This document shows positions 1-64,000 of a DNA stretch of 64,000 bases, piece by piece (position 1 is the stretch's first letter; every line of letters starts with the position of its first letter). The stretch comes from Hoyosella sp. YIM 151337. Lineage in GTDB: Bacteria > Actinomycetota > Actinomycetes > Mycobacteriales > Mycobacteriaceae. The notes under the pieces are model-generated. The model was not told the DNA's origin, ran no database searches, and saw nothing but the letters and a program-made list of their open reading frames with translations. The stretch lies in assembly GCF_026041215.1 (NCBI RefSeq), contig NZ_JAPEIQ010000026.1, forward strand, positions 1 to 64,000, given 5' to 3'. A program made the translations under genes and the position numbers.

Positions 1-332
1 CGGCTCAATAGCGCTGCGGCATCGGTGAAGACCGTCTTGACGCTTGTGGCGAACTCGATCTTTTGGTCGAGTACGTCAACCATTTTGCGCTGTCTATCGG
101 TGAAGTGGTGAGCGACGGCGCGTCCAAGGGGAGATTGCCGAAGCCTTGTACTGCGCCTGCTCGAAGAAGGTTCTGCTGAACCTGCCCGAGCTCGTCAAAG
201 CAACGACCACACGATTCGGCAGCTTTGTCCAGCGCGTCACGTGTGAGTGTCAGGTCACCAGACTGAAATTGCCTGTAATACCGCATTCAAAAGCGGAAAC
301 GCCTGCATTCGGGCTTCTTCGCGCATGGTCAT
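1..332 (-). pseudogene. Decayed small gene, ESX-neighbourhood-like, cut by the left window edge
   Basis: A good Shine-Dalgarno (AAGGAG, 340-345) lies 7 nt before an ATG at 332. The peptide begins MTMREEARMQAF but stops after 25 codons. Coding sense then continues in a second frame (SGDLTLTRDALDKAAESC, about 260-205) and, after another shift near 135, in a third frame (VLDQKIEFATSVKTVFTDAA) that runs off the window. The joined product would be a helical protein of about 110 residues with the flavour of ESX-associated small proteins. That family link is inference only. Two frame changes in so short a gene indicate a pseudogene or sequencing errors. Confidence 0.45.
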
Positions 333-343
333 CTGTTTTCTCC

Positions 344-730
344 TTACGTTATCGTCGTCAACTTAGCGGCTGAGGCAAAAAGTTCTAGGTCCGCGGCGTG
401 TGAAATCACGCGCGAACACACCGTTTCGCCTGCAGGAAACCCCCCGTCGCGAAGAATCGACACTTCGATCGAGGCCATGCCGGGATGCCTGCTGAATGCA
501 ATCTTGCATCGGGCTCCCTCCCTGTCGTCGACTGGCTTGTGATCCCGGAGCACTTGCTGACAGTGGCCGAATACGTGCAGATCGCAGAACTGGAACCGGG
601 CTACAGCGAACTTGGTAAGCGCCGGGTCGCGATGTCGCCGAGCCCAGTTCCCGGCACAACAACTCGTCGCTGATGTTGGCGGTCCAGTTGCTATTTGTGA
701 GCGCTGCGGTGGCTCCGTTGCGGCTGTCAC
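344..730 (-). CDS. Possible small or decayed protein upstream of the ESX-like remnant
   Basis: A GTG at 730 is preceded by GAGGAG at a spacing of about 6 nt, and the frame stays open for 128 codons. It ends 11 nt before the start of the next minus-strand remnant, as in an operon. Only the C-terminal half reads like protein (IEVSILRDGGFPAGETVC and on to AADLEL, about residues 85-115). It resembles the C-terminus of actinobacterial lipoproteins of the DUF3558 kind, a weak impression. The N-terminal third is low-complexity, and another frame there reads more sensibly (WTANISDELLCREL), so a frameshifted pseudogene is likely. Function unknown. Confidence 0.3.
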   Translation of the reverse strand: MTAATEPPQRSQIATGPPTSATSCCAGNWARRHRDPALTKFAVARFQFCDLHVFGHCQQVLRDHKPVDDREGARCKIAFSRHPGMASIEVSILRDGGFPAGETVCSRVISHAADLELFASAAKLTTIT

Positions 731-911
731 AGTAACTCCTCACGAAGCGAACGCCCCCTGCGTTTCCATGCTGATGTTCTACGGGGCGGTACTGACAAAC
801 GCCGGCACCGAAGGTTCCGCAATGGTGCGGGGGTCTACCGAGAAATGAATGTGAATTCCGACAGTCGTCAGATTGAGCCGCCACGAGCAGAAGATCACAT
901 AACGTGTCTGC

Positions 912-1412
912 ATGAGCGGATATCTCCTGATCATCGCGGACCGAGAACCGCTGGGCTGGATTCTGTCTGAGCGGCGCACAGCGTTCCCGCACAAACGCGC
1001 TACTGAAGCGCGTTCGCTCAGGCCGGGTGATTCGCTGTTTCTGTACACTACGCGAGGCTGCTATCGGAATCCCGGCAGAGACCGCGGGCGCATCATCGCC
1101 GAAGCGCACGTCGCGACAACCGTCGCCGAGCTTGATGAGCCGGTCCGGTTCGGGGACCACGAGTACCCGGTGGGCTGTGACCTGTCGATCGAGAAGATCA
1201 CACCGTTCGGCTCAGGACCGGAGCTTGCGCACCTCGTCGGTGATCTCCAGACATTCGCACCGATGGGCGGGGCCTGGTCGATTAAGCTGCGGCGGGCGCT
1301 CACGCCGCTTACAGATTCTGACTGCCAGACGATCAGGCAGCACCTTGCTCCCCTGACTGAACCGGTTGATGGGGTTATTCAGCCGTACCTGCGGTGGTGG
1401 AGCAAGAGGTGA
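912..1412 (+). CDS. EVE-domain (PUA-like fold) protein
   Basis: This 166-aa protein has the layout of a stand-alone EVE domain. It opens with a beta strand (SGYLLIIADREPLGWI), has a basic region, then the hallmark GDSLFLYTTRGCYRNPGRDRGRIIAEA segment around residues 38-65, and ends in a region rich in Trp and Arg. EVE domains belong to the PUA-like fold, and several bind modified bases in DNA. They are often found in defence islands or fused to restriction enzymes, which fits its place just beyond the 3' end of the BREX operon. It is transcribed convergently to that operon. No strong Shine-Dalgarno is visible. Reading or sensing of modified DNA is inference from family and context. Confidence 0.75.
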   Translation: MSGYLLIIADREPLGWILSERRTAFPHKRATEARSLRPGDSLFLYTTRGCYRNPGRDRGRIIAEAHVATTVAELDEPVRFGDHEYPVGCDLSIEKITPFGSGPELAHLVGDLQTFAPMGGAWSIKLRRALTPLTDSDCQTIRQHLAPLTEPVDGVIQPYLRWWSKR

Positions 1413-1825
1413 TGAACTTGCGGATCGCAGGCAGTGATGCCTCGCGCGACAGCTTTATGTGCGTTTTGGGCCTTGATGAGGTCAGCGGCTGCGAGTTTCA
1501 GGTTTTGCGCGGCATCGAGGGCATCACCGCGAAGTCCAGTTTGAACGCCTCCCTCCGGCGATTCCTCGCGGCTCTGCGCCCGATGGGGACCGACATTGCC
1601 AGCCGGAGATGTGGCTGTGCTGCGGTTACCCCGTGTGCGACGGTACCGGTGGATCCGCCAACGCGGGTCACCTCGACTACGCATGCCACGACGCCGAATT
1701 GCCGGATGGATGAGGCCAGCCCGGCATTCATAGGAGATCGCAATAAGCTGGCGTGTTTGCGCGAGTTCCTCGATGACGCGCACGAAACGATCCACTTCGA
1801 CGGGTCGTGGCCTGGATTGGCTCAT
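1379..1825 (-). pseudogene. Decayed small gene past the end of the BREX operon
   Basis: An ATG at 1825 has an upstream AGGGTGAG at about 7 nt spacing. The first 30 codons look genuine (SQSRPRPVEVDRFVRVIEEL). The middle then loses protein character in this frame, with a better candidate in another frame (VVACVVEVTRVGGSTG, about 1690-1640). The last 45 codons again look genuine and helical (ALDAAQNLKLAAADLIKAQN). The pattern suggests a frameshifted gene of about 130-150 residues. Its 3' end overlaps the end of the EVE-domain gene by 34 nt. No family is recognised. Confidence 0.3.
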
Positions 1826-1910
1826 CGTAAAGCTCACCCTGGCTCATCACGCCGAGCGCACCGGCGGGGAGCATCATCAACGTCTGCTTCGAGAACGAAC
1901 ATCAGATTTG

Positions 1911-4900
1911 CTAGATCGAATCAGGATCGAACGGCGCGTCTGCGACCGCTCCAGGTGCGAAATCGTCTTGGTCTTCGTCGGCTCGGCGCCGGACACTTAG
2001 AACTGGACCATGCGTATGGATCGCATTGTTGGAGGTCAGGAGCGCTACATACCAAACATCTGAGAAGGACATGTTCCGATGATTGTCGTCGTCTACCGGC
2101 AGGGCATGACGTTCGCTTAGCGTGCCGATCACCAAGTCAGAGTTGAGCTGTCGGAGCCTGTCGGTGAGCCAGTCCGCATCGACCAGAAGCACATCCTGGT
2201 GGTTTTCCCCGTCGGGGACCTCAATAGCTCGTGCAACTACCTTTCCGCCACAGGCCCACTCAGCGCGGCCTCCTACCCAACGCGCAGAACCGAGGAGTTC
2301 CGGGGTGGGAGTGTAGAAGTCGACAGACTCGTCGATGGAACAGTCGAGTGTGCTGCCTTCCCACAAGTACTGCTCCACCGCGGGCCGAGGCCGAAGGCCG
2401 ATGTCACGCAGGTCGCGCGGGATGTCGTAATCGCTCAGTTCCACTTCGGCGGTCGACACGATGGGTGCCGACGCTGCTTCTCCGAGGTATTGGTGGTGCA
2501 TGCGTTTTGCTTCCGGCATTCCCCGACCGGACAAGCCCTCTTTCTGGATGAATTCGTAAACTCGAGTTCCCTGGCCCTGCGGAATCAACCACGAGAACTG
2601 CAGGAAGAAGATATCCCGTTCCCGCTTCGACATCCCGGTGCGCTGTGCGTTGTCGCGGTCCCAAGTTGAGTAGCGTTGGATCGCGACCCACTGTCGGCCG
2701 GCAGGGTCGGTGCAGCAGAACATCGATTCGGCAGTCGGCAGGTCGTCTGTCTTCGCAACCCAATCATCTGGCCTGGCATTGATGTCCATTTCTGGGGCGC
2801 GGAGAGTTGCCCACATGGCGGTTGCGTCACGAGCAACGCGGCAGACGTGGGACTCACCCTCCACGACACTCGGTGGAAGAGTCGGGTCGAAGTCGCGTCC
2901 GTACCAGACCCAAGGCCCTTCGTATCGGTTTTGGGTTTCGCTCCAGGTCTCGTATGAAGGGTGGTAGTTGTCGGCAAGCCGGGCCAGTAGCTCCCTGTGG
3001 GCGATCCACTGGTACTTCTTGCCAAAACGCTCAGCCTTGTGTCCCTCTCGCCCACGCCTAAGGTTGTGATTACGTTCAAATACCTCGAAGCGCTCTGTAG
3101 TCCAGCCGAGGGAGATTGCACGGTTCGCGATCCACCGCCCTGCCCAGTTGACATCAACTACATCGAGCGGGTTCTTACGGTCTTTTGCGGTTGGGGCCGG
3201 GCCAGATAGCGGGTGCCAACTGAAGAACTCCACGTCGCTCTTCACCACGTACTTATTGAAGTCTCCGTACCAATCGAGGCACGAGTGCAGGATCGACGAC
3301 GCGCGCCAGTCTTTGTAGTTGCCAGCGGAATCCTTGATTGGACCGTATGAGGCTTCGAGGTCTTCACGCGTCGGAGGCTCATCAGGCGGTGTTGCTCCGT
3401 ACGGCGGTTCGAAATTCGAAAAGGACTCGTCGGCCTGCAAGCCTCGATCTGCGTACCACGCGGCAATACCTCGGACAGCGTCACGCGCTAGGACGTCGAC
3501 TGGAAGGCCGGATTTGGCCCACGAGGTGACTTCTTCGAGCACCGAACGAGCGGCGTCCAGGTCGCCGTCTCCGCCAACGAGAACAGCGCCGTAGGAGCAG
3601 GTCAGAACTCGCTCTTGAACGTAGGGGTCGTTGACGTGCCGCGCCTTCGCGATGAGGGATGCAGCGAGTCTCAGCCGACGAGCCAAAAGGGTGACCAAAG
3701 TCTTCGATGCGCGATCGCGCAGAAACCTGTTGGGAGACGTGAGCAGCCACATTAGTGCTATCGCTGCAAGGCGGGCTTCCTCCTCGTTTGCTGCGCCTGA
3801 GAGGCGCTCAGCCCAACGAGTCAGTCGATGAAACGCCTCGGAGCTCTGATCGAACTGGAAGGTCGCGATTGACCATTTAGCGTCTCTGTCAGCCATGCTC
3901 AGATCGACAAGTTGTGCGTGGAGCCAGTCAGCGTTTCCGGGATGGCCATCACGCGGAGCTAGCGCGAGAATGGTCTCAGCGTCGTGCGGTTCTTCGAGGA
4001 AACGCTGACGAAGCAGTTCCAATGCGCGCGTGCCGAAGGCTGCGGCGTGGCGGTCGGTCAAGCTCTCACGTAGGGCTTCTTGCAGTCGAAGATCGTCTGT
4101 CTTCGCCGACAGAATGTCGACGAGTTCGATGCCCTCCTTCTCGGGGAGCGTCACCGCCAGCGATCGCCAAGACCACGGAGCGTCAGCGATGCGCGTCGCC
4201 AGCACTCGCCGTCTCGATGCTGACCGCATGAAAGGTAGGAACCGGTGCATCCGAGAACTCGACTCTGCATCGACTGCGACCAAAAGCCGGTTTGCGAGGA
4301 GGTGCTCGGAGTAGGCCTGAAATGGAAACGCGACGGACTCTGTCCCGTCATACGAGGGGCGGAGCTCTATTAGCCCTTCACTCGCCAACTGCTGGAAGAG
4401 TGTGTTCGGCCAAGCCCGACCCGGGAGGAACCCCTCCACCTCCTGCTCGATCTGATGACGCGGAATGGGCCGACCACCGTTTTGCAGAAGGCGATCAGAA
4501 ATGTGCGTCAGTGCATCCGCGACGACCCTGCTGGTCGGTGGCAATGCAAGCTTTCTCGTTACCTTCTTGCCGACTACCTCGGCGTAGCGATCGAAGAGGT
4601 TAGAGCGTGTGGGAGCGTCAACAACTCCTTTAGGATCTGCTGCCATCACCTGGCAGTACATGCGCAGGAAGAGCGGGCTACTGAAGCCAGGCTCGTAAAG
4701 GCCATGGGACGGAACTGGAATGCCGAACAGATTGCAGTATGCCGCGAGTCCCTCCGCCTCCATTCCCGTGAGTCCTGGGTGCTGGACCTTGAGGAGGGAG
4801 TCTGGTGGACCGATCACTTCGCGGTAGTCCGTTCTAAAGGACACGATCAAAGCAAGGTGGTGATACTTGCTGAATTGCGCAACCATGGCGGGGAGTTCGT

Positions 4901-6164
4901 CCCGCCATCTCTTAGGCGATTGTGACTCGTTGATCGCGTCGATCACCACGAGAGCGCGACAACTTCGAGCTTCAGCCAAAGAGTCGAGCGCTTGGAGGAA
5001 CGTGTCGCTGTCGGCGGCGATGCCGCCGAGTGTGTCTGAAGCTGCTGGCCACCAGTTTTTGTCGCTGAGTCGTTGGCCGAGTATCGCGAGGGCAGGCACA
5101 CCACGTTTCAGACACCCTTCAACGGCACGCATTAAGGCGTGTGTTTTGCCTTGTCCTGCTGGGCCGATCAGCGCAAACGCTCGATTTGTAAGGGCCGCAG
5201 CGGCGACGCCTGTAGCGAGAGAATGAAGGGCATGGAGAGCCGAGATCGCGGCATCAAGATTTCGGTGCTCATACCATGGCAAGTTTCCCAGCTCGCGGTA
5301 CGCGAGATCGAGAAGTTTGCTCGTAAGCGCTTCGATTCTCGCCAGATCTGGAGCGTCATGTGGAATGACATCGTCACCGCTGTCGGTCGCACCAAAGTAT
5401 GCTGCGCGGACGTCGTCGAGTTTGGTAATCAACTGCTTCGCAGATGCAGTCGAGGTGCCCCACATACCAGTGTCCTGCCGTAAGGCAGCAAGAGTGTGTT
5501 TGATGTCTGCGTGGAGACCGGCAAGGAACACCGGACCGCTCACTGCTGCATCTATAACGTCGTTTATGGAGGACGGGGAGTCGGCTTCGGGAGTGTAACG
5601 CTCGCCGGCCACCTGCTTCGACTCCGTGAACCTGTCTTCGAACCACTTGTCAGTAAGCTCTAGACCACCGAACCAGTACTCGCGGCGGCCGGCGTGCTCG
5701 TTCAATGTCAGCTTGGCTGTGATGTCTCCGGCTCGAATAGTAGCGAACTCGATCTGTGCTGCGCCCGGGATGTCGCTGCGCCACCGTTTTACGGCCGTGT
5801 CCCAGCGATCTTGGTCTGTTGTGTTGCTCGCTGTTCCCGAGTCCGTGAAGTCGTAGGGAACCACGAAGGTCAACTTCGTAAGGTTCGGGCGTTTAGCGCA
5901 AACCGCTTCGACGGAGTCACGCATGCCGCTCAATGCGTCCGCGAGGGTGGCGTGGAACTTCGCCTGAAAGCCCTCCTGGTGCCCGTCGTCGTAGATCTCG
6001 TACCACTCGACACCGGCGTCCGGAGCGCGGGTCTTGCGTGTCTCGACGTGGCTATCGCCCACGGGCGGGCGCAGCTGGTAGACGAGTTCTTCCCATGCAC
6101 GCGCTTGGCTTCCCTCATGCGCTCGAATATCGCGCAGACGGATCTCGCTGGGTCGGGCGATCAT
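1911..6164 (-). CDS. Giant STAND NTPase with N-terminal PD-(D/E)XK-like nuclease domain (Avs-like)
   Basis: The protein has 1417 residues. Residues 15-105 have the pattern of a Mrr/Cap4-like nuclease: a conserved acidic spot (APDAGVEW, about 47-54) followed by FQAKF (66-70), with Gln and Lys as in the D...QxK active site. A P-loop (GPAGQGKT, 334-341) and a Walker B ending in ALVVIDAINES (about 404-414) match the STAND class, as in Avs proteins. The remaining 900 residues are helical at first and Trp/aromatic-rich later, and would be the sensor. It overlaps brxL by ATGA, so it is the last gene of the BREX operon. The expected role is sensing a phage protein, assembling, and cleaving DNA. The family is seen in the sequence; the trigger is unknown. 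Confidence 0.75.
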   Translation of the reverse strand: MIARPSEIRLRDIRAHEGSQARAWEELVYQLRPPVGDSHVETRKTRAPDAGVEWYEIYDDGHQEGFQAKFHATLADALSGMRDSVEAVCAKRPNLTKLTFVVPYDFTDSGTASNTTDQDRWDTAVKRWRSDIPGAAQIEFATIRAGDITAKLTLNEHAGRREYWFGGLELTDKWFEDRFTESKQVAGERYTPEADSPSSINDVIDAAVSGPVFLAGLHADIKHTLAALRQDTGMWGTSTASAKQLITKLDDVRAAYFGATDSGDDVIPHDAPDLARIEALTSKLLDLAYRELGNLPWYEHRNLDAAISALHALHSLATGVAAAALTNRAFALIGPAGQGKTHALMRAVEGCLKRGVPALAILGQRLSDKNWWPAASDTLGGIAADSDTFLQALDSLAEARSCRALVVIDAINESQSPKRWRDELPAMVAQFSKYHHLALIVSFRTDYREVIGPPDSLLKVQHPGLTGMEAEGLAAYCNLFGIPVPSHGLYEPGFSSPLFLRMYCQVMAADPKGVVDAPTRSNLFDRYAEVVGKKVTRKLALPPTSRVVADALTHISDRLLQNGGRPIPRHQIEQEVEGFLPGRAWPNTLFQQLASEGLIELRPSYDGTESVAFPFQAYSEHLLANRLLVAVDAESSSRMHRFLPFMRSASRRRVLATRIADAPWSWRSLAVTLPEKEGIELVDILSAKTDDLRLQEALRESLTDRHAAAFGTRALELLRQRFLEEPHDAETILALAPRDGHPGNADWLHAQLVDLSMADRDAKWSIATFQFDQSSEAFHRLTRWAERLSGAANEEEARLAAIALMWLLTSPNRFLRDRASKTLVTLLARRLRLAASLIAKARHVNDPYVQERVLTCSYGAVLVGGDGDLDAARSVLEEVTSWAKSGLPVDVLARDAVRGIAAWYADRGLQADESFSNFEPPYGATPPDEPPTREDLEASYGPIKDSAGNYKDWRASSILHSCLDWYGDFNKYVVKSDVEFFSWHPLSGPAPTAKDRKNPLDVVDVNWAGRWIANRAISLGWTTERFEVFERNHNLRRGREGHKAERFGKKYQWIAHRELLARLADNYHPSYETWSETQNRYEGPWVWYGRDFDPTLPPSVVEGESHVCRVARDATAMWATLRAPEMDINARPDDWVAKTDDLPTAESMFCCTDPAGRQWVAIQRYSTWDRDNAQRTGMSKRERDIFFLQFSWLIPQGQGTRVYEFIQKEGLSGRGMPEAKRMHHQYLGEAASAPIVSTAEVELSDYDIPRDLRDIGLRPRPAVEQYLWEGSTLDCSIDESVDFYTPTPELLGSARWVGGRAEWACGGKVVARAIEVPDGENHQDVLLVDADWLTDRLRQLNSDLVIGTLSERHALPVDDDNHRNMSFSDVWYVALLTSNNAIHTHGPVLSVRRRADEDQDDFAPGAVADAPFDPDSI

Positions 6165-8299
6165 GCGACGCCGTTTGGGGCGGCGGCATCCCCATGTCGT
6201 TCACCTTCTCGGATATACGTCACGCCAAAGGCCTTGACCTGACGGTACTGCTGAAGCTTAACCGCAAGGTCAAAGGCGTCGTTCGCGACGAACTGGAAGA
6301 TGTCGAGCCCCCGCCCGAGATTGATTCGCCATCCGGAGTTGGCGACGATTGAGCGGTCGTGGATGGTGCCGTCGAACTTGACGTCCAGTTTGATGCCCGC
6401 GACTGCAGCCGCTTGCTTTACGCGGAGCAGAAATTCCAGCTGCTTCTGCAGCTTCTCCGGACCGTCCCTATTCTCGCTGGTGACTAATACTATCTTCACT
6501 TCGTCGGCTGGATCCTTAACGGCCGCAAGCGCTTCGATAAGTTCCATCAGGTTCCGGGCTTGGTGAAACTGCCGAATGTAGGGGTCGACGATGGTGATCT
6601 CCGTTGCACCGCGAAGGTACGGGAGCAAGAGTTTCTCGTACGAAACTCCGCGCTGGTTCTCTTGGAACTCGCGGTGGCCCTCGAACAATGGTTCCGGCTT
6701 TGAAGTCTTCTCATACCGCACAGACTTGGTGTCTGCTCGCTCCGTGGACTCCGTCGGCTGACCGTGCGGCTCCCCTTCGTCCGTCCGGCGCTTGTGGTAG
6801 TAGTCCGGGTACTCGTCCTCTTCGAGCGTAGTAACCCCGTGCCAGTCGCCTGCTTTATCGAGATACCCGAACTTCACATCCGCCATCGTCGTGTCGATGC
6901 GAAGAATTTGGTCTTTGACACGTTTGCGTCCTTCGATGGCGAATCGGAGGATCTCTTCGATCTCTTCCTTCGACGCTTCCCCATTCGGATAGAGGATCTT
7001 CATTAGTCCGGAGAAGGTCTTGTGGATTCCGTCGCGGTCGCGGGTGGAGATATCAGAACCAAGTGTGAAGTGCTGCTGGTAGCGATCGGAGTAGTCCGTG
7101 TTGCGCATGGACTTGAGCACTTCGGCGATGTAGTCGACGACGAAGCCGTAGCCGTCGGAGAACATCTCGCCTCGGATAATGTCGACTTCCCAGCCCGGAA
7201 TGTAGAAGTGCAGACGGTCGAGATAGGCCGGGTCATGGTAACTTTCGGGCAACTCGTCGAACAGGTCCGAGTGTTTAAGCATGTAGGGCACGTTGTGTGA
7301 GGTGTTGCCAACGAACACCATCGATGCCTCAGCGCCCAATGTCTCTACGCCGCGGGAGAACGACTTGTTCGCCATGTAGTTCTTCATGATGTCGACAAGC
7401 GCCTTGTCGGTGCGCTTCTTCTTGCCAGCGAACTCGTCGAACGCAACGACATCCCAGTAACCAACGAGGCCGATTCGACCGTTGGAGTTGTTGACGAAAA
7501 GCTTGGGAACGGTGACCTCACCACCGGAGATGAGCATGCCGTGCGGCGAGAACTCCGAGTAGATGTGTGACTTGCCCGTTCCTTTGGGGCCGAGCTCGAC
7601 GAGGTTGTAGTTGCGTTCAACGAACGGGATGAGGCGCACGAGCTGAATGAGCTTTGCTCGTCGGCCGAACACCTCGGGGTTGAAGCCAATTGACTGGATT
7701 AACAGATCGATCCACTCGTCAGTGGTGAACTTCTGTCGTGCTTCGACGTATACATCGAAGTCGAAGTTGGACAGCTGGATCGGCTTGATCGATCCAAGGA
7801 TCCACGGCACGACGCGTGCGTTGTCACTGTGGAAGTATTCGATGTCGCAGATGCACCACACGCCGCCGACCAACAGCTTGGGGTGCGCGGTGATAGTGGT
7901 CGACTCGACGAGTACCTGCTTGATGCCGAGGTTTGTAAACGTGGCCTCGTAAACGTCGTCCTTGTCGTTGAGCGTGACGATTACCTTGTCGATGATCTTG
8001 TATCGACCGCGCTCACGAATGGTCGACTTCACTAGCTCCGACTGGTTCCGGTGGACGTAATGGTCAGCGAGAATCTTGCGGACCGCGTCAATGCCAGCCT
8101 GAATGGTGGCTTCGTCGTCGGAGGCTGCGTACTGGCCGAGAAGGTATTCCAGTACGTACGAGGGCACAATCGCATTGCCCTTAACTGCCTTGACGAGGTC
8201 CTTGCGAACGACGAGGCCAGCGAAGTGCTCGTTGATCTTGCGATCGAGGGCACCTGCCGTGAGTGAGTTCGAGGAAGTCAAGTCCTTGATGTCTGTCAT
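6161..8299 (-). CDS. brxL: BREX protein BrxL (Lon-like AAA+ ATPase)
   Basis: At 712 residues this is the usual BrxL size. It shows the BrxL-type P-loop (ELGPKGTGKSHIYSEFSPHG, about 233-252) and a Walker B (VVAFDEFAGKKK, about 284-295). Conserved surroundings include GMLISGGEVTVPKLFVNN and GLVGYWDVVAFDEF. The C-terminal third (about 545-700) carries the Lon-like segment. BrxL is a DNA-binding AAA+ ring needed for phage exclusion in type 1 BREX, and its presence with BrxA/B/C, PglX and PglZ sets the type here. The start overlaps the HerA gene by 4 nt and the end overlaps the STAND gene by 4 nt. In standard loci brxL follows pglZ; here two foreign genes lie between them. Confidence 0.93.
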   Translation of the reverse strand: MTDIKDLTSSNSLTAGALDRKINEHFAGLVVRKDLVKAVKGNAIVPSYVLEYLLGQYAASDDEATIQAGIDAVRKILADHYVHRNQSELVKSTIRERGRYKIIDKVIVTLNDKDDVYEATFTNLGIKQVLVESTTITAHPKLLVGGVWCICDIEYFHSDNARVVPWILGSIKPIQLSNFDFDVYVEARQKFTTDEWIDLLIQSIGFNPEVFGRRAKLIQLVRLIPFVERNYNLVELGPKGTGKSHIYSEFSPHGMLISGGEVTVPKLFVNNSNGRIGLVGYWDVVAFDEFAGKKKRTDKALVDIMKNYMANKSFSRGVETLGAEASMVFVGNTSHNVPYMLKHSDLFDELPESYHDPAYLDRLHFYIPGWEVDIIRGEMFSDGYGFVVDYIAEVLKSMRNTDYSDRYQQHFTLGSDISTRDRDGIHKTFSGLMKILYPNGEASKEEIEEILRFAIEGRKRVKDQILRIDTTMADVKFGYLDKAGDWHGVTTLEEDEYPDYYHKRRTDEGEPHGQPTESTERADTKSVRYEKTSKPEPLFEGHREFQENQRGVSYEKLLLPYLRGATEITIVDPYIRQFHQARNLMELIEALAAVKDPADEVKIVLVTSENRDGPEKLQKQLEFLLRVKQAAAVAGIKLDVKFDGTIHDRSIVANSGWRINLGRGLDIFQFVANDAFDLAVKLQQYRQVKAFGVTYIREGERHGDAAAPNGVA

Positions 8300-10425
8300 G
8301 CGTCGTCCCCTGAATTCGAATAGCCGCTCGGCGAACTCTCTTCCTCTGCGATTTGCTGCCAGTCGCGAGCTACGGCGTCCCAGTTAGTCGGCCGGTTGAC
8401 GGTATTACCATGGGCGTCTGAGCCGGTCCACACATACCAGTAGTCGGGGTCATCGGATCTCGGGCGATGATCGGCGGGTAGATCGAGCATTTCGACGGTG
8501 ATTGGTAACTCCGACGCCCAACCCAGGAGAATAGCGTTCTTTGACGGCAAAGACGGTAGGTCGCGAAGGAGGCTCCGAAGGTTGTCAGGAACGAGCCTCT
8601 GTACGAGGTCTTGATCTGTGTGGTTGCTAAGGCGGTGCAGGAGGAACGTGTTGCACTGCGACAGTACAGTTGGAGAAAGCTCGCTCGGACGTTGCGATGA
8701 CAACACTAACCCGAGCCCAAACTTCCGCCCTTCCCTCGCAATTCGTTCAAATGTATGAGAACAGATTTCCTGGGTGGATCTGGATTCGGAGTCGGAGGCG
8801 TACCGCTTAATGAAGGTGTGCGCCTCCTCCATGACGAGGACCGTCGGAAGAGTGTCACCGTCATTAACTTTGCGGTAGCGCTGAAGCGCCTCCAAGGCCA
8901 TGCGCCCGATTACCGCGGTAAGAATGTGGACAGCGTCGGCTGGAACCAACGACAGATCGATCACAGTAATATTGGCTGCCCCAGGATCTTCACCGAAGAG
9001 GCTGGAGAGCCACCCCAATAACGATAATTCTCCATCGTCCCCGCAAACAGTTCGCAAGCGCGAGTCGGCGAGAAGTGTCCGAATCCGCATCAGCATCGGC
9101 TCGACATGCTCGGCAACATTCAAAACCTCAGCGTTTGCTTCGACGCTGCGAAGGAATTGTTCACTGTTAAACTTTCGGGGTACGTCAGCATCCAGCGGTA
9201 GCGCTTCGGCCAGAGTCCCGCCAAAGGCTGCGTGAGCGACTGAAGCGAACTCGAGTAGCTGCTTTACCTCGCTTTTGCTGAACTCCCACGTTGGGTGGTT
9301 ACCACTCCGTGCACCGATCAACTGATTTGCATGATTGTGCAGACTCTGTAACGCTGCATTCTCTTTATCCGAAAAGTCTGCGTCTGGCTCGAAGTCGACT
9401 ACGAGCTTCCTGAGCCTCTCGCAAAAGCCCTTGGGTTTTGGAAACGCGCCCCATGGAGATCCGGATCGATACTCCATCTGTATTACCGAAACGACCGTCC
9501 TGAGGAACCGTCGCATGTCATCGCGTCGAGACGACGAGGGGTCGAAGGATCCGTCGCGCACTGCACGCAACGAGTGGACGAGTGTAGGCCGTTGTGTACG
9601 TGGACTCGCTTGGGTGATCGCGGACCACTCGTCACTGTTCCACAGCCAGAGTGGGACCCGGAGTTGCCCTGCTTCCTCACTTGCCTCAACTGCGTAGACC
9701 TGGGCACCGAGATCTAAAAAAGCCTTCCCGTATTCGCCATTAGGATCAAGGATGATGAACCGTGCGTTCGGAGTTTTTTCCGAATGCCCTTGCTCTCGGA
9801 AGCGCTGGCGCGCTGACTCAAGTGACCAGCGGATGAGGCCTGCGACCGAGCAAGACTTTCCGCTTCCCGTATTCCCTAGGATGGCAAGGTGACGACCGAA
9901 CAACCGATCTGGGTCGATCTTGACTTCAGCATCAGCGGCGAGCGGACTTGTGCCTATCAATACGCGCCGGTTTGCGCCTGACTCGACAATCGACCTCAAC
10001 TGTTCGGTAGTCGGCAGTAACACCGGATCCCCGACCGTCGGAAAGGCCTGGATTCCTCTGATGAACGTGTAGTTAACCTCGCCATCGCTCTGGGTCGCCA
10101 GCAGCGATAGTTGTCCAACGGGATTCAAGCTCATCTTCCGAAGCGGGTACGGAACGTCGATCAGCCCAAAGTCCTGCATCCCTTTACGCTTTGGATACTG
10201 AGACCGCTCGACCGTGATCCATTCAACCTGCCCCACCGCAAACGCGCCGTCACTTGGGACCAGTACGTACCCGTTGACACGTGGAAAAGCGCGTGGTGAT
10301 CCGGCATTTAGGGCAACCGTGTCGGGTGCCTCAATGTCGAGAAGCACTTCGATCTTGTCCGGGGAGACAAACTCAACGCTGCCGACTCGTAGGGAGTCAG
10401 CGTGGGCCATCGGTGTATACGTCAT
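8296..10425 (-). CDS. HerA/FtsK-like hexameric DNA-translocase ATPase, partner of the SIR2 protein
   Basis: The 709-aa protein has a beta-barrel-like N-terminus (HAS barrel region, residues 1-150) and a P-loop (LGNTGSGKSCSVAGLIRWS, about 178-196). The Walker B reads VLVMEEAHTF (about 523-532). A sensor and arginine-finger region follows (REGRKFGLGLVLSSQRPSE), as in HerA. HerA ATPases pair with SIR2 or nuclease effectors in phage defence (SIR2-HerA, also called Nezha). It overlaps the upstream SIR2 gene by ATGA and the downstream brxL by ATGA, so translation of all three should be coupled. The assignment as HerA is firm. Partnership with the SIR2 neighbour is inferred from adjacency and known systems. 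Confidence 0.87.
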   Translation of the reverse strand: MTYTPMAHADSLRVGSVEFVSPDKIEVLLDIEAPDTVALNAGSPRAFPRVNGYVLVPSDGAFAVGQVEWITVERSQYPKRKGMQDFGLIDVPYPLRKMSLNPVGQLSLLATQSDGEVNYTFIRGIQAFPTVGDPVLLPTTEQLRSIVESGANRRVLIGTSPLAADAEVKIDPDRLFGRHLAILGNTGSGKSCSVAGLIRWSLESARQRFREQGHSEKTPNARFIILDPNGEYGKAFLDLGAQVYAVEASEEAGQLRVPLWLWNSDEWSAITQASPRTQRPTLVHSLRAVRDGSFDPSSSRRDDMRRFLRTVVSVIQMEYRSGSPWGAFPKPKGFCERLRKLVVDFEPDADFSDKENAALQSLHNHANQLIGARSGNHPTWEFSKSEVKQLLEFASVAHAAFGGTLAEALPLDADVPRKFNSEQFLRSVEANAEVLNVAEHVEPMLMRIRTLLADSRLRTVCGDDGELSLLGWLSSLFGEDPGAANITVIDLSLVPADAVHILTAVIGRMALEALQRYRKVNDGDTLPTVLVMEEAHTFIKRYASDSESRSTQEICSHTFERIAREGRKFGLGLVLSSQRPSELSPTVLSQCNTFLLHRLSNHTDQDLVQRLVPDNLRSLLRDLPSLPSKNAILLGWASELPITVEMLDLPADHRPRSDDPDYWYVWTGSDAHGNTVNRPTNWDAVARDWQQIAEEESSPSGYSNSGDDA

Positions 10426-11822
10426 GAACCGTCCTCAGGCTTCGGACTGCTGTCGCCACTGGAGGATTGATTGATGTGGTTGTCCTCGCCGTAGCGATGC
10501 CGCAGCAAGTCAGCCATTCGTCGCGATGTCGCATCGATTGACGGCTTGGGCAAGTACTGAGAAGTCAAGTTGGAGATGTTGCCAAGTTCAGGCCCCACAA
10601 GTAGGGACACTTGGGACCTTCGTCCCCACTCTTCGAGCACTTGCTGAATTCTTCCAAGCTTGTCGTCAAACGAAATGATTACCAGGTGAGTTGAAGGGAT
10701 CGTCAACGCATCGCGGATTACCCGATTGATGTGGTCGTCCCCGAAACTGTATCCGTAGGTCACGATCGTGCTATTCGGCCTTGCTATCGCTGCAGCGAAG
10801 TCCCGAAACAGTTCAACGTAGGGGTACTCAGCGGTTTCGCGGTCTTTAGCGGCATTAGGAAAGATCATGAGACTATTCGCGGAGACCCCGTTGAGCCCAG
10901 GAGCTTCCAAGTACGGGTTAATAATCTTCGCACCGTAGGGAATGCCCACTCGACGAATGGCTTGTCCCTTCGAGATCCAATCGATTGAGCCATGTAACTT
11001 CGTGAAGCGGACTACACCTTCAACGAATCGGGGTTCGCCTCGAATACCTGGTGGATTGTAATGCAGATCCAAATCAAGACGGGAAGATCGGAACATAGGG
11101 GTGACAGAGCCAACAAACCGGTCGAGGAGATGCAACCCCGCGAGCTCAGCGCCAACCTCTATTAACCGGTCGTAATTTGTCGTGAAGATATTGAGCCGGT
11201 CTCGGTTTCCGGTTCGGCTTGCGAAACTCATGAGGAACGACACCAAGGTTGCGAACGCGTGGGTGCGCTTCGACGGCTCAGCCTCCATAAGCTCCCGCTC
11301 TGCGCACAGAATCGAATCTGCGAACTGCTTGAGCATTTGGCTAAGTTCGTCGCGCAGATCATTTGCACGAGCGTCCCCTAGAATCTCCAATCCGCGCAGA
11401 AGCTGTGTCGCCACGCGGATCCGATCTTCGATGTTGGGCTGATCCCGCCCAGCCAGTAGCGCCGAACTTTTGCTCGCGTCGGAAAGTTCCTGTCCACATG
11501 TCTGGAATTCTCCGCCCTCCATGTTTGCCGCGTTGGCGCCTGACAAGCGTGCTACGCCGGTCGGGAGCCCCGAGCCGACTAAGAGCGACAAATGGTCGGA
11601 TTGAAACAGCGATGTCAGCCATGGCTCAATCCTCCGACGTAAGGCTACTTGGTCGAATGAGTTACCAGCCCAAGGTGGAAGCTCGCCGCCAACTGCTTCA
11701 AACTCCCCAGAAGGGCTCTGACTGAAGCGAAAAGCCTTAACGTCGTCGCGAACTTTGAGCGAGTTTGTTGGGCTCGACGCATCTGAGACTTCCGCCGGAG
11801 AGTCCCCGTCACCGTTCTTCAC
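10422..11822 (-). CDS. SIR2-like NADase-type effector protein
   Basis: The 466-aa product carries the SIR2 signature. A nucleotide-binding loop LLVGSGLPTG lies at about 80-89, TTNYDRLIE at about 211-219, and KLHGSIDW at about 273-280 with the expected catalytic-type His. The later YGYSFGDDHINR (about 350-361) is typical of bacterial defence SIR2 proteins. Such proteins deplete NAD+ after infection. No separate effector domain is visible. The start is uncertain: GTG at 11822 has no good ribosome site, while a perfect AAGGAGG (11857-11851) overlapping the pglZ stop codon is followed by an in-frame ATT at 11846. It lies 33 nt after pglZ, the only clear gap between brxA and the STAND gene. Confidence 0.87.
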   Translation of the reverse strand: MKNGDGDSPAEVSDASSPTNSLKVRDDVKAFRFSQSPSGEFEAVGGELPPWAGNSFDQVALRRRIEPWLTSLFQSDHLSLLVGSGLPTGVARLSGANAANMEGGEFQTCGQELSDASKSSALLAGRDQPNIEDRIRVATQLLRGLEILGDARANDLRDELSQMLKQFADSILCAERELMEAEPSKRTHAFATLVSFLMSFASRTGNRDRLNIFTTNYDRLIEVGAELAGLHLLDRFVGSVTPMFRSSRLDLDLHYNPPGIRGEPRFVEGVVRFTKLHGSIDWISKGQAIRRVGIPYGAKIINPYLEAPGLNGVSANSLMIFPNAAKDRETAEYPYVELFRDFAAAIARPNSTIVTYGYSFGDDHINRVIRDALTIPSTHLVIISFDDKLGRIQQVLEEWGRRSQVSLLVGPELGNISNLTSQYLPKPSIDATSRRMADLLRHRYGEDNHINQSSSGDSSPKPEDGS

Positions 11823-11846
11823 ACCACCCGCAGCTGAACTGGAAAT

Positions 11847-11857
11847 CTCTCCTCCTT
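11847..11857 (-). promoter_or_regulatory. Perfect Shine-Dalgarno overlapping the pglZ stop codon, with no standard start nearby
   Basis: On the minus strand AAGGAGGAGAG covers the TAA of pglZ. No ATG, GTG or TTG occurs within 15 nt downstream. The first standard in-frame start of the SIR2 gene is GTG at 11822, about 28 nt away. An in-frame ATT at 11846-11844 follows at a spacing of 4 nt. This either marks a rare AUU start or a ribosome-loading site used by re-initiating ribosomes. Confidence 0.5.
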
Positions 11858-14348
11858 AGAAGTCGAAGTCCGAAGCGAAGGAACGCTTAAGCGTGTACAT
11901 CGCTTTCTGGTAGACGCGCCACTGGTTGGTGTTGGGTATGTGTTCTTCGAGCCGGAATTCGACGGCACGGTTGTTGTAGTCGTTGGCGTCTTGGGTGAGC
12001 AGCATCTGAGCGTTTTGGTATCGGTCCCGTTTGTCTGTCGATTCTTGGTCGAACGTCAATTCGACCTGGTTTGAGATCAGCGTCTCACCGACATATAGTC
12101 CTGCGCGTACTTTGCGTGGCTGCACCTTTTCGCTCACGGGTTCAGACTGGAAGAGGCGGACGACAACCTGCCCGGTTGTGATCTTGTCGGATTCTGGCCA
12201 CACTTCGACGTTAACCAATCGGGTGTCGCTCTTGCGCTTCTTGTTGACAGCGAGCACGGGTATGACGACTTCCTGCAGGGTCGCGCCTCCGTGCACGAAG
12301 CGCGAACCACCCCCAGCCAGTTTGAGGCGGTGGATCGATTTGGGGATCTGTACCTCAAGATCACCGTCGAGTTTGAGTTGCACCGAATTGAACGTGGTAA
12401 AGGCGTAATCGACTTTGAGGCCGTGGCCGAGCACGTAGCGACGGTTAGTGACTTTGATGTCGTCGCCTTGTGGCTGGGTCGAGAGGAAGAATGAGTCGGC
12501 GAGGGCGTCGTCTTGGAATAGGAACCCGTGGTCGGCGGTGATGAAGACGTTGGTGGCATTCGCGTTGGCGAGTTTCTTCACGAGGTCGACGATGTCGCGA
12601 AGGGTGTCGCTGACTGCCTCGAACACCTGACGTTCGGTGCCTGGCTTGTCACCGGTTGCGTCGATGCGGTTGTGGTAGACGTAGAGGACACGATTTGCCT
12701 TATAGATTCCGCGACGCTCGTCCTGAGTGAGCGCTTTGAAATCTTCAGCCTGGATTGCAGCGCCTCCGACAGTTTCAAGTATCTTGCTGCGGAACGCGGT
12801 GTTGTTTGTCGGCTGATCGTCAGCGAGTACGGTTTTCGCGTCAGGCGAATGTTTCAGAGTCCGGTGTGGAAGCAGCGCTGCCATGCCAAGCTGGGTGTAG
12901 CTCGGTAGGACTCCGAGCATGGCGTCGAGGCTGGCGTCGAATCGGTCCTCCTGCCGAATGCGGGCGCGAAGTTCCTCGGCCACTTCGTATCGGAGGGCAT
13001 CCGAAACAATGACGACCGCTTTCTTGCCGTCGCGGACGAGGGGGTCGACGTACTCTCGGTAGAACGCCGTTTGCGGGCGAAGCAGGGACGAAGACCATTC
13101 GCTGGACTCGTCGACCTTCTTCTGCCACGTTCTACCTAGTTCGTAGACGAAGGCGTTTGTATACAGCTTCTCGACCTTTTCACGCAGCGGACCGAGCGGG
13201 CTGGGCCCCTCGTATGTGCGGAGGGCGAATGTGAAGTGCCGGTACAGCTGGTCAACGCGGAACCAGTCACGGCGGTAACGATCCAACGCATCGTCGAACG
13301 ACGACATCGTGAAATAAATTGCTGCCAGCTCTGAGAGCAACTCGGCTGCACTAGCAATAGCGGTGTAAAGCTGCTTGTACTCGTCTATCCACACGCTGCT
13401 TTGGCGAGCGCGAACGACCTCGGATACTTCACGGGACGTGACGGTTTGATCCGTAACAGCTTGCGCCAGGTCATGGATGATCTTCTTTTCTGTCTCTTCG
13501 AAGAAATCGACGGAGACGAGGTCGCGGAAGCTCACGTCTTCAATGGCCGAGGCATAGTCGAGGTCACGCGCAGCACGCTTCGCCAAGGTTGTGAGGGCTT
13601 CCTGGCTGCGCCGGTCGTTGCGAAGGCTCGCGAGATCGCGCTGGACGTTCTGGAGCCCACCAGGCCGTTCCGATGCGAAGCCCTCGCTCGCCCTGCGAAA
13701 GATCCACAACACAAAGTCGTCGATACTCGGTGATGTGGTTTTGTATCCGTAGATCGATGCAACGCCAGTCCAGTAGAAGTCGTCGAGCCCGTGGTCGACC
13801 AACGCGTCATACTTGGCAGTTCGGCCTTTAGCGTTCTCCACTAGTAGTGTTCGGGTGATCTCCAGGAGGGTGTGCTCGGCTTGCCCCAACACCACGGCGG
13901 TCATTTTCGCCCGGAGCCTCGCGGCATCATCATTCTGGTTCAGGAGAGCTTTCAGGCTCTGGACGCGTTTGGTGGCGTTGAAGAATTTCTCGTGTGCCTG
14001 GACGACCTCTTCGATACCTTCGGCAGCAAGTCCGAGATCCTGGGAGACAAGGGATGCGCGGTCCGCAGTGAAGACTCCATACGCCAGCTCGAGGTCGAGA
14101 AGCCAGTTCCCAACGCCGGAAGGAACAATACCGGACCGGTACACGAGGAACTTGCTTGTGGGCTCGTCATGCAGAAGCCGATTTTTAATGGCGTACTCGT
14201 CGTTTGAGACGCGGATAATCTCCACACCCGGCAGGTCAAGACTGTCCAGGTCCGCGGCGTATTGCCCTTCCGGGTCGTGCCAGAACACAACCCGGAAGGT
14301 GTCGAACCGCCGCTCGAGATGCGGCCGGACTGTGGCGACTTGGCTCAT
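11856..14348 (-). CDS. pglZ: BREX protein PglZ (alkaline-phosphatase superfamily)
   Basis: The 830-aa length suits type 1 PglZ. The metal-binding core of the alkaline-phosphatase fold is visible in two places: VVIVSDALRYEVAEELR (about 443-459) with its Asp, and VFITADHGFLFQ (about 600-611) with the DHG metal ligands. The N-terminal 400 residues are helical. PglZ is an essential BREX component; metal-dependent nuclease activity has been reported for members, and its exact role is unsettled. It overlaps pglX by ATGA upstream. Downstream comes the SIR2 gene rather than brxL. Confidence 0.93.
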   Translation of the reverse strand: MSQVATVRPHLERRFDTFRVVFWHDPEGQYAADLDSLDLPGVEIIRVSNDEYAIKNRLLHDEPTSKFLVYRSGIVPSGVGNWLLDLELAYGVFTADRASLVSQDLGLAAEGIEEVVQAHEKFFNATKRVQSLKALLNQNDDAARLRAKMTAVVLGQAEHTLLEITRTLLVENAKGRTAKYDALVDHGLDDFYWTGVASIYGYKTTSPSIDDFVLWIFRRASEGFASERPGGLQNVQRDLASLRNDRRSQEALTTLAKRAARDLDYASAIEDVSFRDLVSVDFFEETEKKIIHDLAQAVTDQTVTSREVSEVVRARQSSVWIDEYKQLYTAIASAAELLSELAAIYFTMSSFDDALDRYRRDWFRVDQLYRHFTFALRTYEGPSPLGPLREKVEKLYTNAFVYELGRTWQKKVDESSEWSSSLLRPQTAFYREYVDPLVRDGKKAVVIVSDALRYEVAEELRARIRQEDRFDASLDAMLGVLPSYTQLGMAALLPHRTLKHSPDAKTVLADDQPTNNTAFRSKILETVGGAAIQAEDFKALTQDERRGIYKANRVLYVYHNRIDATGDKPGTERQVFEAVSDTLRDIVDLVKKLANANATNVFITADHGFLFQDDALADSFFLSTQPQGDDIKVTNRRYVLGHGLKVDYAFTTFNSVQLKLDGDLEVQIPKSIHRLKLAGGGSRFVHGGATLQEVVIPVLAVNKKRKSDTRLVNVEVWPESDKITTGQVVVRLFQSEPVSEKVQPRKVRAGLYVGETLISNQVELTFDQESTDKRDRYQNAQMLLTQDANDYNNRAVEFRLEEHIPNTNQWRVYQKAMYTLKRSFASDFDF

Positions 14349-17300
14349 TCCGCAGCCTCCAGACCTGGAATCTTCTTCAAAGCTGCACCGAACTTCGGGT
14401 AATTCGCTTTCACACCGTCGTCCAGGTCGATCTCGATCTGCTGGGACGCCAGCGGATACAGAACATCGTGCTCATACTCATCCAGTTCGAGCAGAACCTT
14501 GCGGAGCCGGTCTGCTTCCTTCTGGGCTGCCGCCTGCTGACGTGCCGTCCCACCGCCCGCAGCAAGACGTTCCTGATGCTCCAGGCTCGATCCAAGTTTG
14601 GCTTTGAACTCGCGCAAGTAGTCGTTGAGCACCGTCGACACCGTTGACGACGTATACCGGTGCATATAGATGAGCGCATTAAACGAGCCCTTAGGGCTTG
14701 AGAACAACCAGTAGATCGGGCGCTTCTTATAGCGCTTAACGTGATCCTTGTAGAACGACTTGACGAAGTAGTCGCGGAGGTTCTTCACTCCCAACGACTC
14801 GGTCACGAATCGAAGGTTTTCCTCGAAGTGCTGCTCACCAAACGCAACACGCAGGAACTCCCGGAACCGCGAGACAATGTCATCTTCAAACCAGTCACCA
14901 TCGACGATCGGAATTACATTGTTTGCGTCTGGCATAAACCTCGGCGACGGAACCTTCGCCATGTAGTCCTGGATTGTCGCACCCTGGTCGGCCAGTACGA
15001 GGCCCGGTTTGTTGAGGCTGTAGCGGCCAAACATGCAACCAACGAAGTACGACAGCATGTCCTCCACCGCTGTGCGCACAAAGTCACTTCCGTCCGCACG
15101 TGCCGCGTCCAGAGTGATGTCATTTGTCACGACGCTGATGTCCTGCACGTCAAGAAGGCCATAAGCCTCCAGAGCCCCCTTGTTGAGGGTCTGCTCCAAA
15201 TCACGCATGCGGGACACTAATGCCTGACACGAGAATATATGCTGCGCCAAGCGATCGCTTATCTTTCCTTCGGCGGCCGACTGAACAAGAGGCGAGCGCA
15301 CAAACCCCCACGCCGTCTCACGCTGATCCCAATCATTCCGAGCGAGACTGACGCACTCCTCTGCCCAGTCAGCGAACTCTGCAGGGAGCGCATCCAGGAA
15401 CGGGATGCTCATGACGTGCCCGAGGTTGAAGTCCAGCGTCGGAGCTAGCATCCGCATGAAGCGCACCGCAACGGCGCTATTGAGCAGCCCCTGGAGCAGG
15501 CGGAGCTCATTCGCTTTAATAGCAAATCCCATTGGGCCCTTCGTGTCGAACATGAATCCGTTGGGTACATCGCGTACTGCGAACCCGTTACCTGAGATTC
15601 CCGACCACGTAAATCCCTCACGGAATGCGAACTCGCCGTTGAAGTTGTGAGCCCGCACCCGTCCGGTTGTGGAATCGACGTTCGATTTGACTTCCGATCC
15701 GTCGTTGTACCAGTTCACCACGAACTCATAGTTGCCCGCCCATCGCCGATACTCCCCCCCTTTAACGTACGGGAACCATCGACGAGTCGAAGGTTTGGCC
15801 GAACTAGCCTCAAAGTCGATTGACGACAGCGACACCTCGTGCCACCGACGCAGGAACGAATTGTTGTCGCCGGTGATGAGACCAACACGAGTCTCGATAT
15901 GGTCGCCAACGGATTCAGCGGTCTCGAACAACTCAAAGTCGCGATCCGTAGCCCAGTATACGATCGCCTTGCCCGGTATCCGAGTGAGATGGACGAGATC
16001 AATTAGGTAGTAATCCTCGGCACCCCCCGCGGCAATCTCCTTTAGCCGCTGAGCCTTTACTGCTTCCGATCGACCCTCAACGAGGCGCATGAAAGCTCCG
16101 CGGACTCCCGGAGCAGCAGCTTGTCTCGCAATTACGAATGCAGTCGTTCCAACGACTTCGCCACCAATGCTGTCGAATGCACGCGCTCCGAGATGTGCCA
16201 TTGAGACCAAGCGTTGATTGCCGACAATCTCGGCTCTGAGCCGCTCAAAGTAGCGGAGTGACATCCAACCCTGCATTGTTACCATCGCCACGAGTCCGCG
16301 CGACTTAGCCAGGAGGAGAGCGCGCTCGATGAACATAGCGTAAAGGTCAGTTTTGGTAAGAGGGTAAGCCGTCTTGGCCCACTCGGAAAGGCTGCCGCAC
16401 AACTTTCCCAGTCCGGCGTATGGTGGATTCGCGACGACGACCGCGTACAGCGGGGACAGGTAATGAGTCTGCTCGACGACCCGGTTAGCCCACGAGATCG
16501 CGTCGGCCTTCAGCATGTCTCCACCATCGTCGAGTGTGTCCAAGTGGGTCGCCAGTCTGACCGTTAAGCCAGGTTCCGGCTGGATAAGCGCACCCCGAGT
16601 ATCAGCCTCAGCGAACTGGTTCCAGAATGCGATCTCTTCGTCCCGGTCACCGTCAGCAGTCAGCAGGTAATCGAGCTCCTGCGGTGTGAAACGGATCGGA
16701 ACTAGAACACAGATATTAGGCTCAACCTGCTTGCCGAAGAACGTCCGCTGCTTCGCTCGCGCCTTCATCGTCAACGCAAACGCCGCAAGAGCCCCTGCCC
16801 GAGGATCAATCTCGGTGCCATACAGATTATTGGCGAGGATCAGCCCAGGAATCTCTGAAGGGGCGTAGCCCTCCTCCTCATATATCGCATACAAAAGGTC
16901 GAAGGCATAGGTCAGCATGTGGCCGGACCCGCAAGCCGGATCGATGATCTTCAGTTCCTCTGGCGTGTTGATCTTGAGGAAATCGGTCTCCTCGTCTACC
17001 GGGGCGATGTAATACTCCATCTGGTCAACCAGCCGGGACAACGGACGGTTGAGCATCCACAACCGGCCCAGTGAGTTCTCCACCAAATAGCGGACAATCC
17101 AGTGCGGCGTGAATAGCTGTGTCGCAGCGGGAATTTCCGCAGCCCCGGCCTTCTTGTTCTTCTTGAACCCGGCGAAGACCTCGTCTTTACGCTCCGAAAT
17201 GTAGAACTGGTACAGCCAGCCAATAACCTCAACGTCCTTGCAGACATCCTCAGTTAGGACCTTGACGGCCCGGTTGAGCACAGAGTCATCAGCCAGGAGG

Positions 17301-17833
17301 TTAGAAGGGATCAGTAACTCGGTGAAGTCGCCCTCACGCTCGAACATGAACGGCATGGTCCGGTTCCAGTGGCGACAATACGCCGTTAGCAAGAGTGCGT
17401 AAGCCTCCCCCTGCGGATCATCACTGCGACGAGTCCCATTCAGAAGCCCCGTCACAGCCTCGCGTATCCGCGGAGTCACTACATCGGCATCAATAACACC
17501 GCGTTTCGCCTCAGCAAGAACCTCCGGCTGACCACCCTCCACCCCAGCGTGAGGCGAAACCACACCGATGCCCGTGTAGCCGTTGGCATCCATGAAACGC
17601 AAAGCGATAATCCGGTTGAACCACGTATACGCAACTCGGTCCGCTACCGCCGCACGGCCTTTGCCACCACCCCCTGCTGCGGTGACTGCTTTCTCCAGAT
17701 CGGCAACGATTTTCGGCTGCTCAACCCGCTCAGCGGAAGCCGGCGCTAGCACCGCGGCAACACGCGCAGTCACATCACGAATCAGCGCAGAACGCGCCCA
17801 CGTAGCAAACGATTTCAGTGGTGCGGTTTCCAT
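14345..17833 (-). CDS. pglX: BREX adenine-specific DNA methyltransferase PglX
   Basis: The 1162-aa protein has the S-adenosylmethionine-binding motif IIDPACGSGHMLTYAFD (about 296-312) and the N6-adenine catalytic motif VVVANPPYAGLG (about 463-474). The large C-terminal part would hold target recognition. PglX methylates one strand of a non-palindromic host motif, so the host is marked and phage DNA is excluded. Its target cannot be read from sequence. The ATG shares one base with the stop codon of brxC (TGATG), and its end overlaps pglZ by ATGA. The frame is intact, with no homopolymer tract seen that would suggest phase variation. Confidence 0.94.
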   Translation of the reverse strand: METAPLKSFATWARSALIRDVTARVAAVLAPASAERVEQPKIVADLEKAVTAAGGGGKGRAAVADRVAYTWFNRIIALRFMDANGYTGIGVVSPHAGVEGGQPEVLAEAKRGVIDADVVTPRIREAVTGLLNGTRRSDDPQGEAYALLLTAYCRHWNRTMPFMFEREGDFTELLIPSNLLADDSVLNRAVKVLTEDVCKDVEVIGWLYQFYISERKDEVFAGFKKNKKAGAAEIPAATQLFTPHWIVRYLVENSLGRLWMLNRPLSRLVDQMEYYIAPVDEETDFLKINTPEELKIIDPACGSGHMLTYAFDLLYAIYEEEGYAPSEIPGLILANNLYGTEIDPRAGALAAFALTMKARAKQRTFFGKQVEPNICVLVPIRFTPQELDYLLTADGDRDEEIAFWNQFAEADTRGALIQPEPGLTVRLATHLDTLDDGGDMLKADAISWANRVVEQTHYLSPLYAVVVANPPYAGLGKLCGSLSEWAKTAYPLTKTDLYAMFIERALLLAKSRGLVAMVTMQGWMSLRYFERLRAEIVGNQRLVSMAHLGARAFDSIGGEVVGTTAFVIARQAAAPGVRGAFMRLVEGRSEAVKAQRLKEIAAGGAEDYYLIDLVHLTRIPGKAIVYWATDRDFELFETAESVGDHIETRVGLITGDNNSFLRRWHEVSLSSIDFEASSAKPSTRRWFPYVKGGEYRRWAGNYEFVVNWYNDGSEVKSNVDSTTGRVRAHNFNGEFAFREGFTWSGISGNGFAVRDVPNGFMFDTKGPMGFAIKANELRLLQGLLNSAVAVRFMRMLAPTLDFNLGHVMSIPFLDALPAEFADWAEECVSLARNDWDQRETAWGFVRSPLVQSAAEGKISDRLAQHIFSCQALVSRMRDLEQTLNKGALEAYGLLDVQDISVVTNDITLDAARADGSDFVRTAVEDMLSYFVGCMFGRYSLNKPGLVLADQGATIQDYMAKVPSPRFMPDANNVIPIVDGDWFEDDIVSRFREFLRVAFGEQHFEENLRFVTESLGVKNLRDYFVKSFYKDHVKRYKKRPIYWLFSSPKGSFNALIYMHRYTSSTVSTVLNDYLREFKAKLGSSLEHQERLAAGGGTARQQAAAQKEADRLRKVLLELDEYEHDVLYPLASQQIEIDLDDGVKANYPKFGAALKKIPGLEAAE

Positions 17834-20800
17834 CAGAGTGAGATTCGCTTTCCATCGTTCAAGGTCTGAATGAGTACAGCGCGGAGCGCATCTAGATATT
17901 TGTCGACGTCATCCTCGGTTTCGAGTACACCACTGGCTCCCGCCACGGTGACGGTCTTCACCGAGACAGTTTGCTTCACCGGAGCCGTACCCTGACCGCT
18001 GTCTTCCTGGCCCGCTGCGAGCTGATCGAGCAGTGACGGATAAACGTTGGCCTCAAAGTCGTTCCCGATCTGCAAGATCATTGCAATCTGGTTTTCAGCT
18101 ACAAGCCTTGCGAGCGTCCTATCGATCGTCTGGCTCACGCTGCGTTGTGCTGCGGACGTGGCCTTCGCGTAGTAGGCGCTGGCGACAAGTTCTGCCTTGC
18201 GGACTTCGATCGACTCGGTGGCGGTCGCTCGGTGATCGGCTACCACACTGTCCAGCTGGCCGCGGAGTTCGCCAGTGGCCTGCTTCAGTTGTGCCATCCT
18301 GTTGCCCCGGAAGGCATTTCGGTCGGTAAGTGCTGTTCTGACAGCGTCGTCACTGCCGTCGGGCAGATAGCCAAGGTTGCTGCTGTGGGAGGTCAGGAGT
18401 GCTGCCGCCTCGTCGTAGATTGTTCGCTGGTTACCGTTGAGGAATGACTGGATCGGATCGATCAGATCCTCTTTAGCGTCGATAAGTTCGTCGGCGAGGC
18501 TGAAGTCATTGAGGTACCACTCATCGGACTTGCCCACCACCTGCTCTAGCAGCCCGATAGGGCCTGCGAGTTGCTCAACGAACGGGTACTTCGATCCTGT
18601 GATGGTGGCCTTCAGCTCGTCAAGTTTGCCCTTGAGTTTGTCTGCACCATGTCGACCCAGTTCGAGTGGGTCCTTCGGCGCGTCGGACTCATCGAAGAAC
18701 TCGATACAGAATTTGCGGAAGCCACTTACCTTCTTCTGATCGAATGTTTTCTGCGGAGCAACCACCGCGTGGGAGTGCTTCTGCGTATTGCGCAGCGCCG
18801 TCGCTATCTCGCTGCGCTTGAGAGTATTGCCGTCCACGGTGAGCGTTACCTTAGACGCCCCGATCAAGAACGCGATGATCACTTCAATCGAGGCAAGATC
18901 CCAGCCGTAGGGCTTGGCCTGGAATGTTTCGACGATCGTTTTGACGGTGACCTGCTCACCGAGTCCCTGCTTACGGAGAATGAATGACAGCACCTCATCG
19001 CCGGGCGCAGCGAACTTTGACGACGATTCTGGGTCGAAAAGTCCGCTCTCTGGGTTGGCGGCGTCAGCAACCTGTTTTTCGCTGTAGGTAACCCCTCCCA
19101 ACAACTTGAGCTGGGTGTATGTCCGGCTGACGAGCTGCTGGAACCCATCAGTCACCCGCGTGAGCGCATCGTGTGAACTCGACGTCACGTCCGACGCGTT
19201 GATGATGAGCAGTGCGTTGCCCACAGCGCGGCTCAGGCGCGCAGTTAGTTCCTTCTCGCGGTCGACGTTCTGAAGGGCCTTCGAACCAAGGATCTGGTCC
19301 TCGATCGCTGACAACGATGTGGTGCGCTTCCGTTTGGTGTACTTTTCAGTTTTTATCAGAAGGCGCAGGTCTGCGAGGACGCGCTCGTCCGGTTCGAGGA
19401 TGACACGGAGTTCGTCCTTTCCCGCGCTGTGCATACGTACCTCATCGAGCGTGTGCGGGTATTCCGGGGTGATGAAGTGGATGGCGAGCTCGTGCTGTTT
19501 ACCGTGGACTTGATCGTCGAGTTTGAAACCGAATGGGAAATCCTGTCCATTCGTGGTGTAGCGAATCTTGTTGGTCTTGATGACCTCGCTAGAGAGGATC
19601 TTGAAGAGTCGGCTGCTGATCTCAGCGGCGTCAATGTCGACGTTCTTGATCTCTTCTTCGATGACCTGCTCTTCATTAGTTAGGTATTCGTAGACATTGC
19701 CGTTGCGCTGAACGTAGGTCTGCATCTCCAGCAGAGTCAGCGCCTCCTTGACTTCGCTCGACAGTGCAGGCAGGTCCAGTCCAAAGCGGTCGTAAACGAG
19801 GACGGTGAGGTTGCGTGGTGTGGCCTGGAAGCCTTCCACGTACTTGACGAGAAACAGCGCTTTGAGCAGACGGATCGCGAGCGGGTTATCTAGGTTGCGC
19901 TCAGCGACGTCGATGGAACGCTGAGCGGCGGACTTCAGCGCAGCCCGGATTCCGGCGAACATGTGGTCAAATGTCGCCAGGCGGCCGAGTTCCACGTTGC
20001 CAATGTCCTTGGCGACTTGCTGAACGACGCCAAGCATCGACCTTTCACCAACTGAGCTGTTACGGCCCTCGAAAACGTTGTGGTCGGAGATCCCTTCGAT
20101 CGCTGCCTGGAATAGTGGGAACTGGTAGCTTACGAACGGGTATGTGCCCACAAAGTGATCTTCGCCGGTGTAATTGCGATAGGACTTCGCACCGTCCACG
20201 AAATCGAACAATGTTTTAAAGTTCGCGGATTGTTCTTCATAGATCTCACGGAGAGCAGCCGCACCAGCCTCATTCTTGTCTAGCAGGCGCTTTCGGATAA
20301 CCTCCTCGACGTCGGCGCTCGTCAGCTTCACGCGAGTCTTGAAGCGGGCCTGAATCTTGGAGAAGTCGCTGCCCTGCTGCTTTGTGCGGTCTCCAACAAC
20401 CTTGTCCATGTCTTCTTGCGAGGTCACAAACACCCATGCGCGGCCCTTACACTTCGTGTTGAGGCTCTCAGCGATCGTCTGGAGATTGAGCATGAGATGG
20501 GTGTTCGAACCGATAAACTGGCCGACCTCGTCGACGAAAAAGTTGAGTCGGAAACCCTTGGGCTGCTTATCAAGCCAGCCTTTCACTTCGTCAGCGAAGT
20601 CTTCGATTGAAACTGAATACGTCGACTGGTAGGTCGACAATATGTCCGGAGAACCGTCTGCGTTGATACCCGAAGCCTCGGCGTACGCCTTGTTGACTTG
20701 TTCGCGAACAGACGGGAGACCGAAACTAGCTCGCCGCGCCTCCCAAGCACGCCCTGAAATCGCCTTGAACGATTCCTTGAAAGCGCCGTACAGTCCCTCT

Positions 20801-21321
20801 TCGTCCAGCTGGCTCTCGAACCGGGCGATGTGTCCTTGGTCGCCGTAATAGCCGCGGCTCTCGTTGAAGACCTTGACGAACACCTTCAGCAGGGCGTCAG
20901 TCTGGTCTTTGGTGATCAATGAAGCTTTCTGGTCAATGTTGAACAGCAGACTCTTAGCGTGAATACGCTCCGACTTCGTCAATAAAGCGGGAAGGAACGC
21001 ACCAGACGCCTTGGAGCGGAAGCTCTCTGTGACCTGAGCTCGGTCGAAATCCTGACCTTCGACGTCACCAAGTAGGTGGGCGAGCATCTTCAGTAAATGC
21101 GACTTACCGGAGCCGAAGAACCCCGAGATCCAGACGCCGTTAGCGTTGGTGTAATTCGTGTAGGTCTCCAGCAGCAGCTCCAGCCCTTTAGCCGCCTCGT
21201 TTGTAAGGACGTATTCCTCGACCTCAGTGCCCAGATGCGCTGAGTCGTCCGCTTTGATGACGCCCTCGATCGGACGTTGGACGTCTTTGTTAAAAATTTC
21301 ATTCAACAGCATCTGAGTCAC
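17833..21321 (-). CDS. brxC: BREX ATPase BrxC
   Basis: This 1162-aa protein carries an N-terminal P-loop (WISGFFGSGKSHLLKMLAH, about 63-81), followed by LAHLLGDVEG as in BrxC/PglY. The Walker B is RLNFFVDEVGQFIG (about 252-265). The rest is long and helical. BrxC is a large AAA+ protein required for BREX defence and, in type 1 systems, for methylation. The start codon overlaps the end of brxB by ATGA. The stop codon overlaps the pglX start by one base, so the two are probably made in matched amounts. Confidence 0.94.
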   Translation of the reverse strand: MTQMLLNEIFNKDVQRPIEGVIKADDSAHLGTEVEEYVLTNEAAKGLELLLETYTNYTNANGVWISGFFGSGKSHLLKMLAHLLGDVEGQDFDRAQVTESFRSKASGAFLPALLTKSERIHAKSLLFNIDQKASLITKDQTDALLKVFVKVFNESRGYYGDQGHIARFESQLDEEGLYGAFKESFKAISGRAWEARRASFGLPSVREQVNKAYAEASGINADGSPDILSTYQSTYSVSIEDFADEVKGWLDKQPKGFRLNFFVDEVGQFIGSNTHLMLNLQTIAESLNTKCKGRAWVFVTSQEDMDKVVGDRTKQQGSDFSKIQARFKTRVKLTSADVEEVIRKRLLDKNEAGAAALREIYEEQSANFKTLFDFVDGAKSYRNYTGEDHFVGTYPFVSYQFPLFQAAIEGISDHNVFEGRNSSVGERSMLGVVQQVAKDIGNVELGRLATFDHMFAGIRAALKSAAQRSIDVAERNLDNPLAIRLLKALFLVKYVEGFQATPRNLTVLVYDRFGLDLPALSSEVKEALTLLEMQTYVQRNGNVYEYLTNEEQVIEEEIKNVDIDAAEISSRLFKILSSEVIKTNKIRYTTNGQDFPFGFKLDDQVHGKQHELAIHFITPEYPHTLDEVRMHSAGKDELRVILEPDERVLADLRLLIKTEKYTKRKRTTSLSAIEDQILGSKALQNVDREKELTARLSRAVGNALLIINASDVTSSSHDALTRVTDGFQQLVSRTYTQLKLLGGVTYSEKQVADAANPESGLFDPESSSKFAAPGDEVLSFILRKQGLGEQVTVKTIVETFQAKPYGWDLASIEVIIAFLIGASKVTLTVDGNTLKRSEIATALRNTQKHSHAVVAPQKTFDQKKVSGFRKFCIEFFDESDAPKDPLELGRHGADKLKGKLDELKATITGSKYPFVEQLAGPIGLLEQVVGKSDEWYLNDFSLADELIDAKEDLIDPIQSFLNGNQRTIYDEAAALLTSHSSNLGYLPDGSDDAVRTALTDRNAFRGNRMAQLKQATGELRGQLDSVVADHRATATESIEVRKAELVASAYYAKATSAAQRSVSQTIDRTLARLVAENQIAMILQIGNDFEANVYPSLLDQLAAGQEDSGQGTAPVKQTVSVKTVTVAGASGVLETEDDVDKYLDALRAVLIQTLNDGKRISL

Positions 21322-21917
21322 GCTTCCTGTTCCAAGATGTTCTTGGCTCGGTAGTACTGGTCGTCCTTAAGCCGCCCGAAAAGAACGAGCGACGAGCCGA
21401 GAGTGTCGGACTGCTCGTAGCGGCCTGGAAAAAACATGAGCATCGGCTTGCCAGTCACAACGCTCTGAAGGTTATTGAGCACGTTGTGCGAACGGATATA
21501 GGGGAATACCTCACCGATTCCGGTGAGAAAAAGGACATCGAAATCCCCGTCTTCGATCTTCGAATAGATCGCTGGCCCAACATGCACCTCAGGGTTAAGC
21601 ATCGACTGCAGCATCTCAGTGAACTCGGTTTTATCAATGCTGGGCTCAACCTCGATCACCTCATCCCAGTCACCCTGGCGCTTAAGAATCTCCACGGAAA
21701 GGTCATAAAGGTTGATCTCGCGGACGCTGACGCCCTTCTGGCTGAGTTTGTTCTTGATCCGCTTCTTCGCCTGCGCGACGGCCAGAGCATCCTCGGGCGC
21801 AAACGGGTAGATGAAAAAAGGGACCTCGTTGCTAAGACCCTCCATCTGAAGGAACCTCTTACTGCTGAGCACAGCAAAGACGTGCTCCTCGTCCTTAGTT
21901 AAGTCAGCACGGTTCAT
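21318..21917 (-). CDS. brxB: BREX protein BrxB (DUF1788)
   Basis: The 199-aa protein has the BrxB features: VPFFIYPFAPEDALAV near residues 34-49, YDLSVEILKRQG around 86-97, and a C-terminal core DVLFLTGIGEVFPYIRSHNV with MLMFFPGRYEQ (about 135-180). BrxB is small, has no known enzymatic motif and is essential in type 1 BREX. It overlaps brxA and brxC by 4 nt at each end, an arrangement shared by most type 1 loci. Confidence 0.92.
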   Translation of the reverse strand: MNRADLTKDEEHVFAVLSSKRFLQMEGLSNEVPFFIYPFAPEDALAVAQAKKRIKNKLSQKGVSVREINLYDLSVEILKRQGDWDEVIEVEPSIDKTEFTEMLQSMLNPEVHVGPAIYSKIEDGDFDVLFLTGIGEVFPYIRSHNVLNNLQSVVTGKPMLMFFPGRYEQSDTLGSSLVLFGRLKDDQYYRAKNILEQEA

Positions 21918-22525
21918 TGCACAGCACCCCCAGTTGGGAAGAAACGAATATCGCTCGGCGTGCGAGCCGATAAGAGTTCGAAGACGCGGGCTGACAGCAC
22001 TGCCGGAAGGATGCGTCCCTCTCTGGACAACAGCCCTGCCTCGATAAGCATGCGAAACACGTTCGACCGGAGCTTGCGCAACGTGGACTCCTTCAGGTTC
22101 GCGACCTCCTCGTGCCAGAGCTGCTTAGCCCGAACAAAGGCGTCAAAGTCGTTGTGGCCGAGCATCTCCCCCATCAAAAGGAAGCGCTCACGAACCACCT
22201 CCTCGGCAAACTCACCGATGAACACATAACGCCGACAGGCAGCTGCCCACAACAAATGCCCACGCTCAGACACCGTAGAGTCGACCAACAACTCAAGCTC
22301 ATCACCGCTTAGCACTGAGAGACGCTGAACAACCTCACGCGCTAGACGCTTTCCCGAAGCAACAGTGCGGGATTGAAGCAGATTGTCTTGATCGATCAGT
22401 TCACGAACCTTGGCCCAGTCGTGCTCGCGAAGGTAAATCGGCGCCGCGACGAGGGCTTCACGCAGCAGGATGGCACCGCTGGTGAACGACAACGCGTAGC
22501 GAACCGTGCCTGAAGTGTCCGCCAT
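21914..22525 (-). CDS. brxA: BREX protein BrxA (DUF1819, DNA-binding)
   Basis: The frame is open much further upstream, but the BrxA homology begins at adjacent ATG codons at 22528 and 22525. A perfect AAGGAGG (22540-22534) sits 8 nt before the second, which I take as the start (203 aa). It has the family's YALSFTSGAILLREALVAA opening, LIDQDNLLQSRT, and a winged-helix-like C-terminus (STLRKLRSNVFRMLIEAGLL). BrxA is a small DNA-binding protein conserved in type 1 BREX. Sequence upstream of 22528 in the same frame is not protein-like and overlaps the HTH gene. Confidence 0.9.
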   Translation of the reverse strand: MADTSGTVRYALSFTSGAILLREALVAAPIYLREHDWAKVRELIDQDNLLQSRTVASGKRLAREVVQRLSVLSGDELELLVDSTVSERGHLLWAAACRRYVFIGEFAEEVVRERFLLMGEMLGHNDFDAFVRAKQLWHEEVANLKESTLRKLRSNVFRMLIEAGLLSREGRILPAVLSARVFELLSARTPSDIRFFPTGGAVQ

Positions 22526-22613
22526 CATGTGCGCCTCCTTCCATCGATGAGCAAAGTTGATCAGAATAGCACCGCGGTCAGACAGTTTCGGATTGCCAGC
22601 CCCGGTGTGGGGA

Positions 22614-22814
22614 TCAGTCGGATCTGTCGGCCTCGCTCGACCCCGCGGCCCCGCCGTTCCGAACCCACTGGTCAATCTCACTCGCCTGGAACTTCCAGAG
22701 GCGCCCAATCTTGTGGGCAGGCATCGCCTTGCCGGCGATCCACGAATAGACCGTGTCCTTCGTGACACCCAAGTGGGCGGCGATATCGTCAGCTGAGAGC
22801 CAAGGCTCGGACAT
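22614..22814 (-). CDS. Small helix-turn-helix DNA-binding protein (excisionase/MerR-like), first gene of the BREX operon
   Basis: From an ATG at 22814 (GGAAGG about 11 nt upstream) the product is 66 aa. It is almost entirely one HTH_17 domain: WLSADDIAAHLGVTKDTVYS, then a short wing ending in KIGRLWKFQASEIDQWV. Such proteins act as excisionases or small transcription regulators. It runs in the same direction as brxA, 88 nt upstream, so it is probably co-transcribed and may regulate the operon. An upstream in-frame GTG or ATG near 22847 would add 11 residues without changing the domain. Role as BREX regulator is inference. Confidence 0.75.
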   Translation of the reverse strand: MSEPWLSADDIAAHLGVTKDTVYSWIAGKAMPAHKIGRLWKFQASEIDQWVRNGGAAGSSEADRSD

Positions 22815-23391
22815 GCGACGCAGACCTTCCGGTTCGAGAAGACCCAATCTTTCTGGGTATTACCGAGCCTAGACGAGGATTTGCCGATTTGTACGCGTTC
22901 AGCCCTGGTGTACTCGAATTGATGTACTACTGCTTCGCGCGTCTCATGCCTTGTTGCAAAACTTTCACAAATGGAGAATCTGGATAGCGCCCGGCGGATG
23001 CAGGAGGCAGCTGATTCCAGTAGACGCGAGCGTTGTGGTCGACCTCTGGTTGGCTGGAGCGGCAACGACCGCTCGCTCCCCGCTTTCCCTCTCCGAAGGA
23101 ATTGCACCTCGGGACCCTCAACAAAAGCCCATCGCTATCGCTCAGGATCACGCGCATTGGAATTGGTCCGGGTTCAATTCCTGCCTTCGCAGACGGCCTC
23201 CGTCAACGATGTTTTTGACGGATCTTTACCCGGAATCACCGCCCATCGATCAGCCGATCGGCCATGCGCCAACGCCTACGTTGGATAACGTAGGCGTACG
23301 GGAGCGCTTCCGCACACCATCGCCATGCTTGCCTTCACGTTCGCGGCCGGGATTGCGTGCGAGGCGCCCGACTGCGCCTCGACCGCAAACC
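22815..23391. other. Divergent intergenic region between the BREX operon and the DUF262 gene
   Basis: About 575 nt with no convincing gene. Both the minus-strand BREX operon and the plus-strand DUF262 gene should start from here. Near the BREX side, 22896-22930 holds three GTAC-containing elements (TTGTACGCG, GTGTACTCG, ATGTACTAC) at about 15-nt spacing, a possible binding array. Near the DUF262 side is a perfect inverted repeat, listed separately. I see no clear sigma-70 hexamer pair. Confidence 0.5.
23272..23297. repeat. Perfect 11-bp inverted repeat with 4-nt loop (operator or hairpin)
   Basis: ACGCCTACGTT, then GGAT, then AACGTAGGCGT. Both arms match without error. It ends about 95 nt before the chosen start of the DUF262 gene. 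No T-run follows, so it is unlikely to be an intrinsic terminator. It could be a repressor operator or an mRNA hairpin in the leader. Confidence 0.6.
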
Positions 23392-25257
23392 ATGGGAGGA
23401 ATCGTGGGTTTCCAGGCCCCGCTGCATCAGCTGAGCGATTATCTGGCATGGACGACGAGCGGACGCATCCAGCTCCCGGATTTCCAGCGCGGATACAAGT
23501 GGGAGGATGAGCGGATCCGACAGCTGCTTATCACCATTCTGCGTGGCCATCCGCTCGGTGTGGTGATGCTGTTGCAGACAGGCAATGATCAGATCCGCTT
23601 CAAGCCCCGCCCAATCGAAGGTGTTACCCTCCCACCCGGTTCCACACCCGATTACCTTCTGCTTGATGGGCAGCAGCGCCTCACGTCGCTGACACAAGCC
23701 CTTACCGGTGACGGCGTTGTTGCTACGGAGGACAGCCGCGGCAAGAAGATGGACCGCACCTACTACATCCACATCGACACCGCGCTCGCAGGTGAGGACC
23801 GTATCGACGACGCTGTCATCTCGGTACGCTCCGACCGAACACTCCGCTCCAATTTCGATAAGGTCATCGACCTGGATCTCAGGACGGACGACAAGGAGCG
23901 TTCATCAGGTTATTTTCCCGTAAGGCTTCTCTTCACGGACGAGGGCTTCTCGTGGCTGATGCAGCTCGAAAACCGCGAACAGTCCATCGCATTTCAGTCC
24001 CAGATCCTGCAGACCGCGCGAACTTATAAGATCCCGGCTATCCAGTTGGACACCTCAACCAGCAAGGCAGCCGTTGCCACGGTCTTCGAGAAGGTGAACA
24101 CGGGCGGGTTGCCCCTGAATGTGTTCGAGTTGCTTACTGCAACCTTCGCCGGGGATCGCGAGTATTACGACACTTACGGGTCAGACTTCCGGCTCAACGA
24201 TGACTGGCGCGAAACGCAGCAGAAGCTCGCCCCATACTCTGTCCTGTCTGCAGTGGAGAACACTGATTTCCTTCAAGCCGTCACTATGCTCACTACGCTG
24301 CGGCGCAACCGGGATGATCATTCAGGCCGACCGCCGGCAGTTTCCGCGAAACGCGAGGACGTTCTCAAGCTCGAACTGAATGACTACCTCACCTATCGCG
24401 ATCCCCTCCGCGAAGCCTTCATCTGGGCATCCACGTTCCTGGCTGATCAGTACATCTTCGACACCAAGTTCCTTCCGTACCCCAAACAGCTTGTTCCGCT
24501 GGCTGCGATCAAAGTGGTACTCGGCAAGGACGCCGATCTGATCAGTGTTCGGGACCGGCTCGCGCAGTGGTTCTGGTGCGGCATTCTGGGCGAGCTGTAC
24601 GGTAGCGCGATCGAGTCACGTTTTGTTCGCGACCTTGAACAGGTTCCGGCATGGGCACTTGGAAAGACTGGCTCGATTCCCAAAACGGTGCAGGACGCAA
24701 GTTTCGTGGAGTCCCGTCTGCATTCGCTGCGTACACGCAACGCCGCCGCGTACAAGGGCGTGTACGCGCTACTACTCGCTCACGGAGCGCGGGACTGGAT
24801 GAACGACCAGGCATTCAACAAGGTTCAGTACGTTGATCTATCGGTCGATATTCACCACATTTTTCCGCAACGCTGGTGCAACACCAACAATATCGATGAC
24901 GAGCGACGAGAAAGCATCGTCAACAAGACCCCGTTATCCGCCGTGACCAACCGGACTATTGGGGGCGTCGCGCCCTCGTCCTATCTCAAAGTGATCGAAC
25001 GTAAGGCGCAAATCAGCCCTGACCGTCTCAACACGCTGCTCGCAACCCATCTGGCCGACGCTGGCGCCATGCGCGAGGACAACTTTGACCATTTCTTCAT
25101 CCTTCGCCGTAACGCGCTTGTCGGAGTCATCGAGAAGGCCCTCGGCAAATCGGTTCAGCGTGACGTCGATTCAGGAACTCTCAGTGAATCGCTGAATCAG
25201 TTCGATCCGGAGAACACAGCAGTAGCCGCTGATCAGGACGACTGGGAGGAACGCTAG
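23392..25257 (+). CDS. DUF262-DUF1524 protein (GmrSD-like nuclease, probable type IV restriction)
   Basis: The 621-aa protein has an N-terminal DUF262 (ParB-like NTPase) domain with LPDFQRGYKWEDERIRQLL (about 28-46) and the hallmark LLLDGQQRLTSL (about 94-105). The C-terminal DUF1524 HNH region contains VDIHHIFPQRW (about 485-495) and the later Asn in KTPLSAVTNRTIGG. GmrSD proteins cut modified phage DNA using NTP. Related enzymes sit next to other BREX loci (BrxU) and cover phages that evade BREX by modification. ATG 23392 lacks a ribosome site; GTG 23404 follows GGGAGGA closely and is an alternative. The frame is open 441 nt further upstream but is not protein-like. Confidence 0.87.
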   Translation: MGGIVGFQAPLHQLSDYLAWTTSGRIQLPDFQRGYKWEDERIRQLLITILRGHPLGVVMLLQTGNDQIRFKPRPIEGVTLPPGSTPDYLLLDGQQRLTSLTQALTGDGVVATEDSRGKKMDRTYYIHIDTALAGEDRIDDAVISVRSDRTLRSNFDKVIDLDLRTDDKERSSGYFPVRLLFTDEGFSWLMQLENREQSIAFQSQILQTARTYKIPAIQLDTSTSKAAVATVFEKVNTGGLPLNVFELLTATFAGDREYYDTYGSDFRLNDDWRETQQKLAPYSVLSAVENTDFLQAVTMLTTLRRNRDDHSGRPPAVSAKREDVLKLELNDYLTYRDPLREAFIWASTFLADQYIFDTKFLPYPKQLVPLAAIKVVLGKDADLISVRDRLAQWFWCGILGELYGSAIESRFVRDLEQVPAWALGKTGSIPKTVQDASFVESRLHSLRTRNAAAYKGVYALLLAHGARDWMNDQAFNKVQYVDLSVDIHHIFPQRWCNTNNIDDERRESIVNKTPLSAVTNRTIGGVAPSSYLKVIERKAQISPDRLNTLLATHLADAGAMREDNFDHFFILRRNALVGVIEKALGKSVQRDVDSGTLSESLNQFDPENTAVAADQDDWEER

Positions 25258-25258
25258 C

Positions 25259-25660
25259 ATGCAGACCGCACCTGGCGTCACTTCCTGTACCGCACTTTCA
25301 GCACAACCCAGCCGTGTGTCGTCACTGGAAACTTTGAAAGCGCACGTAGGCAATCGTATTTCGGCAACCTGGTATCAATGTTCCCCCGCCGACTCCCGAA
25401 TCAGAGGTCGACTCGGCTCGTCCACTGTCGTGACCGACGACCCCGCCTTACCACCGAAGCCGACAACAGGCTCCCTGCCCCCTGCAGCCAGGCTCGGCGC
25501 CAATCATCAACTGTATCGGCGGCGGCCGGAAACTGGACCGGAATTGATTCGGTGGGTTCCGGCCCAAAAAAGGACCATCCTTTGCGCAACGTCCGCATCA
25601 CATTCGGTATGTATCAACGGGCCCAGTACTGAGGGCAGCGGTACCCGACCGCATGTGTGA
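25259..25660 (+). CDS. Possible small ORF immediately after the DUF262 gene
   Basis: An ATG lies one base after the DUF262 stop codon with GGGAGGA about 9 nt upstream, an excellent ribosome site. The 133-aa frame begins plausibly (SSLETLKAHVGNRISATW, about 21-38) but becomes Pro/Arg/Ser-rich and low in hydrophobic core. It may be a decayed gene whose translation signals survive. No family is recognised, and the 505-nt gap holds nothing else convincing. Confidence 0.25.
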   Translation: MQTAPGVTSCTALSAQPSRVSSLETLKAHVGNRISATWYQCSPADSRIRGRLGSSTVVTDDPALPPKPTTGSLPPAARLGANHQLYRRRPETGPELIRWVPAQKRTILCATSASHSVCINGPSTEGSGTRPHV

Positions 25661-25762
25661 ATCTCAACGACGCTTATGGGCACTCTGCGTACGCAGAACT
25701 GGACGATGGTCAGCAGAGCCGCACCTTCGCTGGGTGCGCAGACGAGGAAGTGGGTGAAGATA

Positions 25763-26398
25763 ATGGCCGACCTGCATCTCATTTACACCACACACGGGAA
25801 AGACGGCGATTGGTCGCTTACTTCTCCCCAATGCCCAGGTTATCTGGTCCGGCGGGACACGATCGATCAGCTGCTGAGCGACACGCCCCGGATTGTTGAC
25901 ACGTGGGGAGTTCCTCCGCATCGCCACGTTTGGCACCATGAGCAGCATGGCTACGTGGACCCAGAGGGCAGCGGATACCTGATCCGATTCGTTGCCGACC
26001 CCGGTTATTCGAACGAGGAGCGCCATGACACGGCTGGACGACTGAAGGCCTCGATTGAGACTGGATTCGATTCGGCATTTAAGTTGCATCAACCTTTGTT
26101 AGCGTCCGGCGAGCGGTTGTTAATTGCGGTTCATAGTGCGGACACCATCGGCTGGTGCTTGGATCAGCTCGCGACGGGTAACGGGGCAATGCTCTCCGAA
26201 CACCGTGGAGAGGGCGCGATGTACAACCTTCCCATCCTCGAGGACGGCGACTTCGGAGAGAGTCGCTGGAGCATCGAGACGCTAGGCCTAACCCGCGTGA
26301 ACTCCTTCGCAGAGCTCTTTGACCGCGTCATGGCGCAGGAAGCTGCTGAACTTGACTACTCGCCGGGTGGCAGAGGCCGTGTTCGAATGAGGCTGTGA
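25763..26398 (+). CDS. Uncharacterised 211-aa protein, first gene of the helicase unit
   Basis: The frame is open from 25676, but protein-like sequence starts at ATG 25763 (ADLHLIYTTHGKDGDW). The protein is soluble, acidic and rich in His and Trp (VWHHEQHGYVDPEGSGYLI, about 56-74). A later part is reminiscent of an alpha/beta fold (GERLLIAVHSADTIGWCLDQ, about 117-136). There is no signal peptide or membrane segment. I recognise no family. It points the same way as the SNF2 helicase 334 nt downstream and may form a unit with it, but the gap leaves room for a separate promoter. Confidence 0.6.
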   Translation: MADLHLIYTTHGKDGDWSLTSPQCPGYLVRRDTIDQLLSDTPRIVDTWGVPPHRHVWHHEQHGYVDPEGSGYLIRFVADPGYSNEERHDTAGRLKASIETGFDSAFKLHQPLLASGERLLIAVHSADTIGWCLDQLATGNGAMLSEHRGEGAMYNLPILEDGDFGESRWSIETLGLTRVNSFAELFDRVMAQEAAELDYSPGGRGRVRMRL

Positions 26399-26732
26399 CG
26401 TCGTGGGTCTTGTGTCTAGAAGTACCGTGATCCGGCTCCACCAGTAACAGCACTGGCTTGGCATATGCGAAAAGTAGCGAAATCGGACGGACCACTCCGT
26501 TAAGACAAGGAAATACGTTCCCATCTACCCGCCCGCACACGACACCTGGACGCGTACACCCGATACCGAAATGAAACGAGCGTTCCCGCCGATACTGCAC
26601 ATAGCAGTGCAAAACTAGTTGCTTGCGTGAGTGGATCATTTAGTCGGATCGATCCTGCTCTCAAGCCGCCGCCACGTACCTGTGAACTAAACCGCCGCAC
26701 TGCGGAGAGCCAAACGAGGAGTGCTGGGAGAA
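26399..26732. other. Intergenic region upstream of the SNF2 helicase gene
   Basis: About 330 nt with no supportable gene on either strand. It probably holds the promoter of the helicase pair. I see no clear hexamers, terminator hairpin or repeat. Confidence 0.4.
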
Positions 26733-29700
26733 ATGGAATCTACAGTCCCTCTGCGAGATGACTCGAGACTCTCGTTCGGTTACCACCCAGAGTGTGCGGA
26801 CGTCGACGTTCCCCTGAAGTTTGGTCGATTCACGCGGGCGCTGATCGTCGGTCTGCCAGTGCAGGGTCTGTACGGACGAACACCCGAATGCCGCTTTATG
26901 TGGAAAGCCGACGACAACGTGGCGGAAGGCCTCTATTGGTTTCGCGGAATCGAGCATGGCTCCTTGCTCGTCCAGGTCGGCGGCGCGGATCTTCCCGCAG
27001 ACGCTGTGGTCGTCGAGGAGCCCGATCTTGACGAGAATCACCCACTCGCTGCCATTTGGAATTGGGCTGAAGACCAATGGCTACAGGCAGAGCCGGTGCC
27101 AGCACCCCTGTTTGAACTTCACGAAGCAGCGATCACGAGTGGCGGCCTCGATGTAGTGATTCAGAGCAGGAGGTTTCTCCGCGAGTGGTCTTACACGGTG
27201 CTGGTGGAAGGTCGGCGGGAAGAGGTCTTCGAATCGCGCCTGAAGCCTCGGCCGCAGATAGATGATCCGACGACGTGGGTTGTTGGCGAGCCGGTGCCAG
27301 CTACACGGTTCGGTGCGACGCTGACGCGCGCGAAGCTTCGAGGAAGGTTTGCGAACACACTATTTTCGTTCCGAGCTACCCGGACCACCTTCCGTCCATA
27401 TCAGTTCAAGCCGGTGCTGAAGCTCCTGCAGACCGGGAAGGCGCGACTGCTCATCGCCGATGAAGTCGGACTCGGCAAGACAATCGAGGCGGGATTGATT
27501 TGGACCGAACTCGAAGCGCGGCAAGAGGCTGATCGGGTGCTCGTCGTGTGCCCGTCGAGCCTGCTCGGGAAATGGCAGGGAGAGATGGAGGAACGCTTCG
27601 GGTTTGAGCTGCTCGTGCTCGACCGCAATGAGCTGAAGAAGTTCCATAACCGCCACAGTCAGAACAGGCTGCCGAAACGGCAGGCATACATCGCGAGCCT
27701 AGAGACCCTCCGAACATGGTCGGCGCTTGAAGAAGTGGCTAAAGTGCCACCGGAATTCGACCTGATCATCCTGGATGAGGCTCACTCCATGCGGAACAAG
27801 GAGACCAAGAGCTACGCATTAGGAACGGAGCTGGCCGACTGGGCAGACAACCTTGTTTTCCTCTCCGCCACACCAATCAACCTGGGCTTAGACGATCTGC
27901 AGAACCTCCTTCAATTGCTAGCACCGGAGGACTGTGGCGACATCGAAGACTTGAAGCTTCGCCTCGAACCGAACCGGATCATCAACTCCGTTACTGCCCA
28001 GCTCGGGCTAAAAGGAGTCAGCGGGCGCGCGCTCAACGCTGAACTCAGAACACTCGCCACCGTAGCTCTGGGCGACTCGATCATGCAGCGCCCCGAGTAC
28101 AAGCTACTCACCGATCTCCTTAACAAGGACAAGCTCAGCCCAGGTGACGTCGTCGAGGCAAAACGCTACGTAGCCGATCTCAACATGCTGTCGACCCTGA
28201 TCACTCGCACAAGGAAGGTTGAGGTCGACGACCGTAAAGCTGCTCGGAGAGAGTCGCGAATCGAGGTTCACTGGAAACCTGCAGAGGAGAAGTTTTACAG
28301 CGAATACCTCAAATGGTGCATCGACCGCGCTCGCGAAGCTAACGGGCCGTTGTACTACGCCATGCAAATGCCGTTACGGCTCGCCAGCGCCTGTCTGCCT
28401 ATGGCTCGAAAGGCTGTTCTCGACCCATCTGCATTCGGCCGGATCACGGACGCCGACGCGGAAGCAAGTTCCGAAAGACTCGAACCCCACCCAGAGTTAG
28501 TACGTGCAGCGCACGATCTGCCCGAAAGTCTAGACTCTAAATTCGACGAGTTGACTGGCATATTGCGCGAGCTGCACCAAGAGCGTAAACAAGCGCTCCT
28601 GTTCACCCATTCACGGCCTACACTGAGCTACCTGCACAAACGGCTAGCAGGTGACTACCGAGTCGCAGTGATGCATGGCGGCGTCAGCCGCGACCAGCGG
28701 GCGCAGATCATGGGCGACTTCAGGGCGGGAATATATGACTTCGTCCTGGCCAACCGTGTCGCCAGCGAAGGCCTCGACTTCGAGTTTTGTTCGGCCGTCA
28801 TTAACTACGACCTGCCTTGGAACCCCATGGAAGTCGAGCAGCGCATTGGACGTATCGACCGTATCGGCCAAATGGAGGAGACCATTATGGTGGTTAACTT
28901 CATCAATGAGAGCACCATCGATGAGCGCATTCTGTCTCGGCTGCTCGCCCGCATCGAAATCTTCAAATCTTCAATCGGCGCACTTGAGCCGATCATCGCT
29001 GTCGAAGCCAAAAAGGCACTTGATGCGGGACTGGATTTCACGCTCAGCCCCGAGGAGCGTGAACAGAAGATACACGAGGCGCTCACAGCGGTAGAAGAGC
29101 AACGGCGTGGCCTGGAGGAGGTGTCAGATGCTTCGAGCGCGCTGTTGGTCAGCAATGATGTTGACGTCGCAGGACTCGAAGAAGAACTAATGCGCACCGG
29201 TCGCTACATCGGCCAACGCGAACTCGCACAACTTCTGGATGACTGGGCGCAGGTCGACGGAGCACAGGGAGTGACCTACCTGCGCGGTGGACAGTCAATC
29301 GAGTTCCGGGGGAACGCCGCCATGGCCGCTCGGGTCGACGAGTTGACCCAAAAGCTGCGACGCACCCGTGCCGAAACGAATGCGCTGGCGGCGAAGCTCA
29401 GGGAAGAAATGCCGATCCCGATGGTCCTCGACCAGGAACTTGCACGAACGCGTGGGGCGCAGCTGCTGACTGCTACCAGCCCGCTCGTGATGGCCGCCAC
29501 CGATATGCCGAGCCACCGACACGCACGATACGCATCCCTGCAAGTTTCTGCAGACGGGAAAGATGTCGTATCCGGGCTCTACATTGTCGTCATGGCAAAA
29601 GCAGTGTCAGCATCGCGAGGAGGCGATGAGATCTGGGGGGCAGCGGTAACTCACCGTGGTACACCCGCCGGCGAAGGGCCGCCGAATGCTCTGCTCGCTG

Positions 29701-30092
29701 CGCTCGCCCAAGGTGCGCTGTGGGATGAGCCGCTGCCCCAGATTCAGCATCTGCCGAAGCTCGCAGAGCGAGCGCTCAACCAGCTCATGTCCCGCCACCA
29801 GACTGAACAGGAGAAGCGGGACCGCGAGTTCGACGCGCTCCAGCAGACTCGGCTTGTAACCGTTGGTGCACAGTACGAACGGAAGATCCAAGCGATTGAG
29901 CAAAGAATCCAGTCTGCGAGGTCCGCTGGCCGTGACGAGAGCGTCATCGGATTGTTTGAAAGCCAGAAGCGGCGCGCCAAGCAGCGGTTTGACCGCATTC
30001 TCGCGGAGCTTCGCGATACTGCCCGGCCCGAGATTCGCCTTGAGCCGTTGGCCGCGTGTGTTCTCAGAGTCACTGCACGAGAAGGGCAGTGA
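26733..30092 (+). CDS. Large SNF2-family helicase/ATPase (DrmD/RapA-like)
   Basis: The chosen ATG (26733) has GAGGAG 11 nt upstream and gives 1119 aa; GTG 26721 is an alternative. Helicase motifs are complete: motif I LLIADEVGLGKTIEAGLIW (about 239-257), motif II LIILDEAHS (about 345-353), motif III LSATPINLG (about 377-385), and motifs V-VI ASEGLDFEFC and EQRIGRIDRIGQ (about 702-713). The 230-residue N-terminal region and the coiled, charged C-terminus (about 1020-1100) are extra. The layout resembles SNF2 ATPases of defence loci such as DISARM DrmD and the RapA group. No DISARM partner (DrmA/B/C) is nearby. Its stop shares a base with the next start (TGATG). Confidence 0.85.
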   Translation: MESTVPLRDDSRLSFGYHPECADVDVPLKFGRFTRALIVGLPVQGLYGRTPECRFMWKADDNVAEGLYWFRGIEHGSLLVQVGGADLPADAVVVEEPDLDENHPLAAIWNWAEDQWLQAEPVPAPLFELHEAAITSGGLDVVIQSRRFLREWSYTVLVEGRREEVFESRLKPRPQIDDPTTWVVGEPVPATRFGATLTRAKLRGRFANTLFSFRATRTTFRPYQFKPVLKLLQTGKARLLIADEVGLGKTIEAGLIWTELEARQEADRVLVVCPSSLLGKWQGEMEERFGFELLVLDRNELKKFHNRHSQNRLPKRQAYIASLETLRTWSALEEVAKVPPEFDLIILDEAHSMRNKETKSYALGTELADWADNLVFLSATPINLGLDDLQNLLQLLAPEDCGDIEDLKLRLEPNRIINSVTAQLGLKGVSGRALNAELRTLATVALGDSIMQRPEYKLLTDLLNKDKLSPGDVVEAKRYVADLNMLSTLITRTRKVEVDDRKAARRESRIEVHWKPAEEKFYSEYLKWCIDRAREANGPLYYAMQMPLRLASACLPMARKAVLDPSAFGRITDADAEASSERLEPHPELVRAAHDLPESLDSKFDELTGILRELHQERKQALLFTHSRPTLSYLHKRLAGDYRVAVMHGGVSRDQRAQIMGDFRAGIYDFVLANRVASEGLDFEFCSAVINYDLPWNPMEVEQRIGRIDRIGQMEETIMVVNFINESTIDERILSRLLARIEIFKSSIGALEPIIAVEAKKALDAGLDFTLSPEEREQKIHEALTAVEEQRRGLEEVSDASSALLVSNDVDVAGLEEELMRTGRYIGQRELAQLLDDWAQVDGAQGVTYLRGGQSIEFRGNAAMAARVDELTQKLRRTRAETNALAAKLREEMPIPMVLDQELARTRGAQLLTATSPLVMAATDMPSHRHARYASLQVSADGKDVVSGLYIVVMAKAVSASRGGDEIWGAAVTHRGTPAGEGPPNALLAALAQGALWDEPLPQIQHLPKLAERALNQLMSRHQTEQEKRDREFDALQQTRLVTVGAQYERKIQAIEQRIQSARSAGRDESVIGLFESQKRRAKQRFDRILAELRDTARPEIRLEPLAACVLRVTAREGQ

Positions 30093-32254
30093 TGGACTCC
30101 GAGAACCAACGAATCGTCGCTAGTGAACGCGCCATTGAGAAGCGCTACGCGGAACAGTTGGCTGAGAAGGCGCGCGCACTCACAGCCAACGTCGCGGGTC
30201 CGCGAAACAACCGGTGGACAGGCGACGGTCAGCCACGTAAGCGTGAGCTTCCTATCGGACGCTTAATCGGCCGTGTAGCGCTGGGCGCTCCTGATGAAGA
30301 GTGTCTCGATGGACGTGCCGACTTCTACGTTGGCGTAGGGTACGCCGAGTTCGATGGAATCGAAGTCTTCAACTGGACAACGCCGTTTGCACTTAGCTTC
30401 TTTCGAGCTCCAGGTGATACTGGGACTTGCGACAACGCCGCAGTGATTCGCACCTTCCAGCACCAACGGGACCAAATCGTCGATTTCGTAGACGAACGGT
30501 TGCGGGAGGACGCTCCGACAGACCCATTTCCAGCGCGTGAGTTGAAGGCTCCGAAGTCCCGAGTGCGGCGCCCGCTACGTGCGACGCAGTCTGGCAGCAG
30601 GCGCAGCCCGGAGCGCTCTGAATCCGCGGCACCGCCACCGCGAACGAAACCCGATCCAGCCGCCCCCCGGAACGCTGGAGTCCGCGCGGAACCCCTGTTG
30701 AAAGCTGCGCTCGCAGCGCCTCGGACGAAAGGCCTGTCCCCCGTACTAGCAACTTTGCAGCCGGACCAGTTCGACCTCGTGACGCTACCGGCAATGGAGA
30801 GCGTCATCATCGAAGGGCAGCCCGGTACCGGGAAAACAATCATCGCGTCGCACCGTGCCGCATACCTAGTCGACAAGGCCACTCCCCCCGAAAACACGCT
30901 TGACGGTGGGGTACTCCTCGTTGGGCCTACGCCGGCCTATTCAGCTCACGTGCGCGGCGTGATCGAAGGGCTGTCTGCAGGTTCGGAAAGAATCAAGGTT
31001 CTATCGACAGCAGAGTTTCTGGCGCGGATTCTCGACGCAAGAGAGTTGCCGGTCGGCGAAGTCACGGTGGTGCCGGAAGATGGAGACGCGGTCCTTGGCC
31101 AGCTAGCAGGCTGGGCCGTCGAAGCGTATCGGGCTCGCAAAAGGACTACTCCCACCAGTAAGGACGCTTACGAATTTCTCCGTGCGCATGGTGCAGCTGT
31201 GGCGAGAGACGCTGCGTGGGAAGCCTACATTCACAGACTCCCACCGTACCCACAGGCGATGAACCAGCGACGACATATCCTGCTTCTGGCGGCGATACGC
31301 TGGCAGGTCGCTAGACCGCCGTCTCTCACTGGAATTGAACACATCATTGTCGACGAGGCTCAAGACCTCACGCCCTTAGAATGGTTTCTGCTCCAAGCAA
31401 TCAACGAAGCTGGACAGTGGACAATTCTGGGCGATCTCAATCAGCGGCGGTCCAGTCACACACTCTCGAGCTGGGACCAAATCCTTGACATCATCGTGCC
31501 AGCGGGAGAAGCACCTGTACGGAGGCTGGAGCGAGCCTACCGTTCGACAAGGCCGATCCTTGAATACGCGAACAAACTGCTCCCGCGCGACCAACGGGCC
31601 CTGACACCGTTTCAGGAGAATGGACCAGATCCTGTCGTGGTCCGCTCTAACGCCGACCTGTTAGGGCAGAGTATCGTCAGCCAGCTTCAGCGCCTGCTTC
31701 GAAAATACCCGGACGGCACACTCGCAATCATCAGCGCGAATCCAGACGTAGTCCGCAAGGAGCTACGCCAAGCGCGGTGGGTTGGCGACGGCGGAAAAGG
31801 ACAGGCCTGGACGAGTCACGATCGCGAGATCCTCGCATTGCACCACGACGAGGCGCGCGGACTCGAATTTGATGCGGTGATCGTTGTCGAGCCATCAGCT
31901 TTTCCCAAGTACTTCGCTAAATTCGGGCCGCTGTACACAGCATTGACTCGCGCGAATCGCGAACTGGTCATCGTGCACTGCAAACCTCTGCCGGACAAAC
32001 TTAAACGCACTGGATCACGCACACAGAACTCGGTCACGTCTGGAAAGCAGCAGACAACGACTTCGGTTGCCCGCGAGGTAGCTTCGCAGCCTGACAGCAG
32101 GTACCCCACGTGTGCACAGGAAAAGCATATCCGTCGACTTTGCTCTCAGGTTGGCTACGACGCCGACGAGTTGATTGCACGACTGCGGTCGCGGAACTAC
32201 CACCACGCAGTCAGCTACGCGATCGATTGTCTTGAGCACGGCAGGAGGCCGTGA
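30092..32254 (+). CDS. HelD-like superfamily 1 (UvrD/Rep-type) helicase
   Basis: ATG 30092 overlaps the stop of the SNF2 gene by one base, with GAAGGG just upstream, giving 720 aa. Residues about 50-130 recall the HelD N-terminal region (LIGRVALGAPDE, then FNWTTPFALSFFRAPG). An Arg/Pro-rich linker follows (about 150-200). Helicase motifs are IIEGQPGTGKTIIASHRAAY (about 240-258), IIVDEAQDLTPLEW (about 417-430), ILGDLNQ (about 445-451), RAYRSTRPI and LYTALTRANRELVIVH (about 611-626). A small C-terminal helical domain begins YPTCAQEKHIRRLC (about 672). HelD proteins remove stalled RNA polymerase. A defence role here is inferred from position. Confidence 0.83.
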   Translation: MDSENQRIVASERAIEKRYAEQLAEKARALTANVAGPRNNRWTGDGQPRKRELPIGRLIGRVALGAPDEECLDGRADFYVGVGYAEFDGIEVFNWTTPFALSFFRAPGDTGTCDNAAVIRTFQHQRDQIVDFVDERLREDAPTDPFPARELKAPKSRVRRPLRATQSGSRRSPERSESAAPPPRTKPDPAAPRNAGVRAEPLLKAALAAPRTKGLSPVLATLQPDQFDLVTLPAMESVIIEGQPGTGKTIIASHRAAYLVDKATPPENTLDGGVLLVGPTPAYSAHVRGVIEGLSAGSERIKVLSTAEFLARILDARELPVGEVTVVPEDGDAVLGQLAGWAVEAYRARKRTTPTSKDAYEFLRAHGAAVARDAAWEAYIHRLPPYPQAMNQRRHILLLAAIRWQVARPPSLTGIEHIIVDEAQDLTPLEWFLLQAINEAGQWTILGDLNQRRSSHTLSSWDQILDIIVPAGEAPVRRLERAYRSTRPILEYANKLLPRDQRALTPFQENGPDPVVVRSNADLLGQSIVSQLQRLLRKYPDGTLAIISANPDVVRKELRQARWVGDGGKGQAWTSHDREILALHHDEARGLEFDAVIVVEPSAFPKYFAKFGPLYTALTRANRELVIVHCKPLPDKLKRTGSRTQNSVTSGKQQTTTSVAREVASQPDSRYPTCAQEKHIRRLCSQVGYDADELIARLRSRNYHHAVSYAIDCLEHGRRP

Positions 32255-32269
32255 GGGACCAGTCCGCAC

Positions 32270-33154
32270 TCATACGGTCCGCTCATGAATCTCCCGATGT
32301 GGAGACGAGTCTATACGCGCGAAGGTCTTGCGCATCCGCTCAACCTCCCTTCGTGCGGGCAGCTGCGCTGCATATCGGCGTACCCCGGTCCCTAGGATGT
32401 TCGCTATCTCGTATTGGTCGCTTTTAGCTAGATACTCGAAGCTAAGGCCCGGATGCCGTTGGAGCGCATTGTCACCAGAGAGAGGGAAAAGCAATCGAAG
32501 CGCTCCTGCCGGGACGGAAAACTCAGCCGACTCATTGTTAAACCGCAAATTAACGGACGGCGAAAGCACAAAGGCTTGCGCTATCCCACGTGTCTGCGCG
32601 ATCCACGAGTCAACGTCCTTCCGAAAGCCAGGAAGGTCGACCTCCTGGTGTTGCGGCATGCCCACAACAATGAGCGGCACATGACGTTCGCTGTCCACGA
32701 GTACCTTCCTGAAGGACGGATACTGCTGGTCGGAGACCAGTTGCGCAGAGCCACGGAATTCAACTGGCCCGTCATAGAGGTCCAGACAGTCCAGAAGATA
32801 GTGAGCAATCCGTGGGACATTAACAAAGTGCCCTTTGGAATTGGTCACCTCGACAGAAAGCCAGTCACCTGGACCCCGGCGATCATGCGCCATGAGCTCA
32901 GTCGTCCACGTGCCTATGTCCGTAGTCTCCTCGAGAGTCATCCGGAAGCAGACTCCCTCCCGCGACTCCCGATGCCGGATCGAAAGACACTCTCGCGGAC
33001 GTTCGAATTCGCCGTCACGACCAACCGTGACGTCCCATCCCTTCTCCCGGAGCCAGGTGGCAATCTGCGCCTGCATTTCCGGAAACCAACCATCTACGTT
33101 TTCGCACTGCATAAAGGCCCGGTAGTTAAGGTCACCGTCGCCTGCGATGTCCAC
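32270..33154 (-). CDS. Uncharacterised 294-aa protein convergent with the helicase pair
   Basis: A GTG at 33154 has AGGTGAG about 6 nt upstream. An early ATG in the same frame is also possible. The protein is soluble with mixed alpha/beta character. Recognisable stretches are WFPEMQAQIATWLREKGWDV (about 23-42), WLSVEVTNSKGHFVNVPRIA (about 97-116) and PLIVVGMPQHQEVDLPGFRK (about 159-178). I do not recognise a family. Its 3' end lies 15 nt from the 3' end of the HelD-like gene, so the two could share a terminator or make overlapping transcripts. Whether it belongs to the same defence unit cannot be told from sequence. Confidence 0.6.
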   Translation of the reverse strand: MDIAGDGDLNYRAFMQCENVDGWFPEMQAQIATWLREKGWDVTVGRDGEFERPRECLSIRHRESREGVCFRMTLEETTDIGTWTTELMAHDRRGPGDWLSVEVTNSKGHFVNVPRIAHYLLDCLDLYDGPVEFRGSAQLVSDQQYPSFRKVLVDSERHVPLIVVGMPQHQEVDLPGFRKDVDSWIAQTRGIAQAFVLSPSVNLRFNNESAEFSVPAGALRLLFPLSGDNALQRHPGLSFEYLAKSDQYEIANILGTGVRRYAAQLPARREVERMRKTFARIDSSPHREIHERTV

Positions 33155-33338
33155 GCCAGCTCACCTGCCTCGTCAGCGTTCGGCCGATAGAGAACTCGAG
33201 CATACGGTGGCACGGCTCCTTACTGCGGTAGGACGACGCAGCAAGTACGGTCGTCTCCCCTTCGAAATAGAATCCCGCTGGCCGAGGTGGTGAGATTGCG
33301 GAGTCGGCCAACCCCTTCCCAAGGCACAATAACCCCAG

Positions 33339-34775
33339 ATGTCCAGACTGATTCTCCTCACTGCACTGCTGGTGGTCGCGACGCTCCTGCCACCACTCGC
33401 GCATGCCAACACCCCACTGACGTGGGGTCCGTGTCCCTCCGAGGCGCGGGCACCTGATGCCGAGTGCGCCGAGGTCACCGTCCCTTTTGCTCACAACGCG
33501 CCTGCGCGCGGCTCCATCACGGTCACGGTCTCGCGGATCCGCGCCACGGGTGAGCGCCGCGGCGTGCTATTCGGCAATCCCGGCGGTCCCGGCACGGATG
33601 CACTCGGCATGTTCTCTGCTGTACGTGACGTATCGTTCCCCGTCGGGCTGCGCGAGCATTTCGACCTCGTGGCGATGCAGCCGCGCGGCCTGCGCTGGTC
33701 AACCCCGCTCGAGTGCGACACCCCCGTCGGCGCATTCGCGATCGGTGCGCTTCTGTGGCAAGCCTGTGATCCGCAGTATGTCGACACGATCACCACCGAA
33801 AACACCGCACGCGACCTCGACGTCGTCCGGCAAGCTCTCGGCGAGGACACCGTCAACCTCTACGGCCTCTCTTACGGCGCCGCACTTATGGCTGACTACG
33901 CCACACTATTTCCCCACCGTGTCGACAAGCTGGTATTCGATTCCGGCGTTGCCCCCGATTCACGCTGGCTGAGGCTCTACACCGACCGCGTCCCCGCACG
34001 CACGCAGCGGCTACATGATCTCTTCGACTGGATCGCCCAGCGCGACGACATCTACGGACTGGGCGCCACACCCCGCGCGGTGTACGAGAGGTGGTCAGAC
34101 CGGATTAGGCAGGAAAGCGGCGCACCCGCACCCGTTCCCCCACCACCCGCTCAGCCTGGGGACACACCACCTGAACTCGCACCCTGGACCAACGAGTACC
34201 TAGCCATCGACGACGCACTCACCGAACCTCTATGGCGCACTACCCAATACGCCTACCCCGGCGTAAGACCCTCGCGCCTCTACGACCTCACCATCTTCGT
34301 CGGCCTCTACCGCAGCTCCTCATGGCCCGAAATCGCCGACGCCATCCGCCACGGCATGCCCGACGAGGCCACCGTGCCTGTCCCGCTATCCATGCAATAC
34401 GTCATAACCGCAATCACCTGCAACGAAAACGCCAACCCGCCAGCCACACACACCATCCCGAACACCGCCTGGGACTATTTGACCGGCGGCAACCGCATCG
34501 TCGCCGAAGCTAACGTCTTCGGATCCGGACTAATCTGCGCAGGATGGCAACCAATCACCACCCCCGTACCGTGGTCAGGCGAACAACTCCGCCACCCTCC
34601 CCTCGTCCTGCACCAGACAGGTGACGCCGCCGCACCCTACACCGGAGGCCAGGCACTAGCGGCCACATTCGACGCACAAATCATCACCGTCGACGGCGGC
34701 GACCACGGCGTCGCCATCCACGACCTACCAGACACCGACCGCGCAGTCGTGAATTACCTGCTTCACGACGACTGA
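33339..34775 (+). CDS. Secreted TAP-type alpha/beta hydrolase (tripeptidyl aminopeptidase-like)
   Basis: The 478-aa protein starts with a signal peptide (LILLTALLVVATLLPPLAHA, cleavage near residue 23). It has the oxyanion region LFGNPGGPG (about 78-86), the nucleophile elbow LYGLSYGAAL (about 173-182, catalytic Ser), and the C-terminal TAP-like domain. That domain holds the acid in HQTGDAAAPYTGG and the His in DGGDHGVAIHD (about 448-458). The family cleaves N-terminal tripeptides or esters outside the cell. It is ordinary actinobacterial exported enzymology. It marks the end of the defence island. Confidence 0.85.
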   Translation: MSRLILLTALLVVATLLPPLAHANTPLTWGPCPSEARAPDAECAEVTVPFAHNAPARGSITVTVSRIRATGERRGVLFGNPGGPGTDALGMFSAVRDVSFPVGLREHFDLVAMQPRGLRWSTPLECDTPVGAFAIGALLWQACDPQYVDTITTENTARDLDVVRQALGEDTVNLYGLSYGAALMADYATLFPHRVDKLVFDSGVAPDSRWLRLYTDRVPARTQRLHDLFDWIAQRDDIYGLGATPRAVYERWSDRIRQESGAPAPVPPPPAQPGDTPPELAPWTNEYLAIDDALTEPLWRTTQYAYPGVRPSRLYDLTIFVGLYRSSSWPEIADAIRHGMPDEATVPVPLSMQYVITAITCNENANPPATHTIPNTAWDYLTGGNRIVAEANVFGSGLICAGWQPITTPVPWSGEQLRHPPLVLHQTGDAAAPYTGGQALAATFDAQIITVDGGDHGVAIHDLPDTDRAVVNYLLHDD

Positions 34776-34802
34776 TTCGGCGCAGCACAGGAGTAACGGC
34801 TC

Positions 34803-34880
34803 ACCGAGCAAGCATCCGTCTCGTCAGATCGCCGCCGACCCACCGTCAACAGGAAGCATCACCCCTGTGATCATGCGCCT
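34803..34880 (-). pseudogene. Stray 3' fragment of the SDR gene found at 40.6 kb
   Basis: The stretch CAGATCGCCGCCGACCCACC and its flanks match 40575-40626 closely, differing at a few bases. In the SDR gene this DNA encodes the C-terminal MITGVTLPVDGGSAAI. Here no gene body is attached, so it is a dispersed fragment 5.8 kb from the related copy. Confidence 0.6.
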
Positions 34881-35008
34881 TCTTCCTTTTCCGCGCACAC
34901 CAGTCCCAGCGTGACGCCCCTGAGCCCGGCGTCGAATACACGCAGGCCGTTTCGCGCTTATTGGCTCGAGGGATCTTGCAGCCATCGAATATCAGCGATA
35001 CCGCCCGG

Positions 35009-35629
35009 TCACTGCGCGCTGATTTCTTTCATCCGGTCTACAAGGCGACGCAGTTCCGCCGCCCGCTGCTTATCAGCACGACCGTCATTCGCGTGATCGG
35101 TGTAGGCCGCGGAAAGCGCACTGTACCACCAGAGCTGATCCTCCACACCAGCATTGAATCGGTCCCACATTGAAGGGCCATCAGTCTCAAGATCGTTGAC
35201 AGTCGAGCGCGCGTTATGGACTTTGTCGGCCAGGGAGACGCGCACTGTCGCTAGGTCGCGGGTAGCGGTCAGGTGATCGAGGTAGCTCTGCTTGCGAGTC
35301 CGAAAATCCGGGATCTCCTCCTTCTTTGCACCGGAGCAGCCGATAACGATGTCGCGTACCCGCAGACCGAATCTTTGCTCGAGTTCATCGGCCCCATCTT
35401 CATCGACATCCTCGATGTAATCGTGCAGCAAGCCCGCAATGGCCTCATCAGTGTCACCGCCGTCTTCGATCACCATTCCGCACACTGCCATCAAGTGACT
35501 GATATACGGAATTCGCGGCCGCCTATCCCCTTTGGCGCGCTTACGGGTCTGGTCACTGTGCTTGTCGGCGGCGAATGCGACCGCCTCGGCCAATCTCACC
35601 GGATCGATCTTCATGGTCTGCTCGGTCAT
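35009..35629 (-). CDS. HD-domain hydrolase, SpoT/MESH1-like small alarmone hydrolase
   Basis: ATG 35629 has AAGGTG about 6 nt upstream, giving 206 aa. The metal-binding HD set of RelA/SpoT hydrolases is present: PYISHLMAV (His, about 43), LLHDYIEDV (His-Asp, about 68-76) and SLADKVHNAR (about 132-141). There is no synthetase domain, so it would remove pyrophosphate from (p)ppGpp or a related nucleotide. The C-terminal aromatic stretch (FNAGVEDQLWWYSALSAAY) is typical of such stand-alone proteins. It is 178 nt downstream of the HEPN-like gene, transcribed in the same direction. Confidence 0.75.
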   Translation of the reverse strand: MTEQTMKIDPVRLAEAVAFAADKHSDQTRKRAKGDRRPRIPYISHLMAVCGMVIEDGGDTDEAIAGLLHDYIEDVDEDGADELEQRFGLRVRDIVIGCSGAKKEEIPDFRTRKQSYLDHLTATRDLATVRVSLADKVHNARSTVNDLETDGPSMWDRFNAGVEDQLWWYSALSAAYTDHANDGRADKQRAAELRRLVDRMKEISAQ

Positions 35630-35806
35630 AATCATCACCTTTCTCTGCGATGGTTCGATGTCGAGAAGAACGAGATCGAGCAATGCTGCGCGAGACCTTC
35701 TGCACGCACACGTACCCCACCAAAATCGTATGTGCCCTTTTGGCATCGGGTTGGCGATCGCTCGATTCGCACGTCGCTAGACGCATCACCGGCGGGACAA
35801 GAAGCG

Positions 35807-36157
35807 CTATCGATCCCCCAGCAGCTCCGCCACCACCCCACACCAATGCCGCACCTCGCTCGCCGTGGGCGCCAATTCATACGCGTGGTGGTGGCAGGCG
35901 TGGCTGAGATCGTTCCACGCGGACGCTGCTTTCTCGCCTGCTTCTCGATCATCTAACTCCCGCAGGATGATCAGCCGCGACCTCATCGACGCCCGTTCGA
36001 GGTTAAGCCCGAGTCCACGGCAGCGTTCGAGAACGATTTCCTCTAGCGCCTGCCTCACCAAGAAAGCAGCAGCGCGAGAAGCGCGAGCGCGTTCGACGGC
36101 CACCGTGCCGTCGAGGACCTGTTCTGCATACCGCAGAAGTGCTGCCGTGGTGTTCAT
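35807..36157 (-). CDS. HEPN-like protein paired with the SMC-like ATPase
   Basis: The 116-aa helical protein starts with ATG overlapping the ATPase stop by ATGA, so the two were translated together. Its C-terminal LSHACHHHAYELAPTASEVR (about 83-102), with several His residues, and the helical bundle before it recall the HEPN fold, whose members are often RNases. The exact Rx4-6H motif is not cleanly placed, so catalysis is unproven. Pairs of HEPN-like proteins and zinc-hook ATPases occur in nucleic-acid-targeting defence. Because the ATPase here is truncated, this gene may be a relic. Confidence 0.55.
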   Translation of the reverse strand: MNTTAALLRYAEQVLDGTVAVERARASRAAAFLVRQALEEIVLERCRGLGLNLERASMRSRLIILRELDDREAGEKAASAWNDLSHACHHHAYELAPTASEVRHWCGVVAELLGDR

Positions 36158-38140
36158 TTCAGCTGCAGAACGTCGTCGACGGTTCGCCGCAGGTCATGTG
36201 CCGCGTCTTTGGGGTCACCTCGCAATCCGCGGTGCACTCCCCCTGCAGCGATTCCGACCGCGATCTTCCGGTACGGAGCTCGGTCCTTCCAGAAGGAAAT
36301 GTCACCGGCTGGATCACCGGTTAACGCTAATGCGAGGCTGGCTGACGCTGTTTTCGCTCGAGACCACGCGGCTTCGGTGTCCTCTCGCGACTCGCCTGCT
36401 CGCAGCCGCTTTGCGTAGAAGATTTGCCGGGCAGCCGCCTCGATCGCCAGACGGCTTAACCCGGGAAATATGCGGTTCTTAATCTCGCTGGGCACGTTCT
36501 CGTCGTTGGCGAGCGCCAGCGCGTCCTCGACATACCGCTGAGCGGGGTTCATTGCACTCGTCACGCTGACGGCCGACTGTGCTCCGCGAGTGACTTCGAG
36601 CAGCTGCGCTGTCACGCCGAGCTGCCGAATCGTGGTCGCAAGCCGGTCGTCGTGCGAGAAGACAATCACCTGCCGAGTTCGTGCGAGATCCTCGATCACC
36701 CTCAAGAACCCTTCGATTTTCGACGGGTCCATCGCCTGAATCGGATCGTCGAGGATGATGAACCGTAACGGGCTGTCCGGTGACGACGCTCGAGGCAGAA
36801 ACAGCGCGAGCGCTAACGCATGCAGTTCACCCTGGCTCATCACCCCAAGCGCTCCCGCCGGTGCGCCATCGACTTCTGCTTCAAGGACGACGCGTCGACG
36901 CGTACCCGTGCCTTCCAGCTTTACTGATCCGAGGTCGACATTGCTTTCTTGCCGCAGCTCACCCCATATTCGAGCGGCTTGCTCCGCAATCGGCTGCAGG
37001 CGCTGGTTACGAAGCGTCGCGGCGTTGTTCTTGACCCAGCTGCGTGCGGAATCGAGAGCTTTGATGATCGGATCAGCCTTGCGGGCCTCACGCTCGCGCG
37101 TCACCCACGCGATGAGATCAGCCGCAAGCGGAGCCCATCGATCTTCCCTCACGGCGAGCTCCCGCTCTGCCTCGGCCTGAACATTCGTGAGCGTCGTGGC
37201 CAGCTTCGAGTACCTACGGTCCACATGCTCTGCGAGTTCTGCATCCGATGCAGGCACCTCGACCCACACTTTGCGCGCTGAACGGTATGCGTCAAGTGAT
37301 GCGAGAGCAACATCCATCACCTCGGGCGCTGTGCCCGCCTGATTGATCAGCCCGATCAACGCACCACGAGCGGAGCGGAGTTCGTTCGCGGCCCGGCGAT
37401 GCTTCGCCAGCTGTTCGTTCTGCTGAGCCAGTTCTGATTCGACGCGAATTCTCCAGTCCTCATTCAGCTCTCCCTCACCACACACGGGACACGCGACCGC
37501 ACCGTGCTGGTGCTGAAAACTCAGCGCCAAATCAAGCAACTCATTCCGTTTCTGCGCTATCTCCAACACGTCGTCCGCTACTTCCGCGACGCGAGCGAGT
37601 TTCTGCCGGAACGTAGACGCGGCAGCGGTCACGGCCTCATGCGTCGGGATGGAAAGCGACACGATGGCCCGCAGCTGGGTGAGCAAACCGTCACCGGAAC
37701 CCACGCGAGCACCCGTGACCAGCTGTATTAGGGCATCAAGATCCGGTGCCCGTTTCTTGACCTCCTTAAGCGCTGCGACCGCGCGTTCATCCTCCGACTC
37801 GGCAAGGGCCGCCTTCAGTGCCTTACCGAGCGTGTTCGCCTCCGCGCGGGGCTTCTTCTGCAACGTGTGTTGATCTACAAGCCGCTTCTCCGCATCCGAA
37901 ATCTGCTCCAGACCAAGCACCTTCGCCAACGCGTCATACAAGACGGATGGGCCCTCATCGAAGAGACCGCCCAACTCGTCATACGACAGAATCGGGCGGT
38001 ACAGCTCCACGGAAGCCTGCCATCCCAATGGGTCAAGGCCACTCGTCCGCTTCTGTCCAGGCCGCGTGCGAGGAGGTTCTAGCGTTGAGTGAACCCTACG
38101 TACGCCGGATAGTGGTGACTATCCTCCACCGGCCTAGCCG
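36154..38140 (-). pseudogene. SMC-like zinc-hook ATPase lacking its Walker A end
   Basis: An intact 624-codon frame from TTG 38028 encodes two long coiled coils around a zinc hook (AVACPVCGEGELNEDW, about 176-191), an ABC signature (GVMSQGELHALALALF, about 397-412) and a Walker B with D-loop (LRFIILDDPIQAMDPSKI, about 423-440). Protein-like sequence continues upstream of TTG (QKRTSGLDP) to a stop near 38140. No P-loop exists anywhere in that stretch, although the family needs an N-terminal one. I conclude the 5' end, about 100-150 codons, was deleted. The C-terminal 180 residues are a helical extension. Without Walker A it should not bind ATP normally. Confidence 0.7.
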
Positions 38141-38350
38141 CTAGAAGCCGCGAGGGTTACGCCGCGACAAGAGGTACCCGCGGCGGGCGCAGAGCGATTG
38201 CCAAGCCTCTTCGTCCACTGCCTTTGAATTCCGGCCACGAACTTGGCAAATACGCTTCCAGCCCTCGCTACCAACGAGGTCCTCCGCGTCGACCGACCCC
38301 GTATTGATCGCCTGCACGATCACCCGGTCAGATGCATTCCTGATACTCAT
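38141..38350 (-). CDS. Small hypothetical protein
   Basis: The 69-aa frame starts at ATG 38350 with GGGAG about 6 nt upstream. The product is charged and helical (DAEDLVGSEGWKRICQVRGR, about 21-40), without a signal peptide or recognised domain. It abuts the broken 5' end of the ATPase gene, so it may be the edge of whatever replaced that gene's N-terminus. Confidence 0.35.
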   Translation of the reverse strand: MSIRNASDRVIVQAINTGSVDAEDLVGSEGWKRICQVRGRNSKAVDEEAWQSLCARRGYLLSRRNPRGF

Positions 38351-38480
38351 GTCTGCTCCCGATCACTGCGGAGACTTCCCCTTTTTACACCTCCGACGGA
38401 AGGTGCCCCATCACAGCGGGTCAGGCGCGGGAGCACCGCCTCTACCCGTGCTAGCACGCACAGTCAGCGAGTGTCAACGG

Positions 38481-38684
38481 CTAGTTTGATGTCCCCGTTT
38501 TTGGCGTTAAAAGGCCGGCCGCAATGCAAAAGTCCGGGCGGAACCCGTTGAGCAGCCCGTCCGCGCCGGTCAGATCCTCACCGCGAGCCCGGGCTGCCTT
38601 GTCCAGCTCCCGGACCTCGACCTGGTCGGCCTCGCTGCGCGAGGTCGTCTTCCCAGCTTTCTTCTGCATCGAGCTCACGCTCAT
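38481..38684 (-). mobile_element. IS256-type transposase N-terminal remnant
   Basis: The first 45 residues resemble the start of actinobacterial mutator-family (IS256) transposases. A charged N-terminus is followed by VRELDKAARARGEDLTGADG and LLNGF, where intact proteins read LTGPDGLL and continue into the catalytic region. After that the similarity ends and the frame closes within 20 codons. No DDE domain or clear terminal inverted repeat is visible. It is a relic of an insertion. Confidence 0.55.
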
Positions 38685-38723
38685 GATCTTCGGGTTATCA
38701 GGTGGCCTTTCCCGTCACGAGTC

Positions 38724-39605
38724 TTATGACCCGAACACGGGAGGCTGCGGTCTGGCCGGTTCAGCGGCGTTGAGGGCAAGTGTTTCGTTGAGTTCGAGAG
38801 GGTCTTCTACTCGTGCGTCATCGTGGCAGGACGTCTGGACCCGGTAGGTGCCCGGGGGCAGGAACGGGTGCGTCAGTGTATAGGCCAGCGGGCTTCTGCC
38901 TTCATGTGCGGGTGCGGCACCGAGCTGCACACCTTCCTCGTCAAATAAGGTGAATCGGCACCACACGTAGCCACCCGGTTCGCTCGTTACGGTGAAATGA
39001 GATTCGATCCGGTCCTTGTTGACGACGTGCTCGATGGTTCCGTTGAACTGTTTGCACTCTGCAAGGTACGGGCGTTCGATGCAGTATCCGCGTTCCCATG
39101 GTTCTAGGTACTGACCTTGGACCGGCGTGCCATCGCCGGGTAGATGCAGGTGCGCGCCGTAGCTCACTTCGATGTCCCTAACGCGGTCGGGCATGTTTTC
39201 GAAGCACCGGACTTCGGCAAGGACGTCAGCTACAGTTAATTGATGCATTTCGAGCCAGTCCTGCGTCTGCGTGGCTGATATCCGGCCGTCAGCATCACCG
39301 TCATCGTCGTCGAATACGATCTCGGTGGTCGTTGAACCATCGATCGTGAAGAAGCAGTAAAAGTCTTCACCGGTGCGGTCACTTTCGGCCATGAAGGTTG
39401 CCGTGACTGTACCGTCAGGGTTCGGGGAAAAGGTCGCTTCCATCGCCGGAGCTGCGAAACTCGTACCCGCACCCACACATAACGCGGCTGCAGTAAAACA
39501 CGCCGCGGCCACCACCCTTGCAGCTGACTTAAGGTACACGGCGCAAGCATTACAGCTGCACACCGGCCGGTGCTGTCTAACTGCACGCGCGACATGAATG
39601 TTCAC
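38724..39605 (-). CDS. Secreted hypothetical protein
   Basis: A hydrophobic export signal (VVAAACFTAAALCVGAGTSF followed by AAPA, about 31-54 from GTG 39605) precedes an acidic, Cys-containing beta-rich protein. GTG 39539 is an alternative start and would put the signal peptide in the normal place. Paired cysteines (about residues 83, 133, 173, 183, 217, 261) suggest disulfides. Two halves each look like a small beta-sandwich (FYCFFTIDG and YVWCRFTLFDEEG), possibly an internal duplication. No family is recognised and it has no operon partner. Confidence 0.6.
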   Translation of the reverse strand: MNIHVARAVRQHRPVCSCNACAVYLKSAARVVAAACFTAAALCVGAGTSFAAPAMEATFSPNPDGTVTATFMAESDRTGEDFYCFFTIDGSTTTEIVFDDDDGDADGRISATQTQDWLEMHQLTVADVLAEVRCFENMPDRVRDIEVSYGAHLHLPGDGTPVQGQYLEPWERGYCIERPYLAECKQFNGTIEHVVNKDRIESHFTVTSEPGGYVWCRFTLFDEEGVQLGAAPAHEGRSPLAYTLTHPFLPPGTYRVQTSCHDDARVEDPLELNETLALNAAEPARPQPPVFGS

Positions 39606-39937
39606 TGAACTGTTCTATTCGCGTGTCCCTGGTGTTGCCGACATCCCGACCACTGAACCGGATGTCAACGACTTATCGCGCAACCTACGAAAGATGATGA
39701 CCGACGATCCGGATACAAAAGACCGCCACATCGCACGGGCCCAAGCGATCACTACAGCGACCAAGGCATTGCGCGGCGCGTCCTCGCCCGGGCTTCACAT
39801 CCGAATGCACACCCATGAACGCCGCACACTGGGCTCTGCCCACCTAGATCGCCGTCGCCACAGACGATACCGCCAAAGCGAACGACGCCGAGTCACGCCT
39901 CACCCGACAACCGACCCGAACACCGCCGCGAATGACG

Positions 39938-40073
39938 CACAGACCTCACCTCGGAAGGTTTGACATACGATGAGATTGCAGACCGTCTCTTCCTGAGCAA
40001 ACACCCTGTCGAACATCACATCAGCAGCATCTTCCGGAAGCTCGGGGTCTCCTCGCGGGCCGAAGCGATCGCG
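39938..40073 (+). pseudogene. LuxR-family HTH C-terminal fragment
   Basis: After a stop codon the frame reads LTSEGLTYDEIADRLFLSKH and HHISSIFRKLGVSSRAEAIA, a textbook LuxR/NarL DNA-binding domain. It lacks the preceding receiver or sensor part and any start. At about 40072 it joins directly to an antisense SDR fragment. The 300 nt upstream (39605-39937) hold no convincing gene; a short plus-strand frame there (VNDLSRNLRKMMTDDPDT) may be part of the same decayed region. Confidence 0.65.
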
Positions 40074-40328
40074 AACTCCTCCCGGGTGGGACTTTCGAGG
40101 TCGGGCCGGAACAGCCGGTACACAGGGTCGTTCTGGATCATGTCGGTGTTGCAGTTCGTCGGCGCGACGACGTTGACTCGTATCGAGTGCGGCGCGAGTT
40201 CCATGGTCAGGGTTCGCATCAGGCCGATGACTGCGTGCTTGGATGCGACGTAGTGTCCGAATCGAGCGAAACCTTTGACACCTGCGTCGGAAGAGGTGAT
40301 CACGATGCTGCCGCCTCGGCCCCCTGCT
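40072..40328 (-). repeat. Direct-repeat copy of an SDR gene interior (copy 1)
   Basis: About 257 bp matches 40726-40983 with only a handful of substitutions, in the same orientation. On the minus strand it encodes the SDR core GRGGSIVITSSDAGVKGFAR through RVNVVAPTNCNTDMIQNDPV. It has neither the N- nor the C-terminal end of the gene. One edge is fused to the LuxR fragment. Confidence 0.8.
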
Positions 40329-40573
40329 AGGACGTTGTGCTGAGGATTCATGGGTTGCCTCCTTTTCCGACTCATCTGGATCGTCATCCGATCACGACGG
40401 TTGTCGAACCTAAGTGTTGGATGCCCGCACTGTCCGTGGACGTGTCACCGTCGAAGCAGCAGGGGGAGAACCCATGTGTGCCTGCGGGAAGCGCGAGTTG
40501 CACCTCTCCCGCCATCCCGGGCGGTGCGGGCTCGGTTACGGCTCACCGAGCATGCACCCACGCATCCTCCTCG

Positions 40574-41140
40574 TCAGATCGCCGCCGACCCACCGTCAAC
40601 AGGCAGCGTCACTCCTGTGATCATGCGGCCTTCGTCAGACGCTAAGAAGACGACAGCGTTGGAGACGTCCGCGGGTTCAACCCAGGGTTGCGGCAGGGCC
40701 AGCAGCGTGGACGATGCCTCAGCGAACTCCTCCGGGGTGGGACTTTCGAGGTCGGGCCGGAACAGCCGGTACACGGCGTCGTTCTGGATCATGTCGGTGT
40801 TGCAGTTCGTCGGCGCGACCACGTTGACCCGTATCGAGTGCGGCGCGAGTTCCATGGTCAGGGTTCGCATCAGGCCGATGACTGCGTGCTTGGATGCGAC
40901 GTAGTGTCCGAATCGAGCGAAACCTTTGACACCTGCGTCGGAAGACGTGATCACGATGCTCCCGCCCCGGCCCCCTGCGATCACATAGGGGATCGCGGCT
41001 TTGCAGGTGTGGAACACTCCCCCCGTGAGGTTCGAGCGCGGCATATCCGGTGCGCGACTCGCTGTGATCCGTGGATGCGGCCATGTCAGCAGTCTCGAAC
41101 GTCCAGATGAATTCACGCGTCTTGTGCGCGAGTTCTGTCG
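40574..41140 (-). pseudogene. Mycofactocin-type SDR oxidoreductase, N-terminus lost
   Basis: From about 41040 down, the minus strand encodes the C-terminal two thirds of a short-chain dehydrogenase: GGVFHTCKAAIPYVIAGGRG, the active-site SSDAGVKG...HYVASKHAV (Ser, Tyr, Lys), then RVNVVAPTNCNTDM and the ending ITGVTLPVDGGSAAI. The long Thr/Asn insert after VNVVAP is typical of mycofactocin-dependent SDRs. The NAD-binding GxxxGxG end is absent; upstream codons are not SDR-like. It is therefore a 5'-truncated pseudogene and the probable parent of the two fragments nearby. Confidence 0.75.
40726..40983 (-). repeat. Direct-repeat copy of the SDR interior (copy 2, inside the larger SDR remnant)
   Basis: Partner of 40072-40328, separated by about 654 bp start to start. 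The same-orientation near-identity suggests a recent duplication rather than two ancient paralogues. Confidence 0.8.
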
Positions 41141-41189
41141 CGAACGCTGATGTAAACCGATACAACACACCACGCAGCGCGACCCCAAT

Positions 41190-41435
41190 CTAAGCCGCTT
41201 GGTCAAAGAGCGCGGCGAGCCACGAGTCAATCGTGGGATCTGCGGCCAGGGTCACAAAGTCGATGTGCGCGAACCCGGCTTCTCGCCATTTTTCGACGAG
41301 CGCCATGGTTCGGAGCGAATCCATCCCGGCGTCTGATAGGTTCACGCCTTCGGCCAGGTCGTCTGGTGATACTCCCAGGACGCCCGCGATGTCATTGCGC
41401 GCGTCCTGCTTGTTGTATTCGTGGGCAACTGTCAT
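41190..41435 (-). CDS. Stand-alone aryl carrier protein for 2,3-dihydroxybenzoate
   Basis: ATG 41435 has GAGGGAG 6 nt upstream and gives 81 aa. It is a single carrier domain. The phosphopantetheine Ser lies in LSDAGMDSLRTMAL (about 35-48), and VEKWREAGFAHIDFVTLAAD follows, as in EntB/DhbB-type aryl carrier domains. It would receive DHB from the DHB-AMP ligase and hand it to the starter condensation domain of the NRPS. In many systems this domain is fused to the isochorismatase. Here that enzyme (62957-63604) lacks it, so the function is split. It is last in the NRPS operon, 26 nt after the reductase gene. Confidence 0.85.
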   Translation of the reverse strand: MTVAHEYNKQDARNDIAGVLGVSPDDLAEGVNLSDAGMDSLRTMALVEKWREAGFAHIDFVTLAADPTIDSWLAALFDQAA

Positions 41436-41461
41436 CGGTGGCTCCCTCAATGAGTGGTGGT

Positions 41462-42298
41462 TTAGTCGTGGTCGTCGAAGTCAGAGACGCCACGTTTCCA
41501 GTAACCGGTGATCAGGTGGTCTCCGCGTGCGGACTTTGCTTCGGCACGCACCCATCGACGCAGGGGCTTGATGGAGCCTGCTTCACCGGAGATCCAGATG
41601 TAGACGCGTTCCCCAGCCGGTAAGTCGATAGCTCGCACGGCAACCTCAAGTAAGTCGGTGGTTCCGGGCGCCGCGTCACCGCGATGCAGCCATTGCACGA
41701 CCACACCTTCTGGAGCATCGAGTGGCACTTCTTCGCTGTCGTTGGCGACCTCAATGATCGCCCAGCCGCGGGCGCTTCTTGGGAGCGTTTCCAGCCACCG
41801 CGCGATGGCGGGCAACGCAGTGATATCGCCCGCGAGGAGGTAGCGGTCATAGCTGTCGGGCACTACGACGCCGCCGGGGGGACCAGCGATGTGAATGCGC
41901 TCACCAGGCCGTACTGCGGCTGCCCACTCGGACGCCAGCCCTCCAGGGTGGAGCACGAACTCAATGTCGAGTTCGTTGGCGTCGCGGTCGAAACGCCGAA
42001 CAGAGTATTCGCGAGAGATGGGTCTTGGTGCCGTCCACCGCAGTGAGAGTCCGTCACGTTCTGGAAGGTTCAGCACGCCAGTGTCATCGGGGAAAATGAG
42101 CCGCAGGTGCTCATCGGGCACGTGGGAGACGAATCCTTCTAGTTCTGAACCGCCAAAGGTGATCCGGACGAGCCCGGATCCCACCGGAGTCTTTCGCACT
42201 ACTTCGAGTTCGCGTAATCCGATGGGATAGGGCACCTTGTCTGAGTGTGTGCCGCCAAGTACCTCGGCGAGGCGCTCGTGATATGTCGCTAGGTTCAT
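41462..42298 (-). CDS. Siderophore-interacting protein (FAD-dependent ferric-siderophore reductase)
   Basis: ATG 42298 overlaps the exporter gene by ATGA and gives 278 aa, the normal size for the SIP family (ViuB/YqjH). Seen are the FAD-binding RPISREYSVRRFD (about 92-104), the GPPGGVVVPDSYDRYLLAGD region (about 140-160), and the C-terminal GYWKRGVSDFD (about 265-275), which is diagnostic. The enzyme reduces ferric siderophore in the cytoplasm to release iron. The frame is open further upstream, but that part overlaps the MFS gene and is not protein-like. Confidence 0.92.
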   Translation of the reverse strand: MNLATYHERLAEVLGGTHSDKVPYPIGLRELEVVRKTPVGSGLVRITFGGSELEGFVSHVPDEHLRLIFPDDTGVLNLPERDGLSLRWTAPRPISREYSVRRFDRDANELDIEFVLHPGGLASEWAAAVRPGERIHIAGPPGGVVVPDSYDRYLLAGDITALPAIARWLETLPRSARGWAIIEVANDSEEVPLDAPEGVVVQWLHRGDAAPGTTDLLEVAVRAIDLPAGERVYIWISGEAGSIKPLRRWVRAEAKSARGDHLITGYWKRGVSDFDDHD

Positions 42299-43566
42299 TC
42301 TTGAGTGCTCCTGCTGTGTGATGCCGATACTGTCTCGCCGCCGGTGAGCGCGCCGACTGCGCGTAAACTGCGCATCGACACGAGTAGGGCCATCCCCAGA
42401 ACCCAACCGAAAAGACCGTAGACGAGCAGCGCAGTCCCTGGTGCGAACACCGTTCCGAGTGATCCTGCGACGAGGGAGCCAGCGGCAGCACCAGCCACGC
42501 CTTGAACCATGAGGAGGCTGGACACGCGTCCACGCATTTCTTCGGCTGCGTTCCGCTGGAATACCGCATATTGCAAGATCTCTTGGATCGCGCTCGCAAG
42601 ACCGTATGCAGCTAGCCCAAGGAACGCAACCACTGCGGTTTTAGCGAAGCCGAACACAAAGACACCAAAAGGCATCGCCGCGACCGCGACGAGCAACCAT
42701 AGTCCCGCACGTTGGGTGCGCCCGGTCCAGCCGCTGAGCAGAGACCCGAGCACAGCTCCCACGGCTGGTGCCGCGTAGAGGACGCCGAGCACTCGCGGTC
42801 CCGCCTCCAACTCGATGTCAACGAATGCGGGGAGCAATACCAGCGGACCACTGATTACCATCGCGAGAAGTCCAGTGAGAAGCACAGCACGCAGAATCTT
42901 GTGTTGCGCTGCGTAGTGCAGCGCCTCGCGCAGTGCCTGCAGTGGTTGCGTCGCTCCGCCACCGGGCGGTGGTGCCGGGCCTACGCCTTGGAACAGCAGC
43001 ACTGTTAGTCCTGTCGCTGCAGCAGCAGCGAAGTACGTGGTGGCGACGCCACTTTCCGCGATCACAATTCCCGCAATCGCGGGGGTGATCATGAGGCCTA
43101 AATCAGTAGTGAGCGCAACGAGGGCGCCAGCTGCGGCCAAACGGTCGCGCCCCACGAGCGATGGCATGAGTGCCATCAGCGCGGAACCGCTCACCCCACC
43201 TGCGGCCCCGTCAACCACGGCAACGATATAGATCACCCACAGCTGGGGTTCGGGCATGAGCGCGTTGACACCCAACACCACGAACCCCAGACCAGCGACC
43301 GCGCGAGCCCACTGAACAGTGCGGCTCCGATCAGCCCGGTCGGCAATCAGTCCTCCGCTTAGGCTGCCGATACACAGCGCCACCGCCAACGTTGCTGATA
43401 CTGCTGCAACGTGGAGGCTTGACCCCGTGAGCTGATAGACCTGCATCGGCAGTGCTACGAGGAGCAAACCAATTCCGAGCAGCGACACGAGCCGCGCGGT
43501 GAAGGCGTACCGGAATGGGCGGCTATCCCGCAGCGGGGACAGATCGACGAACAGGCGGCGGATCAT
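42295..43566 (-). CDS. MFS siderophore exporter (EntS-like)
   Basis: The 423-aa membrane protein has about 12 hydrophobic segments and an EntS/MFS_3-type start (LSPLRDSRPFRYAFTARLVS, about 9-28). The loop DRADRSRTVQWARAVAG (about 77-93) is the conserved loop 2-3 motif. Its neighbours are a siderophore-binding lipoprotein upstream (ATGA overlap) and the reductase downstream (ATGA overlap). Export of the finished siderophore across the cytoplasmic membrane is the natural role. Confidence 0.88.
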   Translation of the reverse strand: MIRRLFVDLSPLRDSRPFRYAFTARLVSLLGIGLLLVALPMQVYQLTGSSLHVAAVSATLAVALCIGSLSGGLIADRADRSRTVQWARAVAGLGFVVLGVNALMPEPQLWVIYIVAVVDGAAGGVSGSALMALMPSLVGRDRLAAAGALVALTTDLGLMITPAIAGIVIAESGVATTYFAAAAATGLTVLLFQGVGPAPPPGGGATQPLQALREALHYAAQHKILRAVLLTGLLAMVISGPLVLLPAFVDIELEAGPRVLGVLYAAPAVGAVLGSLLSGWTGRTQRAGLWLLVAVAAMPFGVFVFGFAKTAVVAFLGLAAYGLASAIQEILQYAVFQRNAAEEMRGRVSSLLMVQGVAGAAAGSLVAGSLGTVFAPGTALLVYGLFGWVLGMALLVSMRSLRAVGALTGGETVSASHSRSTQE

Positions 43567-44582
43567 CCGAACTGCGCCTCAACGATGTCAAGAGTATCCA
43601 TGGCGAGACGGAAGTCAGGCCGGAAACTTGTTGCGGGCAGGTCGTATACGTTGCCGTTCTGGAACGCAGGCAAGCGTGCGTAGACTGGGTCAGCTGCGAG
43701 TTCCTCAGCGGTGCGACCACCATCAAGGGCGATAACGAAGACGACCGGTGCGTCCACAGCTTGTTCGAGGCGTTCCAGGCTGAACTGGAAGCTGTCCCCC
43801 GTGCCGTATAGTTCTGGGTTTCCTGCTTTGTCCCATACGTCCGCGTCTGCTTCGAAACCGATTTCGTTCATCATTTCCGGCAGTGCCGCAGTAGCCGAAA
43901 TCATTGTCACTGTGCTCGGATCAGACGTGGTGAGAATGTACGCAACCTGGCCCTCGGGTGGTGTGATGGCGGATGCGACTTCGCTGATCCGGTCACGGTA
44001 GCTGTCCATGATGGTGTCGACCTGGTCAGACCGGCCCACTGCGCTGGCCACAAATTCCAGTTGGTCTTGCCAGTCAGCAGCCGAGTTGGGAACGAGGACG
44101 GTGGGCGCGATTTCTGCGAGTTGGTCGTACGCCTCCACTGAGAGGACGCCCGTGAATCCCTGTCCGCCACCGATGATCAAGTCGGGATCGTAGCTCGCCA
44201 CAACTTCGACCGGAATTTCGGAAGCGGCCGGAAGGACCTCGGTGCCTTGTTCGGTGGCTGAATCGTCAAGTGATGGCGGGAATTCGTCGCCGTCGGTGTT
44301 CACACCGATCATGCGGGTATCTGCCGCGACTATGGGAACGTCGAGGTCGAACAGGTAGCCTGCGAGACTGGCGTTGAGAACGACGACGCGCTGCGGATCG
44401 GCTGGGACCGTGATGGTTCCCTGGTCGGTTTCGACGGCGAGTGTCTCTGCCGAGTTTGCGCCCGCTTCTGCATCACTGTCGGCGCCACATGCGGCGCCGG
44501 TGAATAGAACCGCGAGGGCGGCCGCAGCGACCGCGGTCTCCCGCAACGGACGCCGCACTCGGCTCCTAACGGTGGTTTTCAT
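43563..44582 (-). CDS. Iron-siderophore ABC transporter substrate-binding lipoprotein (FepB/FecB family)
   Basis: The 339-aa protein has a twin-Arg-rich N-region and a lipobox (LFTGAAC, lipidated Cys about residue 32). It then has the periplasmic-binding type III fold: [20 protein letters not shown] (about 59-78), [16 protein letters not shown] (about 128-143) and a C-terminal [16 protein letters not shown] (about 300-315). It would bind the ferric siderophore at the cell surface. No permease or ATPase gene is in this window, so the rest of the importer is elsewhere. It overlaps the NRPS end by ATGA. Confidence 0.92.
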
Positions 44583-47500
44583 GCCGTGATTCCTCTTTCT
44601 TCGGAAGGCAGGTGCTGTTCCAGCGCCTGTTGTTGTGCACCGCCATCGAGGTGAGCTGCTAGTTCAGCAGCCGATGGGTGTGCAAGCACTGTTCGGACGT
44701 CAACCAGTCCGCATTCTCGGTTTAACTCGCCAACGAGTCGCATCAGCGCCAATGAGTCGCCGCCGACTTCGAAGAAACCGTCGTCGGGGTCCAGACCGAC
44801 CGTGTCGAGTACACGTTCAAATATCGCCAGCACATGTTGCTCAGTGGCGGACCGGGGTGAGCGCGTCGGCACCACCGCCGGTGGTGCTGGTAACGATGCA
44901 CGATCGAGTTTTCCGTTGACTGTCAGTGGTATTGACGCCACTTCGACAAGCACCGAGGGAACCAGTTGCGCCGGTAGTTCACTTCGCAACTGTGCACGAA
45001 CAGTCGCGGGATCATAACCAGTGCTTGTGACCACATAACCAACCAATGTGGTTACCCCAGAGTCACTCCGGCGCACATCCACCGCTGCACGTTGGACGCC
45101 GGGGCTGGCCACTAGTGCGGCTTCAATTTCGCCGAGTTCGATGCGAATACCACGGATCTTCACCTGCCGGTCAGCACGCCCAAGGTATTGCAACTCACCG
45201 TCGTGCCGACGGAGTACCAGATCGCCCGTGCGATACATACGAGAACCGGAGTTGTACGGATCAGCAACAAACGCAGCAGCCGTCAATCCTGGTCGGCCGA
45301 GGTATCCGTGGGCGATGCCGTCACCGGCAAGGTAGAGCTCACCGGCTGCACCAACGGGCACTTCGCGCAATCCGCTGTCGAGAACCCGGGCGGTCGCGTT
45401 CCGAACTGGACGGCCGAGGCACGGGGTTTCGCTTCGGTGCACCGCAGATCCCAGCGCGTTGATGGTGAACTCGGTTGGCCCGTAGAGGTCGTAGCCGTCT
45501 ACCCCGTTGTGATCTCGGAGCCGGCTCCACAGAGACTGCGGCACGCTTTCCCCGCCGAGCATCACTAGTGCGGGGTGCCGTTCGCCGTCGAGGAGGCCTG
45601 CTGTGAGCAGTTCTGCCGCGTAGGTCGGGGTCACGTTCACCACGTCGATGCCGACTTCACGGTAGTGCTGCACGAGCGCGACTGGATCTAGCCTGGCGTC
45701 CTCGTCGATGACATGGACTTCATGCCCGGCGAGCATCCACAGCAACTCTTCCCACGACATGTCGAACGAGAACGACACGGTATGGGCAATGCGCAGCGGT
45801 GACCGTGCAGCGGTCCTGACCGTGGGGACGAATATTTCGTCGCGGTGGTTGTGGTACATCGCGGTCAGTCCCCGGTGACCCACGACGACTCCCTTGGGAC
45901 GACCGGTCGTGCCGGACGTGTAGATCACGTAGGCCGGCTGATCCGGGTAGGTGGGCCCGCTCACGGCGTGATCGTCCACGGCGGGTGCAGGCACGGTGCC
46001 ATTCAGGACTTGGGTGATCTCCGGAGCATCGATGTCGATACGAAGCTGAGGCGCGGCAGCACCGCCTGTGAACAACGGTGCTCGAGTTCCACTTTCGATC
46101 AAGCACCGCGCCCCGCTATCGGCCACGAGGTCGCGCCGCCGGGCGACCGGGTGTGCCGGGTCGAGTGGCAGATACGCCGCACCGGTTCGCAGAACCGCAA
46201 AGATGGCAACCACATGATCTGCGGTGCGAGGCAAGCTGATTGCCACAACGTCGCCGCAGCCGATACCGCCAGAGGCGAGCACCCGCGCCAACCGGTCAAC
46301 TCTGGTGTCGAGTTGAGCTGCCGTCAGCCGGATTTCACCGAACACGAGCGCCAATTGGTCTGGCGTACTCGCCGCGCGTTCACGCAGCAGTGCATCAACG
46401 CTACCCTCTGGCTCCCCTGGTTCTGGCACCGGCACGCGGTCCAGGTCTGCCGATACGATCGCAGCCCCGGTATCGGCGACCACAGTAATTCCGCGTGCTG
46501 TCGCAGGCTCAGCGAATCGTTCTAGGGTATCGGCGAGATGTGAACACAGATGCGCCACAGTGGCTGCGGGTACGAGGTCGTCTCGATGTTCGACCAGCAC
46601 GTGAAGCGGCCTGTCATTGTCACCAGGGTCGACGTCAATGGTTATGGCGTAGTGCGTGGCATCAGCCGACGCGGTGGCGGTTACACCGCTTGTCGCGAAC
46701 GCCGACAACCTGCCTTCCTCATCGCGCGGCAGATTCCGGAAAACATACAGGGTGTCGAACAGCGTTGAATAACCGGCTGATCGCTGGATGTGTCCGAGGC
46801 CCAAGTGCTGGTGTGATGTCAGTGCGCCTTGCTCCTGGAACACGCGTCGCAGGAGGTCGGTAAGCCGTTCGCCTGGTTGGGTTTTCACCCGGATGGGGAG
46901 GGTGTTAAGCAACAACCCAATCATCCGGTCGGAGCCTTCGACGTCTGCTGGTCTGCCTGACACGGTTGCACCGAACACGACGTCATCACTGCCTGTCAGC
47001 GTGCGCAAGGTCAACGCCCACGCCGTGGCCACGACGGTCGATAATGTGGTCCCGCACGTGCTTGCGAGACGACGTAACTGAGCTGTCGTGTCCGCCGATA
47101 CGGCTACAGGGGATTCGGAGAGCCGGCTCTCGCTCACCTCGCTGCCGGGGGCCCTTGCGCCGGCAAGCAAAGTCGGAGCAGCTAAGTCTGACAGGTAGTT
47201 TCGCCACGCGAATTCGGCGGCAGCACGGTTGGCGCTGGCAGTCCACCTCAGGTAGTCACGGAAGTCGGCTGGCTCAGGCAGTACGCGGTCAAGCGCCTCG
47301 GGTTCCACACCATCGCGAGCACGTTCATACAGCGCGAACAATTCAGCGAAGAGCAGTCCGTGCGACCATCCATCCGCGAGGAGGTGGTGATGGGTAACGA
47401 TAAGTTCCGAACGCCCATCGGTTCCACGAACCACCGCAAGCCTGAGAAGAGGTGGATCAGCGAGATCAAAGGGTGCCGCGTGCTCCACCGCAGCGACTTC

Positions 47501-50500
47501 TGCTGCGCACCTGTCAAACTCTTCGTTTAATCCGCCATCTGCCCGAACCTCCACTTCGCGGCACGGCACTGTCGCGTGGCGGGGCACGAACTGAACCGGT
47601 TGGCCACCAGCGTGATTGGTGAAACCTGCCCGCAGGTTCGGGTGACGTTGGAGCAGAACCTGCGCAGCTGCCCGTACTGCGTCGCCTGAGACCGGTTGGT
47701 CGCTGGCAAAGGTGAATCGGTGTTGCACGTGGTAGGCATCGGCCGCGGCGTCGACGACTGACTGGTAGTACATGCCTTCCTGCAACGGCCCCAGCGGGAG
47801 CGCCTCGACCCACCCCGGACTCAATGCGTCGAGGTGCCGCCGCATGGTGTCATCCACAGTAATGAGGGGGTCGTCAACTATGTGTGGGACGGGTACCTCA
47901 GTGGATGACACAGGCACGGCGGCGGATGCGAGATCGGCCAGGGTTGCCCGTTCAAACACCTCGGCGACGGACAATTGCAGTCCCCGCTGCCGTGCGGCGG
48001 TCACGAATCTGATCGACGAGATGCTGTCGCCGCCGAGAGCGAAAAAGTTGTCGTCTGGGCCCGCGCCCTGGCTGCCGACGACGGAATCCGTGATCTCGCA
48101 CATGAGTCGCTCGGACTCCGTTGCCGCTCGTCTCCCGGAACCGGCTGGGCCCGGTTCGGGCAACGCCGACCTGTCAACTTTGCCGTTGAGTGTTGTCGGC
48201 AATGCGTCCAGCACGGTGATGACCGTGGGCACCATGTATTCGGGAAGCGCTGCGGCAACGGCTGCCCGCACTCCCTCGGGTGCTAGCGCGGAACCAGATT
48301 CTGGAACCACGTAGCCCAGCAGCTGGCCCGCACCGCGCGCATCGGTGCGCACGGTTGCCACTGCCCTAGCGACGCCGGGCGCGGCAGCGAGTGTCGACTC
48401 GACCTCCCCCAATTCAATCCTGAACCCGCGTACCTTGACCTGATCGTCGGCACGGCGCACGAAGTGCAGTTGCCCATCGCGGACGCGGACGAGATCACCC
48501 GTGCGATACAACCGCTCACCAGGCACCGTGGGGTCGGCGACAAACCGGCTCGCAGTTAATCCGAATCGGCCGCCGTAGCCGCGAGCAACTTGGTCACCGC
48601 CGAGATACAGCTCACCGACCGCTCCTTCTGGAACATCGCGCAGGTCGGCATCGAGTACGTGAGCGTGGACGCCCTCCCAGGTCTGACCGATCGTGACAGG
48701 TGCACCGCTGGCCAGCATCGTCGTGGTGGCCCAGACAGTGACTTCGGTTGGGCCATAGACGTTGCGCGCGCTGACGCAGTGCGCTGCGAGTTGGGAAGCA
48801 AGATCGCTGGGGACGGCTTCACCACCAACGAGTGCGCGCACACCTCCCAGTTCGCCGTGAGCGCTGTGCTCGATCAATCCACGCCACAACGACGGGGTGG
48901 CCTGCACAACCGTCGCCCGCTCCGTTGCGATGAGCGCTAGCAGACGTTCCGGGTCTCGAACCGTTGTGCGATCCGCGAGCACCACAGTCGCACCGATTGT
49001 CAACGGGCACAGCAACTCTAGAACGGCGATATCGAAGGACACCGTGGTGACCGCGACAATCCTGTCGTCTGAACGAATCCACCCATCACCTGTGACCGTG
49101 GCAGCGAACGCTTCTAGGTTCGCTGTTGTGATCTGGACGCCTTTGGGACGGCCGGTAGATCCTGAGGTGTGGATGACGTAGGCAAGTTCGTTACCGGGCG
49201 CGGGCGGCTCCGGGAGAACACTTAGTTTCGGCATATCGCCATCGACGAAGACCAGTTGTTCGCCATCGCCGGACGGCAACCGATCAGCGTGCTCCCTGGT
49301 GGTGAGAACACACACGGGTTTGGTGTCCTCGATCATGAATGCCAAGCGTTGCTGCGGGTAGTCGGTATCGAGGGGAAGGTACGCAGCTCCGACTCGGAGA
49401 ACAGCAAGAACACCGGCGATCAGGTCGGTAGACCGCGGGAGTGCCACCGCTACAACGCGTTCCGGTCCAGACCCAGCGTGTTGCAGCAGCGTCGCAAGCT
49501 GATCAACCCGTCGTTTCAGCTCGGCGTAGGTTGTGGTGGTGGTTCCGTACCGGATGGCTGTGGCGTTGGGAGTGAGCTCGGCCTGGCGGACGAAGTGTGC
49601 GATCACGCCGTCGCCGCGCTTACGTGCCGCTGACGGCGTGGCCGCAGGTTCCCCCAGTGTGATCTCGGCGATCGAGCGCGCTGGCGCGTGAACCATCTGG
49701 CCGAGCATGCGCTCGACACCGTGGACGAGGTTCACAACCGTTCCGTGGTCAAACAGATCGGCGTCAGCGACGATACGCAGATGCGCAGCAGGCTCGGAAG
49801 AATCGGTTGACTCGGGTGAATCCGCAAGCCACACAGCAACATCGAACCGCGACGCCGCTACCGGCGGCACTACGGGTTCAGCGGCCAGTCCATTAAGTGG
49901 CAATGCCGGTTCGGGTTGTTCATGCGCAACCAGTGTTTGGAACAGCGGATGCCGTGCGAGCGAGCGTGGTGGCGAAATCGCCTCGACGACTTGCTCAAAC
50001 GGGACGTCTTGGTTTGCCAGGGCACCTAATGCCGCTGATCTCACCCGGTGCAACAGCTCGGCCACCGATGGTCGCCCGGCGAGGTTACAGCGCACCACAA
50101 GAGTGTTGACGAAGTAACCTACTGTGCGCGTGAAGTCAGGCCCGATGAAATCGGGGCCAGCGCCGTGATGCAATCCGCCAGAACGGTGTTCAACCAAACT
50201 GCCCAGCGGGATATCTGAGCCCGCGCCGAAGGCCTGCCACGTGGCCGCGACCGCTGCCTGGAGCACCATCAGCGGCGTTACCGCGTACTCGCCGCACAGC
50301 GTGCCGATTGCGGCACGGGTTTGACCTGACAGTGGGATAGAAACCGCTGTACCCCGGTACCGAGGACGAGCCGGGCGCGGCCGGACTAAGGGCAGATCCA
50401 GTTCGGCGGGAAGCCCTGCCAACGTGGTGCGCCAGTACTCGAGCTGAGCACTATACGAGCCTGCCACAACCCTGGCTTGTTCACGTGCCGCATAGCGGCG

Positions 50501-53500
50501 ATAGTCGGGCGCAACGGCGGACCATTGTGGCGCCTCACCAGCAGTCCTGGCGTTGTAGGCTGCGGCCAGATCTGTGCACAGGGTTGCGATCGATCCAGCA
50601 TCGACAGCGATGTGATGCACCACAATCACAAGGACGTGATCGTCAGGGTTGGTAGCGAGAAGCGTCGCACGCGCGGGCACCTCACGTGACAGATCGACAG
50701 CTTGCGACAGGCACGAAGCTATCGCAGCGTCTACAGTTTCGGCATCGGATTCGACGTGCCGGATTCGCAACGCGGGCACGCTGTTTGTTTCGACCGTTGC
50801 CAGTGTCGGTGCACCGGTTTCGTCTTCGGGGTAGATCGTGCGCAGCATGGAGTGCTGGTTGAGCACATCACGCCACGCGGCGGCCAGTGCTGCAACATCA
50901 AGATGGCCAGACAGTCGCCACAGGACGGGAATGTCGTAGGTCGTTGACGTCCCCTCCAGCCTGTGCAGGAACCACAGTCTTTCCTGCGCTGGCGAGAGAA
51001 CGTCGCGCGCCTCGACGGAGTCCGCCATGAAGTGTTCTGGCAGCGGCGACGTGAGTGGAGCTGCTCCGCTCATTCGCCGGGCGAGTTGCCGCGGCGACGG
51101 AGCTTCGAAAACGTCGTCCACCACAGCGGTGTGCCCGGCACGGCGCAGTGCTCCAATGAGCCGGACCGCGGTGAGGGAATGCCCGCCCATGGCGAAGAAA
51201 TCGTCGTCGGCACCGACGTGTGCAGCGTTGAGCACCTCCGCCATCGCTGTGCAGACAGCCGCAATCGCTGGCTCGTCTCCGAGGCCAACTTCAGCGGGTG
51301 TGTACGGCACGTGTGCAGGTACAGGCAATGCCGAGCGGTCGATCTTTCCGCTCACCGTCAGCGGCATTGAATCGAGGATCATCACAGTGGACGGCACCAT
51401 GAACTCGGGCAGCGTCGCGCGCACACGATCACGGAGGTACTCACTGCTCGTGGACATTCCGGCCTGCAGCACCACGTACGCGACGAGTCGCTGGTCCCCC
51501 GGCACATCCTCCCGCGGAACGACGACAGATTGTGCGACAGCCGCATCGGCGAGAAGTGCTAGTTCGATTTCCGCGGGTTCGATGCGCTGTCCGCGGAGCT
51601 TGATCTGAAAGTCAGCGCGTCCAACATATTCGAGTTCGCCACCGGCGTTCCACTTCACCCGGTCGCCTGTGCGATACATGCGCTTGCCTCGTTCAAAAGG
51701 ATCAGCGACAAACCGCTCGGCTGTGGTGGCGGAGCGTGCCACATAGCCGCGTGCCAGCTGATTCCCAGAAAGGTACAGCTCACCGGGAACACCAGGGGTT
51801 ACCTGCCGGAGCGTGTCATCGAGCACGTACATTCTCATGCCTGGGGCGGGCAACCCAAGCGGCACCACAGTCGTATCCTGATCTGATACTTCGCGGCACG
51901 TGACGTCAACGGCGGCCTCGGTGGGGCCATAGGTGTTGAAGACTCGAGCTCCAGTTGTGGCGGCAGCGCGCTGTGCGAGTGCCGGTGATAGCGCCTCGCC
52001 CCCCGAGTACACGCGCCGGAGTGACGGCACACTGCCCGACTCGATCTCTTCGGAGAACAGCGCCAGCATCGACGGTACGAACTCTGCGGTGGTAATGCTA
52101 TGAGTGCGGATAAGGTCCACGAGCGCACCGGGATCCCAGTGTGCGCCGTCACGGGCAATCACAAGTTTCGCGCCCGCAAGTAATGCTCCGAAGATCTCCG
52201 CGATGACGACGTCGAAGTTCAGCGCCGACTTGAACAGTACTGTGTCTTCGGCTGTGTAGAGGCCAGCGCGCTGCACCCATCGCATACGCTGCACGATCGC
52301 CTCATGGGACACCGCAACACCCTTCGGCTCGCCCGTGGAGCCTGAGGTGAACATGACGTACGCCGTATTTGAGGGACGGAGCGGCGCTTGACGTTCGCTG
52401 TCGGTGATCGGGGCAGCCGAGTACTCGCCGAGTTCGACGTTGTCGAGTTCAGCTGCCGTCAACACCACCGGTGGCTCGGTGACTGCGAGCATGGCGTCGA
52501 TTCGTTGCGTCGGCAGCTGCGGGTCGAGGGGCAAGAACGCTGCCCCCGTCTTGCTAATCGCACACACCGCAATGACAAAGTGAGTGCTGCGGCCCACCAC
52601 AATGGGGACCACAGATTCTGGCCCGACCCCCCGCTTGATCAGCCAGCGGGCCAAACGATTAGCGCGCTCATTCAGTTCGCGGTAACTAAGGGCCTCGTCA
52701 TCGTAGGCGAGAGCAGGGCGGTCTGCGTGCTGTGCAGCGACGGTTTCCATCCAGCCAGCAACAGTGTCCCCACCAGCAGCAGTGATGTCGTCTAGGTGGA
52801 TCAGTTCCCTAGGCGTCACCGCCGGGTTTGCCGACAGGGCAGTCAAGATCGCTGCCAGCCTGCTAGCGAAGCGTTGCGCCAGCCCCTCGGGCATGCGTTC
52901 GGTGTCATAGGCCAGCAGCAATTCCAAGTGATCTGCTGGGGGCGCGACCAGTGTCACCGGGTAGTGCGTGACGCTTCGGTTGACGAACCGACTGACACGG
53001 AGTTCATGCGATTCTGGCTGACGCACACCGGCGCCGGGAAAATTCTCAAAAACCATGAGGGTGTCAAACAGTTGCCCGAGACCGGCCGACCGCTCGATCT
53101 CAGCCAGGCTCACATGCTCGTGTTCCTGCTGTTCCAGTCGGGTGCGTTGCAGTGTCGCCAACTGCTCACGCAGCGGCACACCCAACTCCAGGTGAACACG
53201 AACGGGTACTGCATTGCTGAACAAGCCGACAGTGCTTTCGACACCACGCAGGTCTGCTGGCCGGCCGGAAACGATGGCGCCAAACACAACGTCGTCAGAG
53301 CCCACGTGTTCGGCCAGCACCATTGCCCAAGCGCCCTGGACGATCGTGTTTTGGGTGAGCCCTGCTGACTTTCCGAGCGCTTCGAGACTGCGGACGGTGT
53401 TCGGCGGCAACTCGACTCGTTGCTCCGCGGTGGAACCCGCCCCGGCCCGGCGTCCAACCATGGTGGGCCCTTTGAGCCCAGCGAGCCGTGTGCGCCACGA

Positions 53501-56500
53501 TGCCAGAGCTACTTCAAGGTCTTGCTCAGCGCGCCACGCAAGGTAGTCGCCGTAATACCCCGGCGTCACCAAAACGGCCTCGTCACCGTGGTAAAAGGCA
53601 AGCAGTTCACGAAGAACAATGGGGGTAGACCAGCCGTCCGTAAGCAGGTGATGCGCATTCAGAATGAGTCGGTGTTGACGCTGATTCCCACTATCGGGCG
53701 TACGAATCAGCAAGGCACGCAACATCGGTGATGTTTCGACGTCAAAGACGTGGGCAGCTGCTTCCGCCTCAAGCCGTGCTGCAACGCGCTCGGCAACTGA
53801 TGGGGGCAGCGCGGAAACATCTTCATGCCGCCACGGCACCTGCACGGTGCGCGGGACCACCTGCACGGGATAAGGCAACTCTGCGTAGTGGAACGCCGCC
53901 CCGAGGTTACGGTGCCTCGCTACTACTCGATCAAAAGCGGCCGTAAGTCTGTCTTTGTCGAGCGGACCAGTGAGGTCAAGGCGAGCGGTCAGCGTATAAG
54001 CATCGTCCTCGCCGTCGCGGAGGGCGTGATAGAGCAGTCCTTCTTGCAGCGGCGAAAGCGGCAATACATCAGCTAACGGCCCATGAGTGGCTTCGAATAT
54101 GTCGATGGTGCGTTGATCAAGGGTCACCAGTGGGCAATCGCTTGGCGTGAGTCCACCGGGTGCGAGACATGCGTGTGCGGCCAGCGCTTCGAGAGCGTTC
54201 TGCCAGTGCTGCTGCAACGCGGCACGTGCGCTGTCGTCCACGATCCTGCTCGCGACAGTCCACTCGACCGCAAGCTGCGGGTTACCGCCTTGTTCGCGGA
54301 TGAAAGCGTTGAGTGCCAGTACTTCTGTGAGCGTTTTCCCGGCGGGTTCTATGACCGCGAATGGGTCCTCGCTGGGAAGGTGCCAGCCCTGCCCTGGAGC
54401 ATCGGCGAACCTCCCCAGATAGTTGATCAGCACTTCAGGTTCAGGCAAGGCGTCGAGTACGGGTGCCGCTTCCTGGTCGAGCCATCGGAGCACACCAAAA
54501 CCGGCACCTGAACCGGGCACGCGTCGGCGCGCTTCTTTCACGGCACGGAGCAACTGTCCCGCTGCGTTCCCTCCAGCGAGAGCATCATCGAGCGCCTGCC
54601 GATTGTTAATCGCGTGCATCGGAAGGTGGACGGGGAACTCGCTTGTGAACCACCCGATGGTTCGCGTGAGATCGAGTCCTGTCTCGTCCATTTCGCGTCC
54701 GTGGCCTTCGACGGTGACGGCGCAATACTCAGGCGCCTGCTCCGGTAACCACGACCGCAGGGTCAGCAGCCAGGCGGCAAGCAGCACCTCGTCGGCCCGC
54801 ACGCGGTACCCATCAGCCAGGGTGGTCAGCAGTGCTGACGTCACACCCGCTGAGGCAATGGTCGTGCTGCGGTGCGCTGTGGCAACGGTATCTATGTGGG
54901 GATCGAGGTGACGCGATCCGAGCAGCGGCGTTGCTGCGTCGAGAGTGGATGTCCAGTACGGCAACTCCCTGCGCCGTGCGCCTGTCTGGCCCTGTTCATT
55001 GAGTACCTGTGCGTGGCGCCGCCACGACGCGGGGACCGGATCTAGCCGTGGCGTCTGCCCCTGTTGCGCAGCCTCACAAGCGTGATAGAGGTCTGACAGC
55101 AGGATCCGCCAGGAGACACCATCAATGATGAGGTGATGGGCGACGATCACAATGTGACTGCACTCATCGTGCTTCACCAACACTGCGCGCAATAGCGGGC
55201 CGCCTACGACATCGAGCAATGCTGCTTCGTCTGCCGCAATCTGGGCGATGTCGTCATGCAGGTTTCGTTCCGTCACAGCGACGACAGCGGCTGACGATTC
55301 CGGAATGACTAAAGAACTGTCGGTCTTAACTAGGCGCAGGGCATCATGATGCTGCACAACTGCAGTCAGACCCGCCCTTAAGACGTCAGCAGAAATTCCA
55401 CCGTCTACGCGCAGAGACGTCCACTGGACGTACCCGGCGATAGCGGCCACGTCATCGTTGCGGCGCAACAAGGCCTGCACGATGGGAGGTTCCGGGACTT
55501 CTCCCGTGCCATCTCTGGCTGCCGTCACCGCATCTGTACGATCGGTTGCTTTCAGGGTCGCAGCGATGGTGCCGAGCGGCCGCTGTGTGAGCAACTGCTT
55601 CGGCTGCACCACATACCCGCGTGAGCGGAGGCGACTGCTCACCGTGATCGCGCTGATGCTGTCCCCACCCGCGGAGAAAAAGTCATCGTCTAACCCGACA
55701 GCGCCGGAATTGAGCACTTCCGCGATTACCTCGCATAACGCTCGTTCCGCGGGGGTGCTCGCCTTCGGTCCAGTAGCGCCGACGAGAGGAGCAGGCAGCG
55801 CTGAGCGGTCGAGCTTCCCGTTGTCGGTCATCGGTAGTTGATCGATCACCACCAGCGACGAGGGCACCAGGTGGTCTGGCACTGTTTCCGCGAGCATCGC
55901 CCGCAACCGGACGGTGTCGGTCAGGTCTTCACCTGGGCGTGGCACAAGATAGCCGACGAGGATCTGTGGTTCGTTACGGACAGTGGCGGCAGCAGCATGA
56001 ACTCCGGGCAGACGTGTGAGCGCGGCCTCGACTTCGCCAAGTTCGATGCGGTAGCCCCGGATCTTGACTTGTTGATCAGCACGACCGAGATACTCGTATC
56101 CTTCGCCCGGAATCCACCGGGCGAGATCGCCGGTGCGGTACATCCGGGAACCGGGCTTACCGAACGGGTCTGCGGTGAACCTGGCTGCGCTCAGCGCCGC
56201 GCGCCCGAGGTAACCACGTGCAATGCCTGGTCCGGCGAGATACAACTCCCCAGTCTGGCCATCCGGAACGAGGGTTAGATCAGCATCGAGGAGGTACGCA
56301 CCAGTGCCTGGCAGCGGATAACCAATGCGTGGCTCGGCACCTGGCCGCAGCGAGCCGATCGCGTCGACCGTGGCCTCTGTTGGTCCGTACAGGTCAGCGA
56401 CCGGAATTTTGGCATCGAGGAGGCTCTGCCACAGTCCTGGTGACGAGGCTTCACCACCGAGGATGAGTAGTGCTGGCGGCCTGTCAGCTAGGCCGCACTC

Positions 56501-58726
56501 CATAAGAGCACCCGCCATCGACGGGGTGGTGTCGATGACGTCGATGCTGTCGTCGCGGAACGCGGCAATGAGTGCGGCGGCGTCGCGCTGCAGTTCAGGG
56601 CCGTATATGTGGACGTGGTGACCATCGAACAGCCACAGCAATTGATCTATCGAAGCGTCGAAAGCGAATGATGCGGTGTGTGCGGTCCGCAATGGTCGTC
56701 CGCCGCAGCGTTGCTTCGTCTCGGCGTACAGCCCACCTCGATGCCCAGCCAGCAACGTGGCAAGGCCCCCGTGATGCCCCAGTACACCCTTCGGTTTACC
56801 CGTCGATCCTGATGTGTAGATGACGTACGCCAGCTGATCACTGGCCAGGCCCCACTCGTCGCCTTCCGGCACGCTGCTTGGCATTTCGGACACAGCCCTG
56901 CGTGTGTCTGGTGCGTCAACGTCCACCAGCACGACGGTGTCCGCGAGATCGGCGGTATCCAGGTCAGCGAGTCCGCTGCTGGTGAGAATGACTGATGGCC
57001 GCGCATCATCGATCATGTCGCGTAATCGCGCAGTTGGGTGCTCAGGATCTAGCGGCAGATACGCTCCGCCTGCACGAAGCACCGCCAGCACGGCGATGAC
57101 GAGGTCAGCGCTCCGAGGCAGGGCAATGCCCACGATCGTTTCGCGTCTGACACCCTGACTTCTCAGGTACCGGGCCCACCGATATACCCGCGCGCCGAGT
57201 TCTGCCGCACTGAATTGTTCGGCGCCACACGACAGGAGGGCGCGCTGTGGGTGCTGTGCAACTAATTGGTCGAACACGTCAGGAAGCAACTCGGCTGAGC
57301 GTGATGCTGGTGTGCTCGCACGTGCTTGAAGCAGCCGTTCCTTTTCCTCGTCCGACATCAGCGGTAGCGCACCCACTTTGGTTTCGCTAGCAGTGAGCGT
57401 CCGGACGATCTGAGTGAGTGCGTTCATTCGCCACTGCACGTGAACCGCATCGTTGGTGCGGGCATCGGCCTCAAACCCCAACTGGATTGTCCGATCGGCA
57501 CCTGGAGTAACGGTAAGTCCGAAGTCTTCTGGAGGCCCACCCGCTACGTTGCGGAGAACCCCCCGGGCCCCCGCGAAGTCCAGCGCCATGTCGAATGCCT
57601 TGAGGTTGACGCCCACTCCGTGGAGCAAGGCGCCGCACCCTGGGAACTCGCGGATGAGGTCCTCACCCCGATATCGCTGATGCGTCCTCATGTCACGCAG
57701 CGCCCCCGCCACACGTTGGGCGACATCCCCAAGTTCGTCGTCACTGCGCACGGTGACCCGCAAAGGCAGCACATTCACCACCATCGCCGGAGTGGTGAGC
57801 GCGAGCCGGCCTGACCTCGCCATGAGAGGCAGGGCGATGACGACGTCGGAGATCCCCAACAGTCGATGGAGGAACGCGGCGTACCCGGCGATGAGCATGT
57901 CCGCCCACGTCACACCCAGGTGTTGCGCTTGCTCACGGAGGGCGTCGAGGAACTCACCTGGAAGGATTGTGCTCGCTTGCACGGTGGCCTCGACGTGGCC
58001 GCCCAGCGGGACAGTTCGTCTTTCCAATGGCGGCAGCGGTGTGAGTACGTTGCGCCAGTACTCGCGATCGCGCTGGAATTGTTCACTTGCACGGTAGGTT
58101 TCGTCGTCCGCTACGAGCTCAGCAATAGCACCGAAAGGTGCAGGCGGCACTGGTGTGTTGCGAACCAAACCGGTGTAGTGGGCAGCCACCCGGCGCGACA
58201 GCAAGGCTGCGCTATATCCGTCGACAATGAGGTGATGGTAGAGCTGGACGCACCATACTTCGCAGTCGGAAAGCCGGATGAGTAAATACGAATAGAGTTG
58301 TCGGTCCACCATGTGGCGGCAGTGTTCAGCAGCGCTGCGCCGATGGTTCTCCACCTCTGTGTGGGCGCTCGCTACGGGGTCTGACTCTGATCGAAGGTCG
58401 ATGAGCCCCGCGATCGTGCCTATGTCGGCGGTAACTACCTGACGCGGACCGTCATCGGTATCGACGAAGCGAAGTCGCATCGTTTCGGCCTCAGCGACGG
58501 TGCGCTGAATTGCCGTGGAGAGTAACGTGACATCAATCGGCTCTGATCCGGTGATTTCGAGGACTTCGCCGACGAGATACCGGTCAGACTCCGGGTCAAG
58601 GTGTTGCGCATGCCAAATTCCGAGTTGCGCACCAGTGAGCGGCCGTAAGGTCGGGTCGTCTACTGCGGCACTTTCGACATCATTGTTTAGTGTGGCGGTG
58701 ACCGAACCGACTGCAGTACTCGTCAT
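44579..58726 (-). CDS. Four-module non-ribosomal peptide synthetase for a mixed catecholate-hydroxamate siderophore
   Basis: The 4715-aa protein is read as C1 (25-450) A1 (470-980) T1 (~1020) E (1065-1530) C2 (1555-1990) A2 (2000-2470) T2 (~2515) C3 (2575-3020) A3 (3030-3520) T3 (~3565) C4 (3640-4090) A4 (4110-4600) T4 (~4655), with no thioesterase. C1 opens like EntF ([20 protein letters not shown]) with HHLIVDG, fitting a DHB starter. Pocket residues aligned by eye to GrsA: A1 D-A-D-D-I-G-L-V-D, A2 D-V-A-E-Y-G-T-V-D, A3 D-I-L-Q-L-G-V-V-W (glycine), A4 D-M-E-N-M-G-L-I-N (hydroxyornithine). The E domain makes residue 1 D-configured. C3 reads HHIAVDA, not HHxxxDG. Its ATG shares a base with the stop of an upstream small ORF. 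Confidence 0.93.
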
Positions 58727-58974
58727 CAGCTAAGAACCCCAATTGTTTCTGATCGCATCCGTCTGGCAGCACAGTCGGGTACACCACCTGGTGGCCGGTA
58801 TCGCGGAGAGACTCTTCGGGGAATCCAACGCATATCCGGTTGTCGCGACGGTCGGGGGATCGCCCGGAATGACGACGCTGCCATTTTGTGCTTCGAATGT
58901 TCTAGCCTCAGTGCGGCAGTTCCGAGGACCAGCAGAGGCACGGCGGCGATGACCTTCAGCGTCATTGCGTGCAT
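58726..58974 (-). CDS. Possible leader ORF coupled to the NRPS start
   Basis: ATG 58974 follows GGGGAGG (58989-58983) at 8 nt, the best ribosome site in the area. The 82-aa frame ends in TGA sharing its last base with the NRPS ATG (TGATG). The product has a hydrophobic N-terminus ([20 protein letters not shown], about 4-23), then an Arg/Pro-rich tail. The NRPS's own upstream sequence has only a weak site, so coupling could set NRPS translation. The tail is not family-like, so the ORF may matter for its translation rather than its product. Confidence 0.45.
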
Positions 58975-59012
58975 GAACTCGCCTCCCCTGGTACGTCGAA
59001 TCGCCAATTACT

Positions 59013-59031
59013 TTGGTTAGCCTTGCCAAAG
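59013..59031. promoter_or_regulatory. IdeR/DtxR-like iron box upstream of the NRPS operon
   Basis: TTTGGTTAGCCTTGCCAAA matches 15 of 19 positions of the IdeR consensus TTAGGTTAGSCTAACCTAA. It lies within a perfect ACTTTGG/CCAAAGT dyad (59011-59033). It is about 40 nt upstream of the leader ORF start and overlaps where the minus-strand promoter should be (a possible TTAACT, 17 nt, AGTAAT). Iron-loaded regulator would block transcription. Confidence 0.7.
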
Positions 59032-59033
59032 TT

Positions 59034-59361
59034 AACACTCTTGCGCCACTTCTCGGTCACCTAGCCCTGTGATCTACAACGCACAGCGAGGTGACACGCT
59101 GGCCAGCCAGCTGCATCGCTTCCTTCGCAGCTGGAGCCTCGGGCTGATCGGCCACGCCTGGCTCAACGCCCGGCGGTGTGGCCAAGATCGCATTCCGCTG
59201 CAGCGTCCAAGTACGAATAGCCCAGTGGCCTTTCCGGAATTTGCGCAATGTCCTGGACTTACATGACAGCAGTCACGATGTTCACAATGTGCGCAACCGG
59301 CTTCCCCTATGCCACTTTGTATTTCGCAAATCGGCCCAATCGGTCGTCCCGCCAGAGGTAC
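59034..59361. other. Intergenic region between the two divergent siderophore promoters
   Basis: About 330 nt between the two iron boxes with no supportable gene. Short frames on both strands lack ribosome sites and protein-like composition. Confidence 0.4.
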
Positions 59362-59390
59362 TTGACCACAGGTTAGGCTAACCATATATC
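59362..59390 (+). promoter_or_regulatory. Iron-regulated promoter of the DHB operon: TTGACC, 17 nt, TATATC, with IdeR box in the spacer
   Basis: A -35 (TTGACC, 59362-59367) and -10 (TATATC, 59385-59390) are separated by 17 nt. The spacer holds the perfect palindrome core GGTTAGGCTAACC (59371-59383). The 19-bp window 59368-59386 matches the IdeR consensus at 15 of 19 positions. Bound repressor would cover both hexamers. The first gene starts 60 nt downstream. Confidence 0.82.
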
Positions 59391-59450
59391 TTCGGGAATG
59401 TTGCGGGAAAACCTGCAGTGTCACGACAAGAACCAGGAGGTATGTGCGAC

Positions 59451-60581
59451 ATGCAGACGCAGGTGGCCATGCAGACGCACCACAACCTCCCGGCGAACGG
59501 GATCCCCTTCTTACTTTCGCGTCCACACGGCACGGTGTTCACAGAAGGCGTTGCGGACCAATACAGTTCCGCACACACAGCGCTCGAGCACCTGCGCAGT
59601 GGCGCAATCAGCGCTGTCGCCGGAGCTCTCCCTTTCAGCCTCGAAGAACCGGCTGCTCTCATTGCGCCTGAACGACTCGTGTGCGACGCCGCGCCGCCCA
59701 CCGCCGAGCCTGCCTTGCTTCCGCCCATGGCAGTCACCGGGTATGTGCCGGCTGCGTCAGAGCACACGTCGCGGATCGAAGCCGCCATTTCACGCATGAG
59801 CGCGAGCGCTCTAGAGAAGGTGGTTCTCGCGCGAGCCGTCACAATCACAGCAAGCGAAGCCATCGCCCCTTCAGCGCTGCTGTCCCGGCTCGTCGAGCGC
59901 GACCCCCACGGAAACGGATACGCCGTCGACCTCAGCGCCGCAGGCGGAACGTGGGCCGGGCGCCACCTCATCGGCGCAAGCCCCGAAGTTCTCGTCTGCC
60001 GCACTGGACGCATCGTCACCTGCCACCCGCTGGCTGGGTCAGCACCACGCGATCTCGACCCCGAAATCGACCGCACCCACGCCGCGCAACTTCTCTCGTC
60101 CGCGAAAAACCTCGCCGAACACGCTTTTGTGGTCGACCACATCCGCGCAACGCTCATGCCGCACTGCCGGGAATTACGTCTGCGAAATACACCCACTCTC
60201 ACCAAAACTCGGGAACTCTGGCACCTTGGCACCCCCATCCGCGGTGAATTACGCCGTACCGACACCACCGCACTTGACCTCGCTCTAGCCCTGCACCCCA
60301 CACCAGCCGTGTGTGGCACTCCTACCGCCGCTGCCCGCGACGTCATCGCCAAAGCCGAAGGCAGCAGGGGTTTTTACGCCGGAGCAGTGGGCTGGACTGA
60401 CAAGAACGGTGACGGCGAATGGATGGTCACCATTCGCTGCGCCATTCTCGATGCCGATCAGACGACACTCACGGCTTACGCAGGCGGCGGTATCGTGGCC
60501 GATTCCAACCCGGCTGACGAACTCGCCGAAACCAGCGCCAAACTCCGTACCGTTTTCGACGCGTTCGAGGTGAAGCGTTGA
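59451..60581 (+). CDS. dhbC: Isochorismate synthase (DhbC/EntC family)
   Basis: AGGAGG (59435-59440) lies 10 nt before ATG 59451, preferred to ATG 59442 at 1 nt; the product is 376 aa. Motifs of chorismate-using enzymes are present: EKVVLARAVTI (about 120-130), PEVLVCRTGRIVTCHPLAGS (about 178-197), EHAFVVDHIR and the C-terminal HPTPAVCGTP with GSRGFYAGAVGW (about 283-315). It converts chorismate to isochorismate, the first step to 2,3-dihydroxybenzoate. It overlaps the next gene by TTGA. Confidence 0.93.
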   Translation: MQTQVAMQTHHNLPANGIPFLLSRPHGTVFTEGVADQYSSAHTALEHLRSGAISAVAGALPFSLEEPAALIAPERLVCDAAPPTAEPALLPPMAVTGYVPAASEHTSRIEAAISRMSASALEKVVLARAVTITASEAIAPSALLSRLVERDPHGNGYAVDLSAAGGTWAGRHLIGASPEVLVCRTGRIVTCHPLAGSAPRDLDPEIDRTHAAQLLSSAKNLAEHAFVVDHIRATLMPHCRELRLRNTPTLTKTRELWHLGTPIRGELRRTDTTALDLALALHPTPAVCGTPTAAARDVIAKAEGSRGFYAGAVGWTDKNGDGEWMVTIRCAILDADQTTLTAYAGGGIVADSNPADELAETSAKLRTVFDAFEVKR

Positions 60582-61336
60582 ACGGCGCCACTCTGGTCGT
60601 AGGGGCTAGCCACGGCATCGGCAAGGCAACCGCCGCGGCGCTCGTCCGAGCAGGGCGACGCGTCGTCATTTCAGACCTCGATGGTGCGGCACTCGCCACA
60701 ACGGCACAGCTCATAGGCGACGCACCCTATTTTCCGCTAGATGTGCGGGACAAAGCCGAAGTCCAACGCACCATCGCACGTATCGAATCGGAGCACGGCC
60801 CCATCGACAGCCTCGCGCACGTCGCCGGAGTGCTGGAAACCGGATCGATCCTCGACACCACACCCGCTGCCTGGCATCAGGTTTTTGACGTTAACGTCTA
60901 CGGGCTAGTCAGCGTCCTCCGCGCAGTAGGAACACGCATGCGCAATAGGCAACGCGGATCAATCGTGGTCGTCGGATCCAACGCAGCCGGAGTCCCCCGC
61001 GTTGGAATGGGTGCTTACGGTGCCTCCAAGTCGGCCGCAGAAATGATCGTTCGAGTACTAGGCCTCGAACTTGCTGAGTTCGGTATCCGCGCAAACATTG
61101 TGGCGCCCGGATCGACCGATACCGCCATGCAGCGCTCACTGTGGACCGACGAAGATAACGGACGGCACGCCGTCATCAACGGCAATCTCGGATCCTACAA
61201 AGTAGGCATCCCGCTAAAACGGATCGCCGAACCCACCGATATCGCCCACGCTGTGGAGTTTCTCCTTTCCGATCGAGCACGTCACATCACCATGCAAACC
61301 CTCTACGTAGACGGAGGTGCGACTCTTCGTGCCTGA
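60578..61336 (+). CDS. dhbA: 2,3-dihydro-2,3-dihydroxybenzoate dehydrogenase (SDR)
   Basis: The start is TTG 60578, overlapping the dhbC stop (TTGA), with GAGGTGAAG just upstream. The 252-aa SDR has the NAD-binding [20 protein letters not shown] (about 7-26), the HVAGV element (about 86-90), catalytic Ser in [12 protein letters not shown] and Tyr-Lys in [11 protein letters not shown] (about 146-156). The C-terminus ends in [11 protein letters not shown]. It oxidises the isochorismatase product to DHB. Position between DhbC and DhbE supports EntA/DhbA rather than another SDR. Confidence 0.9.
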
Positions 61337-62960
61337 CATCGGCCTGCACACCCAGTACCCCGACGAATTCGCTGCGCGCTACCGCGCCGCCGGGTACTGG
61401 ACGGACGAAACATTTCAACAGTTCCTGCCTCATCGGGCCGAACAGTTCCCCGACAACATCGCCGTTATAGGCCATGACGCAACTGGGGCGAAGCGAAGCC
61501 TGACGTACACCGAACTTTCCGCGTCAGCTGAGCGGATCGCGGGAGGGTTCACCCAACTCGGCATCCGACATGGTGATCGTGTGGTCCTCCACATGCCCAA
61601 CATCATCGAATACACCGAGGTGCTTTTCGGGCTCTTCAGGCTTGGCGCCCTTCCAGTCTTTGCGCTCCCAGCGCACCGTAGCTCCGACATTGCGCACTTC
61701 ATAAACTGCACCGATGCTGCGGCATACGTCATCGCCGACTCGCACAGTGGTTTCGACTACCGCGACATCGCCCGCACAGTGGCAGCGCGCAGTGTCACTG
61801 TGGTCGCGGGCGACGCTGAAGAATTCGTGGCACTTACCGACCTGCCTGCGGCAGCACCACAAACGCCAACGCCTGTTGATCCCAGCCATGTTGCTTTCCT
61901 GCAACTGTCGGGCGGCACCACCGGTACTCCCAAGCTCATCCCCCGCACCCACGCCGACTACCTCTACTCTGTTCGTGAATCCGCGTCGATTTGCGGCGTC
62001 ACTGCAGACACACGGATGCTCGTCGTGCTGCCTGTCTCCCACAACTTTCCGATGAGTTCGCCCGGAATCCTCGGCGTCCTCCACGCGGGCGGCACCGTAG
62101 TTCTTGCACCCGATCCCAGCCCGGCGACCGCGTTTTCCCTCATCGAACAGCACCGCATCACCACGTCAGCGCTCGTGCCGCCCCTTGCGCTGGCATGGCT
62201 CTCCGCGGCAAAAAACACCACGTGCGATCTGACATCACTGGAGATACTGCAAGTCGGTGGCGCGAAATTCACCGAAGAAGCCGCCCGACGCATCGGCCCC
62301 GAACTCGGCTGCACACTCCAGCAGGTCTTCGGCATGGCAGAAGGCCTCGTTAATTACACACGCCTCGACGACCCGTACGACATCATCGTGACCACCCAGG
62401 GCAGACCCATCAGCCCCGCCGATGAGATTCGGGTGGTCGACGACAACGACCACGAGGTGCCCCACGGAGAAAAGGGGCACCTGCTTACCCGCGGCCCTTA
62501 CACCATCCGCGGCTACTTCAATGCCGCCGCACACAACGCAACAGCTTTCACCCACGACGGCTTCTACCGCACCGGCGACGTCGTCCGCGTTACGCCCGAC
62601 GGCTACATCGTCGTCGAAGGGCGCAGCAAAGACCAGATCAACCGCGGCGGGGAGAAAATCGCACCCGAGGAAGTAGAAAACCACCTCATCGCGCACCCCA
62701 ACGTTCTTGACGCCGCCGTCGTTTCCGTCCCTGACACCTACCTCGGTGAACGCACCTGCGCCTTCATAGTCGCCGACGGCATCCCACCGAATCCGTTGGT
62801 ACTGAAATCATTCCTCCGCAGCCGCGGCATTGCAGGCTTCAAGGTACCCGACCTCATCCACTTCCTTCCCGAGTTCCCCGCCACCGGAGTTGGCAAGACC
62901 AGCAGGTCAGAGCTGCGCCGCGCACTCGCCAGCACCTGGGAGAAAGCGACCTCCCGATGA
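61329..62960 (+). CDS. dhbE: 2,3-dihydroxybenzoate-AMP ligase
   Basis: GTG 61329 has GGAGG about 11 nt upstream (543 aa); GTG 61317 is the other option. It is a stand-alone adenylation enzyme with [20 protein letters not shown] (about 191-210), the pocket region [14 protein letters not shown] typical of aryl acid ligases (the HNFP Asn that contacts the 2-hydroxyl), [18 protein letters not shown], and [10 protein letters not shown] with the final Lys in [12 protein letters not shown]. It activates DHB and loads the aryl carrier protein. It overlaps dhbA by 8 nt and the isochorismatase by 4 nt. Confidence 0.93.
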
Positions 62961-63604
62961 CATCCACACTGCCCAAGGCGATCTCCTACGCACTGCCTCA
63001 TGTCGAGGTCCGCAACGTTGCCGACTGGTCGATCGACCCAGATCGAGCAGTCTTACTGCTGCACGACATGCAGGAGTACTTTGTCCGATCCTTCGAGCGC
63101 AATGCCGAACCGCTAGCAACGGTGATCCCCAACATCGCCCAGATCCGCGCAAACGCCAAGCGCGCCGGAACCCCCGTCGTCTACACAGCGCAACCAGGAA
63201 ACCAAGACCCCGAGGACCGGGCGCTGCTGTCAGACTTCTGGGGCCCAGGCCTCAGCAACGACCCCCGCGACACAGCAATAGTCAGTGACCTCGCACCAGA
63301 GGACTCCGACTTCCTGCTCACCAAGTGGCGCTACAGCGCATTTATCCGCACCAACCTCCGTGCCCTCATGCACGAATGGGGCCGCGACCAACTCGTCATT
63401 ACCGGTGTGTACGCCCACATCGGATGCCTCACCACCACACTCGACGGCTTCATGCAAGACGTCCAGGTCTTCCTCGTATCCGACGCTGTTGCAGACTTCT
63501 CCGCACGCGAACACCGTGAGGCTCTCATGTACGCCGCAGCTCGCTGCGCTGTCGTCCTTCCTACCGCCGACGCTGACGCGGCCTTGCGCGCCGCTCGTGT
63601 CTAA
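62957..63604 (+). CDS. Isochorismatase, without a fused aryl carrier domain
   Basis: The 215-aa protein covers only the isochorismatase domain. Seen are the catalytic Asp in [12 protein letters not shown] (about 31-42), the Lys region [12 protein letters not shown] (about 117-128) and the Cys in [14 protein letters not shown] (about 146-159). EntB and DhbB are about 285-310 aa because they end in an aryl carrier domain; here the chain stops right after the hydrolase. The missing domain is supplied by the gene at 41190-41435. ATG overlaps the dhbE stop by ATGA. Confidence 0.92.
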
Positions 63605-63633
63605 CCTGCCGCCCCTCGACACTAAGGAACACA

Positions 63634-64000
63634 ATGAGCGTCCAGGCCCCCGCTGAATACGACCTCGCCGGAATTGGTTTCGGCCCGTCCAACCTGGCGC
63701 TGGCCATAGCGATCGAGGAACACAACCACACCGCCGCCGAACCGTTGCGTGCCGTGTTCTTCGAACGGCAACAGCGCTTTGGCTGGCACCGCGGAATGCT
63801 GCTCGACGGCACAACAATGCAGGTTGCGTTTCCCAAAGACCTCGCGACGTTCCGCAACCCCACCAGCGCCTTCACGTTCTTTTCCTACTTGCACGATCGA
63901 AATCGGCTCGCCGACTTCGTCAACCACCAAACCTTCTTCCCGTCCCGCAAGGAATTTCACAACTACCTGGAATGGGCGGCAGGAAAGGTCGACGCGGACG
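63634..64000 (+). CDS. L-ornithine/L-lysine N-hydroxylase (N-terminal part, cut by the window edge)
   Basis: AAGGA lies 5 nt before ATG 63634, 29 nt after the isochorismatase. The visible 122 residues hold the FAD-binding DLAGIGFGPSNLALAIAIEE (about 10-29) and the family's FGWHRGMLLDGTTMQVAFPK (about 49-68), DLATFRNPTSAFTFFSYLHD and PSRKEFHNYLEWAA. This is the SidA/PvdA/IucD family. With a hydroxyornithine code in NRPS module 4, ornithine is the likely substrate. Confidence 0.92.
   Translation, partial: MSVQAPAEYDLAGIGFGPSNLALAIAIEEHNHTAAEPLRAVFFERQQRFGWHRGMLLDGTTMQVAFPKDLATFRNPTSAFTFFSYLHDRNRLADFVNHQTFFPSRKEFHNYLEWAAGKVDAD

Follow-up and report, generated by a model that had tools for sequence, protein, structure and literature searches.

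A SIR2-HerA defence pair that separates pglZ from brxL in a type 1 BREX operon raises the question of whether the pair is a conserved part of that operon, an additional defence inserted into it or a neighbour by chance. The locus lies in a 64,000-nucleotide stretch of Hoyosella sp. YIM 151337 (contig NZ_JAPEIQ010000026.1, positions 1 to 64,000 of the forward strand), which was analysed at its full length and is referred to here as the window.

Layout of the operon and identity of the pair

Open reading frames and family matches bear out the gene order pglZ, SIR2, herA, brxL within a type 1 BREX operon, as given in a preliminary description of the locus. In the direction of transcription on the minus strand, the genes are those for an HTH_17 protein, brxA, brxB, brxC, pglX, pglZ, SIR2, herA, brxL and an Avs2-like protein, and the type 1 BREX set (brxA, brxB, brxC, pglX, type A pglZ and brxL) is complete in one operon. 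The HTH_17 DNA-binding protein (66 aa; 22614..22814; Pfam HTH_17, E 4.5e-14), possibly the operon regulator, is encoded just upstream of brxA (21914..22528; Pfam BrxA, E 3.9e-51). The brxA start is approximate: the frame is open from 23107, the Pfam domain begins at residue 203 and a Shine-Dalgarno-like sequence and ATG occur at 22528/22525. Downstream follow brxB (199 aa; 21318..21917; recognised, like brxA, by Pfam: BrxB, E 1.3e-40) and three genes that exceed their NCBIfam cut-offs, namely the brxC ATPase (1162 aa; 17833..21321; NF033441, 1132.8 bits), the pglX adenine methyltransferase (1162 aa; 14345..17833; NF033452, 1298.7 bits; NPPY at 469) and pglZ (830 aa; 11856..14348; BREX-1 type A, TIGR02687, 734.8 bits against a cut-off of 270). 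The brxL gene (712 aa; 6161..8299) encodes BrxL_N, BrxL_ATPase and MIT_C domains and passes TIGR02688 (638 bits against 329) while falling below the cut-off of a second family, TIGR02653 (608 of 628 bits). A Walker A motif is present in both BrxL and BrxC. The direct succession of brxL to pglZ that is expected of type 1 BREX is broken by SIR2 and herA, which is judged to be an insertion and not a loss of BREX identity. The source genome contains one BrxL match and one HerA match, not counting a weak HerA hit of 47 bits.

At the end of the operon lies a second guest that is absent from the preliminary description, an Avs2-like gene (1417 aa; 1911..6164, minus strand; PADLOC PDLC02164, 874 bits). 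The Avs2 model aligns best with residues 6-994 and a Walker A motif is found at 334, but with 588 of 1000 bits the protein is under the NF041813 cut-off by which AVAST type 2 is recognised. Divergent from the operon is a GmrSD_N-domain gene (22951..25257, plus strand; PF03235, E 1.1e-29; start codon uncertain), probably a type IV restriction-like neighbour defence. Third-position GC is lower in SIR2 (0.60) and herA (0.62) than in pglX, pglZ, brxC, brxB and brxL (0.67-0.75), a small gap, and the Avs2-like gene at 0.66 is near both groups.

The pair consists of a predicted NADase of the SIR2 type (466 aa from a GTG; 10422..11822, minus strand; PADLOC PDLC04079, 526.6 bits; Pfam SIR2_2) and its partner, a HerA-type DNA translocase (709 aa; 8296..10425, minus strand; PDLC04098, 822 bits; Pfam DUF87). 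Both reading frames are intact, with the motifs TTNYD and KLHGS in SIR2 and a Walker A GNTGSGKS and EEAH in HerA. Asn216 and His277 of SIR2 do not vary among 13 chosen homologues when these are aligned, and the pair has the adjacent genes with catalytic residues by which SIR2-HerA is recognised. SIR2 resembles its counterpart in the E. coli SIR2-HerA structure 8j4u (E 5e-24), and the top Foldseek matches of an AF2 model of HerA (mean pLDDT 77.9) are the HerA proteins of HerA-DUF4297 and SIR2-HerA complexes (8wld, 8j4u and 8sub), with TM-scores of about 0.5 by query length. Scores remain far below the NCBIfam equivalog cut-offs (NF042942, 131 of 500 bits; NF042944, 207 of 850; NF042943, 190 of 800), and the pair is, judged by its family matches, a SIR2-HerA-related but separate subfamily, PDLC04079/PDLC04098. 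It is predicted to deplete NAD+. In Vibrio cholerae, a system of the SIR2-HerA type is described as depleting NAD+, with the SIR2 active site required and plaquing raised by the loss of herA (PMC11559045).

With the starts of the open reading frame list, all junctions from brxA to the Avs2-like gene are overlaps of 1 to 4 nt, except pglZ/SIR2. There, 33 nt (11823..11855, minus strand) form the insertion edge, and the pglZ stop is immediately followed by GGAGGAG, which resembles a Shine-Dalgarno sequence. A short way downstream of this GGAGGAG, at 11846 and 24 nt before the GTG, an ATT in the SIR2 frame offers another possible start, which leaves the true one uncertain. The ATGA overlaps reported earlier are present at SIR2/herA (10425-10422) and herA/brxL (8299-8296), 4 nt each, and the brxL stop and the Avs2-like start overlap in another ATGA (6164-6161). 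The accompanying claim that brxL translation depends on herA stands in so far as the overlap permits coupling, but full dependence was overstated, since the AGGGGA 6 nt before the brxL ATG may still allow brxL to recruit ribosomes. Additionally, the brxL genes of three BREX relatives (L105, L106 and L108) also begin with ATGAC, and the herA stop within the ATGA may therefore come from the start of brxL itself. A simple scan of positions 1-14500, of a kind uninformative for an actinomycete, returned one promoter-like site (plus strand) and 12 terminator-like sites compared to 4.0 and 12.4 in shuffles, and thus no excess. It detected nothing promoter-like on the minus strand of 1-14500, which is weak evidence in an actinomycete.

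The empty site in BREX relatives

BREX loci related to that of the window were collected by BrxL in two samplings. Eight of 394 actinomycete-class genomes matched at E <= 1e-30, one being the window's own, and 15 of 369 genomes of the class to which the genome of locus L031 (G1025) belongs matched at E <= 1e-60, with 18 places that include that of L031 itself; the remaining 7 and 17 are the 24 BrxL loci compared, several of which end at contig ends. The closest BREX kin found are L105 (BrxL 86%, PglZ 75%) and L106 (BrxL 84%, PglZ 56%), where the pglZ stop and the brxL ATG are 10 and 12 nt apart, respectively (14 nt in L108). A pglZ gene was recognised by tblastn in 14 of the 24 loci, and in all 14 brxL is directly next, with gaps of -11 to 33 nt as measured to the start codon closest to the end of pglZ. 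The other 10 loci have no open reading frame of at least 70 aa between brxL and the preceding gene, which was not recognised as pglZ and in L107 is a pglX-like frame. Neither SIR2 nor HerA was detected by tblastn in the available, in part contig-limited, stretches of any of the 24, and pglZ also adjoins brxL in two plasmid loci, of R. qingshengii and Arthrobacter Rue61a. As read from these alignments, the adjacent pglZ and brxL of the closest BREX kin found are the empty site of the putative insertion.

It should be noted that the preliminary description had raised the possibility of a conserved clade with pglZ-SIR2-HerA-brxL synteny. This was rejected, as in the data searched the order was found in the window and nowhere else. 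It is absent from the 85 other pair loci (the best 80 of at least 556 relatives plus five plasmid loci; 17 are too short to judge) and from the 24 sampled BrxL loci, and none of the 585 plasmid records that matched a HerA/BrxL bait at E <= 1e-20 covered 80% of it. The nearest pair among the best 80 of at least 556 relatives is L017 from Propioniciclava flava (HerA 70%), on a 4-kb contig with no BREX gene in its flanks of 362 and 174 nt; BrxL was not found in that genome by a search without a positive control, an empty answer that carries no weight. The absence of the exact order elsewhere, the empty site in BREX kin and the L017 flanks without a BREX gene argue for a derived insertion.

Host systems of related pairs

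A search of 84,980 genomes with an alignment of HerA returned at least 556 relatives, the best 80 of which were analysed together with five plasmid loci. Neighbouring genes were clustered, representatives were named by PADLOC and NCBIfam, and host systems were scored within five same-strand genes; L013 was accordingly scored without a host although hsd genes adjoin on the opposite strand. These 85 loci are nearest relatives and not a random sample, and include some near copies (HerA is identical in L021 and L027). Outside the 85 stand L007, L008-L011 with distant HerA proteins, L129-L134 from a viral collection and the plasmid locus L149. HerA of L007 (46%) is at a contig end, and no PADLOC match was obtained in the seven neighbouring frames tried.

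A methylation-type host accompanies the pair in 45 of the 68 loci that are informative among the 85 (best 80 of at least 556 relatives plus five from plasmids; 17 contigs too short), a low estimate because unclustered methyltransferases would be missed. The hosts are type I (18) and type III restriction (8), BREX 1 (8), BREX 3 (5), BPTD_3080-type (3) and one each of DUF499/Hma-like, type IIG and type II, the last three labels being assigned by hand; 23 loci have no host. Host genes flank the pair on both sides in 24 of the 85 (again best 80 of at least 556, plus five plasmid loci). The pair also occurs in R997 and on plasmids near IS elements (HerA matches at E <= 1e-30 in 266 plasmid records, six of them examined). 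No match at E <= 1e-20 was present in 50,697 phage records that would speak for a phage origin. IMG/VR contributed six loci, among them L129 with hsdM, hsdS and hsdR around the pair and L130-L132, which are 85-87% like the pair of Vibrio and R997 elements. As a control for other HerA subfamilies, 12 gammaproteobacterial loci were gathered through NF042944 at E <= 1e-60, with none of 369 genomes above the curated cut-off of that model. SIR2 was recognised in five of the 12, and three (L135, L140 and L146) are beside or among same-strand hsd genes, such that type I linkage is not confined to the subfamily of the window; no difference in rate is claimed.

The slot that the pair occupies varies with the host. 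In BREX 1 it lies between pglX and pglZ in L018 and, with other genes intervening, in L050; between split halves of pglX in L025, L031 and L032 and, by the visible part, in L026 and L030; and after brxL in L072. The pglZ-brxL slot is that of the window alone among the best 80 of at least 556 relatives and five plasmid loci. Of the BREX 3 loci, three carry the pair after brxC and two have it in front of the methyltransferase. Among type I hosts of this sample (best 80 of at least 556 relatives, five plasmid loci), hsdS comes immediately after herA in 14 of 18 loci, 9 of which also have hsdM immediately before SIR2, and herA and hsdS overlap by 4 nt in 12 of the 14 when the in-frame start nearest the herA stop is used. 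Across all 45 hosted loci (best 80 of at least 556, plus five), a 4-nt overlap joins herA to its downstream neighbour in 14, and the pair directly precedes a target-recognition or methyltransferase gene in 22. The order hsdM-SIR2-HerA-hsdS recurs across several phyla. In 11 chosen loci of this order, HerA distances correlate with those of HsdM (Mantel r 0.60, p 0.002) and of SIR2 (r 0.56, p 0.004), and over 16 type I loci the HerA-HsdM correlation is r 0.85, all in comparisons that include no species tree. HerA tracks HsdM as well as it tracks SIR2, and the type I composite thus looks stable. Median lengths of the HerA tail are 12 in the 14 loci with a 4-nt overlap, 18 in the 31 other hosted loci and 7 in the 23 unhosted loci; the U test of overlap against unhosted loci (p 2.6e-5) is not evidence of cause because clades differ between the groups.

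Closely similar pairs are found with different hosts. The HerA proteins of L019, in a type III locus, of L022, which has no host, and of L024, in a type I locus, share 91.5-91.9% identity. Plus-strand blastn (E <= 1e-10, matches over 150 nt) of loci whose pairs span from 8574-8643 to 12088-12142 places the similarity at 8734-12064 for L019-L022, 8651-11994 for L022-L025, 8784-11994 for L019-L025 and, in L024, 8784-11979 for L024-L025, where L025 is a BREX 1 locus. No similarity outside the pair was reported for these four comparisons, and that of L019 and L024 continues through the next gene. L025 and L031 share HerA at 84% identity compared to 31% for PglZ, 37% for BrxL and 30% for BrxC. On a quick IQ-TREE phylogeny of HerA (86 rows, no bootstrap), six changes are required to explain the BREX-1 label, at least five of them forced by starred branches, and the smallest starred set with the window is the window and L017. 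Labels are nevertheless clustered, with values as low in 1 of 500 shuffles for BREX 1 and in 0 of 500 for type I. In eight BREX-1 loci HerA distances follow those of PglZ (Mantel r 0.69, p below 0.001), a correlation to which the sister pairs L025/L026 and L031/L032 contribute much and which could reflect some joint inheritance; the values are r 0.44, p 0.004 for BrxL (six loci) and r 0.54, p 0.12 for BrxC (five loci). From the clustered labels and the HerA-PglZ correlation, exchange is not free and pairs keep one kind of host for some time. Comparison of the loci shows that host operon and pair have separate histories, as read from their genes, and that the subfamily has entered many methylation-based restriction operons.

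Proposed function of the insertion and relation to known systems

The best reading of these comparisons is that the pair is a mobile cassette, and an ordinary type 1 BREX operon has probably acquired an autonomous SIR2-HerA cassette, between pglZ and brxL, as a second, abortive NAD+-depleting layer co-expressed with BREX. The two genes of the cassette follow pglZ on its strand at a distance of 33 nt. BREX would act first through a methylation-guided block of phage DNA and, should phage replication proceed, HerA-SIR2 would hydrolyse NAD+ and abort the infection, which is the simplest reading of the order of the two layers. Co-expression would keep both in step, and the position would let brxL expression depend in part on herA being intact. 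This reading leaves room for BREX to gate SIR2-HerA through direct contact but does not require it. The earlier contention that the pair is not a mere neighbour holds in its general part, through the tight gene string, the scan without a minus-strand promoter-like site and the recurrence of SIR2-HerA in restriction operons, which makes the pair more than a chance neighbour; the BREX slot itself was found once in the data searched.

A guardian role in the manner of PrrC or PARIS, in which the BREX complex holds SIR2-HerA inactive or has its state sensed, and an inhibitor such as Ocr releases the pair, is a stronger claim than that of a second layer and would seem rather unlikely. The pair is embedded in a restriction operon, as a guardian would be, and precedents are described in PrrC, which resides within a type IC locus and is triggered by inhibition of the restriction enzyme, and in PARIS, which senses Ocr (PMC12707154). 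Makarova et al. 2012 linked Sir2 enzymes to type I restriction and proposed a coupling of immunity and suicide (PMC3506569), and the divergence of HerA and HsdM in step in both sets of type I loci is consistent with such a role. Conversely, 23 of the 68 informative loci (best 80 of at least 556 relatives plus five plasmid loci) have no same-strand restriction neighbour, and moves among unrelated hosts do not favour a specific fitted interface. Linkage to one host is conserved for hsdM-SIR2-HerA-hsdS, but the window's slot recurs in none of the 85 other loci (best 80 of at least 556, plus five; 17 too short). It appears unlikely, too, that the subfamily is a general-purpose suicide guard of DNA-methylating defences in at least seven restriction and BREX classes, sensing failure or inhibition of its host, which here would guard BREX from the pglZ-brxL slot with the Avs2-like sensor as a third layer.

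Alternatively, defence genes pile up in islands and the pair may do no more than use the BREX promoter, with no functional link. This would account for the many pairs without a host system, the plasmid and R997 copies, the Avs2-like and GmrSD-like genes that crowd the same locus and the SIR2-HerA of other subfamilies beside hsd genes. It is doubtful, as the same-strand position amid tightly packed genes exceeds loose clustering, and hsdM-SIR2-HerA-hsdS recurs in several phyla with correlated HerA and HsdM distances. That BREX and SIR2-HerA of this operon work exclusively together, as the translational overlap with brxL might suggest, is highly improbable given BREX without the pair in L105, L106, L147 and L148 and the L017 pair with no BREX gene in view.

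Should the second layer of the preferred reading fire exclusively on failure of the first, one cassette common to type I, type III and BREX systems would amount to a portable backup rule against anti-restriction proteins such as Ocr, and the closely similar pairs in different hosts make this rule directly testable. Even if the layers are independent, methylation-based defences are frequent carriers of one specific SIR2-HerA lineage.

Compared to known systems, the pair shares with SIR2-HerA (Nezha, GAO_19) the adjacent SIR2 and HerA genes, the catalytic Asn and His and a HerA model that matches solved complexes, and differs in scores far below the equivalog cut-offs, a HerA of 709 aa and a place inside BREX. 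Suicidal accessories within BREX have precedent, with PARIS located inside the BREX operon of Salmonella StySA. Rakesh and Krishnan 2026 describe embedded backup nucleases, PARIS included, within BREX core loci; theirs is a catalogue of nucleases, and the terms SIR2, sirtuin and NADase are absent from the main text (PMC12839542). No description of SIR2-HerA inside BREX was found in the open-licence literature searched, from which absence from print does not follow, and a 2026 review names BREX and SIR2-HerA without joining the two in its relevant passages (PMC12948488). In Streptococcus thermophilus, sir2/herA are reported between or downstream of R/M systems (PMC11514479). What appears to be new here is the insertion of SIR2-HerA in BREX, while the link of SIR2 to type I restriction has been known since 2012. 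The SIR2 effector within a methylation-based restriction operon and the idea of coupling are common to that study and the present locus, with type I RM and pAgo there and BREX 1 with the pglZ-brxL slot here (PMC3506569). PrrC in EcoPrrI is likewise an abortive effector embedded in a restriction operon, but one that is a tRNA nuclease and whose gating by the restriction enzyme has been reported.

A single-stranded DNA-binding protein-like tip on some HerA proteins

An acidic C-terminal tip like that of single-stranded DNA-binding proteins (SSBs), for example NFDDDIPF, occurs on five of the 85 HerA ORFs in loci of the window's SIR2-HerA subfamily (L020:10001-12127, L062:10001-12133, L063:973-3096, L081:10001-12196 and L037:1713-3935) and on a herA fragment (L014:17003-17680); the HerA of the window lacks it. 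None of the 1160 other ORFs from the same loci carried the tip, under a rule defined post hoc, once the tips were known. SSB genes were searched for in five genomes (one to three genes per genome), and in each genome one SSB carries a HerA-like acidic tip; this covers the six of the nine SSB loci that gave a frame ending in F. The HerA tip of L037 ends in LPF rather than IPF, as does the SSB tip of its genome. The acidic tip, which is the SSB tip motif, suggests that these HerA proteins dock on SSB-binding proteins.

Genes around the SIR2-HerA pair

Downstream of brxL in the window, and overlapping it by 4 nt, lies an Avs2-like gene (1911-6164, minus strand), which is a third defence module of the BREX/SIR2-HerA operon. 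A divergent gene with a GmrSD_N domain lies at 22951-25257 (plus strand); GmrSD-type enzymes are reported as BREX companions (PMC12839542, section 35). A possible additional defence pair occupies 26721-32254 (plus strand), where the frame of a 1123-aa SNF2-type helicase overlaps that of a 732-aa UvrD-like protein. Further along, 41462-63604 is probably a siderophore cluster, containing a 4715-aa ORF, a siderophore-interacting protein, a periplasmic binding protein, a chorismate-binding enzyme, an AMP-ligase and an isochorismatase.

On the Paenarthrobacter plasmid pCZY (L149), SIR2-HerA is flanked by two inverted copies of an integrase-containing gene group, a layout suggestive of a mobile cassette.

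Split pglX in BREX-1 loci

In three BREX-1 loci (L025, L031 and L032) pglX is divided into two genes: the N-terminal half corresponds to query positions 1 to about 605, the C-terminal half to positions from about 600 to 1160. SIR2-HerA lies between the two halves, joined in L031 by a HEC-02A-like gene; L026 and L030 display this arrangement in part. Such flanking of SIR2-HerA by split pglX is similar to the type I order hsdM-SIR2-HerA-hsdS.
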